NCBI GenBank assembly: GCA_963575745.1 | Contig: CAUYUJ010020266.1 | Location: forward strand, 96,600-160,599 | From: Prorocentrum cordatum | Taxonomy: Eukaryota > Sar > Dinophyceae > Prorocentrales > Prorocentraceae | Length of the DNA stretch: 64,000 bases | Direction: 5' to 3' | Shown here: positions 1 through 64,000 of the stretch, piece after piece | Position numbering within the stretch: position 1 is the stretch's first letter | How the letters are laid out: every line of letters begins with the position of its first letter | Program-made: the position numbers and the translations under genes | The notes under the pieces: generated by a model | Databases searched by the model: none | Told to the model about the DNA's origin: nothing | What the model saw: the letters and a program-made list of their open reading frames with translations, nothing else

Positions 1-59
1 CCGCTCCCTCTCTTGTGCGCTTCCTCCATGCACTTCTGTCGCGTCCTCGCTCGGGCCTC

Positions 60-700
60 TGGGGGCCGAGTCGGCCTCTGGGGGGGTTGGCCTCAGGGGG
101 CAGATCCAGTGATCCACAGGACGGCAGGGCGTTCTTGGTTGAAGGCCGTCTTTGTTACACCCCAGGTGGGTGAGTGGAGAAATGGTTGACGACGCAACAT
201 GTGCTTCTGCGGCTGTGCAGGCTTGTGCAGGCTGGGGGATCGTTATCCGGGGCGGATCTGGTGATCCGCAGGAGGGCTCTCTCGGTTGGAGGCCATCCCC
301 ATCCATCATATTTCTGAGCAGGGTCGAAGACCGCCACTGTTCGTCATCCTGTGTGTGAGTGGAGCAACGACTAATGACGCAGAGTGCCTTTCTGCGACAT
401 TGGAGACTCGTGCAGGCTGGAGGGATCGGCATGCATGGCAGATCTGGTGGTCCGCAGAAGGACAGGGCGTTCTAGGTTGAAGGCCATCCTCATCCATTAT
501 CCCTGTGAGTGGGGGCGTTGCCCGTCATTGTGCCCCATCCCGTGAGTGAGTGAGGGAAGGGCTGATGACGCAGGATCCTCCTCTGCGCCAGTGGGAGGCC
601 GTGCGAGATGGAAGAACCCTTGTGCTGAAGGGGACCGGGTGATCCGAGTATTGGCAGGGCATTCAGGGTTGAAGACTGTCCTCACCCATCACTTGTGTGA
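60..700. repeat. Degenerate tandem repeat, unit about 150-190 bp, four copies
   Basis: A block reading GATCTGGTGATCCGCAG, then GGGCGTTCT.GGTTGAAGGCC, recurs near 104, 256, 441 and 632 with 10-25% divergence. Between the blocks GAGTGG and GACGCA recur at matching places. Short open frames on both strands look like chance. No gene is seen in this stretch. Confidence 0.7.
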
Positions 701-824
701 GTGGACGAGCGCTGGCGGGACGCGAGTACAGAGACCAGATTGGCGCAGATAGGGTGCAGGGATCGGCCCTCTTGCACCTGCTCCTGCGACCTTCTGCCAG
801 CTTGACCCTGGCTGCCTGTAGCCA

Positions 825-1085
825 TCACGGCTCGTGCTACGGCGCGTGCCCGGTGGGACGTACGGAGGAGAGAGGAGGAGGAGGGGGAGGAGGAGGATGC
901 GTGCTGCTCCTTTGGGTCGTGCTTTGGCATGTACCCTCTGGGACGTACGGAGGAAGGAGATGAGGCGTGCTGCTCCCCTGGGTCGTGCTCAGGCACGTAC
1001 CCTCTGGGGATGAGGGAGACTGCGTGCTGCTCCTTTGGGTCGTGCTCAGGCACGTGCCCTCTGGGACGCACGGAGGAAAAAACAG
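825..1085. repeat. Tandem repeat, unit about 60-65 bp, three to four copies
   Basis: The unit contains GCGTGCTGCTCC..TGGGTCGTGCT, then GTACCCTCTGGGACGTACGG. Copies begin near 897, 966 and 1023, with an older one at about 825. A GAGGAG run sits inside the first copy. Confidence 0.75.
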
Positions 1086-1715
1086 GAATCGGAGCAGGAC
1101 CAGGAACACCTTTTCTGTCCATTGAAGTTAAAAACCGGGGAAACGCTGTTTTTTTATTTTTTTTTTGGGGGGGTCGGGTTTCTTCAAAATTCGCGCCGAC
1201 GTGCGAGCGGAAAATATGCCCGACGCCAAGTGCGGGCGACCAAAGCCGAGGCGCAAACCGCGAGGGTGCCGTTTGGTAGCACTTGCCTTCTGCACGCCAT
1301 GTGTCTACGGCTTCTGTTTGCGTTGCCAGATGCGAAGTGCGGACGGTTAGCTCAAGTTGAAAAGCTTTTCCGAGGTGCCGTTTGAAGCATTTGTCTTTCG
1401 TGCTCATCCCTGGTTCTTCGGACGCGGTACCAGTGGAATTCTTTGCCTTGGCAGCAAATGCGCTAAAATATGCATGTGGATCAATGTGCATATGTGTTGA
1501 ATGCACAGCCGAGCTGCGCGCGCTTGTGCTCGTCGCTCACATGGACGTGCTCTCATATCAATACTATCATAGACACATACTCACCGTGGCACGATCCTGC
1601 GACATGAGATGCACGTATAGCTCATATGTCCATACGCTCATGCACACATCGCAAATACAAATTATCATTTAGAGGTATCCACATATGGGGAACTCCACGC
1701 AGTGAGTAATTTCAA
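1086..1715. other. No gene recognised
   Basis: Two related short blocks, GAGGGTGCCGTTTGGTAGCA near 1262 and GAGGTGCCGTTTGAAGCAT near 1373, suggest an old local duplication. A T-rich run lies at 1148-1166. Nothing else is recognisable. Confidence 0.5.
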
Positions 1716-1845
1716 TGCGGGGTCTCCGGAAGTCTCGACCCATTCCCCAGGACTGGTTTTTTCATCCTGAGTCGTTTTTTGACGGTTCGGAGGCCCGGTG
1801 CGGGCCCCCAGAGGCCGAAAATTGTGAAAAACCGCCGTCGCGATT
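1716..1845 (-). repeat. Short dispersed SINE-like repeat, copy 1 of 3
   Basis: Read on the minus strand, this matches copies at 15863-15995 and 59930-60070. Shared blocks in order are TTTCGGCCTCTGG, GGGCCTCCG, CCGTCA.AAAACGACTCAGG, GATGAAAA, GGTC..GGGGAA.GGGTCGAGAC and a terminal GAGACCCCG..TTGAA. Three copies of one length with the same ends argue for a transposed unit rather than chance GC-rich similarity. No coding capacity is seen. Confidence 0.75.
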
Positions 1846-1919
1846 CCTTTCAAATGCGTTGGATCTCTTGGTGTATAGACGAAAGGGCGTGCGCTGGTGG
1901 GCAAGGGGGGAAAAGCCCC

Positions 1920-2122
1920 GGACGGGGGCGCGCTTGGTGCGATCCCTGGAAAAAAGGTCCCCAGGGGGCGCGGTGGGGCCCGATTGTCTTGCGCGCCAGG
2001 GGTCGACTTTGCGAAAGTGTTTCGAGCGACGGCTCCGGACTGGGACCCGCTGGGTGCGATCCCGGGAAATGGTCCCTGAGGGCGCGGAGCGGCCTGACTT
2101 TCTCGCGCGCCAGGGGTTAGGA
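1920..2122. repeat. Two-copy tandem repeat, unit about 115 bp
   Basis: GGTGCGATCCC(T/G)GG.AAA, GGTCCC..AGGG.GCGG and CTTGCGCGCCAGGGGT recur about 115 bp apart, first at 1936-2005 and again at 2055-2120. Confidence 0.7.
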
Positions 2123-2152
2123 TGACGTGAGCTACACATAAACTCGCTCAAA

Positions 2153-2181
2153 ATATGATGGTGCTGATTAGTGACGATGGC

Positions 2182-2249
<68 letters not shown>

Positions 2250-3242
2250 GCGTGGATCAGATAAGGATGACGGTGATGACGACGACGACGCTGATGCTGA
2301 TGATGCTGATGCCGATGATCATGAAGATGGTGGTGCTGATGATGAGGAGTATGATGGGGAGGATGCGTATTACGACGACGATGGCGATGACAGCGGTTAG
2401 TTTGATGTTGGTGATATTGATTTTGATGGTCATGATCGTGATGCTGCTGATGATGGTAGTGGGGAGGGGGGATAATATGATGATGAACGTGCTGATGCTG
2501 CAACTGATCGTGATGATAATTACGATGATTTTACGACGACGTGACGACGACGAAGTTAATGATACTGAATATGATGCCGATGCCGACGACCATGATGTTG
2601 ACCATAGTGATGATGATATGACGATTGATGACGATGATGACGATGGCGATGAGGATTATGATGCTGATTATGATGATGCAGTTGATGGTTTTTCTGATGC
2701 TCTTGTTGTTGATGATTCAGATGGTGATGTGGACTGTGATTATGATGATGGTGGTGATGCTGATGAGGATGGTGATGATCATGATAGTGAGGAGGAGGAG
2801 GAGGAGCAGGACGACGAGGACGAGTACGATGGCGGGTCGGTGTAGGAAAGGGAGGACGAGGGGGAATGAATTGAGGAAGGTGATGAAGATGCAGGTGATG
2901 ACGCTGCTAATGATGATGCGAATGATGCTGCTGATACGGTTGTTCATGTGATGATGAGTATGATGATGGTGATGGTGATGAGGATGCTGGTGCTGATGGT
3001 GATGATGAGGACGACGATGATGAGGACGATGAGGGTGATGGTGATGGGCTGATGCTGATGCTGCTGATGATGCTGGCGATGATTGTGCTGCTGATGATGG
3101 TGGTGATGATTGTGCTATTGCTGATTATGATTGTGATGGTGATGGTGGGTTGGGAAGAAGTGATGATGGGGATGAGTTAGGGTGATGGTGATGGTGACGG
3201 TGATGGCGATGAGGATGATGATGGTGATGGTGATGCTGAAGA

Positions 3243-3328
<86 letters not shown>

Positions 3329-3350
3329 TTGATGATGATGGTGATGATGA

Positions 3351-3384
<34 letters not shown>

Positions 3385-3480
3385 GGTGGTGATGATGATG
3401 ATGATGCTGAGGAGGAGGAGGAGGAGGAGGAGGAGGAGGAGGAGGAAGAAGAAGGAGAAGACGAAAACGAAGACGACGAT
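2153..3480. repeat. Long (GAT)n trinucleotide locus with GAG and GGT variants
   Basis: Nearly 1.3 kb of perfect and imperfect GAT repeats, purest at 2182-2250 and 3240-3410, changing to (GAG)n at 3408-3450. Open frames on both strands encode only Asp/Glu, Met or His/Ser runs, as expected of the repeat itself. No gene is called. Confidence 0.95.
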
Positions 3481-3509
3481 GAGGGCGATGACGACGAAAA
3501 CGAAGATCT

Positions 3510-4245
3510 TGGGGTCCTCTTGGGTTTTTTTTGGGGGTCCTGTTGGAGCCCTCGTGGAACTTTCCGAGGTCCTCTTGGGGCTGTTTTGAAGTGTCTTGGG
3601 GCCCTTTTGGGGCCCTCGTGAAACTTTCCGAGGTCCTCATGGGGCTGTTTTGAGGTGTCTTGGGGCCCTTTTGGGGCCTTTTTGGATACTCTTGGGGGCG
3701 TTTTCGGGAGCCCTGGGGGACCCCTTTGGGCCATCCCGTAGGGCGTCGATCAGAACAGGGAGGGTCGCAGATTCGCCTTCCCCCTTTGGAACTCTCATAA
3801 GCGTCTGGCGCTCCTGGGGCGATCTTGGGCGCTCTTGGGGCCATCTTGGGGCCATCTTGGGGGCCTCTTTGGCCCCTCTTTGGCCCCTCTTTGGGCTTTC
3901 TTGGGCCAGCTTGGGGCCATATTGGGGCCTCAGAAGCCCATCGGAAGCGAAAAAGCGAGAAAGCACACATCATTCATATTGCGTTGTTTTTGCAGCATTT
4001 TGGCCTCTTGGGAGGGGTCCGTGGGGGGCTCCGAGAGCATGTGGAACCATCTCGTGACTCTTGGGGCTTCTTGGAGGCATGATGGAGGCCATCTTGAAAT
4101 ATCCTCGGCTATTTTGAGCCATCTTGGAGGCCATTTTGGAGCATCGGAGGCCCTCATGGAACCTTCTTGGACCATCTTGGGCGCTCTGACCGCTCCGGCC
4201 CCCCGCCGTCTAGACCCCTGAGAGGGGTAGGGGGAGGGGTGACCA
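3510..4245 (+). repeat. Composite CTTGGGGCC-minisatellite element, copy at 3.5 kb
   Basis: Degenerate 9-12 bp units of the type CTTGGGGCCTCT surround a non-repetitive core near 3925-3985 (CATCGGAAGCGAAAAAGCG). The block ends in a CCCCC-rich cap, GACCCCTGAGAGGGGTAGGG, near 4212. The copy at 8745-9470 has the same order: minisatellite, a GTCGATCA..AGGG insert (3746 here), more minisatellite, GGAAGCGAA core, minisatellite, cap. The shared order shows that a whole unit was copied. Confidence 0.8.
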
Positions 4246-5427
4246 TCTCCCCGAGGGGGAAGAGGGTTTTGGAAGAGGAAAGAAACAACTCGTTAGGCCA
4301 CCTTCGCCCTGTGAACCTTGTCGTGCCCACTCGGGCCGCCCGAATGGCGCGGCGTTGACCATCGCTCGTTGGTGCAGCTCTGTGACCCGTTTCGATCATT
4401 CGTTTATTCGTTCGCGGCCGCGAACAATGAAGCACGCAGAACGAACAAAACACGTAGCAACACCCGCCGCGGGTCGGGGCCCCAGCCGAGGAGAGATTCG
4501 TCGCCCTGGTGGTTGCTCATGCGTTTTCGGCTGTGGACGTATCCCGTTCAGGCTACGTTAGCCCAGCCTGCAAGACCAGCGCACACGTGACTACCCGAGA
4601 AGTTATGCTGGGGACGCAGGCACTACACATCCCGTGCATGGCAGCGGGTTGTTGAGGTTCCAAGTCTGTTGCGCACGTCGTTCCCACGTGTTTATTGGGC
4701 GATTGCTGCATGAGGAGTTGAACGTGATAGGATATTTGGGCGGCGGGCTCGATAGCGTTACGTCAGCCTTGCACCCAGGCTCGAGCAAGACCGAGGCTCA
4801 GTTTCAATCGTATTGCAAGCGAGGCCTTCGAGCTTGTCACACATGCGCGGCTTAGGCCGCCCCCACCTAAGACATAAACACTTGCAGTTTGGTAAGACGG
4901 CATTTTTGGAATGACAGGAACGTTCCACAGTCTAGGCACGTGTTTTGCAAACATCTCGATGGCAGGCCGCACAATGGCGAGGCAAGGGCCTCTGGAAGCA
5001 GCTGCCCGCTTCGTACCGCCTTCGCTCGCCAGGCGACCTTGCACGGCTGGCGCTGGCGCTAGCTGGGTATGGCATTGCGTTCGCTGCGTTAGGACGTCGC
5101 TCTGCCGGGTGGCCCCGGCGAAAGGCTGCACACGCCTCGCACGTCACTGACTGCGCCTAGGGTGCTCTCATCTTCTGCAGCTGGCGTGGACGTATTTCAG
5201 AGGGGCCGAAGGCCGTTGCGCTATTTCCATCCATGAGGGCGCGCGGCTCACTCACGTTCAACGCCCGCGGCAGTCAGGATCGAATCCACGTTCATCAGCC
5301 CCTCTCCCACTCGAGAGGACTACAGCGAGTCCTCGACGATTCCTCATCCCCCTCCTCTTTGCCCTGGTGGCCTGGGGGGTCGGCTGCGCGATTTGCAGCA
5401 CCAAGCTGGCGGCATTGGCAGAGGCCG
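4246..5427. other. No gene recognised; one short dispersed block
   Basis: The segment 4245-4315 (CCCCGAGGGGGAAGAGGG, GAAAGAA, TCGTTAG.CC.CCT.CGCCC) matches 10330-10400, so it is part of a dispersed repeat lying just outside the minisatellite element. The rest shows no family or motif that I recognise. Confidence 0.5.
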
Positions 5428-5841
5428 CTAGAGGGCTTTCTTTGGCGCGCTGGTACGTGGTGCCGTGAGTGACATCGGCAGGGCCTGGGAACACCAGTGC
5501 TGGTTGCTGACCGAACTCGCTCTCGCCAGTCGGTCGGTGGCGCGGCAGAGGTTGTTCAGGCACTTGAAGATGGCCGCCCTGAGGTGGTCCGGCAGCTCCG
5601 CCTCCGCCGCATGCGGGTGCTGGGCTCGGAGGGCTCCGGCAACGAACTCCTCTGGCGTCCATGGCACGCCTGTCTCAGGGCCTCCTGCGGGTCCTCCTCC
5701 TCCTTCCCCTCTCGCCTTACCGAGGACCCTGTGCCCTTTGGCGATGCCCTTGCCAGCAAGAGTAACAGCGTGTTTGAAACAGTTCAAGCCAGGACACGTC
5801 CTGCCACTAGGGAGGGAGAAAGGGTGGGATTCCGTACCCAA
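5428..5841 (-). pseudogene. Possible fragment of a retroelement protein
   Basis: The minus-strand frame has a more protein-like composition than its neighbours, with a stretch PWTPEEFVAGALRAQHP followed by LPDHLRAAIFKCLNNLC. From memory this resembles the linker between endonuclease and reverse transcriptase in dinoflagellate LINE proteins; that resemblance is an inference. No RT motif follows, and the frame runs into unrelated residues before its end. The plus strand is also open over this interval, so chance cannot be excluded. Confidence 0.3.
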
Positions 5842-6069
5842 TCCAAGGGGTGGAGGCGTTGCCTGATCAATTCTCGCAGCAATGGGAAAGTCGCCTGTGC
5901 GCGCGGCACCTAATTAGCTCTCGCAGTGCCCGTCCTCTCTTGCTCCTCCTATTTTCTTTTTTCAATTCAATACCTCGCTGCGGCCTCCGTCCATCGTTCT
6001 TCTGGGATCCAGGGCTTAGGTGTTCGATCATAGACCCCTTGTTAAACGCAAGCGTCCAGCTTTCACGCC

Positions 6070-6165
6070 GACGACCGCGGGAAACCGCCGAAGACCGCCT
6101 GAAACTGCCGAAGACCGCCGAAGACCGCCCGAAGACCGCCCGATGACCGCCGAAGACGGCCCAGG
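6070..6165 (+). repeat. Short tandem repeat, unit about 12-15 bp
   Basis: CCGAAGACCGCC and close variants repeat about six times. Codon-like spacing leaves several frames open. Confidence 0.8.
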
Positions 6166-6564
6166 AGCGATGGGCAACGAGGGGTACATCGCCGAACACG
6201 TAAAACGACTGGCAGCCGTGGAATGTTCAATGTTTCCCGGCGGTGTGCTCTCGCTCCTGCCTCAACGGCACCGTAACGGGTACTTACTAACGGGTACTTT
6301 GCAATTTTGCCGAACGTTGCCACTTTAGGGCCTCTTTCTGGCGGTGCAGCGTTGCCCGCATCGGGAAGGGTTGGGTTCGCTGGGTCACTGGCCAAAGTAC
6401 CCGTTAGTGGAGTCCCCGTTTGTGGGGCGCTGACTGCCCCAGGAGACGCGAGGCGGCCGACGCTGAACCGGACCAGGGCGCGGAGCCCAGGGGCCGGCGC
6501 GGCCGGACCCCGAATTCGAATTGGGCGTACGGCGGCGCGGCGGCACAGGACCGTGGGCTTGCGC

Positions 6565-6812
6565 AGGGAGGCGGGGCGGGGGGCTTGCTCGGGGGGGTGC
6601 GTGACTCGAGGGTTGGATGGCGTTTTGGAGGGTGGAGCGTGGCAGCGGTGATCTCTCCGTTGCCGTGGCAGTTCGAGCGGAGAGCTTCAGGGAGGCGGGG
6701 CCGGGGGCTTGCTCGGGGTGTTGCACAACTCGGGGGTTGGATGGGGCTTTGGAGGGTGGAGTGAAGTGGTAGTGATGTCTCCGTTGCCGTCACAGTTCGA
6801 GCGGAGAGCCGA
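6565..6812 (+). repeat. Two-copy tandem repeat, unit about 124 bp
   Basis: Each unit runs from AGGCGGGGC.GGGGGCTTGC through GGTTGGATGG, TTTGGAGGGTGGAG and TCTCCGTTGCCGT to AGTTCGAGCGGAGAGC. The copies lie at about 6569-6686 and 6693-6809 and are roughly 85% identical. Confidence 0.85.
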
Positions 6813-6892
6813 GCCAACGCAAAGCCCAGCGTTCTCTGAAAAGGGGAGCCCGCTCTTCACGAGATTGGGGTCGCCGTGATCGCTTAGAAACA

Positions 6893-7062
6893 ATCTGGAG
6901 GGGGACAAGCACACAGACACAGTGAATCGTCGATCCCTAGGGAACTGCGGGGAGATGTGGGAAGTGGAGGGGAAGACGGAACTCCAGAACATATGGGGGA
7001 GTTTGGGGAATCCTGGGATTTTGTGCCTACTCATTTGTGTTTCCCTGGGTCTCTTCGAACGG
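6893..7062 (+). repeat. Dispersed ~160-bp repeat, copy 1 of 2
   Basis: This matches 16207-16372 in order: ACA(C/G)(A/C)CAGACACA, AATCGTCGA.TCCC, GGGGGGAAGAC or GGGGAAGACG, CCAG.AAC, GGGGGAGT, TTTGTGT, CCC(A/T)GGG. The ends are imperfectly complementary to each other, so it may be a short foldback element. A further partial copy of its right part lies at 7345-7380. Confidence 0.65.
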
Positions 7063-7091
7063 GGGCTTGTAAAGTGTCGACATGGCCTTCC

Positions 7092-7285
7092 ATCGAAGAA
7101 GAAAACGGCATAAACATATACCTTTCGCGCTCCGCGCGGATTTCCTGGATCTGCGCTGGGTCCCCCCTGGCGGCGCCTCCGGCGCCGCCTCTGGCGCGCT
7201 CCACGTGCCAGGGAGGAGGGTCCAGCGCAGATCCAAGAAATCCGCGCGGAGCGCCAAAAGTGTACGTTTGTGCCGTTTTTCCTCC
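7092..7285. mobile_element. Hairpin (long inverted repeat) element, copy 1 of 3
   Basis: The two arms are near-perfect reverse complements. Both contain GCGCTCCGCGCGGATTTC, then TGGATCTGCGCTGG, so both strands translate to the same short peptide RADFLDLRW. The outer arms carry AAAACGGCATAAACATA on the left and its complement on the right. The loop is GC-rich (GGCGGCGCCTCCGGCGCC). Related copies are at 25085-25265 and 44005-44195. It has no coding capacity, so any mobility would need a transposase from elsewhere. Confidence 0.85.
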
Positions 7286-7289
7286 CTCT

Positions 7290-7640
7290 ACTTCCAAGGC
7301 CCTTGCATCCTCATCGTGTGTCCTTCTGATACGGGTTGACTGTTTGGAGAATCCTGGGGTTTTTGTCTACTCATCCGTCCTTATGATACGTCGGGAGTTC
7401 TTTGGGAAATCCTGATGATACGTACTTTGGGGAGTCCTTTGGGACTCCTTCTGATACTTCCTTATGATCGTGCTTCTACTCGTGCGTCGGGCGCCAAGAG
7501 CTTGCGAGTCTTTCCGGCGCACTTAGTTTGTCGCGATAATTTGGGGGCATTTGGGGCCATCTTGAACCGAAACGTGGAGAAGGCTACAGCGTTGGCATTG
7601 CATCATTTTTCGTTGCTTGTTCCAGAGCCTCCTCTGATTC
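7290..7640. other. No gene; imperfect short direct repeats
   Basis: TCCTTCTGATAC, TCCTTATGATACGT, TCCTGATGATACGT and TCCTTCTGATACT recur between 7319 and 7460. The block AGGCCCTTGCATCCT near 7300 reappears at 25375, beside another copy of the hairpin element. Confidence 0.55.
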
Positions 7641-7679
7641 TAGGCCTCCCAGATGGGGTCTGAGTAGATGGAATCAGAG

Positions 7680-7805
7680 GATCGCGCAGCATCGCTGATG
7701 CATCGGCGATGCGGCTCGATGTGGAGCCTAATGGTCTCCACTCCGCCGTCGCCGATGCATCGCCAACGTCGCCGGTGCATCGCCGATTTATCGGCGATAC
7801 GGCGG
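7680..7805. repeat. Imperfect palindromic segment
   Basis: GATGCATCGGCGATG near 7696 is answered by CGCCGATGCATCG near 7750 and by CATCGCCGATTTATCGGCGAT near 7780. The region can fold into alternative hairpins. Its function is unknown. Confidence 0.6.
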
Positions 7806-8345
7806 GTGTGGTTGCAGTGCGTCGCCGCGCCCATTTCGGCATACCCGCCACGCGTTTTGTGCTCTTTAGGGTGCTCCATGGGGCGCCCCAGCTGCGAGGT
7901 GTCATTACGTGGCGTCGCCATGCCCATGTCGGCAGACGGTTTGTACGTTGCGTGCCCCACATGGAGCCCCAGCTACGGCCCTGGTTGGTGTGGTTGCATG
8001 GCGCTGCCGCTCCCGTGCTGGCACACCCCTCACACGTTTCGAGCACCACATGGAATACAAACTATTGCTCCAGTGGATGTGGTTGCCTGGTGTTAAGGTG
8101 TCCCAACTACGTCCCCTTGCATGGCGTCGCCGTACTAATCGTGGCGCACCCATCATGCTTTCGTGTGGCCATATGGAGCCCCAAATACAGTCCTAGTAGG
8201 TGTGGTTGCATGTCGCTGCCGTGTCCAGTACGGCACACCCCTCACACGTTTCATGACCCATAGCCGTCCCCAACCGTTGCCCCGATAGGTGTGGTTGCAT
8301 GGTGTCGCCGTGCCCATTTCAGCACGCGCGCCACACGCATCGTGC
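7806..8345 (+). repeat. Diverged ~90-bp satellite, about six copies
   Basis: The degenerate unit is GTGGTTGCATGGCGTCGCC, then GCCCATTTCGGCACACCCCT, CACACGTTTCG and CCCCA.ATGGAGC. The same core makes up the clean 90-bp array at 61440-62925 and a single copy at 28083-28140. The copies here are much more diverged, so this array is older. Confidence 0.75.
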
Positions 8346-8744
8346 CCCCACAGAGTGGCCAGGCGTGGTGTTTTCCACTCATCGTTCGTCTCCGCCCAGC
8401 ACCCATCCTGACCAGGGCCCATCCTGCCACCATGGCTGGAGCATGAATGTGACGACGCTGGAGCAAAGAACAGCCCGGGTTCGGAAAGGGGCCCGCTGCT
8501 CCTCAGGTCCTTGCACGGTTGCCCCTCGTTAGCGTTCTTCGGGCCCCCAGCCACTTTGGAGGCAAAGACGTGGCCCCTTATTCAGGGTTCCTTGCGGTTG
8601 CGGTAGCCGCTTTTGGCGACTGTTTACGCTTCGCGAATCTCTGCCAGCCCATTCAGAAGCCCTGTCCACGAAAGCTGACGGGAAATGGAAAGCAGAGACG
8701 CATATAGTGAAGCAGAGCGGTCAAAGAGAAGAGGGGGAGGAACG
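8346..8744. other. No gene recognised
   Basis: GC-rich sequence with no conserved motif, repeat or plausible coding frame that I can support. Confidence 0.5.
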
Positions 8745-9472
8745 TGTTGAGCCATGTTGGAGGCTATTTTGGAGCACCGGAGGCCTTATGGGGCTTTTTG
8801 GGGGCGTCTTGGGATTCTTTTGGGGATCTTTTGGGACCTCTTGGCGATCTTTCGGGGTCTTGGGGTCTTCTTGTTGCTCTTTTTGGCGTCTTGGGGCCCT
8901 CTTGGGGCCTCTCTCGGGGCCCTCTCGGGGCTCTCTTGGGGCTCTCCTGTGAGCTTCGGAGAGCCTCCTGGGGCCGTCTTGGAGGCCATCGATCAAAAAG
9001 GGGGGGTCCCTTATCTAGCCCCCCCCCCTCAGAGCCCTCGAAATCGCCTCTGGGTGCCCTCTTGGGGCGCTCTCCGGGCGATCTTGGGAGCTCTTGGGGC
9101 CGTCGTGGGAGCCTCTCGTGCCCCTCTTGGAGCTCTCTTGGACCATCTTGGGGCCATCTTGAGGCATCAAAAGCGCATCGGAAGCGAAGTGGCACTATCG
9201 GCTTCCCGTAGATTTTTATAGGATTTTGGCTTCTCGGGAAGGTCCTGAGGGGTCTCCAAAAGCACTTGGATCCGTATTGTGGCCCTCTTGGGGCCCTCTT
9301 GGAGACATCCTTCTAGCTATCTTGACTCATGTTGGGTGGCTATCTTGAGCGATCTTGGAGGTCATCTTGGGCTCTCTGGGGCCCTCTTGGAACCATCTTG
9401 GGCCAAAAAGGACCCTCTGACACCTCGCGACCCCCCCGTCCAGGTCCAGGGGAGGGGGTAGGCGAAGGGGTC
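8745..9472 (+). repeat. Composite CTTGGGGCC-minisatellite element, copy at 8.7 kb
   Basis: It has the same architecture as 3510-4245: CTTGGGGCC-type units, an ATCGATCA..AGGGGGGGTCC insert near 8988, a core with GCATCGGAAGCGAAGTGG near 9175, and a terminal cap with CCCCCCGTCCAGGTCCAGG near 9435. Overlapping open frames on both strands are repeat by-products rich in Gly/Leu/Trp or Pro/Arg. Confidence 0.8.
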
Positions 9473-9594
9473 AAGACACCCTCCAGATAGCAAGCCGTCT
9501 GGCGCACTCCCACCCGCCCTCCCAACACATAAGTAGCACCCGAGCCTGAGCATGTTCAGCGGTCGTCTTTGGATGGACAGCTACTGGGAACCAA

Positions 9595-9790
9595 CACCGA
9601 GTCCACGTGCGCGACGCTGGGGCGAGGTGCGCCACGCATGCCAGGCGCGCCACGCGCGCCAGGCACTCCTGGGGCCCGAGCGTGCTAGGCACGCCTGGTG
9701 CGCCATATGCGCCACGTGCCTCCGCGTACGCCGGGTGTGCCGCATGCTCCAGCCGCGCCAGGTGCGCCGCGTTCGGGGTACGTGCAGAGT
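9595..9790 (+). repeat. Degenerate short tandem repeat
   Basis: Units of 9-12 bp such as GCGCCACGCGCGCCAGG and GTGCGCCATATGCGCCACG repeat imperfectly. Confidence 0.7.
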
Positions 9791-9834
9791 GTGTCATGTG
9801 CGCCTGTGCACGTGACAGCACACATCGGGGAACA

Positions 9835-10255
9835 TGTCGGCCTCCGCCATACTTGTCGAGAACCACTGCCCATCATTGTGTCCGGTGGGCCTGCGCACAG
9901 CGGGCCATGCTCCATCACCACCTCCGCCGTACCTGTCAAAAACCATTTGACAATGGTAGCGGGGTGGCTGCGCATGATCCAGATTTAGCCGCGAGGTGCA
10001 TTTCTGTAGTGTTTTGTCAGGGATGGTAGCCCTGCGCGCAGCAGGCAATATGCTGACACTCCCTCCGTCCCTGTCAAAAAACAATATATCGTGCTCGCGG
10101 GCCTCACGAACATGACTCCAGACTTTGCCCCAAAGTGTACTTCGTATTGTTTTGAACAGGGGTGGTGGGGGGGCCGCATCGGGTTGGCTGCGCATGCTCC
10201 GAATCTGGAGGCATAGTGCGTTTAGCATTGTTTTTTGAAAGGGATGGTGGGGGAG
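9835..10255. repeat. Degenerate dispersed units with inverted partners
   Basis: CCTCCGCC.TACCTGTCAAAA, then CCATT, recurs near 9840, 9930 and 10060. Its reverse complement, TTGTTTT..CAGGG.TGGT, recurs near 10010, 10147 and 10228. Direct and inverted copies are interleaved, which suggests nested foldback insertions. Confidence 0.55.
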
Positions 10256-11430
10256 GTGAGCATGGGTCCTGGTTGGCTGCCTGTCGCCGGTCGCCTGGGG
10301 GAGGGGTGTGTATATGAATCGGGGACAGTGATAACCCCTTTCCCGAAGGGGAAGAGGGGCATTTGAAGGAGGGAAGAAAGACATCGTTAGACCGCCTGCG
10401 CCCAGAGGGCTGGCGGGATTCGCCTCCAGCGCGTCCCGCCCGTAGCCCGACCGGCGCCTGACCTGCCTCGGCTCGCTTGCGCCCGCTGACTAACAAACAA
10501 ACATGGTAGCAGCTTGACAGTACGCCGCCCAGGCGGGCAGCGCTCCCGACCTCGCGGGATGCCTGCCTGCTGCCCCTCCTGGCCAGCATCGGACGGGGCC
10601 AGGACGAGGATCAAATCAGTTCCAAGCGTTCCGAAACGCTGTCAGAGCGCTCCAGAATTCTCTGGGAAGGCCGCGAGGCCGTGGCGCCCGAGACATCCTC
10701 CAGAGCCGCAAGATGCCAGAGCTTCTCGATTTATACTCACGCGAACTTATCCTCGTCCTGGCTTCGCTTGCACTCGCACGGCAGGACCCCGCGGACGACC
10801 TGTTTGCCCCAGGCACGCCGCCGGAGCGCGTGATGGAGCAGGCCACGAGCTGCCCACCCCTCGGGGCCCACCTCGACACCGATCTCGGCCGGCTGGCCCG
10901 ATCCGATTCGGTGTCCGATGTTCCATCGAGCCGGTGCGGCTTGATGCCTGCGCTGCGCCCTTGTGCATCCTGGCGCGGCCGATCCGATTCAATCTCGACT
11001 CCTTGCCCATGCAGGCCGATCCGACGCATGTTCCGATCTGGTCCGATTGTCCCATTCGATGCTGGCTCATCCTGCCCTACCCCTCACCCTCCAGAGCGGG
11101 CCCCTCCACCCCTCTTCTTTCCACTGTCCGCCTGCATTCGGATGTGTCGGGCGCCCTCTTCCGCAGCACTCCCCAGCGGGCCCGCCTCCTGGGTCGGCGT
11201 TTCAAAGGCGGGGCCCTGCAGGATGGGCCCCCCCTCACAGGCGGTCCAAAGATGGGGCCCTGAGGGATGGGCCCCCGCGCCGCGCGGGTCCCGTGCCGCT
11301 GCTGGCGCAGAGGAGGGGGGGCGGGGACAGAGCGAGCATACGGTCTCCTCGCCCGTCGAGGCGCCCCTTGCGCGGATGCGCCGCGCGGAGCGTAACCGTG
11401 CGACCGCGTGCCCGCGAGATCGCGCCCTGG
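10256..11430. other. No gene recognised
   Basis: Block 10330-10400 matches 4245-4315. The remainder is GC-rich and open on several frames at once, with no recognisable domain. Near 11215-11275 GGGGCCCTG.(A)GGATGGGCCCCC occurs twice. I do not call the 834-base plus-strand frame at 10713-11546 a gene. Confidence 0.45.
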
Positions 11431-11439
11431 AATCCTGGC

Positions 11440-11500
11440 CGCGAAGGCGCAGATTCGGATACGTTCGGTGGCAAATCATGGGAGCCTTGTGTGTACCCTC
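11440..11500 (+). repeat. Left arm of an inverted repeat surrounding a LINE
   Basis: TTCGGTGGCAAATCATGGGAGCC near 11466 has an inverted partner at 14960-14990 (TTCGGCGGCAACTCCTGGGAGCC on the minus strand). The LINE at 11555-14840 lies between them. Confidence 0.55.
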
Positions 11501-11539
11501 GTGGCTCCGTTTTTCGAGTGCACCAGCATCGATCATCGT

Positions 11540-11554
11540 CTGGTAATCGATGAG
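11540..11554 (+). repeat. Target-site duplication, copy at the LINE 3' side
   Basis: CTGGTAATCGATGAG is repeated exactly at 14841-14855, immediately beyond the other end of the element. A perfect 15-bp match at both ends is expected of target-primed reverse transcription. Confidence 0.92.
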
Positions 11555-14500
11555 GGGGCGGGTTGTACATCAGGAACAACTGAACGAAAGTTAGAACCTG
11601 GGGGAAACGTGAACATGGAGAGGAGGAGGAGGTCGAAAAACAGGCCGTAAAAGTCGAACATCGGGACGAAGTCGCTCGGATGCCCTATGCTCTCTTCAAC
11701 ACCTCGCAATCCTCTGCCATCTGCGCCATGGCAACGAGCCCCATGCGGCAGACGGCCACCTGGAGCTCCGCTCTGCGGGCCGCGGACGCGTGAGCCGGGA
11801 AAGTGATCCATCCCGTCTTCAGCGTCGCCCGCGGCTGGCGTGCCCACCAGCCAGGTGGGATGTGGTACGCGTCGTTCAGCTCCTGCCGGAAACCCGCCAG
11901 GGCGGCGCACTCGGCCACGTAGTGGCGCGCACTCGGTCGATGGGGACCCCCGCAGGACGGGCAGGCCGCCGTGAGATCGGGCCTGGTGGTGCTCCATCTT
12001 CTCGTCGGGCTGTGTGTCGCTCCGCAGCGAAAAATCTTCAAGTGGATCCTGTCCTCCAGGGTCAGCGAGTCCCGGAAAGTGGACCACGCTCGTGCCGAGG
12101 AGGCTTCAAGGCCGATCTGGTCGACCCCCTCCGAGTCGTGGCGAGACGCGGATGCGTGGGCAAGAGTTCTCGCCCGGCATACTTGGCGAAGGAGGTGCGG
12201 CACCATCTCTTCGTCGCTCCAGAAGATGTGTCTGCGCCCGCACAATCGGCGAACTCGGACATCAGGCTCGTCCACCGAGCGTCGGAACTGCACTCCGCGC
12301 TCTGGGTCGTACTGCAGGAACTCGAAACCTATGGCATCGAAGAACGACGTGACATTCATCTCGAGGAATGTACTCCAGCGGAGGTCCCAGGTGGTGATGC
12401 GATCGATGGCCGTGAGCACCGCGCTGAAGATGGGGTGCAGGTCGATATTCGAGGCCCAGAAACGGCCTCGGCACCACCAAGTGCACCTCGTCGAAAGCAC
12501 CGCTGACATCGCTGCTGGGACGACGTCGGGTGGTGGCAGAGAGAAAACCGGGGAACACCAAGTCCACAACGGTTTAGCGTAGGCCCGGACCGCCGTGGCC
12601 CTGGCTTCGCTGCCTCCCGGGAGGCCTCGGATGGCGTGCAAGCACTTGCGGAGCTTGGTCCAGCCCCCGGCAGGCGTAATCGGCTCATCCGGAGCATCAG
12701 GGACAGCGAGGATGCCGATGTGCTCGATCTGCGTCCTGTCCCCTCGCTTCCAGACCTGGCGCTTCCCGACGTTCTCGATAGCGCCCGTGCCTGAGTCGAA
12801 GGCGTTGGTGGCCTGCACGTCCGACTCCATCTGCGGGACGGAGTCGAAGACGGCGGACCTGTCGTCCATGAAAAGGAACTTGGTGCCGTTGATCTCCCAG
12901 GGGGAAAGTACGTGGCACAAGACCTTCGGCGCCGTGCTGTCCCCTTGAGCGAGGCTGCGCGTAGGCCAGAGTGTCTCACCGGCCAGCTCTCCCGCCACCT
13001 GGCACCTCCGAGGGCCCCGCCAGGCAGCGTTAGTCACCGCCCGCACTCGGCGTGGCGTCTGGGCGTTGCGGAGCGCCGCGTCTGCCACCGCATGCGGCAC
13101 GTTGTCGTAGCACTTGGACAGGTCACGCTCCGGTCCGCACGAGCCGTGCTGGCAGGCGTGCAGCCACAAGCAGCAGGCGTGGACCACCGTGGAGCCCGCT
13201 TTGCAGGCGAACTGAGCGTCCTGTGGCGTGGGCAGGCTGGGCTCGCAAGCTGTGAGCCAGGCCCTGAGGAGCACGGAGCCCACCCCTATAGGCCGGGACT
13301 GCGTCGGGTCTTTCTTTGGCACCCCAACAACCCGCCAGGCGAAGAGGAGGTGCTGGAGCTCGGTGGTGGGCCTCTCGACCAGGAGGGTCTCGCAGGTGTC
13401 CCGCCATAGCGTGTAGAGTTCGAAAAGCAAGAACTCGAAATGCTCGGAGATCAGCTTGAGCTCGCTGGAGTGCCAACCGTCATAGCCTGCGCTGCCTTTG
13501 GCCTTGCGCACGGCGACCCGGAAGTCGGCGTGAGAGGGGCGCCACTCCTCGTCGTAGGCGTTGGCGGTCTTCGGCAAGGGCTCGTGCGCCTCCGCGGCGT
13601 ACTGCTCCCACCTGGCCGCGCACCTCTGCTCGTCGTAGTTGGGGTCTGACGGGACCCACGCTCGCTTCCACTCCTCCGTCATGTCCTCGGCATTGAAACT
13701 GGGACACTCGGAGGGCCCATGAACCTCTGCAGTGGCTGCCCTCCACGTGTCCGTCGTGAAGTGCTGGAAGAGGCGGCGCCACTCGGAGCGGCGATCTCTG
13801 AGCAGGTCCCGCTGGATCGCGGAGATGGCCTTCGAGATCTTGCCGTGTGCCTCTGCGTGCGTCGGCCGGCCTTTCGGGCCAGCTGTCAACCGGCCCCGGA
13901 GGGCCGAGTCCACGTACTGGCGCAGAAGAGGGCCAGCGATGAGCTCGTCTGCATGGTCGCGGAGCTGGTGGGCAACGCGGCGACCAAGGCGTTTCAGGCG
14001 TACCAGCTCCATCGGCTCGGCGGGCCGCGCCGCCGGAGTCGTGGCCACCCTGCGCGAGGTAGGGAGGGATCCCTTGGGGCGTTCAGCGGCCCCGTCTTGT
14101 AATACCCACCCCTGGTGGGCAGCTGCCGTCAGTGTCCCCTCGGCCCGGGCGTGCCATCGCTCCCACCTCTCCGGGAGAGGGGCGGCGGCTGGGCAGGCCG
14201 GCAGGGTGGCATCCATGTGGCTCTGCAGCTCCTCGGTGTCGCTCGCCAGCAGGAGGGTGCCCGGGTCGAGCGTGAACCGTGTAGTGCGGCGCATTCGCGT
14301 AGCCTGCGCCGACGGGGCGGCGACCTGCGCAGAGAAGATCACCAGCCCGTGATGAGGAATGAGCGGGAGGAAGGCGACGCTCTCAAGCCTCAGCTCGATG
14401 CCGGCCCCCACGGCTCGCGTAGGAGAGGTCCCTGCTAGGGTCGTAGGCGTAGTTGCGGCACGCAGGACGGCGTGCGTCGGCAGCGCGTTGACGTAAGAGG

Positions 14501-14840
14501 GGCGCCAGTTCAGGTCGCCAGCGATGCACCGCGGCACCGGCGGAGTACCACGAGCCACGGTGGATGTGAAATTGACGACTTCCTCCATCCAGGGGCCGGA
14601 GCGCACTGCAGCGGGCCCATGCCCAGATGTAGAAACTCCCAGCTTGGTACGAATAGCAACTTCACGATGGGAAGCGGCTCGATGAACAGCAACACGCCCA
14701 AGAGAAGGGCGCCAGAAAATGGCAGTGCCGCCCTGCTGAACGGCACGCTTGGCGTTCCTGGGTGGAGGCGTGGAGCACGCCACGCGCCAACCATACTTGA
14801 GCGCGAGCCTGGTGACCCGCGCGGGCTTGGCGGAGGCTAG
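11555..14840 (-). mobile_element. 5'-truncated LINE with perfect target-site duplication
   Basis: A 3286-bp insertion bounded by identical 15-bp repeats. Its single minus-strand frame is still open when it meets the 5' junction at 14840, inside the endonuclease domain. The copy is therefore 5'-truncated, as is common for target-primed reverse transcription. About 130 bp of 3' untranslated sequence follow the stop, and there is no poly(A). An intact frame of more than 1000 codons and a perfect duplication imply a recent insertion. It landed between the arms of an older inverted repeat. Confidence 0.92.
11685..14840 (-). CDS. LINE polyprotein: partial endonuclease, reverse transcriptase, zinc knuckle
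   Basis: This frame encodes the C-terminal part of an endonuclease/exonuclease/phosphatase-type nuclease: AGDLNWRP near 14515, then PHHGLVIFSA near 14335, the usual place of the catalytic His. A reverse transcriptase follows, with motif A ERDLSKCYDNV (about 13098-13133), motif B LAQGDSTAPK (about 12925-12960) and motif C FMDDRS (about 12846-12880). Both metal-binding Asp of motif C are present. Near the C terminus is a CPSCGG..H....C zinc knuckle (about 11908-11972). No RNase H domain is visible. The protein would nick the target and copy the LINE RNA. There is no true start: the frame runs open through the truncation point, and the first alternative start is a GTG at 14783. No stop or frameshift interrupts it, unlike the other LINEs here. 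Confidence 0.9.
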   Translation of the reverse strand, partial: LASAKPARVTRLALKYGWRVACSTPPPRNAKRAVQQGGTAIFWRPSLGRVAVHRAASHREVAIRTKLGVSTSGHGPAAVRSGPWMEEVVNFTSTVARGTPPVPRCIAGDLNWRPSYVNALPTHAVLRAATTPTTLAGTSPTRAVGAGIELRLESVAFLPLIPHHGLVIFSAQVAAPSAQATRMRRTTRFTLDPGTLLLASDTEELQSHMDATLPACPAAAPLPERWERWHARAEGTLTAAAHQGWVLQDGAAERPKGSLPTSRRVATTPAARPAEPMELVRLKRLGRRVAHQLRDHADELIAGPLLRQYVDSALRGRLTAGPKGRPTHAEAHGKISKAISAIQRDLLRDRRSEWRRLFQHFTTDTWRAATAEVHGPSECPSFNAEDMTEEWKRAWVPSDPNYDEQRCAARWEQYAAEAHEPLPKTANAYDEEWRPSHADFRVAVRKAKGSAGYDGWHSSELKLISEHFEFLLFELYTLWRDTCETLLVERPTTELQHLLFAWRVVGVPKKDPTQSRPIGVGSVLLRAWLTACEPSLPTPQDAQFACKAGSTVVHACCLWLHACQHGSCGPERDLSKCYDNVPHAVADAALRNAQTPRRVRAVTNAAWRGPRRCQVAGELAGETLWPTRSLAQGDSTAPKVLCHVLSPWEINGTKFLFMDDRSAVFDSVPQMESDVQATNAFDSGTGAIENVGKRQVWKRGDRTQIEHIGILAVPDAPDEPITPAGGWTKLRKCLHAIRGLPGGSEARATAVRAYAKPLWTWCSPVFSLPPPDVVPAAMSAVLSTRCTWWCRGRFWASNIDLHPIFSAVLTAIDRITTWDLRWSTFLEMNVTSFFDAIGFEFLQYDPERGVQFRRSVDEPDVRVRRLCGRRHIFWSDEEMVPHLLRQVCRARTLAHASASRHDSEGVDQIGLEASSARAWSTFRDSLTLEDRIHLKIFRCGATHSPTRRWSTTRPDLTAACPSCGGPHRPSARHYVAECAALAGFRQELNDAYHIPPGWWARQPRATLKTGWITFPAHASAARRAELQVAVCRMGLVAMAQMAEDCEVLKRA

Positions 14841-14855
14841 CTGGTAATCGATGAG
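14841..14855 (+). repeat. Target-site duplication, copy at the LINE 5' side
   Basis: An exact repeat of the 15 bases at 11540-11554. Confidence 0.92.
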
Positions 14856-14935
14856 ATAGCGCCGATTTAGCGTCGATTAGCGTCGTTTCAGCGTCGGCTA
14901 GCGTCGACTCGCGTCGATTAGCGTGGGTACGCAAG
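14854..14935 (+). repeat. Short tandem repeat, unit about 10-11 bp
   Basis: GCGTCGATTA and variants (GCGTCGTTTCA, GCGTCGGCTA, GCGTCGACTC) repeat about seven times next to the LINE target site. Confidence 0.85.
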
Positions 14936-14949
14936 AGCCAGCAAGATGA

Positions 14950-15010
14950 CGCGGGAGGCTCCCAGGAGTTGCCGCCGAAGGTTCGATGTTTTGGCCATTC
15001 CAACCCGATG
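14950..15010 (-). repeat. Right arm of the inverted repeat surrounding the LINE
   Basis: The reverse complement reads AACCTTCGGCGGCAACTCC, TGGGAGCC and matches the left arm near 11460-11490 with a few substitutions. The pair predates the LINE insertion. Confidence 0.55.
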
Positions 15011-15862
15011 CGATTCCTATCTTCCAGCGATTCGATGCGCCCCGCTGCTTGCACGGGGCGGTTGTGCATCCTGCCTGACGCAGCCAGCCCGACGCGCACT
15101 TCGATTCGATCCGACGTCCCGACCCGACGATGACTGATGCTGCCTCCAGGTCAAGGGTCAAGGTCAAGTCGGGTCGATGAGCCCGCGGAGGCCCATCGCT
15201 CCGAAAGCGGAGACGGGGCGTGAGACACTACGGCAATGAGACGCGCACGCAAGAGAAGGGTCGATACACAGTCTGCGAAACTTGTATTATACATCAGGCG
15301 TGCCAATACGTATATGAGCGAGTAATAATAAGAGTTTTCCAGCCGCTGCCAAGGGAAACGATGCGTCATGTCTCGGCGTCACCCAACACACTTTTACTAT
15401 ATGTGCGTCGCCCCCCCAGGGGCGACGCGCGCACCGAGGAATCTTATGGTCTATGCGTCGTGGCCGGCGCTTTCTGGCCACACCGCTGGGGAAGCGATAT
15501 ACCACAAGATGGGTATACTACATGTTCGGGTCGGACGCGCGCCTTTCATGTGGACTTGTAGCATCAGTATGTTTCTGTGCGTCCCGACGGAGCGTTGCCC
15601 AGCCGCCGCCAACGGCAACAGTGCGCCATTGTTCGCCGCTCGCGAGCCGAGAGGCCCTGCCGCCTGCTCGCTGTCAAGCGCCCCTCGGGGGCCGGGCGGC
15701 GGCGCGCGCCCGCTCGCCGGCAGGCCCTCGCGGAGGGCTGGGCGCCGGGGGCGCTGACGCGGCCCCAGGCCGGGCCCCGCCGTGGGGGGGGGGGGGCGGA
15801 GGGCCCCTGCGCGCGTGCCCGCCGCCGCCTCCCCAGAGAGCCAGCGCACTGAGCAACAGACG
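15011..15862. other. No gene recognised
   Basis: 15030-15560 shows nothing recognisable. 15640-15850 is very GC-rich, with a G run at 15783-15796 and all frames open, which is uninformative. Confidence 0.5.
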
Positions 15863-15995
15863 CGACGGAGGACTTTTAGAGTCTTCGGCCTCCACATGGG
15901 CCCCTGCCGGGCCTCGGGGCCGTCGGAAAACGACTCGGGATGAAGAGCCGGTCCTGGGGAACGGGTCGAGACTTCCAGGGACCCCGTGTTGAACA
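15863..15995 (+). repeat. Short dispersed SINE-like repeat, copy 2 of 3
   Basis: It matches 1716-1845 (inverted) and 59930-60070. Key blocks are TCTTCGGCCTCC, GGGGCCGTCGGAAAACGACT, GGGATGAAGAGCCGGTCC and TGGGGAACGGGTCGAGAC, ending GACCCCGTGTTGAA. Confidence 0.75.
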
Positions 15996-16206
15996 AATCA
16001 CGTCGGATCTCTGGGTCTGCCGCCCCCCGGCGCAGCCCACCGCCCTCCCCTTCGCCCGGGCCAGTCTCGGGCTGCTCCCGGGCGCGCTCGCGCGCCTGCT
16101 CGGCCCCCCCTCGCCTCCTGCCCGCGGGGGCCTGCCCGCCTTGCCTGGTTCCTCCTGGCCCCTGGCCCTCGTCTCTCCCGCCCTCCTTCCGCCTCCCCTT
16201 TTGTCA

Positions 16207-16372
16207 GGAGTGAAAAAAACACGCAGACACAACAAAATCGTCGACTCCCAGGAAAAGATGCGAAAAGCTGGGAGACTGGGGGGAAGACAAACGCCCAGGA
16301 ACTATTGGAAAACAGGGGGAGTCCTGTTATTTGTGTGTGTATTTCTCTGTGTGTCCCAGGGCCCCTTCACCT
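16207..16372 (+). repeat. Dispersed ~160-bp repeat, copy 2 of 2
   Basis: The counterpart of 6893-7062. It starts AACACGCAGACACAACAAAA and ends TTTCTCTGTGTGTCCCAGGG, with imperfectly complementary ends. Confidence 0.65.
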
Positions 16373-16549
16373 CGTCCCATTTGCACGGCCCCTGGAGCGG
16401 CGTCCGCCGCGCAGCCGAACGAGGCGCCGGGACGCGGCGGTGGCGGAGGTCACGGCCGCAGCGGCCGAGGCAGGCCAGGCACGAGGATGGCCAGGCCTGG
16501 AGGAGGGGGAAGGGAGGGAGGAAGGCACCGCGCATCCGAGGGAGGATGC

Positions 16550-16657
16550 CCTCCTCCGCCTCCTCCCCCTCCCCCTCCCCCTCCCCCTCCTCCCTCCTCC
16601 TCCTCCTCCTCCTCCTCCTCCTCCTCCTCCTCCTCCTCCTCCTCCTCCGTCGCCTCC
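16550..16657 (+). repeat. (TCC)n microsatellite directly before the DinoSL of a LINE
   Basis: About 100 bp of TCC repeats with CCCCTCC variants. It ends at the first base of the spliced-leader sequence. A second (TCC)n tract in the same sense closes the element at 22995-23057. Confidence 0.95.
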
Positions 16658-16679
16658 TCCGTAGCCATTTTGGCTCAAG
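16658..16679 (+). other. Dinoflagellate spliced leader (DinoSL) sequence, perfect match
   Basis: All 22 positions match the published DinoSL (core CCGTAGCCATTTTGGCTC). It stands 138 bases before the LINE ORF1 start. Genomic DinoSL is expected where a trans-spliced mRNA was reverse-transcribed and inserted, so this marks the 5' end of a LINE copied from a mature mRNA. It is not flanked by the intron sequence expected of an SL RNA gene; a (TCC)n tract lies directly upstream. Confidence 0.92.
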
Positions 16680-16817
16680 ACTGATGCTTTTGCGGGCTGA
16701 GCCCGCATTGGCCAAACTGGATACCGCTAATCCGCGGCAGTCTTCATCCTTCACGGAGGTCCCTTCCTCAGTCCGCCCTGGGGATAGGGGTTCGCTAGCC
16801 TCCATTCCTGTCCTGCC

Positions 16818-18243
16818 ATGGCGTGGCGTCGGAGTGCTCCGTGGCGCGTCGCTGGTGGCGAAGGGAAAGGCTCTTGGGTATGGCAGCCTGAGAGTGCTGG
16901 CGGTCCTCAGTCGGGGCCCCGTGGCAAGAAGAAGGTCAAGTCTAAGGACAACTCGTACAAGGTCTGTTCTCTCTGCACGCACTGGGAGTACTCTCGTCAT
17001 GGTCACCGCGCCTGCAGTCTGTGCGGTGGTCAATACCTTGATGGTCCTCGTCCTGGGCATGGCGATCAGGCTCATCAGGGCGGTCCTGGTGGAGTCGGAC
17101 TCGGTGCTGCTGCTGCCCCTGGCGCTGCTGCTGTCCCGATGCCGCCCCACCTCGTGCAGGAGTTGGAGCGCTGGGCTGTTCACTACCCTGCCCTTGCAGG
17201 GGTGGCTCGCGATGCCGCCCCGCCTGCGCCTCCCGAGATCCGTCTGTTCACGGCTGGTGAGCTGGATCAGATGGCCGCGCTCGAGCAGACGCGGCTTGTT
17301 CGGGAAGTGGAGGCCGCATCCAAAAACGAGAGGTTGGCTGCCCAGGAGGTGCAATGGAGGTTGGACCGTTTCAACCGTGCAAAGGCTACGATGGAGGAGA
17401 TGCAGAATAATCATCTCATGGCGGAGCAGAACCTCGAGGTGGCTCGCCGTGAGACGCGGGAAGCCGACTCCAGGAAGTTGGCTTTCAGTGTCGAGATGTT
17501 CAAGCAGAGCAAGATTGAGGAGCAGCGGCGCGAGGCAGAGCGCCAGGCTCAGGCGGCCGCGGACGCAGGCCGCCTCGACGCTTCAGGCGGGGCTCGCGCC
17601 CCCCCCGCCTGGCGGCGACGGCGGCCCCCAGCCTGCCGTCGGCCCTGGCGCTGCAGGCGGGGTTTGCGCCCCCCCGCCTGGCGCGGCCGTGGCTGGCTGC
17701 GCGGCCGCTGCTGATGCTGATGTCGATATGGAAGATGGTGCAGACATTATCCCTTGGTTACGTGGCCGTCTCGTCGACTTCGTGTATGTGGAGTCCCGCC
17801 TGCATGAGTTCGATGATCCCATGCTCGAGCTACTTGTCCGCTACTCTGGCATCCAGCTTGAGACGTGGCAACAGTATCGACTCCACCTGCAGCGTATGCG
17901 AGACGCACAGCCCGACGAGGTGTCTGAGTTGGGCAGTGAAGTTGGAGACGAACTCGATCAAGTTGAACGCGACCAGTTCCGTGAGCTCAAGAAGAGAGCA
18001 GGCGAGGCTGGCTTGGACGCGGCCGCAGCCAAGGAGTACACCGATCTGCTGCAGAAGAGGCTCATGGCTAAGTCTGTCAAGCGTGCGCGTACTTCCCAGG
18101 CCGTCGCCTGCGACATGTACCGCGCGTTCTGCACCGTCGCGGCCACCCAGATGGACAAACAGGGAGGTGTTGGAGGCGCTGCTGCTGCGGGTGCGGCTGC
18201 TGCTTCTGAGGCCGCCCAGTCTTCTGTGCCGCCGCGTGTTTAG
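16818..18243 (+). pseudogene. LINE ORF1: zinc finger and coiled-coil RNA-binding-type protein, one frameshift
   Basis: The ATG at 16818 is the first good start after the DinoSL. Residues 45-75 hold a four-cysteine finger (CSLC..., then CSLCGG), the same plan as ORF1 of the minus-strand relative. A charged segment rich in Glu, Arg, Ala and Gln follows at about residues 145-250 and should form a coiled coil. After the C8 run at 17599-17606 the frame shifts and continues through an Ala/Pro/Gly stretch into an acidic domain (ADVDMEDGADIIPWLRG) that ends at the TAG at 18241-18243. ORF1 proteins of LINEs usually bind the element RNA; that role is inferred. The homopolymer indel could be a sequencing error. 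Long in-frame extensions upstream of 16818 lie in the microsatellite and are not counted. Confidence 0.75.
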
Positions 18244-18244
18244 C

Positions 18245-19597
18245 AGTGCTCCTCCGCCCCATGGGCGGCTGCAGCCCGACCAAGGAGAGGTCAAGTCTTT
18301 GATCTCTCCTGCTGTTGCAAAGCATGTGCATTTCAAGTTTGCGAATATAACTCAGTGGTCGAAGCTCACTCAGGACTTTCTGGCAGCTAAGGTTTCTGAG
18401 GTTGATGGAATATTCATGGCTGAGCACCATGTCAGAGGGCCTGAATGTTTTCGGGCCAAGAAGGATTGCCGCCACATGAAGTGGTCACCCTACTTTCAGG
18501 ATGCTCTTGACTCGCCTGGAGGGGGAACTCACGGAGGGGTTGCTGCTGTCGCCCAGCCACGTCTCTGCTTTCGCAAGTTTCTTGTCCAAGCGCGAGGGGC
18601 TAAGCAAGTGGGTGCAGGAGAATGTTGGTTCTTTCTCGAATTGCGTTTGAAGGCGTGTCCGGTAGCTGTTGGAGTCATCTACCTTGTGCCATCCATTGGA
18701 GTTTCTGGAGTGAACTCTTGTCGTCTGCGTGCGGTTGCTGAATTCGTTCGGGGTCTGGCTATCCCATGGTTCCTGATGGGCGATTTTAACATGTCGGTTG
18801 ATTTCCTGGAAGATGCTGGAGTCTTGGAACTGATGTCCGCTCGAACCCGGGTCCCTGGCAATGTTGAGTTTACCTGTTCGGTTGGGGAAACGATGATTGA
18901 TTACGTCGTGTGCTCTCACCTGTTGTTCCCTTACCTCAAAGTGTCTGCCGACCTCCTGTCCCCATTCAAGACGCACGCGTGCTTGGGCGTGATCTTGGAC
19001 CTCGAAGCCATGGTGGAGCCCCAGTGTATTCGCGTGAAGCCCCTGGAGGTTCCTGAGGCCCTGGGCCCCGATAGTCGCTGGCTCACCTATATGTCGGCGG
19101 CTCAAAGCCTTGGGGAACCTTGCAAAAGCATCCTGGAGGCTCCCTTGGTCATGCCTGAGGACCTTTATGAGGCTATGTCTGAGCACTCGAAGGAGTTCTT
19201 GTCTAGGAGTCTTGGGATGCAGTATCTTATTTGGTCTCGTGCCATGGAGATGCGAGCTCTTTCACGCGCGTGCGCTCTTGTTTCTGATCCACACAGATAT
19301 CTTGGTCGCGGTTCCATGCTGAAGCGAAAGGACTGTTCTCTGATGACTCGCGGTGTGCAGGCGCAGAGTTTTCGGAATCCCGACTTGTCCTTTTGGTCTC
19401 TCGTTTGGAGCCGCCTGTGTGAGTTATGGCGGCTCACATGCAAGTCACCTTTCTCTGATGCTGCTCGCCAGCATCGCACTGTTCTCTCTGCCTTGGCGGC
19501 CGACGTCTTTGCTCACATCGAGCCCCTCGTCAGCCCAGAAGACGCTGAGAGTTGGAAGGAGATGCTTGAGAACCCCCCACGATCGGAAGGTACGTAG
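18245..19597 (+). pseudogene. LINE endonuclease domain (EEP family), amber stop at the end
   Basis: The frame holds an endonuclease/exonuclease/phosphatase-type nuclease. MAEHHVRG near 18416 gives the catalytic Glu, LMGDFNMSVD near 18775 the Asp and Asn, and SPFKTHACLGVI near 18960 the terminal His region. Such enzymes nick the insertion site and so prime reverse transcription. The frame begins right after the ORF1 stop with no early ATG, so the start is uncertain. It ends at a TAG at 19595-19597, but the same frame stays open beyond it for about 90 codons that look like the linker to the RT. The TAG therefore seems to cut one longer polyprotein. Confidence 0.8.
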
Positions 19598-21417
19598 CGA
19601 AACCTCGTCGACGCTGCAGGTGATGTTTGTGCGAAATCATGGTCCCTAGCTCATGCCAAGACTAGGAGCAGCATGAAAACCTGGTTGACGTCGTCGTTAC
19701 CTCGGGGAGCTAGTCCTGTTCACCGTTACCTGAAAGCTGAGGAGAAGGTTTGGGTTGAATGCTTGGAGACTCCTGGAGACATCGTGAACGCCCCAAAGGA
19801 TATGATGAGATATCGTGAAGAGAAGTGCCGTCTTGGTGGACTCCTTCCGCACAGCAGCTGTCTTGTTTGAATGCGGGCATGAGCGAGCTTAGGTCACAAG
19901 CGTTAGTCGCTCTGGAAGATACCCCCCTGCTCGAAGTTTCTGATGTTGCTCGTGCGTGTACTTGCTTCAGGGCGAAGACCGCTCTCGGTGTTGATATGTG
20001 GTCGCCTCGTGCTCTTTTGGGCGCTCCAGTGGATTCTCTCGAAGTGTTCACTGGCATCCTGCGTTCGGTGGAAGAGAATTTGTGCTTTCCCCCTCAGTGC
20101 TATGTCTGTCTCATGGCGATGCTGCCGAAGTCTATATGTGATGAGCGGGCAATCGTGAAGTGCCCCAGCATCTACATGATCTTTTGTAAGGCCAGAGGCT
20201 TTGACATCGATGATTGGAACAAGGCCCACATTGACTTCTGGGACTCTGCGGTCAAGGGCCCATCGGCCTTGAAGGCTGCCCTCTTTCGTGAGTTGGCCCA
20301 TGAAGTGGCCCGTGCCTGTGGGTTCCACTCCTTTGCCCTCCACTGGGACATCGAGAAGTTCTTTGACTCCGTGAGCCCCAGCAAGCTCCTGCACTTGGCG
20401 GTGAATCAAGATTACCCCGCCCGCCTGTTGTACATGGGGCTCCTCATTCACACGTCTCCGAGGCTTTTGGAAGTGTCTGGGAGCCTTTCGAAGGTGTTGG
20501 CCTCTGGTGAGTCCATCTTGGCGGGTTGTTGTCAGAGTATGCCCTGGGTCAAGTGCATCCTTTACGGGGTCCTGGAGAAGGCTCATAATAGGATCCCTCG
20601 AGGACCTGGAGACCACCCACACGTTCGTGTCCCAATTAGGTCGTATGTTGACGACAGCACACAGTACCTGCAAGGCTCTGTCGCTTTCATCTGCCGCTAC
20701 CTGCCCCAGGCCGCTGCCGATTTTCAGCATGATATCTCTGAGCTGGGGTGTGCCGTCAGCTCTAAGTCGCTTGCAGTCGCCTCGTCCGTGGAGCTGCAGC
20801 GGCTCCTGCAGGACGGGTTCAGGAGATATGAAGTCTCCATTTCTTTTGCGGATGGAGTGAAGGATCTTGGATCTGTCACTACTGCCAATAAAAGGCGATC
20901 CACCTGGAAGGTCCAGCAGAGACGCTCGCTCGCTTTCCGTCGTGCCCGGAAGTTGAGTTACCTTGCCAAGCTTTGTGGGGCTTCTCGAACGGTTTTCAAG
21001 CCAGGCATTTTGGCAGTGGGTACCTGGGGCCATGCTCTCCTTGGGCTTCCTGCGGGTGCTATTGGGCAGTTCAGATCCTCGGCTGCAGCGTGCTCTGGAT
21101 TTTGGTCGTCTGGGGCTTGTGTTAGCACTGTGTTGCGAGTGTTGCATGATATTAAAGGCGATCCTGTTTATCGGCTCCGTGTTGAACAACTTACCTTGAT
21201 GTCGGAGGTTTGGGTTTCTTTTCCTGAAGGTCTTCGGTCTGGAGTTCGGAGAGTCTGGGAGGCCCTGCACGACACGATCGGTAAGTCGCAGGAGTTGAGT
21301 CGGTGGCGTCTCGTTCGAGGTCCCATTGCAGCCCTGTATGCTACTGTTCTGGATCTAGGATGGGAACCACGACGTGTTGATGAGTGGCGTGCAAGTGTTG
21401 GTGTCACTCTTAGGTAG
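19598..21417 (+). pseudogene. LINE reverse transcriptase domain, frameshifted, amber stop at the end
   Basis: After the TAG the linker continues (SLAHAKTRSS, then MMRYREEKC) until a frameshift at about 19830-19868 moves to the RT frame. RT motif A is HWDIEKFFDSV (20335-20370), motif B ILAGCCQSM (20515-20540) and motif C SYVDDST (20641-20661), with both catalytic Asp kept. Motif B lacks the QG dipeptide of most LINEs; the minus-strand relative has ILAGCTHAT, so this is a lineage feature. The frame ends at a TAG at 21415-21417, yet about 30 further codons stay open and lead toward the RNase H. The product would copy LINE RNA at the nicked target. Confidence 0.8.
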
Positions 21418-22948
21418 ACTGATGCAGATTTCAGATATCATCTTACCTCGGCTGTCCGTGAGTCTTGCTCGTCCATTGTCTGGGCCAAGGCCGCTCAGCA
21501 CTTCTGTGGGCAAGGCACTTCTGTGGGCAGGTGCTTCGCGCCAAGCACAAGCAGTTGCTCGACGACGGCGACTTTAAGGGCGCCGCCCTTTTGATTACGA
21601 TTGCTGTCGGAGGTGCTTGGCCCGAGTCGCGTCTGCAGGACTGTGGATATTTGACCTCAGGCCGTTGTTTCCGATGTGGTGACGCGCGGGAAACACCTCT
21701 GCACCGTTGTTGGGGATGTCCGAGTAACCAGTACTTGACTGATCCGAGTATTGTGAATAGTGAATATTTGGTTCATGATGCCCTTGCTGCTGACCCTCAT
21801 AGTGCTTTCTTCACTCGTGGGGTACCCTGCCTTGATGCATCCTGTGGTCACCTACCTCCACCCTCTGCTTGTACCTGGACATGGGGCACCCTGAGGGCTC
21901 AGCGTCGGGTTCCTGGAGGTGTGTGGGGCCTTGATGGCTCTGGAGGGGTTCACGCCAGAGATAAGAGGTTGAGGCGATGCGGTTGGGCTATAGTCAGTCT
22001 TGGGGTTCCAGATGGTCTCTCGTTGCAGCTGGATACCATTATGTGCGGTGGTCTTCCTACCTTGGAGCAGTCTAGTCCCCGAGCTGAACTTTATGCATTT
22101 ATCATGGTTCTGAGTCATACTGTGGGTGATATATTGTGCTACTCTGATTATTTGCCCTTGGCGAGAGGGCTGAGGCAGCCACGAGCTCAGATCGTGGCCA
22201 GCAGCTCGATGCTCGATCTTTGGGTTCGGATCTGGTCGGCCTTAGACGATCGAGGTCCTGGTTCAGTCGACGTCCTGTGGACCAAGAGCCACTCGACGAC
22301 CCACCAGAGGGCCCAATTCGCCACTGGGGAGGAGGAGTTTTTCCTTAATTGGTGTGCTGATTTCTTTGCGGGGTGGGCCACTGAACGTGTGGCCCCCTCC
22401 CCCGAACAGGTTGATGTGACGGCGTTTGTTGATCGTGTCACGTCTCACACGCTTGACCGCCTTCTGGCGGTGCATCGGGAGGTTGTGGAGCAGAACCCCC
22501 GCCGTGTTGCTGATCGGCTCGGCCGTCCCCCCCTCGGCCCCCTCCTATCCCTGTCTTCCAGGTCCGCCTTAGGAGAATGAGGAGTGCGGGTCATGAGTCG
22601 ACCTTGAAGGGTACGGCTCTCCGCTGCCAGATCTGTGAGCGTCGATTCAGATTGAAGGGCCGCGTCCAGGACTTTTGTCCTGGTCCCTGTCTCGGCCCCG
22701 CTCACCTTTCCTCTGATCCGCTCGCGCACCCCTTGTATCCTTCGTGCGCGGGCAATCATAGGTTGAATGTGCTCCGCGGTGTGCTGTATTGCGAGCGTTG
22801 TGGTGCCCATGCTAGTGGGCGCAATGTGCAAAGCCTGGCCAAACCCTGTAAGACTGATCGTCCCCCCACGAAGGCTGGGAGGGAGGTCCTGTCCAGGTTG
22901 GCTCGTGGTCTTCCCCCCAAGAGTGGCGGCAAGTTCCCCCAGGCTTGA
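21418..22948 (+). pseudogene. LINE RNase H domain and two-finger C-terminal tail, two frameshifts
   Basis: Just downstream of the TAG a 17-bp tandem duplication (unit CACTTCTGTGGGCAAGG, near 21498-21530) shifts the frame; removing one unit restores it. The RNase H domain then shows WGLDGSGG (about 21932), PRAELYAF (about 22078), CYSDYLPL (about 22138), a KSH (about 22288) and NWCADFFA (about 22350), so the acidic catalytic set is complete. A last shift in a C-rich run near 22537-22545 leads into a tail ending at 22948 with CQIC, CPGPC and CERCG motifs. The relative at 36.9-37.4 kb has the same two CxxC pairs. RNase H would remove the RNA strand during integration. Confidence 0.78.
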
Positions 22949-22994
22949 ATGTGATGTCGTGCCCAGGCTTGACCTGGTCTCCACGGGTTTGCAT

Positions 22995-23057
22995 CATCAT
23001 CATCCTCCGTCTCCTCCTCCTCCTCCTCCTCCTCCTCCTCCTCCTCCTCCTCCTCCT
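22995..23057 (+). repeat. (CAT)(TCC)n tract at the 3' end of the LINE
   Basis: CATCATCATCATCC passes into pure TCC repeats in the same sense as the tract before the DinoSL at 16550-16657. Confidence 0.9.
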
Positions 23058-23261
23058 CTCCCCGTCCTCTCTCCTCTGCCCGTCGTCCTCGGGCGCTCCT
23101 CTGCCTCCGGCGGCCGGAGTGGGCGCGAAGGGGTGGCCCGAGCCCCGCTCTCCGCGGCGCGCGGACTGGCCCAGGAACCAGCGCGACGCCCAGCGGGTCA
23201 CCCGCGCGGCGCAGGTGCACTGCTCGGGGGTCTGCTTCGGCCACGCGCAGAGAGGTGTAGG

Positions 23262-23428
23262 GTTGAGTCGGGCCTGTCCCTCCGCAGGAGGAATATTCGA
23301 GAATCGTCAAGAAAGAGTATGGGATGATTTTCCCGACTGTTCTCGATTATTTTTGCGTAATTTTTGTTTTTGTTTGGATTTCTCCTCCAAGCTCCGCCTG
23401 TAGGAGGACATGCCCGACCTAAGGATAC
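23262..23428. mobile_element. Short inverted-repeat element, copy 1 of 3
   Basis: The left end GTCGGGCCTGTCCCTCCGC, AGGAGGAATATTC is answered at the right by TCCGCCTGTAGGAGGACATG, CCCGACCT. The ends are reverse complements over about 30 bp and enclose an AT-rich interior. The same ends occur at 46815-47088, and a left end occurs at 60925. It resembles a MITE (a short non-autonomous DNA transposon); family unknown. Confidence 0.8.
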
Positions 23429-23895
23429 GGGGAGGGGGGGGAAGTTTTTCTAGAATCACCCTGCTCCTTAGAATGCGCGGGCCTTGTCTAAAGATGTAAG
23501 GTAAGGCTGGCGCCTTCTAAGAAGCCTTCCCCCCTCCCCCATACCCCCTTGTGCGCGCCGCCAGCTGCTACAGGTGCCCCTGGCCCACGGTGTCCCCAGC
23601 CTTCCGCTCCATTTGGAGTCCCTGGGGCTCTCTGGGCCTCGTGAGGGGTGCCCTGGAGGCCGCCGGGGCCTCCTGTGAAATCCTTGGGGCATCCTGGGTC
23701 AGGGGCACTTCTACTGTAGCAGCACCCGAGCTGCGCCGTGGCCCAGCACGCGCCCGCAGCTGTGGCGCAGCGCGGATGCGGCCGGGGGCGACCGTCGCAG
23801 CGCAGCTTTCCCCGCGGTCAGGGTCAGGGGCTGCGGCCCGCAGACCAGAGGGAGTGTCGGGTGGACTTGCCAGCAGTTGAGACTCGCCCCTGCGC
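23429..23895. other. No gene recognised
   Basis: Weak CTTGG/CCTGGGG-like units near 23600-23700 resemble the minisatellite family of this window. Nothing else can be supported. Confidence 0.45.
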
Positions 23896-23899
23896 TCGC

Positions 23900-24020
23900 G
23901 GGAGGAGGAGAAGGAGGAGGAGGAGGAGGAGGAGGAGGAGGAGGAGGAGGAGGAGGAGGAGGAGGAGGAGAATGATGATGTTGATGAGGAGGAGGAGGAG
24001 GGGGAGTGGGAGGGGGAGGG
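23900..24020 (+). repeat. (GAG)n microsatellite
   Basis: About 70 bp of pure GAG followed by ATGATGATG and GGGAGTGGGAGGGGGAGG variants. Confidence 0.95.
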
Positions 24021-24120
24021 CGAAGGTAATCATAACATGCGCGTGGGCGATGTGCTGAACCACGAGAAGAGGAGTGCAGTAGCGAGGGGTCGAAGCGGCT
24101 TCGGCTGGCCAGGCTTTGCA

Positions 24121-24210
24121 GGCCCCCGCCAGGCGTGCCTGCTGCTGGGGCTGCTCCCCTGGTCGTCGCCGGAGGACGTCAGCGCCGCGAAGAGGCGCAT
24201 CGTGGCGAAG
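24121..24210 (+). CDS. J-domain protein, exon with helices I and II
   Basis: The exon reads RQACLLLGLLPWSSPEDVSA, then AKRRIVAK: the ...LLGL....SPEDV..A+RR pattern of helices I and II of a DnaJ J-domain. It is preceded by GCTTTGCAG, a good 3' splice site, and followed by GTCCCG, a GT donor at 24211. Joining to the exon at 24938 creates the diagnostic HPD loop in frame. J-domain proteins stimulate the ATPase of Hsp70 chaperones. The N-terminal exons upstream were not found, so this is a partial gene. If the intron were read through, the HPD would be lost (VPPAKG). That the two pieces join so cleanly supports the splice model. Confidence 0.7.
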
Positions 24211-24937
24211 GTCCCGCCGGCCAAGGGCCAAGGGTCCCCGAGGGGACCCCTTCCGGGGCAACGTCAGGGCGGGACAGACTCCCCCCCTGGGGAGGGCCAC
24301 TGGGGCGCGGGACCCTGCGCCTCTCCTGGGCCACCCCTCTGCAGAAGGGAGCTGTGCACCATGTCCTGCCCAGGCCAGGCATGGCCGCAGTGTGCGGGTG
24401 TCTTTGCGCAGCCTCAGCCCCTGCAGCCGCCACGGGGTGGTGGTGGAGGGGGAAAAATGGAGCAGGGCCTGCGTGGCGGTGGGGTGTGGGGGGCTTCTGC
24501 AGCATTGCTGCCCTAACGGGCCTCCCCCCCCTCCCCCCTCCCCCCTGAGCCCCCCTCTCTGCGCCATTCCCAGGACCCGATCGCTCCCAGAGCTGCTGCT
24601 CAGAACTTGCCAGACTCCCTCGGATACCTCCTCGGCCCTTCCGAGAGTCGCCCGAAGCTCGCCGACCACCTTTGGGCGCCTTCCAAACGAAACGTGCCCC
24701 CTCAGAAGCAACACCTGCAGGGAGGGACTGGAGGCACCGATCGCCAATCGCCCGTTTATCGCCAATCGGGGTCTGGAACCCCCACACGCCCAGGAACGTG
24801 TGGTTTCGCTGTCGGGGGCCTACCGCTGACCTATCGAAGATGCACCGCCGACTTCAAGTCAATGATCCCCCCCCGTGCCAGCCCCTCTCTGTCGCTCCCC
24901 CCTCACCCTGGGCTGCCTGGACTCGGCCTGCCAAGAG
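24211..24937 (+). other. Inferred GT-AG intron of the J-domain gene
   Basis: It begins GTCCCG and ends CCAAGAG. The 727 bp contain no recognisable domain, though several frames are open because of high GC. The longer frames on either strand here are treated as chance. Confidence 0.6.
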
Positions 24938-25021
24938 GTGCACCCGGACAGGAACCCGGGCAAGCCTGGCGCCGAGCAGGCACTGAGGCTCGCGCTGGCG
25001 GCCGCGGACCTGCTGCGCTGA
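24938..25021 (+). CDS. J-domain protein, terminal exon with HPD motif and helix III
   Basis: This exon starts with V-H-P-D-R-N-P-G and continues GAEQALRLALAAADLLR to a TGA at 25019-25021. HPD is the invariant loop needed to activate Hsp70, and ALRLALAAADLL fits helix III. The protein stops right after the J-domain, so it has no substrate-binding or zinc-finger region. It is either a short J-only protein or a C-terminal J-domain on an undetected N-terminal part. The next feature downstream, a hairpin element, begins about 60 bp beyond the stop. Confidence 0.7.
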   Translation: MHPDRNPGKPGAEQALRLALAAADLLR

Positions 25022-25084
25022 GCCAGCACCCTGGGCACCGCCGCCGGCGCTGTGCGCCGCTTCGGCTCCAAAAGCGAAGACCAA

Positions 25085-25268
25085 ATGACTGCATACATCG
25101 AAGAAACATGAACTGCATAAACATAAGCATTCGGCTGTTCGCGCGGATTTGGATCTGCGCTGGACCCCACTGGCGGAGCCTCCGGGGGTCAAGCGCAGAT
25201 CCAAGAAATCGGCGCGGCCCTGCAACAACTTATGTTTATGCAGTGACTTGTTCTTCGAGCATAGTTAA
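25085..25268. mobile_element. Hairpin (long inverted repeat) element, copy 2 of 3
   Basis: TGCATAAACATAAG on the left pairs with CTTATGTTTATGCA on the right. Inside, GCGCGGATTTGGATCTGCGC and CGCAGATCCAAGAAATC form the inner stem, sharing GGATCTGCGCTGGACCCC with copies at 7.1 and 44.0 kb. The outermost arms include CGAAGAA and TTCTTCG. Confidence 0.82.
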
Positions 25269-25629
25269 GGGTGAGCAACTTTCCAAAGCTACCCTTGCAT
25301 TCTTGCCCCTTCGGCCCATCCTTGGCGGCTCTCGCTGGCCAACCCCGTTCGAAAACGTTCACAAGGCCCCCCGAGGCCCTTGCATCCTTACCGTGCATCC
25401 TTATTTTTTCGACTTGGCTGTGAACAACCTTTCGGAGGTCTGTTATTCAAGACGCTTCGCGTTCACCGCCCGCCCATTCCAGTTCTCGCCAGACGAGGCG
25501 AAGACGGCTCCATGACGGGATAAACATAGGCAGGAATTCATACAAGTCGTGTGCTTTGTTGTTTTTGTCCCGCGTTCTCTCTTCCTATGCTATCGCCTAC
25601 TGTGCTCAGGCATGCCTCGTGGTTGTTCG
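25269..25629. other. No gene recognised
   Basis: It contains GAGGCCCTTGCATCCTTACC near 25373, shared with 7300 beside another hairpin copy, so the transposed unit may extend beyond the hairpin. Nothing else is recognised. Confidence 0.45.
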
Positions 25630-25925
25630 AGAGTAGGTTTGTCGTACTTGCTACTGTTAGTGGTGGTGGTGCTGCGGCTGGTGTTGCTGTTGTCGCTCCT
25701 GCTGGTGGTACGGTGCAGTGCGGGTGCCGCTGCTGCTGTTGGTCCTATTTCTGCTGCTGCTGCTGGCGCTGCTGGCGCTGGTGCTGATGGTGCTGGTGTT
25801 AGTGCTGCTGCTGCTTGTGGTGCCGCTGCTGTTGTCAGTGGTGGTGGTGGTGGTGCTGCTGCTGGTGCTGGTCGCAGTGGTGGTGCTGCCGTTGCTGGTG
25901 GTGCTTCTGCTGTTGACGTTGCTCT
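25630..25925 (+). repeat. (GCT/GGT)n trinucleotide locus
   Basis: Imperfect GCT, GGT and CTG triplets for about 300 bp. The resulting Ala/Gly/Val or Leu/Val frames are repeat by-products. Confidence 0.9.
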
Positions 25926-26182
25926 CTGGGGGGCCTGTTGGACGTTCTCAAGAGAGCCCAGTGGTGGTGAAGGTCAAGGGCCACGCGTTCGACTCGAAGG
26001 GTGTGAGCGAGTGGCAGACGAGCATCGGCGAGCTCTCGCACGTTCACTGGTCGGCGTCGGAGGCGAGTGCTCGTGTAGATCGGTGTCTGCAGCGGTTGCG
26101 CGTAGTCGGAGAAGGACGCGGGCGAGTGAGCCTGTCGTGGCGGGTGGCCGCGCGCACGCCCGACGCGCGTGAATTGAAGTGA
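25926..26182 (+). CDS. Possible exon-like reading frame, unknown
   Basis: Directly after the triplet repeat the plus frame loses its low-complexity character and reads VVVKVKGHAFDSKGVSEWQT, then VHWSASEASARVDRCLQRLR, ending at a TGA at 26180-26182. The composition is protein-like, but no family is recognised, no start or splice site is convincing and the minus strand is also open. It may be an exon fragment or chance. Confidence 0.2.
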
Positions 26183-26659
26183 GGGATGAGGGTGCGACAA
26201 CGCGGCAGGGGGGATAATTGCACTGGCGGGCATGAGGGGGGCGGGCACACACTAGCTGGCGGGAGCGCACACGGCAGGCGCATGAGTGGCAGGATTGAGC
26301 AGGCGGGCGTGGTGGTCTTGGCCGAGGTGCGCTGGGGGTTGCGACTGTAGACGGAGATTTTTTTGAAGGTCGCGCCTATGGGCGAGGCTTGCGACTTGGT
26401 CGGCAGAACGGTGCGGCGTCATGTCGACGGGTCGCACGATCTGCTGGCGCCATGGCTCGAAAACGTTTTCCTCCCGCAGTCGTTGTCGTCGATCTCGGTC
26501 TAGACTTCCTTTGCATTGAGGGCTCTGTGCCCCCCCTGACGACGGCGAGGCGGGGGAGCGGGGCAAGACAGCAATAGGTCCGCATCGGGTGTCACGCGCG
26601 CCCGATGTCTGAGAGACGCGAGTGGGCGCGCAGCGTTTTGTGTCGGTGTGCGGGCGTCA

Positions 26660-26862
26660 GCAGGTGTCAGTGGCGGCATGCTCCCGTGGTGGGCTGCTGT
26701 CATGCGGGGGCGTGGCATTCCCGTAGTTCTGTCGCGCTTGTGCAGTCGACTGATCCGATGGTAGGGAAGGCGGCATGCTCCTGTGGTGGGCTTGTGTCAT
26801 ACGGTGGCGTGGCAGTCTCGTGGTTTTGTCGCGCTTGCGCAGTCGATTGATCCGATGGCAGG
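26660..26862 (+). repeat. Two-copy tandem repeat, unit about 95 bp
   Basis: GGCATGCTCC.GTGGTGGGCT, GTCAT.CGG.GGCGTGGCA and GTCGCGCTTG.GCAGTCGA, then TGATCCGATGG, occur twice. Confidence 0.85.
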
Positions 26863-27979
26863 GGAGGTGGCTCTTGGAGTGGGTTCTCGAATGGCTGACC
26901 AGATGACTGGCCCGAGGTGTGCCGTGGTAGATGTCTGGGTGCTTGTCCCGACGGTTGCCCGGATTCTTTTCCCGTTGCTAGTCTCGGCGGTTGCCCGAGC
27001 GGTTGTTAGCCCCGACGGTTGCCCTGGCGGCGATCCGGCCGGCAAGGCGCCAAGAAGGGCCGAAGAGGAACCCGAAAAGGGCCCAAAAAGAGGCTAAGAA
27101 GGCCCCGAGGCGGTCTGGGGGAAGCCCAGGGCGGCTCAAGCGACAGCACTTCCGCGTTGGGTCGCAACCGCGTCCGTCTCGCAGTAAAAACCGGGCGGGG
27201 TCAGACCTGGTTCGGGGTCCGTTTTGCGGCCCAACATGGGCCCCGCAGCGTCCAAAATGAACCCCGGAGCGCGCCCAAAAACGGCGAACAAAAGGGAGCG
27301 ATGAAAAATGACGCACGCGAGCCCGGAAGTCAACTGTAAGCAGCGTCCTGGACAGCCTTGGGGAAGCCGAAATCAGGCCAAAACCATAATATTTGCTTTT
27401 TGTTTGACATCCCCACGTGTCGGCGGGAATGAGCCAAAGAGGCGCTGTCGAGGGCTCCGGGAGCGGATATTGGAGGCCAAGAAGGGGCCCCAACGGGGCC
27501 GAAATGGAACCCGCAGGCGCCCCGGCAGCGTCTTCAGAACGATACCAAGATCGAGCTTGTCTTGGACGCCGTCGTGGAGCCGTTTTGGAAACCGAAAATG
27601 GACATTGCCGCAGCCGGGCGGCGGAATGGCGGAGGCCTCCGGGGGGGGAAAAAGGGGGGGCTAAAGCTCTGTAGTTAAATCCCACACGCCCTCAGCCCGG
27701 TGGGCGGGCGGATTCAAGAGGCTTACGCCATTCCGCCGACCTCTAGAAGGAGGAAGTAGCCTAGGAAGTTTCTAAACGCGCGTGCGCCACATGTGGCGTT
27801 CGAGAAAGGGCCTTACCTTCGAGGGGCGAATGAGTTATCATCTCTTCCTCGGCGGCGGGCGGCGGAAGGGCGGCGGAAGGTCGGCGGAGGTGAAACGAGG
27901 CCGCCTCCGCAGGCAGAAGACGGCGGCAGACCGGCAGAAGGCGGCGGAAGCAAAATATACGCCCCAAGGAGATGAAAAC
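26863..27979. other. No gene; degenerate repeats
   Basis: CCCGACGGTTGCCC or a close variant occurs about four times at 26945-27025. From 27040 to 27660 there are GGCC/AAGGGGCCC-type units like the minisatellite family, with a non-repetitive piece at 27385-27430. From 27840 to 27960 is GGCGGAAGG-type repetition. No coding gene is supported. Confidence 0.5.
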
Positions 27980-28142
27980 GTTTTTCCCAACCATCCTGTG
28001 GTGTTGGGTCCTCGCTTTGAAGAGACAGCGCCCCGCGTCCTCACTCCCTCTGCCCCCTCCCCTCCCCTCTCCTCCCGTCCCCCTCCTCACTTTGGCACAC
28101 CCCTCACACGTTTCGTGGCCCCATAGGGAGCTCAACCGAAGG
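27975..28142 (+). repeat. Dispersed block shared with the 61-kb satellite
   Basis: TTTTTCCCAACCATCCTGTG, GTGTTGGGTCCTCG.TTTGAAGAG, a C/T-rich spacer, then GGCACACCCCTCACACGTTT, CGTGG and CCATAGGGAGCTC match 61316-61500 in order. Only one copy of the 90-bp unit is present here. Confidence 0.8.
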
Positions 28143-28587
28143 CCCAAGCGACGACAACGTTGTTGGGCTCAGGGTTTGCGGAATCCGCCAAATGTCGCAC
28201 CCGGTGAAATTCAGGTGGAATACGGTGCAGTGTGACCGCGTGAATGTGAACTAGCGCGCAGTGGGTGCGCTCGTGGCCCTGCCGAGGTCGACGTAAGTCC
28301 CGACCTTCCCGGCACAAGAAGCTCGTGACGTTGCAGCCGCTGGAGGATGGGAGGTTGCTGGAGGCGGCCCGAAAGACGCCGACTCCTCTTCCACACCTCT
28401 CACCACCCACCAAGCCACCCCAACCCAACTCGAAGGCCTCAATTTGCCCTCCATTTCCTGTGGTGAGGGGGGTCGGGGAACATCGACAAAACACATATGG
28501 AACCCCTACCCCCCAACCCGAAATTCGGGTCTTCGGGTTGGGTTGGGGTGGTCTGGTAGGTAGCCAACCTCCTGCTCCGCCGAGATT

Positions 28588-28859
28588 CAAATGCGTCAAC
28601 CAGAAACGCCGCAAACCTGAGTTGGATGGTCTTCGTCATGATGTTGAGTTGCTTAAGTCTCATGTGGCCGAGAGTATGCAGTCTATCTCCTCCAACGTTT
28701 CCCGAGTTGCCGACACACTCAACCAGGCGATGGCCAGCCTCAAGAGCAGCATCAACGATGCTCATTCAGCCGTCCACAGGAAGGTTGAGACCCGCCTGTC
28801 CCTCACCGAACACAAGGTACAGGCCCAGGATAGTCGCATCACCGCTGGTGAGAAAGGCG

Positions 28860-28893
<34 letters not shown>

Positions 28894-29578
28894 GATCAAG
28901 CTCCCTCGTGAGGAGCTTCGCGTTGCCAAGGGGACCCCCCGTGGTCCAGCAGTTCCTGCCCAGCTCCAGCGAGACCGACGCCAGCTTTATGGTCGTGCGC
29001 TCCCAGCTCCTCGTCGCCGCCCAGGCTGTCTCAGGCGTCATTCATGCATGGCTGGCAGACTAACTTCTCGGATGATGCATATGCAATGACCAAGAAGTTC
29101 GTCGTCCGTGTTTCAGGTCCCAGAGGTTTGGCTGCCAGGAAAGTTGCGCAGGCATGGGGCAACCGACGTATACACCGTGCAGGCGGAGGTACTGGTTCTT
29201 CCCGGCGCCGCCAATTCGTCAACACATTTGCTTCTGGTGAGCCGTCCGCCCTGTTCATTGGCCCCGACAAGAACGCATGCACCATCAAGCGTGAGACTTC
29301 GTGCAAGGCCGTGCGTCGCAAGCTGATGGACGTTTCCCACCGCGGCGCTTCTTCGTGGAAACGCTCAAAGGAGTTATCTCGTCAACTTGGCGCCCTTCGA
29401 TCAAGGTCGCGCCACAGCCTGGGAAGTCGCCGCCAGCCGTTGAGTGCGGCGCTGAGAATATCATACCTGAGGGCTTGCAGCAGAGTGGGCACGCGCTTCG
29501 TGCGTACAGGCGCTCGCGGTCCCTGCGCCCACCGCGTGGGGTCCCTAACAACTCTTGTGTCCCATGGCATGCCTCTTC
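28588..29578 (+). pseudogene. Decayed LINE ORF1 region
   Basis: 28620-28850 encodes a coiled-coil-like stretch (LRHDVELLKSHVAESMQS, then VADTLNQAMASLKSSI). It is broken by a CT then TA microsatellite at 28860-28893. A second block at about 29041-29335 reads WQTNFSDDAYAMTKKFVVRV, GLAARKVAQAWG and LFIGPDKNACTIKRET. From memory this is the region that precedes the endonuclease in typical dinoflagellate LINE proteins (a ...KFV.RF.G..GLA.RRV... pattern with ..IGPDKSP..I..E). Frame changes near 29335 and later show that it is dead. Confidence 0.6.
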
Positions 29579-30085
29579 TTTCAGAGTCGCGACGTGGAAT
29601 GCCCGCGCTCTGTCCTATCGCGGCAGCAAGGTGCGCGCTAAAAAACAATCGCTTTCTGAAGCGGCTCCTCCAGCGAGGCAGCGTCGATGCCTTTCAGGAA
29701 GTGCGTGGCTCGGAGCCCCAGCTAAATAATCTCCCCCACCATCTCCCCCCCCCGTGCTTCTCCTCTCACTTTAATCCCAGCGCACCAGGTGTGGTCACTC
29801 TTTTCCCGTGTTTTACGGCTTCAGCTGAATTGCTGGAGAAGTTCGGCTTCGAGCGCCCGCTCACCTCTTCCCTAGCCCTGGTTCCTGGGCGAGCTCTCGT
29901 CGCGAAGTTCGGCTAGTTGAATGGCCAGTGCCGGGTTGAACATTACAAGTTTCGCAATTTGGACCCCTTTTGTGTTGAACGGCAAGGTTTGCTTGCTGAT
30001 ATCCGATCGGCTCTTCTCCGAGCCCATGAAGACCCCTTCAATTTGGGTGTTCATCTCTAGGGACTTCAATATCGCTGTATTCGAA
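29579..30085 (+). pseudogene. LINE endonuclease, left part, frameshifted
   Basis: FRVATWNARAL near 29581 is the typical N-terminal motif of the endonuclease/exonuclease/phosphatase fold. VDAFQEVRGSE near 29680 gives the catalytic Glu in another frame. ISRDFNIAVFE ending at 30085 corresponds to the GDFN motif with Gly changed to Arg. The coding sequence breaks exactly at an 11-bp repeat, CTGTATTCGAA (30075-30085). Confidence 0.72.
30075..30085 (+). repeat. Target-site duplication, left copy
   Basis: CTGTATTCGAA, repeated exactly at 31268-31278. Confidence 0.85.
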
Positions 30086-31267
30086 AGAGCGTGTTCTACC
30101 GCTGCTGGCGGAAAACCGGGGGGGGTCACTACCGGTTCGAACCCCTCCCCCCCCCCCCCTCCGGAAAACCGGGGGGGGTCACTACCGGTTCGAACCCCTC
30201 CCCCCCCCCCCAGCTCATCATGAAAAGGGGGGGGGGTCACTACCGGTTCGAACCCCCCCCCCCCCCTCGAAAACCGAGTGGGGGTGCGGACAGTGGTGGG
30301 GACGGTGTTGGTGGGGACAGTGGTGAGGGGACAGCGGGACAGTGGTGGGGACAGTGGGGGGACAGTGGGACAGTGGTGGGGACGGTAGTGGTGGGGACAG
30401 TGGTGGGGACAATGGTGGGAACAGGGGGGACAGTGGACAGTGGTGGGAACGGTGGTGGTGGGGACAGTGGTGTGGGGACAGTGGGAATGAGGTGGAAACA
30501 CTGGGACAGTGGAGGGTACAATGGTGGTGGGGACACTGGTAAAGGCGGTGGCGAGGACGGCGGTGGGACAATGGGACAGAGGTACAGTGGGGACAGTGGT
30601 GGGGACAGTGGGGACAGTGGTGGAAACAGTGGGACAGCTCAGTGGGACAGCGGAGGAGTCAGTGGGACAGTGGGGACAGTGGGGATAGGCAGTGGTTGGG
30701 TCCGTGGAGACAGTGGGGAGAGTGGAACCGTGGTGGGAACAGTTGTGGGAACAGTGGGGAACAGTGGGGACAGTGCGACAGTGGTGGGGGCATTGGTGGG
30801 GACAATAGGGACGGTGGTGGAACCAGTGGGGACAGTGGTGGTGAGGACAGTGGTGCTGGGAACAACAGTGGGGGATGTGATGCGAGCGGTGGTAGGGACC
30901 GGGAGTCGTTTGCTGGCGGTGCGTGGGGGGGGGGTCGAACCGGTAGTGACCCCCCCTCCGGTTTTCGAGGGGGGGGGGGGGGGTTCCAACCGGTAGTGAC
31001 CCCCCCCGGTTTTCCGGATCCGGAGGGGGGGGGGGGGGGGTGGGGGTTCGAACCGGTAGTGACCCCCCCCGGTTTTCGAGGGGGAGGGGGGGGGGGGGGG
31101 GGGGAGGGGTTAGGGGAGGGGGGGGGGGGGTTTGCGGGAGGGAGGGGGGGGGGGAGGGGTTCCGGCAGGGGGGGGGGGATTTTCGGAGGGGGGGGGGGAG
31201 ACCCCGGGTTCCGGAGGAAAAGGTTGGCAATTTTCCACAGTAAAGCGGCGGTGGATCACGCTCTCTC
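30086..31267. mobile_element. Nested 1.18-kb terminal-inverted-repeat element
   Basis: The ends are complementary: left AGAGCGTGTTCTACCGCTGC, right arm reversed AGAGCGTGATCCACCGCCGC. Next to each end are about three copies of a unit with AAAACCGGGGGGGGTCACTA and CCGGTTCGAACCCC. They point inward on the left (30110-30270) and in the opposite sense on the right (30930-31085). The middle (30290-30905) is a degenerate GTGGGGACA minisatellite and the right part has long G runs. Removing the element and one 11-bp repeat rejoins the endonuclease frame exactly. Direct repeats of 9-11 bp are typical of Mutator-like transposons, so a non-autonomous member is possible (inference). It has no coding capacity. 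Confidence 0.85.
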
Positions 31268-31278
31268 CTGTATTCGAA
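31268..31278 (+). repeat. Target-site duplication, right copy
   Basis: An exact repeat of 30075-30085, followed at once by resumed endonuclease coding sequence. Confidence 0.85.
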
Positions 31279-31650
31279 GCCATCCTTCTCCTACCCGACA
31301 GCTGTGGTCCCCAAGCGATCGAGCTCGAACAACGGCTTCTCCTTCCTGGTGGTGGCGTTCTCTTGAACATTCGGTGGAGTTTGAGTTGTCTACTCCTTCC
31401 CACTCCAATGTCCAAAATCAGCGGCTCTATCGATCGGGTATTCTCTTTGTGGCCCGGCTGGATTCTCTCGCAATTCCCGTCTGGGGGGGAGGTGGTTGAT
31501 CAGCCCGAGATCTTAGCACCCGACCAGATCTCCGACCACGCGGCGGTGTCGGTGCTCCTGCATCTTCGACCTGATGCGTCTGCGGGACAGTGGATCCCAC
31601 GGGAGATTTTCTGCACGGCTGAATACAAGAGATATCTTCAGCCAGCGTAG
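31279..31650 (+). pseudogene. LINE endonuclease, right part
   Basis: The frame resumes with AILLLPDSCGPQAIELEQR and reaches GSIDRVF and QISDHAAVSVLL near 31530-31560. The SDH..V motif holds the catalytic Asp and His that end this nuclease fold. The frame closes with a TAG at 31648-31650. This half is in a different frame from the left half because of the inserted element. Confidence 0.75.
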
Positions 31651-31755
31651 GGTGTCGCTTTTTTTCGTAATCTTTCTCATCCTCTCCGTCTGGAACTGGA
31701 ACACTTCAACATGCTGATGCTAGGATTCGCCCGTCAAGCTCGAAACAACATCTGA

Positions 31756-33476
31756 ATGGAAGGTCCTGACTGCGCTCTCGCTCGTTCTATCATGGTGCGA
31801 AGCGAGGCCCGCGCCGTATTTCGACGGCGCTGGCATCTTGCTTTCCGACTCCTCCGATCTCACTTTCGTTGTCGGCATCAGTTCGTTCGCGATTACGAGA
31901 CCAGTCGATCTCCCCCGCCTTGCCCTCCACCCTCGCCCTGCTCTCGAACGCTCTGCGCAGCGAGGTGGCGAAGGCTGCCCGTCGCGTTTCTCAGGCTGGT
32001 GCTCGGCAGCTCACTGGTCGCGCTAAGATGCGTCGGATCAACCGACGCCGGAAGCGCATGCAGAGAATGGCCCGGCTTCTGTCGCCTCTTGATCGCCGCA
32101 CCCCGCTCGCTGGCATTCGGACTCCCGCTCGCGAGGTCGTTCAGACCCGTGCTAGGATCCTTGAGGCTCTGGCCGCGCACCGGGGGCCCGTGCGTTCACA
32201 GCGAGTCCTTATGATGCGAAGCCTTTCGCGGAGCAGCTTTCCTGGGTGCGTTTCCCACGGGGCCTGATTTTTCCGTCCCCCCCTGGTTTTCTCAGTCTCT
32301 ATCCCCCAGAGCTCCAACATGGCGGCCCGGGACCCGCCGGGCTTCTTTGCGCTGCGTGGCAGCGCGCCCCCGGGGGGGCGGAGCTCTCGTGGGGCCGCGT
32401 GCAGTGGCTGCTCGCTGGCAGCTCGCTCTTGCCAGACAAGAAGCAGGTGTTGGGAAGCTTCGTTCCCGAAGGGGAAGAAGCAGGAGACCGCGCCACCGGT
32501 GTGATTAGAGCTCCGTCGGACACGTGCCTGCTCGGCTTGCAAAAACTGTGACCACAAGATGATCGCGGCCATCGCGTTCAAGCCCCTCGCCTGTGCCTCG
32601 CCCCCGGGCTTGGAAGCTGCCTGGCGGGGCCTTGTCCCATCCAGGATTTTTCGGGGGCGACATCGTCGAGCTCGACGCTATACATCGGGCCGCGAGCATG
32701 GGAGAAGAGATGCCTTGGGTAGCTCTGGATTTGGCCAAGCGTCCCCGTCGATGTCATATGTCCCAGCGATGGATGGTCCAAACTTTGAAGAGGGGCCCGC
32801 CTCCCTTCCCCGCTGCTGGCCCTGGTGGCCGCCCTCTGCTGGAATGTTGCTCGTGTCGGATGCTTTGGGGGGAACATCTGGTCGTTCTACTGGATCGCCG
32901 GCGGGGCCATCCAAGGCTGCCCGGCAAGTGGCAGTCTTTTTGCCGTGGGAGCCGACGCAGCTTTGATCGTGTTCAAAAGCATTGTTGGGCCCCCCCACCA
33001 CCGGGGGGTTGCCCGAGCTTGTGCCCGCGACGTAGGTGCCGTTGTTTACCGATTAGTTGGCATGTTTTGTGTGTTGGGGCATTTTCCAGGATGCTGCTGG
33101 GCTGGGCCATCTCGTTCTCGACAGAAAGAAGAAGTGCAAGCATGTGCCCCTGCTTGGAGACGTCAACGGAAACGCTCGACCGCGCGTGGCTCCGTCCGTG
33201 TGTGCCGCAGTGGGCCGAGTTCGCGATCTGCCCCAGGGTTTCACATCCAGAGACTCGGCTTGGCCCAGCGGTGGCCCCCCCTCGCTTCCCGGGAAAAGCC
33301 TTTCGGCAAATGTGTTGCCCGTCCCTGTGAGATTTCGCGCTAAGGGTCTGTCCTCTCCTTCGCCTCCCTCCTTCGCGATTCCATGGATGTTTCGGTTTCT
33401 CGCGTGTGGGCCAGTTCCAAAACTTCCTGGCCTCCCAATTGAAGACCGAATTCAAGTTGCTTACGGGCTTCTTTAA
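31756..33476 (+). pseudogene. Decayed LINE linker and reverse transcriptase
   Basis: 31860-32200 encodes an Arg-rich linker. RT relics follow in shifting frames: SAPGPxGL-like PGPAGLLCAAW near 32325, the LPKGEE...TRPL-like region near 32440-32540, GFFGGDIVELDA near 32645, VALDLAK (motif A) near 32719 and FPSMSYVPA near 32747. Motif B GAIQGCPASGSLFAVGADAA lies near 32900-32965. In motif C near 33015 the usual ADD is ARD, so a catalytic Asp is gone. GLGHLVLDRKKKCKHVP follows near 33095. At least six frame changes are needed. This is a QGCP-type LINE RT, unlike those at 20 and 39 kb. Confidence 0.7.
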
Positions 33477-33499
33477 CTTCCCTGTTCCCCAAGCAGAGC

Positions 33500-33990
33500 T
33501 CGCACTGAGTGGGTCCTAGCGGATGTTCAAAGGTTTGGCGAGAAGTCTTGGCCGGTTTCGGTGGGCGGCTGGGTTCCTGGGCTACTGGTTTTTGGGTTCC
33601 AGGGTTTCTGGTTTCCAGTTCCGTGCCGAGTTCGGTGGGCTGCGGGGTTCCCGGGTGTCCGGGTTCCCAGGGTCTTGTCTATCTTTTTATCGATCGGTGT
33701 CATGATTGAAATCATTACCCATCTCCTGATCGAATTTACTAGTTACTTCACATTCGGTCTATCTCACAATTGCTCTCACGGTAGATTGCACGAGCGATCT
33801 CACGACCGATCGCACTATCGATCTCAACGAGTCGACATCAGTATCGGTCTCACGATCGACCTTACTATCGTCTTCACTATCGATTTCACAGTAAATCTCA
33901 TTATCGATCCCACAAGCGATCTCAATATCCGCATCACTAATATTACGGCCATCCACCGATTGGGGTTTTTCTCTGGTGAAATTGTCGGCT
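33500..33990 (+). repeat. Dispersed ~230-bp repeat, copy 1 of 2, with internal expansion
   Basis: The left part (GCACTGAGTGGGTCCTAGCGG, TTTCGGTGGGCGGCTGGGTT) and the right end (CCATCCACCGATTGGGGTTT, TTCTCTGGTG) match 45130-45348. Between them, at about 33685-33945, lies a degenerate 12-bp tandem repeat (TCACTATCGATC type), absent from the other copy except for a single GTCGATCTCC. Confidence 0.8.
33685..33945 (+). repeat. Degenerate TCGATCTCACTA minisatellite
   Basis: About twenty 10-12 bp units of the type CTATCGATCTCA, GACCGATCGCA and TATCGGTCTCACGA, unlike the GC-rich sequence around it. Confidence 0.8.
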
Positions 33991-34789
33991 AATTGAAGCC
34001 GCCTGGAGTAACATGGCATCGTGGGGCGGGGCGAGCATCCACAGCGTGCGGCAGCTCAATCTCGCTCAGCTCATGAGGGCTGCGCTCTTTCGACTCCTGG
34101 CAAGCATCATGTGGCAGAATGAGCGGGACCTGTGCCGAGCCTCAATCGGTTGCCAGAGACGCTCGTGGTACCCCGTGGCCAACCTTCTGGCAGTCCCCTC
34201 GTTCGCTGCGAATCTCCAAGAATCTGCAGGTTTCTGCAATTCCCGAAAGCCTGCGCGTGCTGCATATGAGTTCGTTTTCCACCTCCGTATATTCCAAGAT
34301 GAACGGCCTCACCTTCCGCTCAAATCTTTTCATCCTCAACGTATTCCTCTCGCCTCCCCTACCCAGTCCCGCATGCCTGGTACATGGGGCCCGCTGTTTA
34401 CTGGGAGACTTCGTGATTGCTTCCCTACCCCTTTTTGAACCGACCCACCCGAATGATGTTGCGGCAAACTGCTCGTGCCACTGTCCCCCCCTTTTCCCCC
34501 GCCTGGCTCTCGGCCATGAACATTATGGGGGGGCGGGTCGCTGCATCGGCCTTCCAGACGGGTTTGACGTGCTACTTCGGTTGCCCTGCCCTTTTGTGTA
34601 ACTTCTGTCATCTCTGGGGCTGTCCCCGCTTCGCCCGCCTCCTCTATTTATCCCAGCCCTGCCGCGTTGGGTACTCGTGTTGACTAGATCACTGCGGTCG
34701 CGACCTTCCTTCCCGCCCCCCCTCTTCTCTCTTTTCCCTGCTGCCTCTTACCTCGTTCTTTCCTGCCAGCCAGCTTGCCTCGTACATCT
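33991..34789. other. No gene recognised
   Basis: Mixed sequence with frames open on both strands up to 160 codons but no motif I can name. It could include further decayed LINE sequence. Confidence 0.4.
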
Positions 34790-35645
34790 CTGTGGGGCTG
34801 CGATCTGCGAAACTGTCGCCACTTTCGAGGGTTGTTGGGGGGGTGCAGCGTGGTGACGTCTTACGCGGATCACCAGTAACCCTCGGTGTCCCTGGGGGGC
34901 TGCGATTTGCGAAACTGCCGCCATGCTGGGGGTGCAGCAGAGTGACGTTTTACGTGGACCACAAGGAGACCTCGCCACCCATGGGGGCTGCGATCTGCGA
35001 AACTGTCACCACTGTCGAGGGCTGCTGGGGTGTGCAGCGGAGTGAGGTACCACCCAGACTCAGATTAGACCTCAGCATCCCTGGGGGGGCTGCGATCTGC
35101 AAAACTGTCGCCACTTTCGAGGCCAGCTGGTGGGTTCAGCGGAGTGTGGCATCACCCAGACTCAGATTACCCCTCGCCATCCCCGTGGGGCTGCGATCTG
35201 CAAAACTGTCGGCACTTTCGAGATTTGGTGGTGGGTTCAGCGGAGTGAGACACCACCCAGACTCAGATTGGACCTTGCCACCCCTGGTGGGCTACGATCT
35301 GCGAAACTGTCAGCACTTTCGAGGGCTGCTGGGGGATCAGCGGAGTGAGACACCACCCAGGCTCAGATTAGACATCGTCATCCTTTGGGGGCTGCCATCT
35401 GCGAAATTTTCGCCGCTTTCGTGGCCTGCTGGGGGCTTCAGCAGAGTGAGGCACTACCCAGACTCTGATTAGACCTCGCCATTTCTGGGGGGCTGCGATC
35501 TGCGAAGCTGTTATCACTTTCTAGGGCTGCTGGGGGGTTTAGCGGAGTGTGGCATCACCCAGACTCAGATTAGACCTCGTCATCCCTGGGGGGCTGCGAT
35601 CTGCGAAGCTGTCGCCACTTTCGAGGGCTGCTGGGGGGTCTGGCG
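34790..35645 (+). repeat. Tandem array, unit about 100 bp, nine copies
   Basis: CTGCGATCTGCGAAACTGTC, then CCACTTTCGAGG, GCTGCTGGGGG, CAGCGGAGTGA and CACCCAGACTCAGATTAGACC, recurs near 34797, 34900, 34988, 35090, 35190, 35294, 35391, 35492 and 35597. The copies are 80-95% alike, and the frame runs open on plus because stops are rare in the unit. Confidence 0.92.
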
Positions 35646-36233
35646 GGGCGCTGTCGCGGGCCGCCCGCAGACTTGGCGGCTAGCTCCCGCACTGAAAAGT
35701 GCAGGAAGGAAGCAGGGGAGCTGGCTGGCGGGCGAGCTAGACCTCGCTCGCTCCTTGCTCTCTCTATAGACAGCTTTAATCATTTTGTCGAGCGCCGCGG
35801 CGACATTGCGCAGGCAACGCTTTAGAGTGCTACCGGCAAAAGCAACACTCTTCGGTCTGTTCCCGTCACTTTCGTAGTCGTCCTCTGCCCCCTGCCATCT
35901 CCCCTCTGCTGCTGCTGCTGCTGCGCTGACCAGTCGGCCCCCCGCGCGTCCTTCTCCTGCCCTTCGTTCCCGCCCCCATTTCCTCGTCAAGCCTGGGCCC
36001 TCGCTCCTCGTCCTTCTGTTGTTGTCCTGAGAATCGTGCCACGTGAGCGCGTCCCATGTAGCTTGCGCAACATATAATGGCGCCTGCACTGCCATTGTCC
36101 TGGCAAGCTTGGGCCAAATCCCCTTGAGACTTGATGCAAATGGGTTGGGTACGTCACAGGGTATAGTCCAGCAGCTCTTACAACCATTTCCGACTGTCAG
36201 CTTGGGCTTGACGTGAATGCCGTCTGTCTCCAT
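35646..36233 (-). CDS. Hypothetical minus-strand reading frame
   Basis: A frame of about 190 codons starts at an ATG at 36233 with METDGIHVKPKLTVGNGCKS and VPNPFASSLKGIWPKLARTM, a composition unlike the neighbouring repeats. It then passes through Arg/Gly-rich and Ala-rich parts (an AAAAAA run from a GCT-type repeat near 35905) and ends inside the 100-bp array (stop at 35580). No family, spliced leader or splice sites are visible. It may be a gene fragment or chance. Confidence 0.25.
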
Positions 36234-36369
36234 CGTGAATTACCGCGCCATCCCGCGCCCATCCCGTCGTGGAGGCAACGAGAGGTTGCCAGGTGTGCCC
36301 GCCATCAGCTGGCAAGGCCCATCTCGAGATAAAAAAGAGTTTGAGGACATTGGTGCGTCCCCTTCTGCC

Positions 36370-36676
36370 ACGTTCGGGGGGGAGGAGTGGCAGGAAGAGG
36401 GGGAGGAGGGGGAGGAGGAGGAGGAGGAGGAGGAGGAGGAGGAGGAGGAGGAGGAGGAGGAGGAGGAGGAGGAGGAGGAGGAGGAGGAGGAGGAGGAGAG
36501 GAGGAGGAGGGAGGAGGGAGGAGGGAGGAGGGAGGAGGAGGAGGAGGAGGAGGAGGGAGGAGGAGGAGGGAGGGAGGGAGGGAGGGAGGGGAGGGAGGGA
36601 GGGAGGGAGGAGGAGGCGGAGGAGGCGGAGGAGGCGGAGGAGGCGGAGGAGGCGGAGGAGGAGGAGGAGGAGGACG
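36370..36676 (+). repeat. (GGA)n microsatellite at the 3' side of the minus-strand LINE
   Basis: About 290 bp of GGA with GGGA and GGC variants. In the sense of the LINE next to it, this is (TCC)n, the same motif as at its 5' side (43441-43685). Confidence 0.95.
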
Positions 36677-36871
36677 CCTCGGATGACCTGTCATGCAACC
36701 AAAAACGGGAGCATGGGCCAATCATGTGGGCCCAGCTCGTTTACCGTGGATTCCCAGGGGGAAAAGTGACGGAACACAGAGCGGGCCAAGGAAACTCATC
36801 AAAACAGTTTGAGCTGCTGGCCATTCTTGGGGTTCTTACTCGCCTTGATGGCCTTAATTGCATGCCTCTGC

Positions 36872-37352
36872 TTATACAGTGTGGGGGGGGTGCTGAGAAG
36901 GGCCCAGACAGCAACCTCCAAGCTTCGAATGCCCCGCACGCCCAGCATTGAGCTGGTACGACCCACACAACGTGCATACCATAGCACCAAGATTCGAGAG
37001 AATTCGGTGACCATCTAACTCTACGATGTCATCGGAGGCAGGCAGCTGAGCCCCCGACAGACCAGGTACCACAGGATCATCGGGCAGGCTGAGCTCCTGC
37101 GCCAAACCTAGCGCAACGTCGACCGCCTCGCTCCTGTATGGCCGTGCACGCTGCAATACGACGTAATTGCGGGCCTGGAGCTTCTGTTGCTCCGTGGGCT
37201 CGCACTTAGCATAATTACTGGTCCCCGCAACGAGTTTCAACAAACTGGCTGGGGTCCGAGCAGTGGCCAAACAGATCTTGCACTGCCAGGCACCAGGGCT
37301 ACGGACGACCACCTCGTGCACACGCAATCCTACCTGCTGTACAGGAATAAGG
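36872..37352 (-). pseudogene. LINE C-terminal zinc-finger tail, out of frame with the RT
   Basis: After the C6 run (37351-37356, G on the plus strand) the correct reading moves to another frame: PLIPVQQVGLRVHEVVVRSP, then CKICLATART...C and CTLCGSY...CC before the stop at 36872. The two CxxC pairs match those ending the LINE at 22.6-22.95 kb. One base in the homopolymer explains the break, so it may be a real mutation or a sequencing error. A role in binding nucleic acid is probable by analogy with other LINE tails. Confidence 0.72.
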
Positions 37353-40300
37353 GGGGCCACCTAACTTGAGCCTCTCGGGTCTACTGCTGGTGGAGTCCCT
37401 GGTGATGAGCTTGGCTGCCGCCCAGGAGAAGAACTTTGCATTCAACTTCTCTTGACTCAGCCTTGCTTCGAACATTTTGACCGTCGATGTGTGCACTGCA
37501 TGCATGTTGGCCCCCTCTCTAGCGAAATAGTCCGCCCACATGTTTCCGAGCAGAAATTCGAATGGGAGGGTGTCGAAGTGTTCATCCAGGTAACTCTCGA
37601 TCGTGATGTGCGCGGGCGTCCAGCAAGCTTTGGGCCGACGCTTGTCGTCAGCAGCATGAAAGATGTGCCTCCAGATGTCCGCGTATGTCGAATTCGCATT
37701 TGCCTGGTCGTGGTGCCAGGAATTCACTTCAGCTGCCAGGCTCTGGAGATCTGTCACCAGTAGATCCACAGCTGGTAAAAGCCTGAGTGCCATGAGGAAA
37801 GCCATTCGCTCCGATCTCCCGACCGTCTGGATCGGACCCGCAAGGGGCCCATAAGCAGCACGAACAGGCAGCCCGTTGTCCCCCATGACGACGAACGACC
37901 ACCCACATCGACGAATCTCAGGCCACGCTGGGGCCAGCCCCGAACCATCGGAGAAAACCATTGAGCTCCAGGAACTTCTGTCTGACTCCCAGTCCCCCCA
38001 ACAGACGTACTGCAAGTTGGACTCCACATATGGTGGGATGAGAGGGCTCACAGGTATGCCTACAGCCGTGGCAAAACAGTCCCAGTCGGGCTCTCCAAGG
38101 GCCTTTTGTCCGAGCTCCCTTAGCATATCATATGTGTACTGCATATCGGTGTTCCAGTCGAGATCGGGATCCTCAGGCAAGTCGTCATAAAAACTAGGAC
38201 AGCAAAAGAACTCATGTCCAATAGTCGATTGCTCCGCTGCGCAGTAGATGCAAGCAGGGGAGATCTGGTACCCTTTGGCAGCCAGTCTGGAACGTGACCA
38301 AATAGAGTCAGACCACAGTGCTCGCAGCGCGCCTGCATAGCGTGGGTTCGAAACCACTGCCTTCTTAGCTCCAACACATCTTCTCATTGCTCTCATCCAT
38401 ATAACCTCATCCCCATAGCATACATCCTTGTGATGTGTAAGTATGCGCATGCCTTGCCAGCGCTCGATGCCTTGCCTGACCAACTCCAGCACATCCTTGG
38501 GGCAGAGCTGAAGGAGGCCAAACGTGTGACCTAGGTCGCTGTAGATCCCCGTGGCGGAATACATACCCCATCCTATTCTCCTCAAAGTCATCCATACAAC
38601 GGCAATGGGGCCCCTAGCAGAGGTCCAAGTAGCCTTCTTCTTGAGCCCCTCATCAACCTTCATCCAAGCCCGCTGTAGTCCCCCAAGGCAAACTCTGTTG
38701 TCCCAAACGAAGCTGCAGTAGGCCTTCAGGGGGTCCATAGTGGCATTGTATATTGGGTCGTACTTGGCGTCAGCCTGCGTAGCCAGATATACAGTGAGAG
38801 AGGAAACTGCCGTCGAGCGGCCACATACCATGCCAGCAACAGAGCGTAAACGAGCAAGCTCTTGGTCACTGACTCCTGAGACAGTCGCTCCATGCGCAGC
38901 AGCAGGAAGGAGTCCTGTTCTCCAGATCGCGGTGGCTCTGTTGCCCGCCGCCTTTTGGAGCATAATTAGCCTTGGGGGCCTGTCCTGCAAGCCCTTCATC
39001 CTAGCCTTAGCTTGTTTTCTCACAGGAACTGGCCCACTAAGTTCATGCCCCAGATTTCGGACCCACTTCTTGCCTTTGAGGTTGATCCTGGAGGCCAACT
39101 TGCGGAACCCATGGTGCCCCTTCCTAGTGTTGGAGACCCAGCCCCATTTCTTGACCTGCAGCAGGAGCCCCAACTTGGCCGAATCCTTGACAAAGCTCTG
39201 GATCCCCAAGAACAATTCAGCCGAAGAAGTCCCCGACGGCCCAACCCATTGGAACGTGCTGTCATCCACGAGCGCTCTCGGGGTCACGTTGGGGGCTATC
39301 TGGTGCACCTTCATGAGGGCCCTGTAGGTGAGGATGGTGAGGAGGGTGGTGGCGTGGGTGCAGCCCGCGAGGATGCCCTGGTACACCGCCACCTGCTTGC
39401 CCCAACATCCAAACGCTTTAATTACTCTTGGCTGGGAATGCGAATTGATTAGCATCCATAACAAACGTAGCGGGAACCCCAGGCACCTGGCTTCATCTAC
39501 CAATGCAGGGAACAGCACCGTCTCGAAACATTTCCACATATCCAGAAAAACCGTAACTGAACTCTCCCCCAGAGATGCAGCAATCTCCGCCTCCAGGTTG
39601 TGTGCAAATGCAGAGAAACTGGAAAAGTGTCCCCGCCTATTGCCCCAAATGAACGGGCTCCCATGCTGGACAACCCATGTTCTTGAAATCGGGCGCCTTG
39701 CACGCGCCCGCAAACGTACTGAGCTCTCTACTAAGGTGATCAGCCGCGTGCCTCCATCAGGCTTGGCAAGCCTGACCATCTCATTGACAACTCTCTGAGT
39801 CGGCCAGTACAGCATCCGCTCGCATGTGTGGTACAGTGTGCAGAGCGCCAACAAGCCAGCGTCAGAGAGGAAATAGAAGGCACGAGGATGCAGCCTCGTG
39901 GGCCCAGTGGCCGTCGTCCACTTGAACGTGAGGGCCGCCTTGGACAGGTCTTCAGGCCGAAGAGGAAGAATGTTATCCCATGAGTGCGCATCACTAGGCA
40001 GAGCTGGCTCACCCTGACCGTGACAAGACCATACCTCATGCCAGACATCCATTTCCCTGTCGGCCATCTGGTACGGCTGCATTCTGTCGGTGTGCGCCAC
40101 TGCTGCCTCAAGCGCCCTGACCTTGGAAGTGCGATGCGCAGGGCCTGCACCTTTCTTGAATGCCGTGTCGATCCAAGACTTCCAGCTAGCCTCCACCTTC
40201 TTCTTATGCACTTGGTGGAGCTCATCTGCATGCTCGACTATACGGCAGATCTGCTGCTCGAAGTCGTCCCTTCCAAGCAAGGCTATGCCATCTAGGAAGA

Positions 40301-41189
40301 AGTTCTGAGTCTCCTCATCCAGGTGATTCATCATGTGGTTCTGTTGCCCCACTATCTTAAGCGAGAAGCGATCTGTGTCCACCAGCGAGCGAGCCAATCT
40401 ACCAATGGGATTCTGACTCGCTGATTCACGCCGCTTCCTGGATTGCGTTCTGCCAGGATTCCTTGGATCCTCTCGTGGCATCGAGGCTGACGCAGTAGCC
40501 GCGGTCGCCGAAGCAGTACCCGTATGCCCTCTACCAGGGGCAGAGACAGCACAGGCCGAGGGCGCAGAACGCGGCGCCATCGACCCTCCAGCGATTCCAC
40601 CGCACGGGGTCACTGAGCTGAGAGCCGCCTGAGCCCTTACGGGCATACACGGATCAGCATAGGACACGCACCGCGGGGCAGTCTCGTCCTTCATGGGGCG
40701 AAGGCAGCATGACCCACTCGTAGATGCCCTCTGTGATCTCGAAAAGACAGGTGCTTGCCTGTCATATATGTCACCTGCTACACGTTGTTTGCCAGGTATA
40801 GGTGCACCATCGCTCGCCTTCGAACTGTTCCTTCTGCTGGTGACCTTCGTCCAATTCTCCTCTGCTTCATCTCTCATGGGATCTGCGGCAGCAGGTGCCG
40901 TGGAAGGCTGTCGGCTGGACCAGGGCGAACTGTAGTCAGGAAGGTGAAACTCACCCGCCCGCCTATCATCACGTACAGCTTCCTGCGCCAACTTGATCCA
41001 GAAGGCTCGCACTCTCATAACATGTTTCGCCCATCTGGCCGCAGCCTGCCAGGCTAAGGCTGTCGGCCCAAGAGCTCCCGCCTCCCTCTTGGGGGGCCAG
41101 TGTGCTTCAACAAACTTGGTGTCTCTTGGGCCCGCTCTGCCCCTGAATGGAGCCGCATCATCGTCGACCACGTCGTATCTGTTGAGAAT
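37299..41189 (-). CDS. LINE reverse transcriptase and RNase H polyprotein
   Basis: A frame of about 1290 codons. An N-terminal linker of some 250 residues rich in Ser, Ala and Arg precedes the RT. RT motif A is VFLDMWKCFETV (about 39510-39555), motif B QGILAGCTHATTLL (about 39334-39380) and motif C ALVDDSTFQW (about 39243-39275), with both Asp kept. RNase H shows VFSDGSG (about 37940), SERMAFLMAL (about 37800), LVTDLQSL (about 37750), CWTPAHIT (about 37610) and NMWADYFA (about 37540), a complete acidic set. The frame has no ATG near its start. It is in phase with the upstream endonuclease and separated only by the TAG at 41190-41192, with a GTG at 41171. Normal translation probably began in the endonuclease or further upstream. 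It would reverse-transcribe the LINE RNA and remove the RNA strand. Confidence 0.88.
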   Translation of the reverse strand: MLNRYDVVDDDAAPFRGRAGPRDTKFVEAHWPPKREAGALGPTALAWQAAARWAKHVMRVRAFWIKLAQEAVRDDRRAGEFHLPDYSSPWSSRQPSTAPAAADPMRDEAEENWTKVTSRRNSSKASDGAPIPGKQRVAGDIYDRQAPVFSRSQRASTSGSCCLRPMKDETAPRCVSYADPCMPVRAQAALSSVTPCGGIAGGSMAPRSAPSACAVSAPGRGHTGTASATAATASASMPREDPRNPGRTQSRKRRESASQNPIGRLARSLVDTDRFSLKIVGQQNHMMNHLDEETQNFFLDGIALLGRDDFEQQICRIVEHADELHQVHKKKVEASWKSWIDTAFKKGAGPAHRTSKVRALEAAVAHTDRMQPYQMADREMDVWHEVWSCHGQGEPALPSDAHSWDNILPLRPEDLSKAALTFKWTTATGPTRLHPRAFYFLSDAGLLALCTLYHTCERMLYWPTQRVVNEMVRLAKPDGGTRLITLVESSVRLRARARRPISRTWVVQHGSPFIWGNRRGHFSSFSAFAHNLEAEIAASLGESSVTVFLDMWKCFETVLFPALVDEARCLGFPLRLLWMLINSHSQPRVIKAFGCWGKQVAVYQGILAGCTHATTLLTILTYRALMKVHQIAPNVTPRALVDDSTFQWVGPSGTSSAELFLGIQSFVKDSAKLGLLLQVKKWGWVSNTRKGHHGFRKLASRINLKGKKWVRNLGHELSGPVPVRKQAKARMKGLQDRPPRLIMLQKAAGNRATAIWRTGLLPAAAHGATVSGVSDQELARLRSVAGMVCGRSTAVSSLTVYLATQADAKYDPIYNATMDPLKAYCSFVWDNRVCLGGLQRAWMKVDEGLKKKATWTSARGPIAVVWMTLRRIGWGMYSATGIYSDLGHTFGLLQLCPKDVLELVRQGIERWQGMRILTHHKDVCYGDEVIWMRAMRRCVGAKKAVVSNPRYAGALRALWSDSIWSRSRLAAKGYQISPACIYCAAEQSTIGHEFFCCPSFYDDLPEDPDLDWNTDMQYTYDMLRELGQKALGEPDWDCFATAVGIPVSPLIPPYVESNLQYVCWGDWESDRSSWSSMVFSDGSGLAPAWPEIRRCGWSFVVMGDNGLPVRAAYGPLAGPIQTVGRSERMAFLMALRLLPAVDLLVTDLQSLAAEVNSWHHDQANANSTYADIWRHIFHAADDKRRPKACWTPAHITIESYLDEHFDTLPFEFLLGNMWADYFAREGANMHAVHTSTVKMFEARLSQEKLNAKFFSWAAAKLITRDSTSSRPERLKLGGPPYSCTAGRIACARGGRP

Positions 41190-42107
41190 CTAAAATTCCA
41201 CTCCAGTCATGACTGCGTCCCAAGCCATCCTTAGCGTGTCGTCGCCATATGCACGTAGAATGGTGTCCATCACTTGATCCCAATTCATAGGAAACCGCGA
41301 ACAACCTTGCTTGGGTAGCTTTGGCAACTGCTTTGGCTCAACAGGGGCCCTCAACCAGATTTGCTTGGGCACTGCTCGAATCGAAAGCGCCACAGGCGCA
41401 TGCGTGGGTTGCCCTGCAGCAGCCAACACATCTGGTGGCTCAATGAAGGCAGCCAAATTGGAGTGCACCAGGAAGTAATCGTAGATCTTGCCCTCGACGG
41501 AGTTGGTGGTACGACAGGTGACTTGCTCAGGTACCATCATCAACGCATGAGTCTGGGCCACCCACTCCTGTGAACCAATCAAATTCGCACTCATATTAAA
41601 GTCCCCTCCAATGACCCACGGCCGATTGGCCGCGTTGCGGCGGCCCACATACTGCGCCACCTTGTGGAGAATCATAAGGTTGTAGTCGTTCAAGTCTACT
41701 GAGTCCTGCAAGTAGAGGGAGATGACAACCAACCCGCTCTTCGGGCCCCAGTTGACCTGCGCTGCCACAGCACGAGAAGGCACAATCTCAGGGTCCTTGA
41801 GCAGAGGTGGCGCCGTAATCGTGACATAGCTCGGCGTAATCACTGCAACCCCAGGTGGCAGCCCATCAGCTGCCGTGCGCTTGGCCGCCGAGAAAATGCC
41901 GTGGTAGCCCATGCACTTGAGCTTGTACTGCAAGCTAGGCAGCATCAGGCCATCTGACTTATGCTCTTGAACCAGTATCACCGCATCAGTGGCCTGCTTC
42001 GCATAACGTAGCAGAGGGCCAGCTGCATCATAATTGACAGTAACAATCTGCCCCTTGATCTTAGAATCGGAATTCGTCATCTGGACCAGAAAAGTACCCA
42101 TCATCAT
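41190..42107 (-). CDS. LINE endonuclease (EEP family)
   Basis: The start is taken at the ATG at 42107, one of three Met codons in a row, 22 bases after the ORF1 stop; another ATG lies at 42080. VILVQEHKSDG (about 41960) holds the catalytic Glu, GGDFNMSAN (about 41600) the Asp and Asn, and GQPTHAPVALSI (about 41395) the terminal His. The 305-residue protein ends at a TAG (41190-41192), and the same frame continues without another stop into the RT polyprotein. Either this amber codon has split an endonuclease-RT protein, or it is read through. The enzyme would nick the target site, perhaps (TCC)n DNA. Confidence 0.87.
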   Translation of the reverse strand: MMMGTFLVQMTNSDSKIKGQIVTVNYDAAGPLLRYAKQATDAVILVQEHKSDGLMLPSLQYKLKCMGYHGIFSAAKRTAADGLPPGVAVITPSYVTITAPPLLKDPEIVPSRAVAAQVNWGPKSGLVVISLYLQDSVDLNDYNLMILHKVAQYVGRRNAANRPWVIGGDFNMSANLIGSQEWVAQTHALMMVPEQVTCRTTNSVEGKIYDYFLVHSNLAAFIEPPDVLAAAGQPTHAPVALSIRAVPKQIWLRAPVEPKQLPKLPKQGCSRFPMNWDQVMDTILRAYGDDTLRMAWDAVMTGVEF

Positions 42108-42129
42108 GGCGTGGATTAGCCTCCTAGGC

Positions 42130-43266
42130 CTAGTAGGCCTGGAAGCCTGGCCCCTTCCTCTGCTTGGCATGCTGCTCCAGCTTGCAGAGCCGGTTGGCTG
42201 CATCCCGCATCTCCTCCAAGGTCGTGGGCACCTCCTGGCCCGCCTCAGCCAGGTAAGGCCGCAGGACCTCTTCGGTTGCTTCTTTGATAGGCACCAGAGG
42301 AACATCATCATCAGCAATTGACTCATTGTCCAGCAGCTCAGGAATCGCCTCATGTGTAGGCGCACCCGCAGGTCGCAACCGAGCATTCGTGATGATTTGC
42401 GGCAGTGCTTGAGCCACGCCGTGCGCGATGGCGTCAGTCCTGTCGCCAGCTCCGAGGGCGCGCAAGACCTCGCCCAACTTGGTGGTATCAAGGCCCAGAG
42501 CTTGAACAGGTTGCCCAGACTCCCCGTCATCATTAGGTGCAGGTGGGACATAGCTCTGGCGCGCCAAGTCCGCGTGCTGGGTCTGGAGCTCGAGCAGCTT
42601 GGCCTTCTTGTCCAGCACCTTCTGCTCTGCCTGCGCCAGCACCTCCTGGAGCTCCTTGATGACCGCCTTCTGGTCCTCAACGTCCTTCTCCGCTTTGGTA
42701 ATTTGCTTACCCATAGCTTCAATCTGCTTGCCAACGACGAACATGCGTGAGGCGGCAGGCTTGTGCTTGTTGATCTCTCCCTGGAGCTCGCTGCGCTCTT
42801 TGGTGAGCGCCTCCTTGAGTACGTCCCAGGCTGCGCCCACACCTTTGCAGGCGAGAGCGATCTCCTTGTCCAACTCCAAAATACGTGCTCGAAACTTGCC
42901 TTCATCGAAATCATTTCCCATAGCCTTTGGCTCCGACACATCCATGGCATCAGGCGATGGCACGTTCTTGGCCTGGACTTGCTTCTCCAGCTTGGCGATC
43001 GTCTCCTGCGCCAGGCGCAGCTGCTTGGCCACTTCCCACGGTGCCGAGCCAGCGCTGGTAGCTTTTTTGCCACCTTCCTTGAGACCACCAGCGTGCACGC
43101 TCGGGTCGGTGGTGGACTGCTTGTAGGCCTTGAAGCAACTGCTTTTGGGACGCCTGCACGAGAAGCATGTCGTTCTGTCGGCCTTATTGAAGAAAGGTTC
43201 GCCCGTGCGCTCGTGGATGCAGGTCTTGCACAGCCAAGTCTTGTCGGCGACTGGGCGTGGCACCAT
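42130..43266 (-). CDS. LINE ORF1: zinc-finger, coiled-coil protein
   Basis: 378 residues from the first ATG after the DinoSL. Residues 13-44 form a four-cysteine finger (CKTC, then CFSC, with extra Cys at 44), like that in ORF1 of the 16.7-kb LINE. Residues about 80-230 are a long heptad-rich coiled coil (QETIAKLEKQVQAK, ITKAEKDVEDQKAVIKELQE). The C-terminal part is acidic, with a second helical stretch (LEEMRDAANRLCKLEQHA). The frame is intact. ORF1 proteins of LINEs usually assemble on the element RNA; the finger and coiled coil fit that, but the role here is inferred. Confidence 0.85.
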   Translation of the reverse strand: MVPRPVADKTWLCKTCIHERTGEPFFNKADRTTCFSCRRPKSSCFKAYKQSTTDPSVHAGGLKEGGKKATSAGSAPWEVAKQLRLAQETIAKLEKQVQAKNVPSPDAMDVSEPKAMGNDFDEGKFRARILELDKEIALACKGVGAAWDVLKEALTKERSELQGEINKHKPAASRMFVVGKQIEAMGKQITKAEKDVEDQKAVIKELQEVLAQAEQKVLDKKAKLLELQTQHADLARQSYVPPAPNDDGESGQPVQALGLDTTKLGEVLRALGAGDRTDAIAHGVAQALPQIITNARLRPAGAPTHEAIPELLDNESIADDDVPLVPIKEATEEVLRPYLAEAGQEVPTTLEEMRDAANRLCKLEQHAKQRKGPGFQAY

Positions 43267-43424
43267 CCTGACCCCTCAACGCACACGAGGAACAAAAGTA
43301 CTGAGAGAGACGCGCCGAGATGGAGCGGACCACCTCGGCGCTCGCCCTGGGGCTGACCAGGGGAAAGACTGCAAACTGGCCGCGGACTAGCGGTATCCAC
43401 TCGTTCCCCTGCGGAACAAAGCAT

Positions 43425-43446
43425 ATTGAGCCAAAATGGCTACTGA
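43425..43446 (-). other. DinoSL sequence at the LINE 5' end, 20 of 22 matches
   Basis: On the minus strand the core GTAGCCATTTTGGCTCAA is exact; mismatches are one C to A near the 5' end and the last G to T. It lies 158 bases before the ORF1 ATG and directly follows (TCC)n, the same layout as at 16658. Confidence 0.88.
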
Positions 43447-43685
43447 GGAGGAGGGAGGAGGAGGAGGAGGAGGAGGAGGAAGAGGAGGAGGAGGAGGAGG
43501 AAGAGGAGGCGGAGGCGGAGGCGGAGGGAGGCGGAGGCGGAGCGGAGGCGGAGGCGGGGCGGAGGCGGAGGCGGAGGCGGAGGCGGAGGAGGAGGAGGAG
43601 GAGGAGGAGGAGGAGGAGGAGGAGGAGGAGGAGGAGGAGGAGGAGGAGGAGGCGGAGGAGGAGGAGGAGGAGGAGGAGAGTGATA
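43441..43685 (+). repeat. (GGA)n and GGCGGA microsatellite at the 5' side of the LINE
   Basis: A 240-bp tract of GAG/GGA with GGCGGA interruptions. It overlaps the last bases of the DinoSL match. In the LINE sense it is (TCC)n. Confidence 0.95.
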
Positions 43686-43689
43686 TGGA

Positions 43690-44004
43690 TGAGGAGAGCT
43701 GGGAATCTACTGAAGATCCCTGCTCTGGTCGACGCCTGCACTAGGTGTGCTTACCGAAGGGCTTCGCTTGTCGGGGTGCTTCTTCTGAGGGTGGCGCTTC
43801 CGCTCTCCGCATGGGCGCCTTCTGCGTGTGCTCGCCGGTGCACGCCTCTCGCAAGAGTTTGCTTCTGCCGGGGCGCCGTCCGCGTGCCAGGCCACCGCAG
43901 AGACGCCCGCGGGCGGCAGCTCGGAGGTGCCCCTGGACGGAGACACCAAGATCCCGAGGCGGGACGTCCCGGCGTCGGGGTGGCCCTGCTCCCTCCCCCC
44001 GAAG
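43690..44004. other. No gene recognised
   Basis: A GC-rich stretch with several open plus frames and no recognisable motif. Confidence 0.45.
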
Positions 44005-44195
44005 AGAAAAAACAATGACACAAACATAAAAAGTCGGAGGTCCGCGCGGATTCCTCAGATCGGCGCTGGACCCCCTCTCTGGCGCGCGGAGCGCGCCAGG
44101 GGCGGCGCCCGAGGCGCCGCCAGGGCGCCCCAGCGCCGATCCGAGGAATCCGCGCGGACCTCCGAGTTTTCATGTTTATGTCATTGCTTTTTCCC
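44005..44195. mobile_element. Hairpin (long inverted repeat) element, copy 3 of 3
   Basis: Arms AAAAAACAATGACA, CATAAA, CGGAGGTCCGCGCGGATTCC and GATCGGCGCTGG on the left pair almost perfectly with CCAGCGCCGATC, GGAATCCGCGCGGACCTCCG and TCATGTTTATGTCATTG on the right, around a GGCGGCGCCC-rich loop. The inner stem and CATAAACAT end match the copies at 7.1 and 25.1 kb. Confidence 0.88.
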
Positions 44196-44274
44196 CTATC
44201 CCCTCCTCTCTCCTTCGCCAGTCCATCCCGTCCTGCTCCTCTCATGTGCCTTGCCCCAGCCATGGTGGCACAGG

Positions 44275-44560
44275 ATAGTTATATCAATACTACTGCGAAT
44301 ATTAATAGTAATGCCAATCATAATAAACATACGAATGCTACTACTGATACTAAGTGTAATAACAAAGAACAAAGGCAATAGTAATATTAACAATGCTACA
44401 CATCCAAATACTCTGAATACTCATACTATCATACTATGAATCATCACACCAATCGCATGAATACTAATACTACTAATATTCGTAATACATATAAGAGTAT
44501 TAATAACAGTACTAGTAATAAAGCTAATAATGCTGATTCTTATCATTTCAGGGTGACTGC
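44275..44560 (+). repeat. AT-rich trinucleotide locus (AAT/ACT types)
   Basis: Degenerate ATACTA, AATATTAATA and CATAATAAT triplets for nearly 300 bp, an AT-rich island in GC-rich DNA. A CT-rich segment (44570-44715) follows. Confidence 0.88.
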
Positions 44561-44799
44561 ACCAACATGGCTGCCTGCTCCTTCTGCTTCTCCTGCTCCT
44601 CCTGCTTCTCATGCTTCCTCCTACCTCTTCCTCCCCTCCTCCCTCCCTCCCTTCGCCCTCCCCCTCCCACTCTGTCATTCCCTCCGCCTCCCTCTCTCTC
44701 TCTTTCCCTCCTGCCCCTCCTTGGTGGCCGGGTCATAGATGCACTGGCGCACGGGCCCTGAGCACCAACGCTGCACGAGAAGACACACGGCGAGTCGGC

Positions 44800-45125
44800 A
44801 TCGAGATGCGCGTGCTTGGTGCGGGCACCACACGGCACGGGCACGGGCACGCCACGTGGGCGGCACACCGTTCGCACTCATCAGCGCGGGCTCGGCAAGG
44901 CACGCGCGCGGCACGGGCACGGCGCGGCTCGCAGGCGGCACCTCGTTCGCACTCCAGAGCGCGCCCACGGCACGCGCGCACGGGCACGGCGGGGGCACGG
45001 CACGCGGGCGGCACACTCCTCGCACTCCTCGGACGCGGGCACGGGGTGCGCACGGGCATGGGCCGCGGGCTCGGCGCGCGCGCAGAGTACGACACGCCAC
45101 GGGCGCGGCACGTTTCTCCCCCAAT
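44800..45125 (+). repeat. Tandem repeat, unit about 74 bp, GGCACG-rich
   Basis: GGGCGGCACACCGTTCGCACT near 44858, AGGCGGCACCTCGTTCGCACT near 44933 and GGGCGGCACACTCCTCGCACT near 45007 mark successive units filled with GGGCACGGCACGCG variants. The same motif resumes at 45352-45460, so the dispersed repeat between them was inserted into the array. Confidence 0.82.
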
Positions 45126-45348
45126 CAGTGCTTGCACTGAAGGGGTCCTAGCGGAAGTTGAAGGATCTGGCGGAAGTTTCTCGCCGATTTCGGTAGCAGG
45201 TTGGGTTCCCGGGTTCCCAGTTCCGGGTTCCCGCTTATTGGTTCCGGGACGATTTCGGTGGGTTTTGGGTTCCTGGGCTCCCGGGTTCCGGTCGATCTCC
45301 TCAGCGAAAATCATCCACTGATTGGGGTTTTTCTCTGGTGTAATCTGG
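45126..45348 (+). repeat. Dispersed ~230-bp repeat, copy 2 of 2
   Basis: It matches the ends of 33500-33990 (GCACTGAAGGGGTCCTAGCGG at the left, CCACTGATTGGGGTTTTTCT at the right) and contains GGGTTCCCGGGTTCC-type units. It lacks the 260-bp internal minisatellite of the other copy and interrupts a GGCACG-rich tandem array. Confidence 0.8.
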
Positions 45349-45460
45349 CTAGGATGCGGGCACGGCGCGTCACGCGCATGGCACGGGCACGGCACGCGGG
45401 CGTCACGGTTTTCGCATTTTGGAGAGCGGGCGGGCGGCACGGTCTTCGCATCTTTAACAG

Positions 45461-45976
45461 AGAAGCCCGCTCTTTCAAGATCGCTGTTTAGGGGGTTGCT
45501 TGCGGATTGTGGAGTTTTTGTTCACGTGAGGAGGAGCCTGGCGCAGACCAAACGGCCTGGACACACTTGTGCCGCGGCCATGCATGGGCTCATGCCTGTG
45601 CCTGCATGGGCTTGGCGTGCTTATGGTTCCCAACTTTGATTTATCCTTCCTTCGCCCTTCCTCTTGCTCTTTGGTCTCGTTCTCCCCCTCTTGCCCTCCC
45701 ACTGCTTGCGAGTTTTGCCAGGGGGCGGCTGCGGTTCGCTGATGGGTGCGGTTATAGCCCCCATGAGGGGAAGCGGACTCGATGCTCAATCGGACAAGGG
45801 GTAAACAGAAACACGTGTGCCGCGGCCAGCGTTTCCAAGAGAGGGCAACGAACGTTCGGTTTTGGCCAGCGCCTTGGTCCTCGTGATTCAGGGGCACGTA
45901 GCCGTGAAGGTTAAAGCTCCTTAGTCCTCCTCGTGTTCCTACTCTCTCCTTCCCTCCTTCCTTCGCCCATCGTGGG
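45461..45976. other. No gene recognised
   Basis: ACACACTTGTGCCGCGGCCA near 45560 and ACACGTGTGCCGCGGCCAGC near 45812 form a short direct repeat. Nothing else can be supported. Confidence 0.45.
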
Positions 45977-46846
45977 GTGAGTCACACGAGAAACACAGAC
46001 CACCGCCAGCGGCAACCCATCGGGGGGAGGCCGACCCCTGGGCGGTGGCATGCCCGAGCCTCGCCCAGTACGCTCAGGCGTGCCACCGTCAAGGGGTGGG
46101 TTTCCCCCGCTGGGTTCCCCGTGCCAGTGGTCTCTGCTCTTCCCAGAGGACGCGTCATGGGGGGGGCGATGACTCGGGGGGCAGCGAGGGCTGCAGAAAA
46201 GTGGCCCTTCAGGGCCCCTGAAGGGGCCCTTTGGAGCCTAGAAGGGGGCTTTGGGTCTGTAAAGGGCATCTTTCTCCCCATGCATCGCCCCTCATTAGTT
46301 CGAGTCCAATTCTCCTCCGAGGAAGGGGGCAGCATGAAGAGAAGGGGTCCTGCAAGCGAGAGGGGCTCTGGAGGTCTCCGCCCCCTCCGGGCCCTCCAGA
46401 GCCCTCTGGAGCCCTCCCTGGTGCCCGGGGAGCCGCAGGCCAGCGATTCGGGATGGCAGGCTGGTTCGGGTCCAGGATCCGGTTCACCCCCTCCAGGGTG
46501 GAGGCGTCAGACGCTGGACGCCGGGGAGGCCGCTCGAACGCTGGACAGACTGAACCACGCCATCATCTGCAGTGCAGCAGTTCAGCAGTTCTGTTGCGCT
46601 CTCGGCTTGGGGCAGTGCGTCTCTGCATCGTTTGCCTTGTCAGACCTCGGGAGCACCGCGCGAGAAGTGGGCAGTGTGCCGGCAGCCCTTCCCTGGCGCG
46701 GACTCTCCGCGTGCCGTTCGTCAGTGTCGCCAGGGTGGAGGCCTGGGCCCCCCTGGGTCGGTTGGCGTGCTCCCGGTGATTCTTTTTGGCGGCGCGCCCT
46801 GTCGCGTGCACCCAGGTTGAAGGCGAGCCTGTCCCCCTACAGGTAG
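45977..46846 (+). other. Long reading frame without recognisable features
   Basis: 289 codons from an ATG at 45977 to the TAG at 46844-46846. Composition is rich in Gly, Ser, Arg, Pro and Trp. 46215-46260 and 46395-46430 hold GGGCCCCTGAAGG and CCCTCCAGAGCCC duplications. No domain, signal peptide or spliced leader is seen, and the frame ends inside a MITE-like element, which argues against a real gene. Confidence 0.2.
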
Positions 46847-47088
46847 AATATGCAAAGATTGTAAAACATAGTCTGGTTTTATTATTATTATTAGTATTAT
46901 TATTATTACTACTATTATTCTTGCTACTATTTTTATTATTATGACAATTCTTATACACATTTTTTTGCTTAAAAAATATTATAATTGTTATGATTATTGT
47001 TAGTATTATTATTATGGCTATTATGAAAAATATTAGCTTTCGCCCGAACTCCGCCTGTAGGGGGACATGCCCGACCTAAACCCAGGTG
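46815..47088. mobile_element. Short inverted-repeat element, copy 2 of 3, with (ATT)n interior
   Basis: Left end GGCGAGCCTGTCCCCCTACA, GGTAGAATATGC; right end CTCCGCCTGTAGGGGGACAT, GCCCGACCT. The ends are complementary and match the copy at 23262-23428. The interior (46875-47035) is expanded ATT/ATA triplet sequence. Confidence 0.82.
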
Positions 47089-47089
47089 T

Positions 47090-47776
47090 TCCTTGGCCTC
47101 CCACCTGGGTGGTAGGATAACGTATTGTTCGATGGGCGCATGCCCATGCGTGACATATTCGGGGACACTGTCGAGGTTCAGATGCGTTTCGGAATCGGAG
47201 GATATAGGTTGGTTTGCCGTGATAGGAAATTTCTTTTTGAGATCCCTACCCAAACATAGAGGCTCAACATGTTGTTCAATTGCTTCTCTCATTCCGCGGG
47301 CCCATCGGGTATCATCGTTGGCATCTGCCTGCATGCTCGCGGGGGCTGAGAAAGTGGTAGGTTGCGGTCGTCTCCCTGAGCTGTTGCGGGAACCTCTCTT
47401 GTGGAGTAAGCAGTGGCAGGGTAGCTGCAAGGCAGCGCTCTATGGAGCCTGCAGCGCCATTTGGGAGCTCCATGGCCTGCCTGGGCGTGGCTTCGGGCAA
47501 TATTGGGGTTGCCTCGAGCGCTTGTGAATTCTTCCAGAGGAGTGCTTGTGCAGCTTCGGGGCCGTGTAAAGATCTAGAGAAGCCACGTTGAGCCGAGAGA
47601 GCGGACAGGCGAGCATCAGCGAGTGAACAACAGTGGACAACTTGACGCATCCTAGGGTTGCGATGGGGCCGGGCCCATAGGGGTGGAAGATGAGGGGAAA
47701 GATGAGAGGTACGAGGGAGGAAGGATGATCCCAAACGCCTAAACAGAGGAGCCAGGAATGTGGATGAAGAAGACAA
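47090..47776 (-). pseudogene. Possible coding remnant, minus strand, frameshifted
   Basis: Two minus frames read like one protein with a shift near 47340. The first (47776-47340) contains MRQVVHCCSLADARLSAL and MELPNGAAGSIERCLAATLP. The second (47345-47100) contains MREAIEQHVEPLCLGRDLKK, SDSETHLNLDSVPEYVTH and IEQYVILPPRWEAKEHLGLG, which is more balanced than its surroundings. No family is recognised. The second frame runs into the MITE-like element, which would have cut it. Confidence 0.3.
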
Positions 47777-47809
47777 GCAGCAAAATGATGAGGCAGGGGG
47801 ACGGTGGTG

Positions 47810-48018
47810 GACAGTACAGGTGTAGGTGTGTGTATATGTATGTGTGTATGCTTCTGAACGTACATATCAAGAGGGAAAGAGAGAGAGAGAGGGATAGAGA
47901 GAGAGAGAGAGAGAGCGAGGAAAAAACAAGAGGCAGAGGGAGAGAGAGAGAGAGAGAGGGAGAGAGCGAGAGAGAGAGAGACACACACATATATATATAT
48001 GTATATATGTGTATATAT

Positions 48019-48051
<33 letters not shown>

Positions 48052-48085
48052 CGGAGAGAGATAGAGAACGTGACATGCATGCATG
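47810..48085 (+). repeat. GT/TA/GA microsatellite cluster
   Basis: (TATG)-type repeats at 47825-47850, then (GA)n at 47875-47980, (TA/CA)n at 47985-48020 and (GA)n at 48022-48065. Confidence 0.92.
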
Positions 48086-48274
48086 TACGTATGTGTGTAT
48101 GCATGTGTGCCTCTTCTTGCTTGCTTAGACTTGCTTCCCGCCCATGTCCCCCACGGGAGTCCAACTTCGGGGCAACTTCCTGTCGCCTCCGTCACGGCAC
48201 CACCGGCGGCGGCATCTGGCGCGGGGGGGCGGTATGTTTGGGCATGGGCACAGGACATAGCAGCTAAACTGAGC

Positions 48275-48282
48275 ATGATGCT

Positions 48283-48327
<45 letters not shown>

Positions 48328-48427
48328 AGCGATGATGCTGATGATGGTGATGATGAGGAGGATGATAATCATGATGATGCTGATGATGATGGTGACGATG
48401 CTGATACCGATGCGGATGAGGGCGATA

Positions 48428-48470
<43 letters not shown>

Positions 48471-48592
48471 GGATGATGATCATGATGCCGATTCTGATGA
48501 TGATGATGCTGATGATGATGATGGTAATGCTGCTGATGACGATGATGGTGATGACGATGACCATGATGATGATGATGATGATGATGACGATT

Positions 48593-48633
<41 letters not shown>

Positions 48634-48636
48634 AAT

Positions 48637-48669
<33 letters not shown>

Positions 48670-49070
48670 GATGATGACGATGATGGTTATGATGATTACG
48701 ATAGTGATGGTCCCGCTGATGCTGATGAAGCTGATGAAGCTGATCTGATAATGGTGGGGATTCTGAGGAGGATGTTGACGCTGCTGCTGCTGCCGCTGCT
48801 GCCGCTGCTGCTGCTGATGATGATGATGGTGATGCTGATGATGCTGATGATGCTGATGAGGATGGTGATGATGAGGATGATGATGGTGATGGTGATGAGT
48901 GTGAGGGCGATGATGATGAGGATGATACAGGCGGTGATGATTCTGATGATGCTGGTGATGATTACGATGATAATTGTGATGCTGCTGATGATGATGGTGT
49001 TTATCATGCTGATGATGATTATGCGGATGATGGTGATGCTGATGATGCTGATGCTGATGATGACGATGAT

Positions 49071-49101
<31 letters not shown>

Positions 49102-49193
49102 ATGACGATGGCGATGATGATATCGATGGTGATGATGATGATGCTGATGCTGATGGTGATGATGATGACGATGATGGTGATGGTGGAGGTGAC

Positions 49194-49240
<47 letters not shown>

Positions 49241-49345
49241 GGATTATCGTGATGATCGTGATGGTGGTGGTGAGAATGGTGGTTACCGTGAGGACGACAA
49301 TGATGCACATGATGATGAGTGCGGTGGTGGCCATGGTGCTGAAGG
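48275..49345 (+). repeat. Long (GAT)n trinucleotide locus, second copy
   Basis: Over 1 kb of GAT/GCT/GGT triplets, like 2153-3480. The minus strand frame of more than 600 codons is His-rich then Ile-rich repeat translation and is not a gene. Confidence 0.95.
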
Positions 49346-50024
49346 GGACGATTCTGCTGAAACCATTTTTTGACGTAGATTCTCGATATCTGCAGGAATG
49401 CCGAACATGTTCAAGCCTGGCGTCCATGGCAGCACCCTCTTGCAACATGCACGCGTGCGGCCCTGGAGGAGGGACCCGACGACCAGGACGTACGGGGTGT
49501 GGTCGTTGGGCTCAGTGACCGCTTCTCTCGGACTCATGCGGAGCACATAACAGTCCGTTAGTGGTAGCCGCCAAGCAGTATCCAGTGCACGTTGTCAATC
49601 GACTGCGTACCTACGCCATCTTGCGGGATGGGATTGTGGAGATTGCACAGGCTGGAGTTTATACGTTCACATGAATGTGCATGTGTGTATCATATGTGTA
49701 TGTAGGCACACACATACACATGCATATCCGTCGTACGTTTTCCCCTCGCTTCGTGGATTGCGCGTCACGAGTGCGTACAGTCTGGACATTGCGACCACCC
49801 GCTCCTCCTTTTGTTCCTTCCCCTCTCGTCGCATCTTCCTAGTCCCTCCCCCTACGCCTCGATTCCTCTTTTTCCCCCTCTTACGCTTCCATTTCCTCAT
49901 TCGCCGTCTCTTCTTTTCGTTTTGCGTTTCCTCGTCCTCCTCATCCTCATCCATATCTTTATTATCCTCCTTCTTCCAATGCTCTTCCTCTTTCTCTTCA
50001 GGTCCACTTAGCGTCATCCTGGAG
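49346..50024. other. No gene; CA/GT and CT-rich stretches
   Basis: 49675-49735 carries a TGTG/ACACA inverted region that could form a hairpin (CACATGAATGTGCATGTGTG, then CACACACATACACATGC). 49800-50000 is CT-rich. Confidence 0.55.
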
Positions 50025-50130
50025 GCTTCTTGGGCGCCTTTTCTGGGCCTCTTGAGGGCCTCTTAGGGGTTCGTGTGGCCCTCTTGGGCCTTCTTGAGTC
50101 CCTCTTGGGCCGTCTTGAGCTTGGGGGCAT
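50025..50130 (+). repeat. Short stretch of CTTGGGCC-type minisatellite
   Basis: TTCTTGGGCGCCTTTTCTGG, GCCTCTTGAGGGCCTCTTAGG and similar units; a small relic of the composite family. Confidence 0.75.
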
Positions 50131-50670
50131 GGGGACAACCATCGTGACGACCATTCTTTTGCTGTGACTTCGCCCTAGCCGCAGCAGGCTCACCCCTCTC
50201 GCCCACGCACGCGGCTTCTCCCCGCCCGCACGCACAGCACGAGCACGAAACCGAAACCGATTTCGTGGAAGGGGTGTTTCCGTTTCACTTCCACTGTTTT
50301 TCCCAACCTCCGATATATACACATACGCACATATCTATAGGTTTACTTAATCGCTTCGCTCATTCCGCCGGCCCGTATTGGTGCACGGCTGTCGAGTGCC
50401 CGTGTGATCGTTGTCAATGGGGTGCTGCTGGGTCGTTTTTTGGTTTATGGATGGCTGGCTTTGGGTGATTTCGCAGGCGGGAACCATTCTTTGCCCGCCT
50501 GAACCTTCTGTTTCGGAAGGTGGCGGCTCGTGAATACGATCGCAGGGAACAAGACAACATTCTGCAGTTTCCTTTTCTTCTCTACTTCATCCCTCCGCTG
50601 CTATGTGTCGTCGTGTGTGAGGGGGGCGGGGTTTTGGGGGTAGCAGGGTAGAAGCGCGAGCGTGGAAAAG
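50131..50670. other. No gene recognised
   Basis: 50222-50275 has GAAACCGAAACCG. The rest is featureless to me. Confidence 0.45.
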
Positions 50671-50677
50671 GCGAGTG

Positions 50678-50775
50678 GCAGAGGAGGAGGAGGAGGAGAA
50701 GGAGGAGGAGGAGGAGGAGGGGGGAGAGGAGGAGGAGGTGGAGGAGGAGGGGGAGGAGGAGGCGGAGCAGGAGGG
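50678..50775 (+). repeat. (GAG)n microsatellite
   Basis: About 95 bp of GAG/GGA with variants, directly before the composite minisatellite array. Confidence 0.93.
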
Positions 50776-52600
50776 GGACGTTCATTGGGATCTCGTAGGA
50801 TGCCTCTCGAGAGCTTCGTGGAGACTCTCGGGAGTCGTTTTCGAGCCTCTTGGGGTCTCTTTCGGGCCCCTTGTCGTTTTTTTGGGGGCCTCTTAGGAGC
50901 CTCTTGGGGTGTCCAGGAGGCCTCTTGGAGCGGTGCGGAGCTGCAGGGTCGGCAGCTGGTTTTATCTAATTACCTTCATCACATTCGCCACCGTGCCTGG
51001 GTGGGGCCCCTGAGGCTTCGTGGACGTTCATTGGGATCTCGTTGGATGCCTCTCGAGGGCTTCTTGGAGACTCTCGGGAGTCGTTGTCGAGCCTCTTGGG
51101 GTCTCTTTCGGGTTCTTTGTCGCTTTCTGGGGCCTCTTAGGAGCCTTTTGGGGCGTCCAGGAGGCCTCTTGGAGCGGAAGGCTCGGATTTTCGGTTCGTG
51201 GTCTCCATCTTGGGCCCCTCTTAGGGCCTTCTTGGGGTCCTCTTGGACCGTCTTGGGCGCCTCTTGGGCTGTCGTGGGGCCCTCTTGGGCGGTCTCGGGG
51301 CTCTCGTGGGGGCCTCTTGGGCCCTCTTGGGGTGGTCCTGGAGGCTTTTTGTTTCCATGTTGGGCCCTTCTCGGGCCCCTTTTGGGGTCCTCTTGGACCG
51401 TCTTGGGCGCCTCTTGGGCTGTCGTGGTGCCCTCTTGGGCGGTCTTGGGGCTCTCTTGGGGGCCTCTTGGGCCGTCTTGGGGTGGTCTTGGAGGCTTCTT
51501 GGGCCGTCTTGGAGCGTCGGAGAGGCGAAAAGGCGAGGAGGCAAACAACCATGCAAAACCCAATGGAAATCAATGGTTTTGGCGCTCTGAGGCTTCGTGG
51601 ACGTTCATTGGGATGCCTCTCGAGGGTGTTCTTGGAGACTCTCGGGAGTCGTTTTCGAGCCTCTTGGGGTCTCTTTCGGGCCCCTTGTCGTCGCTTGTTG
51701 GGGCCTCTTAAGAGCCTTTTGGGGCGTCCAGGAGGCCTCTTGGAGCGGAAGGCTCGGATTTTCGGTTCGTGGTCTCCATCTTGAGCCTCTCTTGGGGCCC
51801 TCTTGGGGTCCTTTTGGACCGTCTTGGGCGCCTCTTGGGCTGTCGTGGGGCTCTCTTGGACGGTCGTGGGCCTCTCTTGGAGGCCTCTTGGGCCGTCTTG
51901 GGGTGGTCTTGGAAGCTTCTTGGGCCGTCTTGGAGCGTCGGAAAGGCGAAAAGGCGAGGAAGCCCAAAACCTTGAAAACCCAATGGAAATCAATGGTTTT
52001 GGCGCTCTGAGGCTTCGTGGACGTTCATTGGGATCTCGTTGGATGCCTCTCGAGGGCTTTTTGGAGACTCTCGGGAGTCGTTGTCGAGCCTCTTGGAGTC
52101 TCTTTCGGGCCCCTTGTCGCCTTTTGGGGCCTCTTGGGGGCCTCTTGGAGCCTCCAGGAGGCCTCTTGGAGCGGAAGGCTCGGATTTTCGGTTCGTGGTC
52201 TCCATCTTGGGCCCCTCTTAGGGCCTTCTTGGGGTCCTCTTGGACCGTCTTGGGCGCCTCTTGGGCTGTCGTGGGGCCCTCTTGGGCGGTCTTGGGGCTC
52301 TCTTGGAAGCCTCTTGGGCCGTCTTGGGGTGGTCTTGGAGGCTTCTTGGGCCGTCGTGGAGCGTCGGAAACGCGAAAAGGCGAGGAAGCCAAAAACCTTG
52401 GAAAACCCTGTGGAAATCAATGATTTTGGCCTCTTGGGGCTCTCTTGGAAAGGGTCGGGGCTCTCTTGGGACGTCTTGGAAGCTTCTTGGGCCGTCTTGA
52501 GGCCGTGTTGGGCGTCTTGGCCCGATCGTTCGGTGATTCGGAACCCCCTTGGACCGTCTTGGATTCCTGTTGGGGCCCTTTTGGCGCGCTCCGGGGAGCG
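50776..52600 (+). repeat. Tandem array of composite CTTGGGGCC elements, plus sense
   Basis: Units begin at TGAGGCTTCGTGG, ACGTTCATTGGGATCTCG and TTGGATGCCTCTCGAGGG near 51012, 51589 and 52009 (older start near 50780). Each runs through CTTGGG-type repeats to a core with CGTCGGA.AGGCGAAAAGGCG, AACCCAATGGAAATCAATGG near 51515, 51935 and 52365. Unit lengths are 577 and 420 bp, differing by internal minisatellite number. Open frames here (up to 454 codons on minus) are repeat by-products. Confidence 0.9.
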
Positions 52601-52789
52601 TGGAAGGCCGCACCCAGGAGGAAAACCATCTCTGACCTGAATTTGCCGGGAGTGTCCCGGGACCTTGCCGGGGTACTTTCCGGCCGGGACCCCCAGGGGC
52701 CGCTCCACGCGCGCGAAGTATAGAGTTATTGTTAACCAGTTACCAGAGATCTTAGCACGCCACTGGCCCGTTGTGCCGGCGAATTTGTA

Positions 52790-52823
52790 TACAAGTATGT
52801 ATGTATGTATGTATGTATGTATG

Positions 52824-52866
<43 letters not shown>
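52790..52866 (+). repeat. (ATGT)n then (TA)n microsatellite
   Basis: Pure ATGT repeats pass into (AT)n ending at 52866. The GC-rich cap of a composite element follows directly. Confidence 0.95.
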
Positions 52867-52868
<2 letters not shown>

Positions 52869-54640
52869 CGGCGCACCGGGTCCGGGGGCCCGGGGCCGGG
52901 ACCTCGACCACAAATGTGGGCTCCGGGGGGCCCGGAGGCTCGTCGGGGCTTGCCGGAGGCCTCCCCGGTCAGACAAGACGGCCCCAGGAGCGCCCAAGAC
53001 GGCCCAAGAAACTTCCAAGAGGCCTCCAAGAGGGCTCCGAGATGCTGAAGATGGCCTCCAGACGTCCAAGGACGCCCCCAAGAGGCCCCAAGAAGCCTCC
53101 AACATGCGTCCCAAGAGGGCCCCTAGACGCAAAAATTGGCCCATTCCCTTCGTAAAACGTACATTTTCAACAAAGTTGTCTTTTGGGCTTTCCGACGTTA
53201 CAGGACGGCCCAAGAGGCGCCCAAGACCGCCCCAAGACGGCCCAAGAAGCTTCCCAGAGGGCCCCAGGACAGCCCAAGAGGGCCCCAAGACGGCCCAAGA
53301 GGCGCCCAAGATGGCCCAAGAGGGCCCCAAGACGGGCCCAAGAGGGGGCCCAGAGGGGGACCACGAACCGCAAGCTCGAGCCTTCCGCCCCAAGAGGCCG
53401 CCAGGAGGCCCCCAGGAGGCCCCTCAAGAGGCCCCAGGAGACCCCAGACGTCCAAGGACGCCCCCAAGAGGCCCCAAGAAGCCTCCAACATGCGTCCCAA
53501 GAGGGCCCCTAGACGCAAAAATTTGCCCATTCCCTTCGTAAAACGTACATTTTCAACAAAGTTGTCTTTTGGGCTTTCCGACGTTACAGGACGGCCCAAG
53601 AGGCGCCCAAGACCGCCCCAAGACGGCCCAAGAAGCTTCCAAGAGGGCCCCAGGACAGCCCAAGAGGGCCCCAAGACGGCCCAAGAGGCGCCCAAGATGG
53701 CCCAAGAGGGCCCCAAGACGGGCCCAAGAGGGGGCCCAGAGGGGGACCACGAACCGCAAGCTCGAGCCTTCCGCCCCAAGAGGCCGCCAGGAGGCCCCCA
53801 GGAGGCCCCTCAAGAGGCCCCAGGAGACCCCAGACGTCCAAGGACGCCCCCAAGAGGCCCCAAGAAGCCTCCAACATGCGTCCCAAGAGGGCCCCTAGAC
53901 GCAAAATTGGCCCATTCCCTTCGTAAAACGTACATTTTCAACAAAGTTGTCTTTTGGGCTTTCCGACGTTACAGGACGGCCCAAGAGGCGCCCAAGACCG
54001 CCCCAAGACGGCCCAAGAAGCTTCCAAGAGGGCCCCAGGACAGCCCAAGAGGGCCCCAAGACGGCCCAAGAGGCGCCCAAGATGGCCCAAGAGGGCCCCA
54101 AGACGGGCCCAAGAGGGGGCCCAGAGGGGGACCACGAACCGCAAGCTCGAGCCTTCCGCCCCAAGAGGCCGCCAGGAGGCCCCCAGGAGGCCCCTCAAGA
54201 GGCCCCAGGAGACCCCAGACGTCCAAGGACGCCCCCAAGAGGCCCCAAGAAGCCTCCAACATGCGTCCCAAGAGGGCCCCTAGACGCAAAATTGGCCCAT
54301 TCCCTTCGTAAAACGTACATTTTCAACAAAGTTGTCTTTTGGGCTTTCCGACGTTACAGGACGGCCCAAGAGGCGCCCAAGACCGCCCCAAGACGGCCCA
54401 AGAAGCTTCCCAGAGGGCCCCAGGACAGCCCAAGAGGGCCCCAAGACGGCCCAAGAGGCGCCCAAGATGGCCCAAGAGGGCCCCAAGACGGGCCCAAGAG
54501 GGGGCCCAGAGGGGGACCACGAACCGCAAGCTCGAGCCTTCCGCCCCAAGAGGCCGCCAGGAGGCCCCCAGGAGGCCCCTCAAGAGGCCCCAGGAGACCC
54601 CAGACGTCCAAGGACGCCCCCACGACGCTTCGCGTCACCA
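52867..54640 (+). repeat. Composite element with 385-bp higher-order tandem repeat
   Basis: A cap (GGCGCACCGGGTCCGG, then CCTCGACCACAAATG), shared with 57465, precedes CCCAAGAGG-type units. The core CCATTCCCTTCGTAAAACG, TACATTTTCAACAAAGTTG occurs at 53141, 53527, 53912 and 54297: periods of 386, 385 and 385 bp, with almost no differences between copies. The near identity implies recent amplification or homogenisation. Because of a period near 128 codons, 390-codon frames appear on plus; they encode Pro/Lys/Gln repeats and are not called genes. Confidence 0.93.
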
Positions 54641-54674
54641 ATTTCTTCTCACAACGATTCCTGGGTCTGTGACT

Positions 54675-54745
54675 CGACAGAACCTAAGCGCGCGCGAAGC
54701 GCGCGCGTGGTTCTAGTATATATATATATATATATATATATATAC
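54675..54745 (+). repeat. GC hairpin followed by (TA)n
   Basis: AGAACCTAAGCGCGCGC, GAA, GCGCGCGCGTGGTTCT can form a near-perfect stem of about 16 bp with a GAA loop (54679-54714); (TA)n follows to 54744. Similar hairpins are at 58422-58460 and, shortened, at 57370-57392. Confidence 0.9.
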
Positions 54746-54944
54746 CGGGGGAGGAGGCCGCCTGGACGGGCCAAGGGACCACCGGGGGCATGGCGTATCA
54801 CGGCTTCCGGGAGCGCTCACAGACGGCCCAAACCAGTCCCGAAACGTGCTGAAAAGGGCTCCAAAAAGGCTCCAAGACGGTCCAGTGCAGCCTAGAGAGT
54901 CACCGAACCATCGCCCCAAGACGTCCAAGATGGCCCCAAGGCGC
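54746..54944 (+). repeat. Fragment of the composite minisatellite family
   Basis: CCAAGACGGTCC, AAGACGTCCAAGATGGCCCC and related units lie just upstream of the DinoSL relic of the next gene. Confidence 0.6.
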
Positions 54945-54966
54945 TCCGTAACCATTTTGGTTCAAA
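54945..54966 (+). other. DinoSL relic upstream of a host gene, 19 of 22 matches
   Basis: Core TCCGTAACCATTTTGGTTCA. The three differences from DinoSL are all transitions (G to A, C to T, G to A). It lies 72 bases before the start codon of the secreted cysteine-rich protein gene, as expected if that gene descends from a reverse-transcribed trans-spliced mRNA. Confidence 0.85.
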
Positions 54967-55038
54967 ACATTGTGGCAACTCTTGACATTTGGTTTGCGCC
55001 TATTGCTGCCAAGCCCCTGTTACTCCGCCGTTGCCGCA

Positions 55039-55590
55039 ATGAACGTCGTGGTGCTTGCGGGAGCGTTCGCCATCCTGCTCGTCGGCCGCGGCTGCGTTGC
55101 CGCCGACGACGTAGCCAAGACCTCGGAGGAACGCTGCCTGATGGAGGACGATTCGCACAACTGCGACGCCACGAACGAGGCCGACGGCGTGGGGCTACTC
55201 CAGTCACGGACGCCGGGCCCCAGCGAAACGCAAATCGCGAACATTTGGAAGGACGAGACGCCGAACCACAAACAATATGAGGAGGCGAGAGCGGACGATA
55301 CACCGATCGATGTCCAGAACCTCAACTCTACCATGCATCGCCAGCATAAACATCCTGGCGACATGTATATCCAAACCATGATGTGTGAGTTGGAGTGCCC
55401 TCAAGCAAACACTTACTGCTGCATAAGGCAGTATCGTTTTGAGAAAGATGCCGTGAAGCAGTTTCAAACTTGCTGTGTGGGTGATAAGGTTGTTCCAGGA
55501 TATGAGTGCGGATGGGGATATACGGGCCAGTGCACAAGTGGGTATTGTTGCAGCAACAGTCGCGGTGGCGCGAGATGTAGCCCGTGCTAG
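55039..55590 (+). CDS. Secreted cysteine-rich protein, single exon
   Basis: 183 residues. The start at 55039 is chosen because it puts a clear signal peptide at the N terminus (hydrophobic VVVLAGAFAILLV, probable cleavage after CVAA, residue 22); an extended open frame upstream has no ATG. After a short linker with VGLLQSR, and one possible N-glycosylation site (NST, residues 96-98), the C-terminal 68 residues hold 12 cysteines, including three CC pairs (residues 127-128, 145-146, 170-171), suggesting a compact disulfide-bonded extracellular domain. No named family is recognised and no function is assigned. The gene has no introns and follows a decayed spliced leader, so it looks like a retrocopy that kept an intact frame. 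Its neighbours on both sides are composite minisatellite DNA. Confidence 0.82.
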   Translation: MNVVVLAGAFAILLVGRGCVAADDVAKTSEERCLMEDDSHNCDATNEADGVGLLQSRTPGPSETQIANIWKDETPNHKQYEEARADDTPIDVQNLNSTMHRQHKHPGDMYIQTMMCELECPQANTYCCIRQYRFEKDAVKQFQTCCVGDKVVPGYECGWGYTGQCTSGYCCSNSRGGARCSPC

Positions 55591-55689
55591 TTCAATTGTC
55601 CTCTTCTGAATCCCGCTCGGTGTCATGTCCTGCCCGCTCGTATGATAACCTGCGCGTTCATTTTAAAGTCGCGTTCGCCGGGTCTGTCC

Positions 55690-56330
55690 GCCCGGCGCGA
55701 CCCCAGCGAAGCGAGATTGGCAACGCGAGATGGGTGAAGCGAACCGTAAGGGCAACAACAAAAAGATGGCCCCAGGGCGTCGCAAGAACGCGCCCAGACG
55801 CTTCAAGCTGCCTCCCACAGGCTTATCAAAATGCCCCCAAGAGGGCAACAAATTCCAATTCCTTTGGGAACGTACATTTTTAGCAGAAGCACCTTTTCGC
55901 TTTTCTGACGCTCCAAACAGTCCAAGAAGCCCCGAAGACCGCCTAAACGCAGCCCATGAGGGCCCAACAGACCCCAAGATAACCCAAGAGGGACCCAAGA
56001 CGGCCCAAGAGACACCCAAGATTGCCCAAGAGGGCCCCAAGACGGCTTTAAGAAGGGGCCCAGACGGGGGATCCGAACGGACTTTCTGGGCCCTCGGCCC
56101 CGAGAGGCCCCCAGGAGGCCCCAAGAGGCGCCCAGGAGGCCCCCAAAACGCCGCCAGAGGCCCCCAAGGGGCCCCCAAGAGGCTCCCGAGGGGCCCCCAA
56201 AAGTCTGCAAACGGCCCCCAACAGGCACTGAACCGGGCCCCAAGAGCTTCGGAACTGCTTCCAGGAGGCCCCCAAGAGACCTGCCACGAGATCCGAACGA
56301 ACTGTTCAGATGCTTCAGTGAGGAGCGCCA
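55690..56330 (+). repeat. Composite CCAAGAGGGCC element, copy at 55.7 kb
   Basis: The core TTCCTTTGGGAACGTACATT, TTTAGCAGAAGCACC, TTTTCGCTTTTCTGACG (55858-55910) matches the cores at 53141 and 57745. CCCAAGAGG and GGCCCCC units surround it. Open frames of about 240 codons on plus are repeat by-products. Confidence 0.85.
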
Positions 56331-56369
56331 GACGCCTCCAGGACGACCCCGGATGGCCAGTTGTCGTCG

Positions 56370-56399
56370 CCGAGTTCGTTCGTCGTCGTCGTCGTCGTA

Positions 56400-56440
<41 letters not shown>

Positions 56441-56447
56441 GCGGAGG
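56370..56447 (+). repeat. (GTC)n microsatellite
   Basis: Nearly pure GTC triplets with one GTA. Confidence 0.95.
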
Positions 56448-57085
56448 TGACATGACCACCTCAGCTCATGACATCTCAGAGTCCACAGTTTACGAGGATG
56501 TCATAGGCGAACGTGGCTGGACCACCGTAGGACAGGGCATGAGGTCAGAGTTGCAAGGATATCTCAGGCCAATGTGTCCTGACCACCTCAGCTCAGGGCA
56601 TCTCGGAATCCAGGGTTCCCCGGATGTCCTGGGCGAAAGTGGCCGAGCCACCATGGAGCGTCTTATCTCCTAGGTCAGAGTTGCGAGGATGTCTGAGGCG
56701 AAAGTGGACTGACCACCCCAGCTCAGGGCCTTTCGGAACCCAGAGTTTCGAGGATGCCCCAGGCGAAAGCGGCCGGACCACCAGGGGGCAGAGCATCCTC
56801 GAGGTGAGAGTTAGGTGAGAGTTGCGAGGATGTCTAATGCGGAAGTGGCCTGACCACCTGAGCTCAGTGCATCTCATCACCCACAGTTGCAGGGCTGTCT
56901 CAGGCGAGAAGCAATGACCACAATTAGGCAGGGCATCTCAGAGGTCAGGGTTGCGAAGATGCCTCAGGCAAAGGTGGCCACACCACCTCAGCGCAGGGCA
57001 TATCGGAAACCCGAGCTGCGAGAATGTCATAGGCGAAAACGACCGGACCACCACGGGGCAGGGCCACACCACCTCCGAAGTGTTT
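56448..57085 (+). repeat. Tandem array, unit about 60-65 bp, about ten copies
   Basis: The unit is TGACCACCTCAGCTCAGGGC, ATCTC.GAA.CCAGAGTT, CGAGGATGTC, CAGGCGAAAGTGGCC. Alternate units differ more than every second one, hinting at a ~125-bp two-unit period. Confidence 0.85.
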
Positions 57086-57357
57086 GGATATCTCAGCGGT
57101 GCTCGCGTCGTGCACCTTCCTCGCGTAGGCTATTGCTTGGACCTCGCATTGCCAAGCCCTGCTCTGCACCATCCCTCTTGTGCGCCTTGCCTTGTACGCC
57201 CTCACTCTGCGCGAACCCGCTCATTCGATTAGAAGTAGTATCGGCCGCGGCCATCCGACGCCCCAAAGAAACACACTGAGGCTTCCCTCCTCCCCTGCCC
57301 CCCTCTTGTTGACTCCATATTTCCTCGTGCATATAGCTTCACAGCAAATCCCGTCCC
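57086..57357. other. Nothing recognised
   Basis: Unique-looking sequence without a supportable gene. Confidence 0.45.
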
Positions 57358-57365
57358 TGAGCTTG

Positions 57366-57429
57366 GCTAGATCCGAAGCGCGCGCGAAGCGCTATTATAT
57401 ATATATATATATATATAATATTCTTATAT

Positions 57430-57463
<34 letters not shown>

Positions 57464-57464
57464 G
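57366..57464 (+). repeat. Shortened GC hairpin plus (TA)n
   Basis: GATCCGAAGCGCGCGCGAAG, CGCT, then (TA)n broken by TTCT. It is followed by the cap CACCGGGCCCGGGGCCCC, CCTCGACCACAAATG, the same junction as at 52866. Confidence 0.85.
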
Positions 57465-58420
57465 TCGCCGCACCGGGCCCGGGGCCCCCGGGGCCGCAGC
57501 CTCGACCACAAATGGGGGGACGTCGGGCCCAGCCCGCTCCCCGCCGGGCCCCAGATCGGCCCCTGGAGCGCCCAGACGGCCGTCCAGGCGGCCCCATGCC
57601 GCCCAGAGCCACCCTGAAGACAACCTCCAGCGGTCTCCTGCGGCTCAAGAGGCGTCTCGAACTGCCCCAGACGCCTCCAAGACGCTCGAAGACCCCTCCA
57701 AGAGATCCCCCCAGACGGCCCCGGGAAGCAAAAATAGCTCCCTTCCTTTAGTAAACGTACATTTTTTCCATATTCGATTTTTTGTCCTTCGTACCGTCCT
57801 TTACGACCTCAGACTCTCCCTAGACCGCCCCAAGACGGCCCACGAAGCCCACAAGAGAGCCCCAAGACGGCCCCAGAGGGGCCCAGGACAGTCCAAGAGG
57901 CGCCCAGGACGGCCCAAACGCGTCCCCGAAGGGCCCCAAGAGGGGCCCAAGACGGGAAACTCAAGTGAACCTTCCAGCCCCCCCGCCCCAGGAGGCCCCC
58001 AAGAGGCCCCTAAGAGACCCCCAAGAGGCCCCAAGAGGCCCCCAAGACGCCCGCGGCAGGCCCCAAAGGGCCTCCAGAGGCCCCCCAAGTGGCTTCCAAC
58101 AGGCCTCCCGAGGTTCCCAGGAAGCCCCCGGGAGACCCCCCAGAGGGCCCCAACGGGCTTCTGAGAGGCTTCCCCAGAAACCTTCATGTACGTCTACATG
58201 CGGCCTCTGGTCCAAAAACCTGAGACCGTTCCTGGGACGCCGCCGGGGCCGCCGGGCTCCAACAGCAAATTGAGGAAGCACGGAGAACCCCCCAGAAGCC
58301 CTTCAGATGCCCCCACGAAGACCCAAGAGGTTCCCAAGAGGCCCTCAGGAGGCACGACTATGTCACGCGCCTGTGCTTGATAGCGCTGTCCAAGATCTTC
58401 TAGCGCGCCCCCGGTCTGGA
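57465..58420 (+). repeat. Composite CCAAGAGGCCCC element, copy at 57.5 kb
   Basis: Cap at 57465-57520, minisatellite, core TTCCTTTAGTAAACGTACAT, TTTTTCC (57742-57790), more minisatellite to about 58340. A non-repetitive right end then leads to the GC hairpin at 58422. This is a complete-looking unit of the same order as 52867-54714. Confidence 0.85.
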
Positions 58421-58465
58421 CTAGAACCTGAGCGCGCGCGAAGCGCGCGCGATGGTTCTAATATA
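58420..58465 (+). repeat. GC hairpin, third copy
   Basis: TAGAACCTGAGCGCGCGC, GAA, GCGCGCGCGATGGTTCTA: complementary arms of 7 and 8 bp around a GAA loop. An AT-rich TATATA/CATATA stretch follows. Confidence 0.9.
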
Positions 58466-58572
58466 GACGTATATACATAGCTATGTATATGCATATGTGT
58501 ATATGCATGAACGCATTTTAAAATATGCATGTAAATATTTAGCTGTACATCGAGAGGGATCTATATATATAC

Positions 58573-58630
<58 letters not shown>

Positions 58631-58640
58631 GGAGATGAGG
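58466..58640 (+). repeat. TA/CATA and (GA)n microsatellites
   Basis: ATATACATAGCTATGTATAT and related units, then TATATATA at 58560-58580 and pure (GA)n to about 58625. Confidence 0.9.
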
Positions 58641-59929
58641 AGAGGTCAAATTCGCCCCAGCAGGGCTCCCACTTCCCGAGTTACATCTCGAAGGAACTTC
58701 TCGGGTTCACTTGTATTGAACAGTCTATTCAGTGCCTGTCTATGCCTCTCTGGGGGTCACCTTTAGTGAAAGTGGTGGGGACGTCAGAAGTTGTTCGACA
58801 TGTTTAATGTAGGAAACTTGTCGGCGAGGGATAGTCCAAGAGTCAGTCTGACGAAGATGAACTTGAAGGTCTTCTATGACTTTGCCTCACGTCGCAGTGA
58901 ACGTCGCAGTTGTCTTGTTCAAGATATTTGCTTCCTAAGGGTCGGGGTGCAGTCGCGACTAGCAGACCAGCATTGCAAAACGCAGATGCAGTTGGGGCAG
59001 GCGATTTGTTGCCGCTGCCGCTGGCCGCGTACAAGCTTATACCGCACGCACGGCTAAACGCCGCCCGCTGAACAGAGGACCGCGGAAAGCCGCACTTCTC
59101 TGATGATTTTTCTTGGTACTGTTTACATCACCATCTAATCGTGAAGAGGTTGCGCTGAGATAGGTTATGGCTGAGGCTGTGCTTGCACTCCATGGCCCTA
59201 TGCAGGTTGGGACGGATGGCAGCAGATATAGAATTATGTCGATAGCAAAAGCGCGGGAGGTTTCGAACGGACGCCCAGTTGAGAGCCAACCGCTGGTGCT
59301 GAAATCGATTCGCTCCTACCCTTTCTCCCTCCGTTCACCCACTTGTTCGCGCATCTCGAAGGCGTGCAGGCAGCAGGGGGCAGCGTATGGCAACCAAGGA
59401 TAACCGTGCAGCCGACCACTCAAACGCTACAAGCGGGTCATCGGCGGCGGGCCCGGGGGGAAGCGAGAGGGGGCGGGCCCTCTCAAAAAGGCTCGGAAGT
59501 CCCCGGGGCTTCGACGAGTTTTCTGGGCCTTCCCCGAAGGCACCAAAAGCAACTCCTAAGGGAGGGGCTTCGCTTCTGCGAAGCCCCGCCGCCTTCCGAG
59601 GAGGCCTTCTCCCTCCCACTTCCCCCCAGCGCTCGCCGCCGAGGTCAGGCGCAAGAGGGGGAGCGAGGAGGCGAGAGGGGAGCCACTCCTCCTGCCAGGC
59701 CCCCGTGGCCAGGGCAGGCCCGGACCTGCCTGGCCCCAGAGCCTCTGGGCCGGGCCGCCCCTGTCGGGCGCTCGGCGGCGGGGGGGGGGCAATGATCTGG
59801 GCCTCCCAGATGGGGTCGGAGTGCAGTCGACCCGTGTCATGAGGATGCGCGACAGGGATGGCCAGGCATGGCGCGGGCGTGGGAGTGCGTCCTGCTGGGC
59901 ACCCCTGCCCAGACGTGCTCGCGTCGTGA
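58641..59929. other. No gene recognised
   Basis: About 1.3 kb without a repeat or domain that I recognise. Frames of 130-150 codons near 59343-59842 occur on both strands in GC-rich sequence and have no features. Confidence 0.45.
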
Positions 59930-60070
59930 ACAACATCGGAACGGGCAGTTTCTCACAGCTTTCGGCCTCTGGAGGCCCTCACGGGGCCCCGGGACCGTCA
60001 GAAAACGACGCAGGATGAAAACCTGGTTCCAGGGAAAGGGTCGGGTCTCCCAGAGACCGCGTATTGAAAA
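59930..60070 (+). repeat. Short dispersed SINE-like repeat, copy 3 of 3
   Basis: Blocks GCTTTCGGCCTCTGGAGG, GGGACCGTCAGAAAACGACG, CAGGATGAAAACCTGG and AAAGGGTCGGGTCTC, ending GAGACCGCGTATTGAA. It matches 15863-15995 and the inverse of 1716-1845. Confidence 0.75.
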
Positions 60071-60083
60071 AATCGAGACGTCG

Positions 60084-60091
60084 CATGTGTG

Positions 60092-60151
<60 letters not shown>

Positions 60152-60156
60152 TGTTT
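60084..60156 (+). repeat. (GT)n microsatellite
   Basis: About 70 bp of GT with single T and A interruptions, starting just after the SINE-like repeat. Confidence 0.96.
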
Positions 60157-60920
60157 CCCTTTGCATGACAGAAGAACGCGCCCCAAGGACTTCCTCCCAA
60201 CTGCACGTCCTGGTTGATTTTCCACTGAGGTAGCGCATTGTATGTTGAGAGATGCGCCGCGCTATGTCGCTGAGGATATTGCCTTTTGTGTGAGCCTGTC
60301 CTCCATAGTTGCGGCGTGTCACAGCGGATATCCCCAGCCGCGCCGCGCAGCGGAGCGATACATGGGTAGCGTTATACCCATCCCAAATGTGTGGCCGATC
60401 AGGGAGTCATTGTTCTTACGGATGACTGAGCAGGAAGGGTGGATGATTCACATAGGTTCACTCGTGGACATCAGCGGGATGGATATCAGTGAAGATCTTA
60501 CAGAGCAGAAGGGGAGGATGAAACGGAAGAGCAGGAGCACCAGGCACCAAACCGCTGGTGTGGCACAGCCGTGGCTGTCTCGATTCTGGCTGGTGCCAGG
60601 CCATGACTCGTTCGTGCCCCCGCTTGCCATCAGTATGGTTTCACCGACCCTCATCCCCATCCCCATCCCCTTCGAGACCCCACCAAATTACCACCCCAGT
60701 TGGGGATACACCCCTCGAAGCCCGAAGGGAACCACCCATATCCCCATCTAGGGGGGTAAATCGGCCAGTGGGGCCCTGGCCACGCCGCTGGGGATGGGCA
60801 TCGGTTAAACGATACTCAGACTCGTTCGTGCCGCCGCTTGCCGGGACAGTGCGCCTTCGCATGCCGCGCGTGCCTCTCGTGTGGACTGGCGCATGCCGTA
60901 TTCCTCTTCGAAGCGGGGAG
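60157..60920. other. No gene recognised
   Basis: GACTCGTTCGTGCC(C/G)CCGCTTGCC occurs at 60605 and 60820, a short direct repeat. No coding feature is supported. Confidence 0.45.
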
Positions 60921-61020
60921 GCTAGTTTGAAGTCGGGCGTGTCCCTCTACAGGAGGAATATTTTAAGATAGTCAAAAAATAGTCTGGGGACGATTTTTGG
61001 ACTATTTTTTACCTTTCTTT
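60921..61020 (+). mobile_element. Short inverted-repeat element, copy 3, left end
   Basis: GTCGGGCGTGTCCCTCTACA, GGAGGAATATTTTAAGATAG, TCAAAAAATAGTCTGG matches the left ends at 23268 and 46820. The expected right end (CCTGTAGG.GGACATGCCCGAC) was not found downstream, so the copy appears truncated. Confidence 0.65.
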
Positions 61021-61318
61021 CCGGAAAGGGCAAGCCCAGGGTTCTCTTTTAGTTTGTTTACCCCCGGTTTTGACTTGAGGTGGGCCGGCGAATTTCTTTT
61101 GCGATAAATGCCGAGGTCGAGGTGGGCCGGCGAATTAAAATTTGAGGATGTCCCTAGGGAAACGCTTGTTCCCGGAAAGGGCACAGGCCCAGGGTTCTCT
61201 TTTAGGGGTTTGCCCCCGGATTTGACGGCTGTAGGGCTGGCGAATTTCTTTTGCGATAAATACGAGGTCGCCTAGGGCCGGCGAATTACAAAGTTGAGGA
61301 TGTCCCTAGCGAGACGCT
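61018..61318 (+). repeat. Two-copy tandem repeat, unit about 150 bp
   Basis: CCGGAAAGGGCA, GCCCAGGGTTCTCTTTTAG, GGCGAATTTCTTTTGCGATA, AAT.CGAGGTCG, GGGCCGGCGAATTA and GAGGATGTCCCTAG occur in both units. Confidence 0.92.
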
Positions 61319-61439
61319 TTTTTCCCAACCATCCTGTGGTGTTGGGTCCTCGTTTTGAAGAGACCCCCCCCTTTGCCTCGCGTTTCCTTCCTCCTTCTTT
61401 CCTCCGCGCCTCCTCCCACCTCCCATCAATCATCATCAA
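61319..61439 (+). repeat. Dispersed block preceding the 90-bp satellite
   Basis: TTTTTCCCAACCATCCTGTG, GTGTTGGGTCCTCG matches 27980-28020; in both places the 90-bp satellite unit follows after a CT-rich spacer. Confidence 0.8.
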
Positions 61440-62930
61440 CACCATTTCGGCACACCCCTCACGCGTTTCGTGGCTCCATAGGGAGCTCCACCGAAGGCCC
61501 CAGTGCCCGCGCCCGCATGCGTCACCCACATCCATTTCGGCACACCCCTCCACACGTTTCGTGGCTCCATAGGGAGCTCCATCGAAGGCCCCAGTGCCCG
61601 CGCCCGCATGCGTCAGCCACACCCATTTCGGCACACCCCTAACACGTTTCGTGGCTCCATAGGGAGCTCCACCGAAGGCCCCAATGCCCGCGCCCGCATG
61701 CGCCAGCCACACCAATTTCGGCACACCCCTCACACGTTTCGTGGATACATAGGGAAGCTCCACCGAAGCCCCCAGTGCCCCTCCCCCCCCCCCCCTGCCG
61801 CATTAGCGTTCCCCCACACCCATTTGCTGTCCAACCCTCACCAGTTGTGGCTCTGCAGGGAGCTCCACCGAAGGCCCAGTGCCCCGCGCCGCATCGTCCC
61901 CACACCAATTTCGGCACACCCCTCACACGTTTCGGGCTCCATATGGAGCTCCACCGAGGCCCCAGTGGCCCGCGGCCGCATGCGTCCCCCACACCATTTT
62001 CGGTACACCACTCACACGTTCGTGGCTCCTAGGGAGCTCCACCGAAGGCCCAGTGCCCCGCGGCCGCATGCGTCCCCCACACCCATGTGCACTGTTCTAA
62101 GACGTTTTTGTGGCTCCCACGGGCTCCATAGGGAGCTCCACCGAAGGCCCCAATGCCCGCGGCCGCATGCGTCCCCCACACCCATTTCGGCACACCCCTC
62201 ACACGTTTCGTGGCTCCATAGGGAGCTCCACCGAAGGCCCCAGTGCCCGCGGCCGCATGCGTCCCCCACACCCATTTCGGCCCACCCCTCACACGTTTCG
62301 TGGCTCCATAGGGAGCTCCACCGAAGGCCCCAGTGCCCGCGGCCGCATGCGTCCCCCACACCCATTTCGGCACACCCCTCACACGTTTCGTGGTTCCATA
62401 GGGAGCTCCACCGAAGGCCCCAGTGCCCGCGGCCGCATGCGTCCCCCACACCCATTTCGGCACACCCCTCACACGCTTCGTGGCTCCATAGGGAGCTCCA
62501 CCGAAGGCCCCAGTGCCCGCGGCCGCATGCGTCACCCACACCCATTTCGGCACACCCCTCACACGTTTCGGGGCTCCATAGGGAGCTCCACCGAAGGCCC
62601 CAGTGGCCGCGGCCGCATGCGTCACCCACACCCATTTCGGCACACCCCTCACACGTTTCGTGGCTCCCTAGGGAGCTCCACCGAAGGCCCCAGTGCCCGC
62701 GGCCGCATGCGTCACCCACACCCATTTCGGCACACCCCTCACACGTTTCGAGGCTCCATAGGGAGCTCCACCGAAAGCCCCAGTGCCCGCGGCCGCATGC
62801 GTCACCCACACCCATTTCGGCACACCCCTCACACGTTTCGTGGCTCCATAGGGAGCTCCACCGAAGGCCTCAGTGCCGCCGCCCGCATGCGTCACACCCA
62901 CCCATTTCGGCACACCCCCCGCATTTCTCG
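61440..62930 (+). repeat. 90-bp satellite array, about 16 copies
   Basis: The unit is CCATTTCGGCACACCCCTCA, CACGTTTCGTGGCTCCATAG, GGAGCTCCACCGAAGGCCCC, AGTGCCCGCGGCCGCATGCG, TCACCCACA. From 62161 to 62791 the period is exactly 90 bp and identity is about 95% or more. The left third (61480-62100) is more variable, with indels. Since 90 is 30 codons and the unit lacks stops, long frames exist on both strands; they are not called genes. The array ends directly before the helicase exons and therefore probably lies in an intron. Confidence 0.95.
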
Positions 62931-62938
62931 CACGGCAG

Positions 62939-62982
62939 GGTCATCACCACGGTGGCGTGCCAGGGGCGCACCATGCGCGAAG
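62939..62982 (+). CDS. Superfamily 1 helicase-like gene, penultimate exon
   Basis: A 44-base exon encoding VITTVACQGRTMREG, the motif V region (..TT....QG.T) of UvrD/Pif1-type helicases. It is preceded by GCACGGCAG, a good 3' splice site at the end of the satellite array, and it ends with the first base of a Gly codon. Joining to 63129 restores G-V-I-L-D-C in frame, the expected continuation. Such helicases unwind DNA using ATP; which subfamily is not clear. Upstream exons with the Walker motifs were not found; they must lie beyond the satellite or outside the window. Confidence 0.68.
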
Positions 62983-63128
62983 GCGACGGGGCGGGGAACG
63001 GCGCTCCGGGGGCGGCCAGACCTCCGGGGCGCGAGCAGTCCGCGGCCAGACCATCTCTCGGTCCTGTGGACTCTCGCCCTGGGCCGTCGGCTGCCCGGCG
63101 CGCTGCTCCCTCGGTCGACGGCGCCCAG
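62983..63128 (+). other. Inferred GC-AG intron of the helicase-like gene
   Basis: 146 bp starting GCGACG and ending GCGCCCAG. GC donors are known to be frequent in dinoflagellates. The protein frame is continuous only if this segment is removed. Confidence 0.65.
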
Positions 63129-63403
63129 GCGTGATCCTGGATTGCGGCCGCCACGAGGTAGGGAACGGCAAGAAGGAGGACGACGACTGGTGGCTGGAGC
63201 TCTACGTGCTGCTCTCGCGCGCCACGCGCCACGAGGACCTCCTGCTCATGCGGGCGCCGCGCATCGAGTTCTTCCGGGCAGGGCCGCCGCAGGGCTTGCG
63301 GAAGCAGCTGGAGCAGTTTGCGGCGCGCACGAAGCGGTGCAGGAGGGAAGCGACGGCCCTCGCCAGGGAGCTCGGTTTCACCGAGTTCATCCGCGAGGCC
63401 TGA
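63129..63403 (+). CDS. Superfamily 1 helicase-like gene, last exon
   Basis: The exon completes VILDCGRHEVGNGKK, then WWLELYVLLSRATRHEDLLL, the motif VI region (V.LSRA) of the UvrD-type C-terminal domain, and runs on with a charged helical tail (LRKQLEQFAARTKRCRREAT, ELGFTEFIREA) to the TGA at 63401-63403. From memory this tail resembles a widespread dinoflagellate helicase-like family, but no name is certain. Both exons together give about 105 residues, the C-terminal end of a much larger protein. The frame is intact. The nearby satellite shows no sign of having entered coding sequence. Confidence 0.75.
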
Positions 63404-63477
63404 CCTGAGGAGCGTCTCCCCCGAGCCGCGCCTTCTCTCGACTGCCCGACTAATTGTTTGGCCTCGCGCCGCGGCCG

Positions 63478-63722
63478 ACCCGCGCGCGTCGCTGGGACCC
63501 TCTCGGGGCGACCAGCGCGCGTCGCGGGAACTCCGTGCTGCGGGGGGCCCGGCGCCTCGTTCGCCCGTCGTCGCTCTGCCCAGCGGTCAGAGACTTGCCC
63601 GCTATCAGCAGCCAGTTAGCTAGTCAGCTCTCTCTGCTTCGCGCAGCGGACGACCCGCGCGCGTCGCTGGGACCCCGCCCGGGGCGACCAGCGCGCGTCG
63701 CGGGGACTCCGCGCTGCGCTGC
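63478..63722 (+). repeat. Two-copy direct repeat, unit about 60 bp, spaced 175 bp
   Basis: GACCCGCGCGCGTCGCTGGG, ACC, GGGGCGACCAGCGCGCGTCG, CGGG.ACTCCG.GCTGCG occurs at about 63478-63542 and 63652-63718, just after the helicase stop codon. Each unit contains the internally complementary pair CGCGCGTCGC and GCGCGCGTCG. Confidence 0.88.
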
Positions 63723-64000
63723 GCCCGCAGCCTTGGATTTTGGAGTGCGCGGGCAAAGAGGAAGGAAAAGAATAACCGAAAGCGGGCGCGATCCTCGCAA
63801 GAGGCGTGCCGACATGGGCGTCGCGACGTGCGGACGCTGCCGTCGGGGTTCCCGCGGAAGCTGCCTGCGGCGGCCACGCCAAGTGTCACGTGTGTTCGGA
63901 CAGGCATGCTCGACACTTACACTAGGCGGTTCCATGATCGCATTCATGCAAATATATTCACTCGCGCGCAGACCCATTCATACTCAGATTCCCTCGCGCT
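63723..64000. other. No gene recognised
   Basis: Nothing supportable up to the end of the window. Confidence 0.45.

Follow-up and report, generated by a model that had tools for sequence, protein, structure and literature searches.

Spliced leaders at the 5' ends of LINEs in the dinoflagellate Prorocentrum cordatum

In the dinoflagellate Prorocentrum cordatum, a LINE (LINE1) begins flush at a complete 22-nt dinoflagellate spliced leader (DinoSL, here SL), and LINE 5' ends of the same build recur in the genome. LINE1 probably belongs to a diverse dinoflagellate LINE class in which host SL trans-splicing forms the 5' end of the RNA. What the DNA itself shows is where the 5' end lies and that this boundary recurs, together with the spacing, the repeats on the flanks, tandem relicts and a nearby start codon. 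The window, i.e. the whole stretch analysed, covers positions 96,600-160,599 of its contig and is 64,000 nucleotides long with a G+C content of 54-66% per 4-kb bin; genome counts refer to an assembly of 4.13 Gb in 21,875 contigs, and the published genome is described with 59.7% G+C, 4.15 Gb and a longest scaffold of 3.56 Mb (PMC10666404). LINE1 comprises the following parts:

16550..16660 (+): (CCT)n microsatellite, 5' side of LINE1 (TRF); its last bases may overlap the TCC of the SL
16658..16679 (+): complete 22-nt DinoSL, 5' end of LINE1 (exact sequence match)
16684..18243 (+): frame of 520 codons, stop included, that starts at the first ATG, 4 nt behind the SL (ORF list)
16692..16706 (+): GCGGGC/GCCCGC hairpin in the leader (sequence; spacer fold z -3.39 against mononucleotide shuffles)
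16719..16737 (+): conserved 19-nt motif GGATACCGCTAATCCGCGG (motif alignment; GGATACCGCTARTCCGCGG has 2,325 exact copies genome-wide)
16818..17714 (+): ORF1, starting at its ATG; its paired CxxC motifs look zinc-finger-like by eye (sequence, ORF list)
17519..19597 (+): frame with an endonuclease-like region similar to that of LINE2 (alignment E 2e-07; without Pfam match)
19819..21417 (+): frame with a reverse-transcriptase (RT) region, 25% identical to the LINE2 RT (alignment E 4e-28; without Pfam match)
21462..22580 (+): frame resembling the LINE2 C-terminal region, RNase-H-like by eye (alignment E 9e-13)
23003..23076 (+): (TCC)n microsatellite, 3' side of LINE1 (TRF)

A pattern search of the 64-kb window located CCGTAGCCATTTTGGCTCAAG exactly at 16659-16679 (+), and the T at 16658 completes the 22-nt leader, so that all the SL positions claimed in a preliminary description of this DNA are present at 16658-16679. 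In the LINE1 copy this T could equally stem from the (CCT)n array (TRF 16550-16660); elsewhere it does not derive from the repeat, a T standing at -1 in six of seven GGA-flanked loci and in 26 of the 28 sampled SL loci. A chance match is next to impossible: none is expected in the window, 100 shuffles scanned with up to three mismatches permitted gave zero CCGTAGCCATTTTGGCTCAAG matches, and the genome holds 14,218 exact SL copies and 0 of the reversed pattern. Inspection by eye showed no SL-RNA-gene sequence downstream of the window SL, as had been stated, and the ATG of ORF1 does lie 138 nt after the SL, at 16818. The preliminary description had overlooked the earlier ATG at 16684, the 3' microsatellite at 23003-23076, which matches the 5' one and places the same trinucleotide repeat on both flanks of LINE1, and a second, minus-strand LINE (LINE2) of the same layout. 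The coding regions of LINE1 (ORF1, endonuclease-like, RT and C-terminal) are spread over several frames, and comparison of its RT with solved structures gave one weak, unrelated-looking match (E 0.047). The parts of LINE2 are:

43425..43445 (-): SL with 2 mismatches, 5' end of LINE2, with an ATG directly after it at 43424-43422 (pattern search)
43380..43398 (-): 19-nt motif, the same as in LINE1 (motif search)
42130..43275 (-): LINE2 ORF1 frame (ORF list; 90% identity over 379 aa to the frame of locus L054)
37299..43439 (-): SL-ATG frame covering endonuclease and RT, interrupted by a single in-frame stop (RVT_1 and zf-RVT below the curated Pfam cut-off)
36392..36674 (-): (CTC)n-rich tract, 3' side of LINE2 (limits by eye)

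The order in LINE2 is thus (CTC)n, SL with 2 mismatches, 19-nt motif, ORF1, endonuclease-RT and (CTC)n, a layout shared with LINE1 though the two RTs are only 25% identical; LINE2 ORF2 had zero matches in the protein database at E 0.001. The trypanosomatid elements SLACS, CZAR and CRE1 are LINEs that insert into SL-RNA genes, and the likeness to them is that a LINE is tied to SL sequence. Site-specific insertion of this kind would account for a LINE adjoining an SL but is highly improbable here, since the flanks are simple repeats and the SL sits on the element side at a set spacing, as the element's own 5' end. We rejected it for LINE1 and LINE2 because both have a microsatellite on each side.

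Recurrence was assessed in two samples. The first (SL-first) consisted of the first 28 listed of the 14,218 exact SLs, a non-random draw from three contigs only. Among its 20 loci with 8.4 kb downstream, 15 carry a LINE endonuclease or RT on the SL strand (L009-L011, L013-L015, L017-L019, L021-L024, L027 and L028); neither was found within this distance on the SL strand of L012, L016, L020, L025 and L026. RVT_1 scored above the Pfam cut-off in the relatives L009, L011, L017 and L028, which together with the RT alignment between LINE1 and LINE2 (E 4e-28) identifies the RT domain of a LINE, and Exo_endo_phos scored above it in L009, L011 and L028, placing an apurinic-type endonuclease upstream of the RT in these relatives; the endonuclease of LINE1 and LINE2 themselves is assigned solely through their mutual alignment (E 2e-07). 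Among 16 relatives of one LINE RT, three are named P. cordatum. Locus L019 contains a single frame of ~2,785 codons (607-8964, +) that is open from the SL almost as far as the fetched piece extends, with endonuclease, RT and RNase-H-like regions.

The second sample (motif-first) was made up of the first 30 listed of the 2,325 exact copies of the 19-nt motif, which had been picked after it was sighted in the window LINEs and two SL loci; two of its members also belong to the SL-first set, where L029 is numbered L001 and L030 is numbered L007. The preliminary description had suggested aligning the 5' ends of other copies, and in this sample 28 of the 30 LINE 5' ends begin, at set spacings, with an SL that is either perfect (17) or mismatched at one (8), two (1) or three (2) positions. 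Of the remaining two, L034 has a decayed SL in place (7 mismatches), and a deletion cuts into the SL of L050. The distance from the start of the SL to the motif is 47 nt at 22 loci, 46 nt at one, 59-60 nt at five and 62 nt at one (L043, with a relict), and the T at -1 is present at 24 of the 30. Conserved non-SL sequence reaching upstream of the SL, named beforehand as an observation that would speak against an SL boundary, was not seen as such: BLAST among the upstream 500-nt pieces of different loci gave 21 matches, and the one upstream repeat traced among them turns up in either orientation, and its distance from the SL varies. Template jumping, in which the LINE RT, having copied the LINE RNA to its end during integration, would move over to SL RNA or to an SL-capped mRNA and no trans-splicing of the LINE would take place, has a precedent in the chimaeras of mammalian LINEs with other RNAs reported in PMC13174262. 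We nevertheless hold it to be very unlikely, as 29 of the 30 loci keep the junction at a set spacing from the motif, the junction lies near a start codon, and SL-intron sequence was not seen by eye at the sampled junctions.

Simple repeats at the insertion sites were scored as runs of at least three mixed CTC/TCC/CCT triplets within 45 nt upstream (CTC runs) and as GGA runs. CTC runs precede 14 of the 28 SL-first loci and 4.3% of 8,389 random windows from the same loci, GGA runs seven of the 28 and 3.6% of the random windows, and the remaining seven loci have neither. In the motif-first sample a CTC run lies upstream of 27 loci and a GGA run of none of the 30; the elements of the motif class are placed after CTC runs in a single orientation, and other LINEs follow GGA runs (L010, L013, L015 and L018), TA repeats (L011) or CAT repeats (L024). 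Six of 20 nine-kb loci (L009, L010, L014, L017, L021 and L027) have their next same-strand tract 5.0-6.3 kb further downstream, which matches the length of one element; the distance is shorter, 1.5-3.8 kb, in L013, L015, L020 and L023, and a tract pair was not called in the remaining ten. Simple repeats on both sides, the mark of microsatellite-targeted LINEs, are found for LINE1, LINE2 and these six loci. The (CTC)n flank, we infer, could serve as a polypyrimidine tract beside the AG of the new SL.

Tandems of an SL followed by CCATTTTGGCTCAAG, a 15-nt relict, number 1,202 exact copies genome-wide, equal to 8.5% of the exact-SL count, with 0 in the reversed control. In published accounts of dinoflagellate genes, use of the AG at SL position 7 as the 3' splice site leaves a relict that starts just past it (PMC12014239, PMC3229502), and a 15-nt relict is therefore what use of this AG predicts. 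One such tandem, L009, is also a LINE with endonuclease and RT above the Pfam cut-off. The loci L006 and L018 have in common a decayed inner SL and the sequence that follows it (77.6% identity over 107 nt including the outer SL), each has a perfect outer SL, and L018 has an RT. The tandems together with this pair indicate that the SL is re-added, beyond mere inheritance. The preliminary description considered an SL carried from copy to copy; the SL appears to be renewed by new trans-splicing. The trans-splicing reading has evidence to face as well, for both L006 and L018 were selected through their perfect SL, exact tandems are few in the motif class (3 among the 100 motif places listed), and conservation extends past the SL into a 5' module, which is also what an inherited promoter or RNA signal would show. 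Because tandems are rare in the motif class, most copies must arise in a way that yields only one SL; this could be accounted for if the AG at the end of the SL were the splice site, or if a few master loci lacked an SL. On the side of trans-splicing, SL divergence is ~2.7% per copy (16 mismatches in 28 copies), while after nt 70 many pairs are at null identity. The perfect SL of LINE1, taken earlier as a sign of recency, dates this insertion only, 17 of the 30 motif-sampled copies being perfect as well. In L018 and L021, flanked by (GGA)n and (CTC)n, respectively, a full-length decayed SL of about 22 nt, instead of the usual 15-nt relict, stands behind the fresh one.

The conserved 5' module brings in a further explanation, namely that the SL and the next ~45 nt form an inherited promoter or RNA module, transcribed from the first base of the SL with no trans-splicing. 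Nucleotides 1 to ~70 are common to otherwise unalignable elements, with spacers up to 96% identical between elements that cannot be aligned past nt ~70, most motif-class copies have a single SL, and the 77-nt Pr77 5' hallmark of the trypanosomatid L1Tc/ingi LINEs is reported to drive unspliced transcripts, without SL, from its first base (PMC4748587). The likeness to that system, as far as that account describes it, is that of LINEs in a trans-splicing protist whose short 5' module is common to several elements; the difference is that Pr77 transcripts lack the SL with which the P. cordatum LINEs start. Another Pr77-type feature, an HDV-like ribozyme, was not found at LINE1: an Rfam scan of 16400-17400 up to E 5 gave neither it nor a relevant RNA family, and the 78 matches in this interval were of microRNA or another type and fell almost entirely in the low-complexity sequence to the left of the SL. 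We regard such an encoded module as an unlikely explanation of the SL, for the tandems of SL and 15-nt relict and the decayed inner SL shared by L006 and L018 need repeated addition, and the SL mismatches of mutated motif copies look private by eye in a small sample.

The spacers fold more stably than mononucleotide shuffles (mean z -1.58, n=31, vs 0.08 in 93 control windows), with z above 0 in L033, L039, L042, L049 and L055. The motif can form GGAY/RUCC and CCGC/GCGG helices, the second of which shows paired variation, 75 double-changed copies being divided into 69 T-A, 4 T.G and 2 C.A; in 12 hand-picked rows (4 cells) double changes were present at 3 of 4 pairs, and in a position-blind scan 60 of 2,004 background windows likewise had 8 of 8 pairs. 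We make no claim of a pseudoknot, because with both stems formed there is no loop to separate them and the 69 T-A copies may be one subfamily by descent. The motif encodes DTASPR in the SL-ATG frame, and the spacer entropies by codon position (1.25, 0.98 and 1.07) do not look like peptide conservation alone. The 5' module may thus be conserved as an RNA signal, as a peptide or as both.

The first ATG lies 0-4 nt past the SL in 23 of the 30 motif loci (0 nt in 19, 3 nt in 2 and 4 nt in 2), and the SL may therefore be the entire 5' UTR; seven loci have no ATG within 49 nt of the SL. The 26 rows with an ATG at the SL, two duplicate loci among them, keep the SL-ATG frame open over a median of 500 codons, often as far as the fetched sequence reaches, vs 46 and 11 codons in the other frames; the 11-codon frame is usually ended by a TAG inside the motif. 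ORF1 is nested within the SL-ATG frame, in the +2 frame. In two close pairs, most substitutions within nt 171-1220 hit third positions in the +2 frame, which implies that the SL-ATG frame is open there without protein conservation; beyond about nt 1,221 the third positions of the SL-ATG frame take over in L005/L017, a shift less clear in LINE2/L054. A synonymous-codon permutation was run on 31 elements, some of them related, with an ATG within 39 nt and a second ORF of at least 200 codons, four further elements being excluded for want of a second ORF. It gave 62 stops vs 214.5 expected in the ATG frame, with zero stops in 20 of 31, and 287 vs 409.5 in the third frame, stop-free in 0 of 31; the shortfall in the third frame shows that the null is biased, by an amount insufficient for the ATG frame. 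LINE1 by itself is not significant (0 stops vs 1.46 expected, P 0.14). The SL-ATG frame spans endonuclease and RT in L011 and L019, and in LINE2 likewise except for one stop. Among 12 elements with a readable endonuclease frame near the 5' part, the endonuclease is in the SL-proximal frame in only five, which is the chance level; damage or frameshifting could be behind the endonuclease frames of the others. We take the nested-ORF reading as a lead.

On the trans-splicing reading, the cycle would proceed as follows. The element would be transcribed, probably from outside, and the host would add the capped 22-nt SL, 0-4 nt before the first start codon in most sampled elements. The SL-capped LINE RNA, which may need its SL for translation, would then be translated, and the endonuclease would cut within (CTC)n or another simple repeat. 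Target-primed reverse transcription would run up to the first base of the leader, so that the new copy starts with the SL. This copy could be transcribed again and re-spliced at the AG of TCCGTAG|CC, which would leave the 15-nt relict behind a fresh SL. The earlier proposal that a trans-spliced LINE RNA was the template for integration gains support from the recurrence and the tandem relicts, from which we infer it at the level of DNA. A wider version is possible but doubtful: a LINE class without 5' UTR and promoter of its own would insert into simple repeats, where (CTC)n would supply the polypyrimidine tract for the next round of trans-splicing and the host SL both cap and 22-nt leader; the SL-abutting ATG frame would run over the nested ORF1 towards endonuclease-RT, leaky scanning past the very short leader would determine how much ORF1 is made relative to ORF2, and SL retrogenes would be products of this machinery too.

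Such retrogenes are already known. According to the model of Slamovits and Keeling (2008), SL-bearing spliced mRNA is copied back into DNA (PMC12014239, PMC6050394, PMC3229502), and the P. cordatum elements resemble the DinoSL retrogenes of these accounts in the proposed copying of SL-mRNA into DNA, in the SL or relict at the 5' end and in the relict from the AG at SL position 7. The retrogenes are host genes, whereas the tagged sequence here is the LINE itself, LINE1, LINE2 and 15 of the 20 SL loci bearing a LINE endonuclease or RT. Non-LTR elements with restriction-like endonucleases that target microsatellites, as described in PMC4640811, also share the insertion into simple repeats and differ from the P. 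cordatum LINEs, which have a 5' SL and an Exo_endo_phos-type endonuclease. SL relicts near endogenous viral elements have been reported with a suggested involvement of LINEs (PMC10235124). In a full-text literature search, with subscription papers and preprints outside its reach, we did not find LINEs that themselves start with an SL or a LINE class built on the SL described.

One review, in its treatment of the subject, favours LTR elements as a source of SL-tagged DNA in dinoflagellates (PMC6050394); the present elements offer LINEs in their place. The fresh SL and the relict behind it would serve as a tag for rounds of retrotransposition. The proposed SL-capped LINE RNA contrasts with trypanosomatid L1Tc, which is reported to have unspliced RNA (PMC4748587). 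If the pattern is general, LINEs will have to be removed before SL counts are used to call retrogenes. Comparison of insertion sites, moreover, makes the enzyme that recycles dinoflagellate mRNAs testable, and the locus L008 is also CTC-flanked: an insert of ~1 kb, with an SL at locus position 1501 and a decayed relict, lies between CTC tracts, had no match to LINE proteins, and contains an ORF with a stretch that is KOW-like by eye. This single locus (n=1) hints that other mRNAs reach the same target as the LINEs.

The window holds several further elements. A third LINE-like ORF of 1,063 aa at 11685-14876 (-), with RVT_1 just below the Pfam cut-off, has no SL within 3 mismatches. A ~165-nt interspersed repeat at about 16204-16369 (+) is also present in L015, L017, L019, L038, L039 and L054, in both orientations. 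A decayed SL (3 mismatches) at 54946-54966 (+) precedes a small cysteine-rich ORF, to ~55590, that has a signal-peptide-like start by eye and is without CTC flank; this pair looks like an SL retrogene. Outside the window, the IMG/VR contig L059 carries two exact DinoSLs at 2746-2766 and 2893-2913 (-), 147 nt apart and adjoined by A+T-rich sequence.
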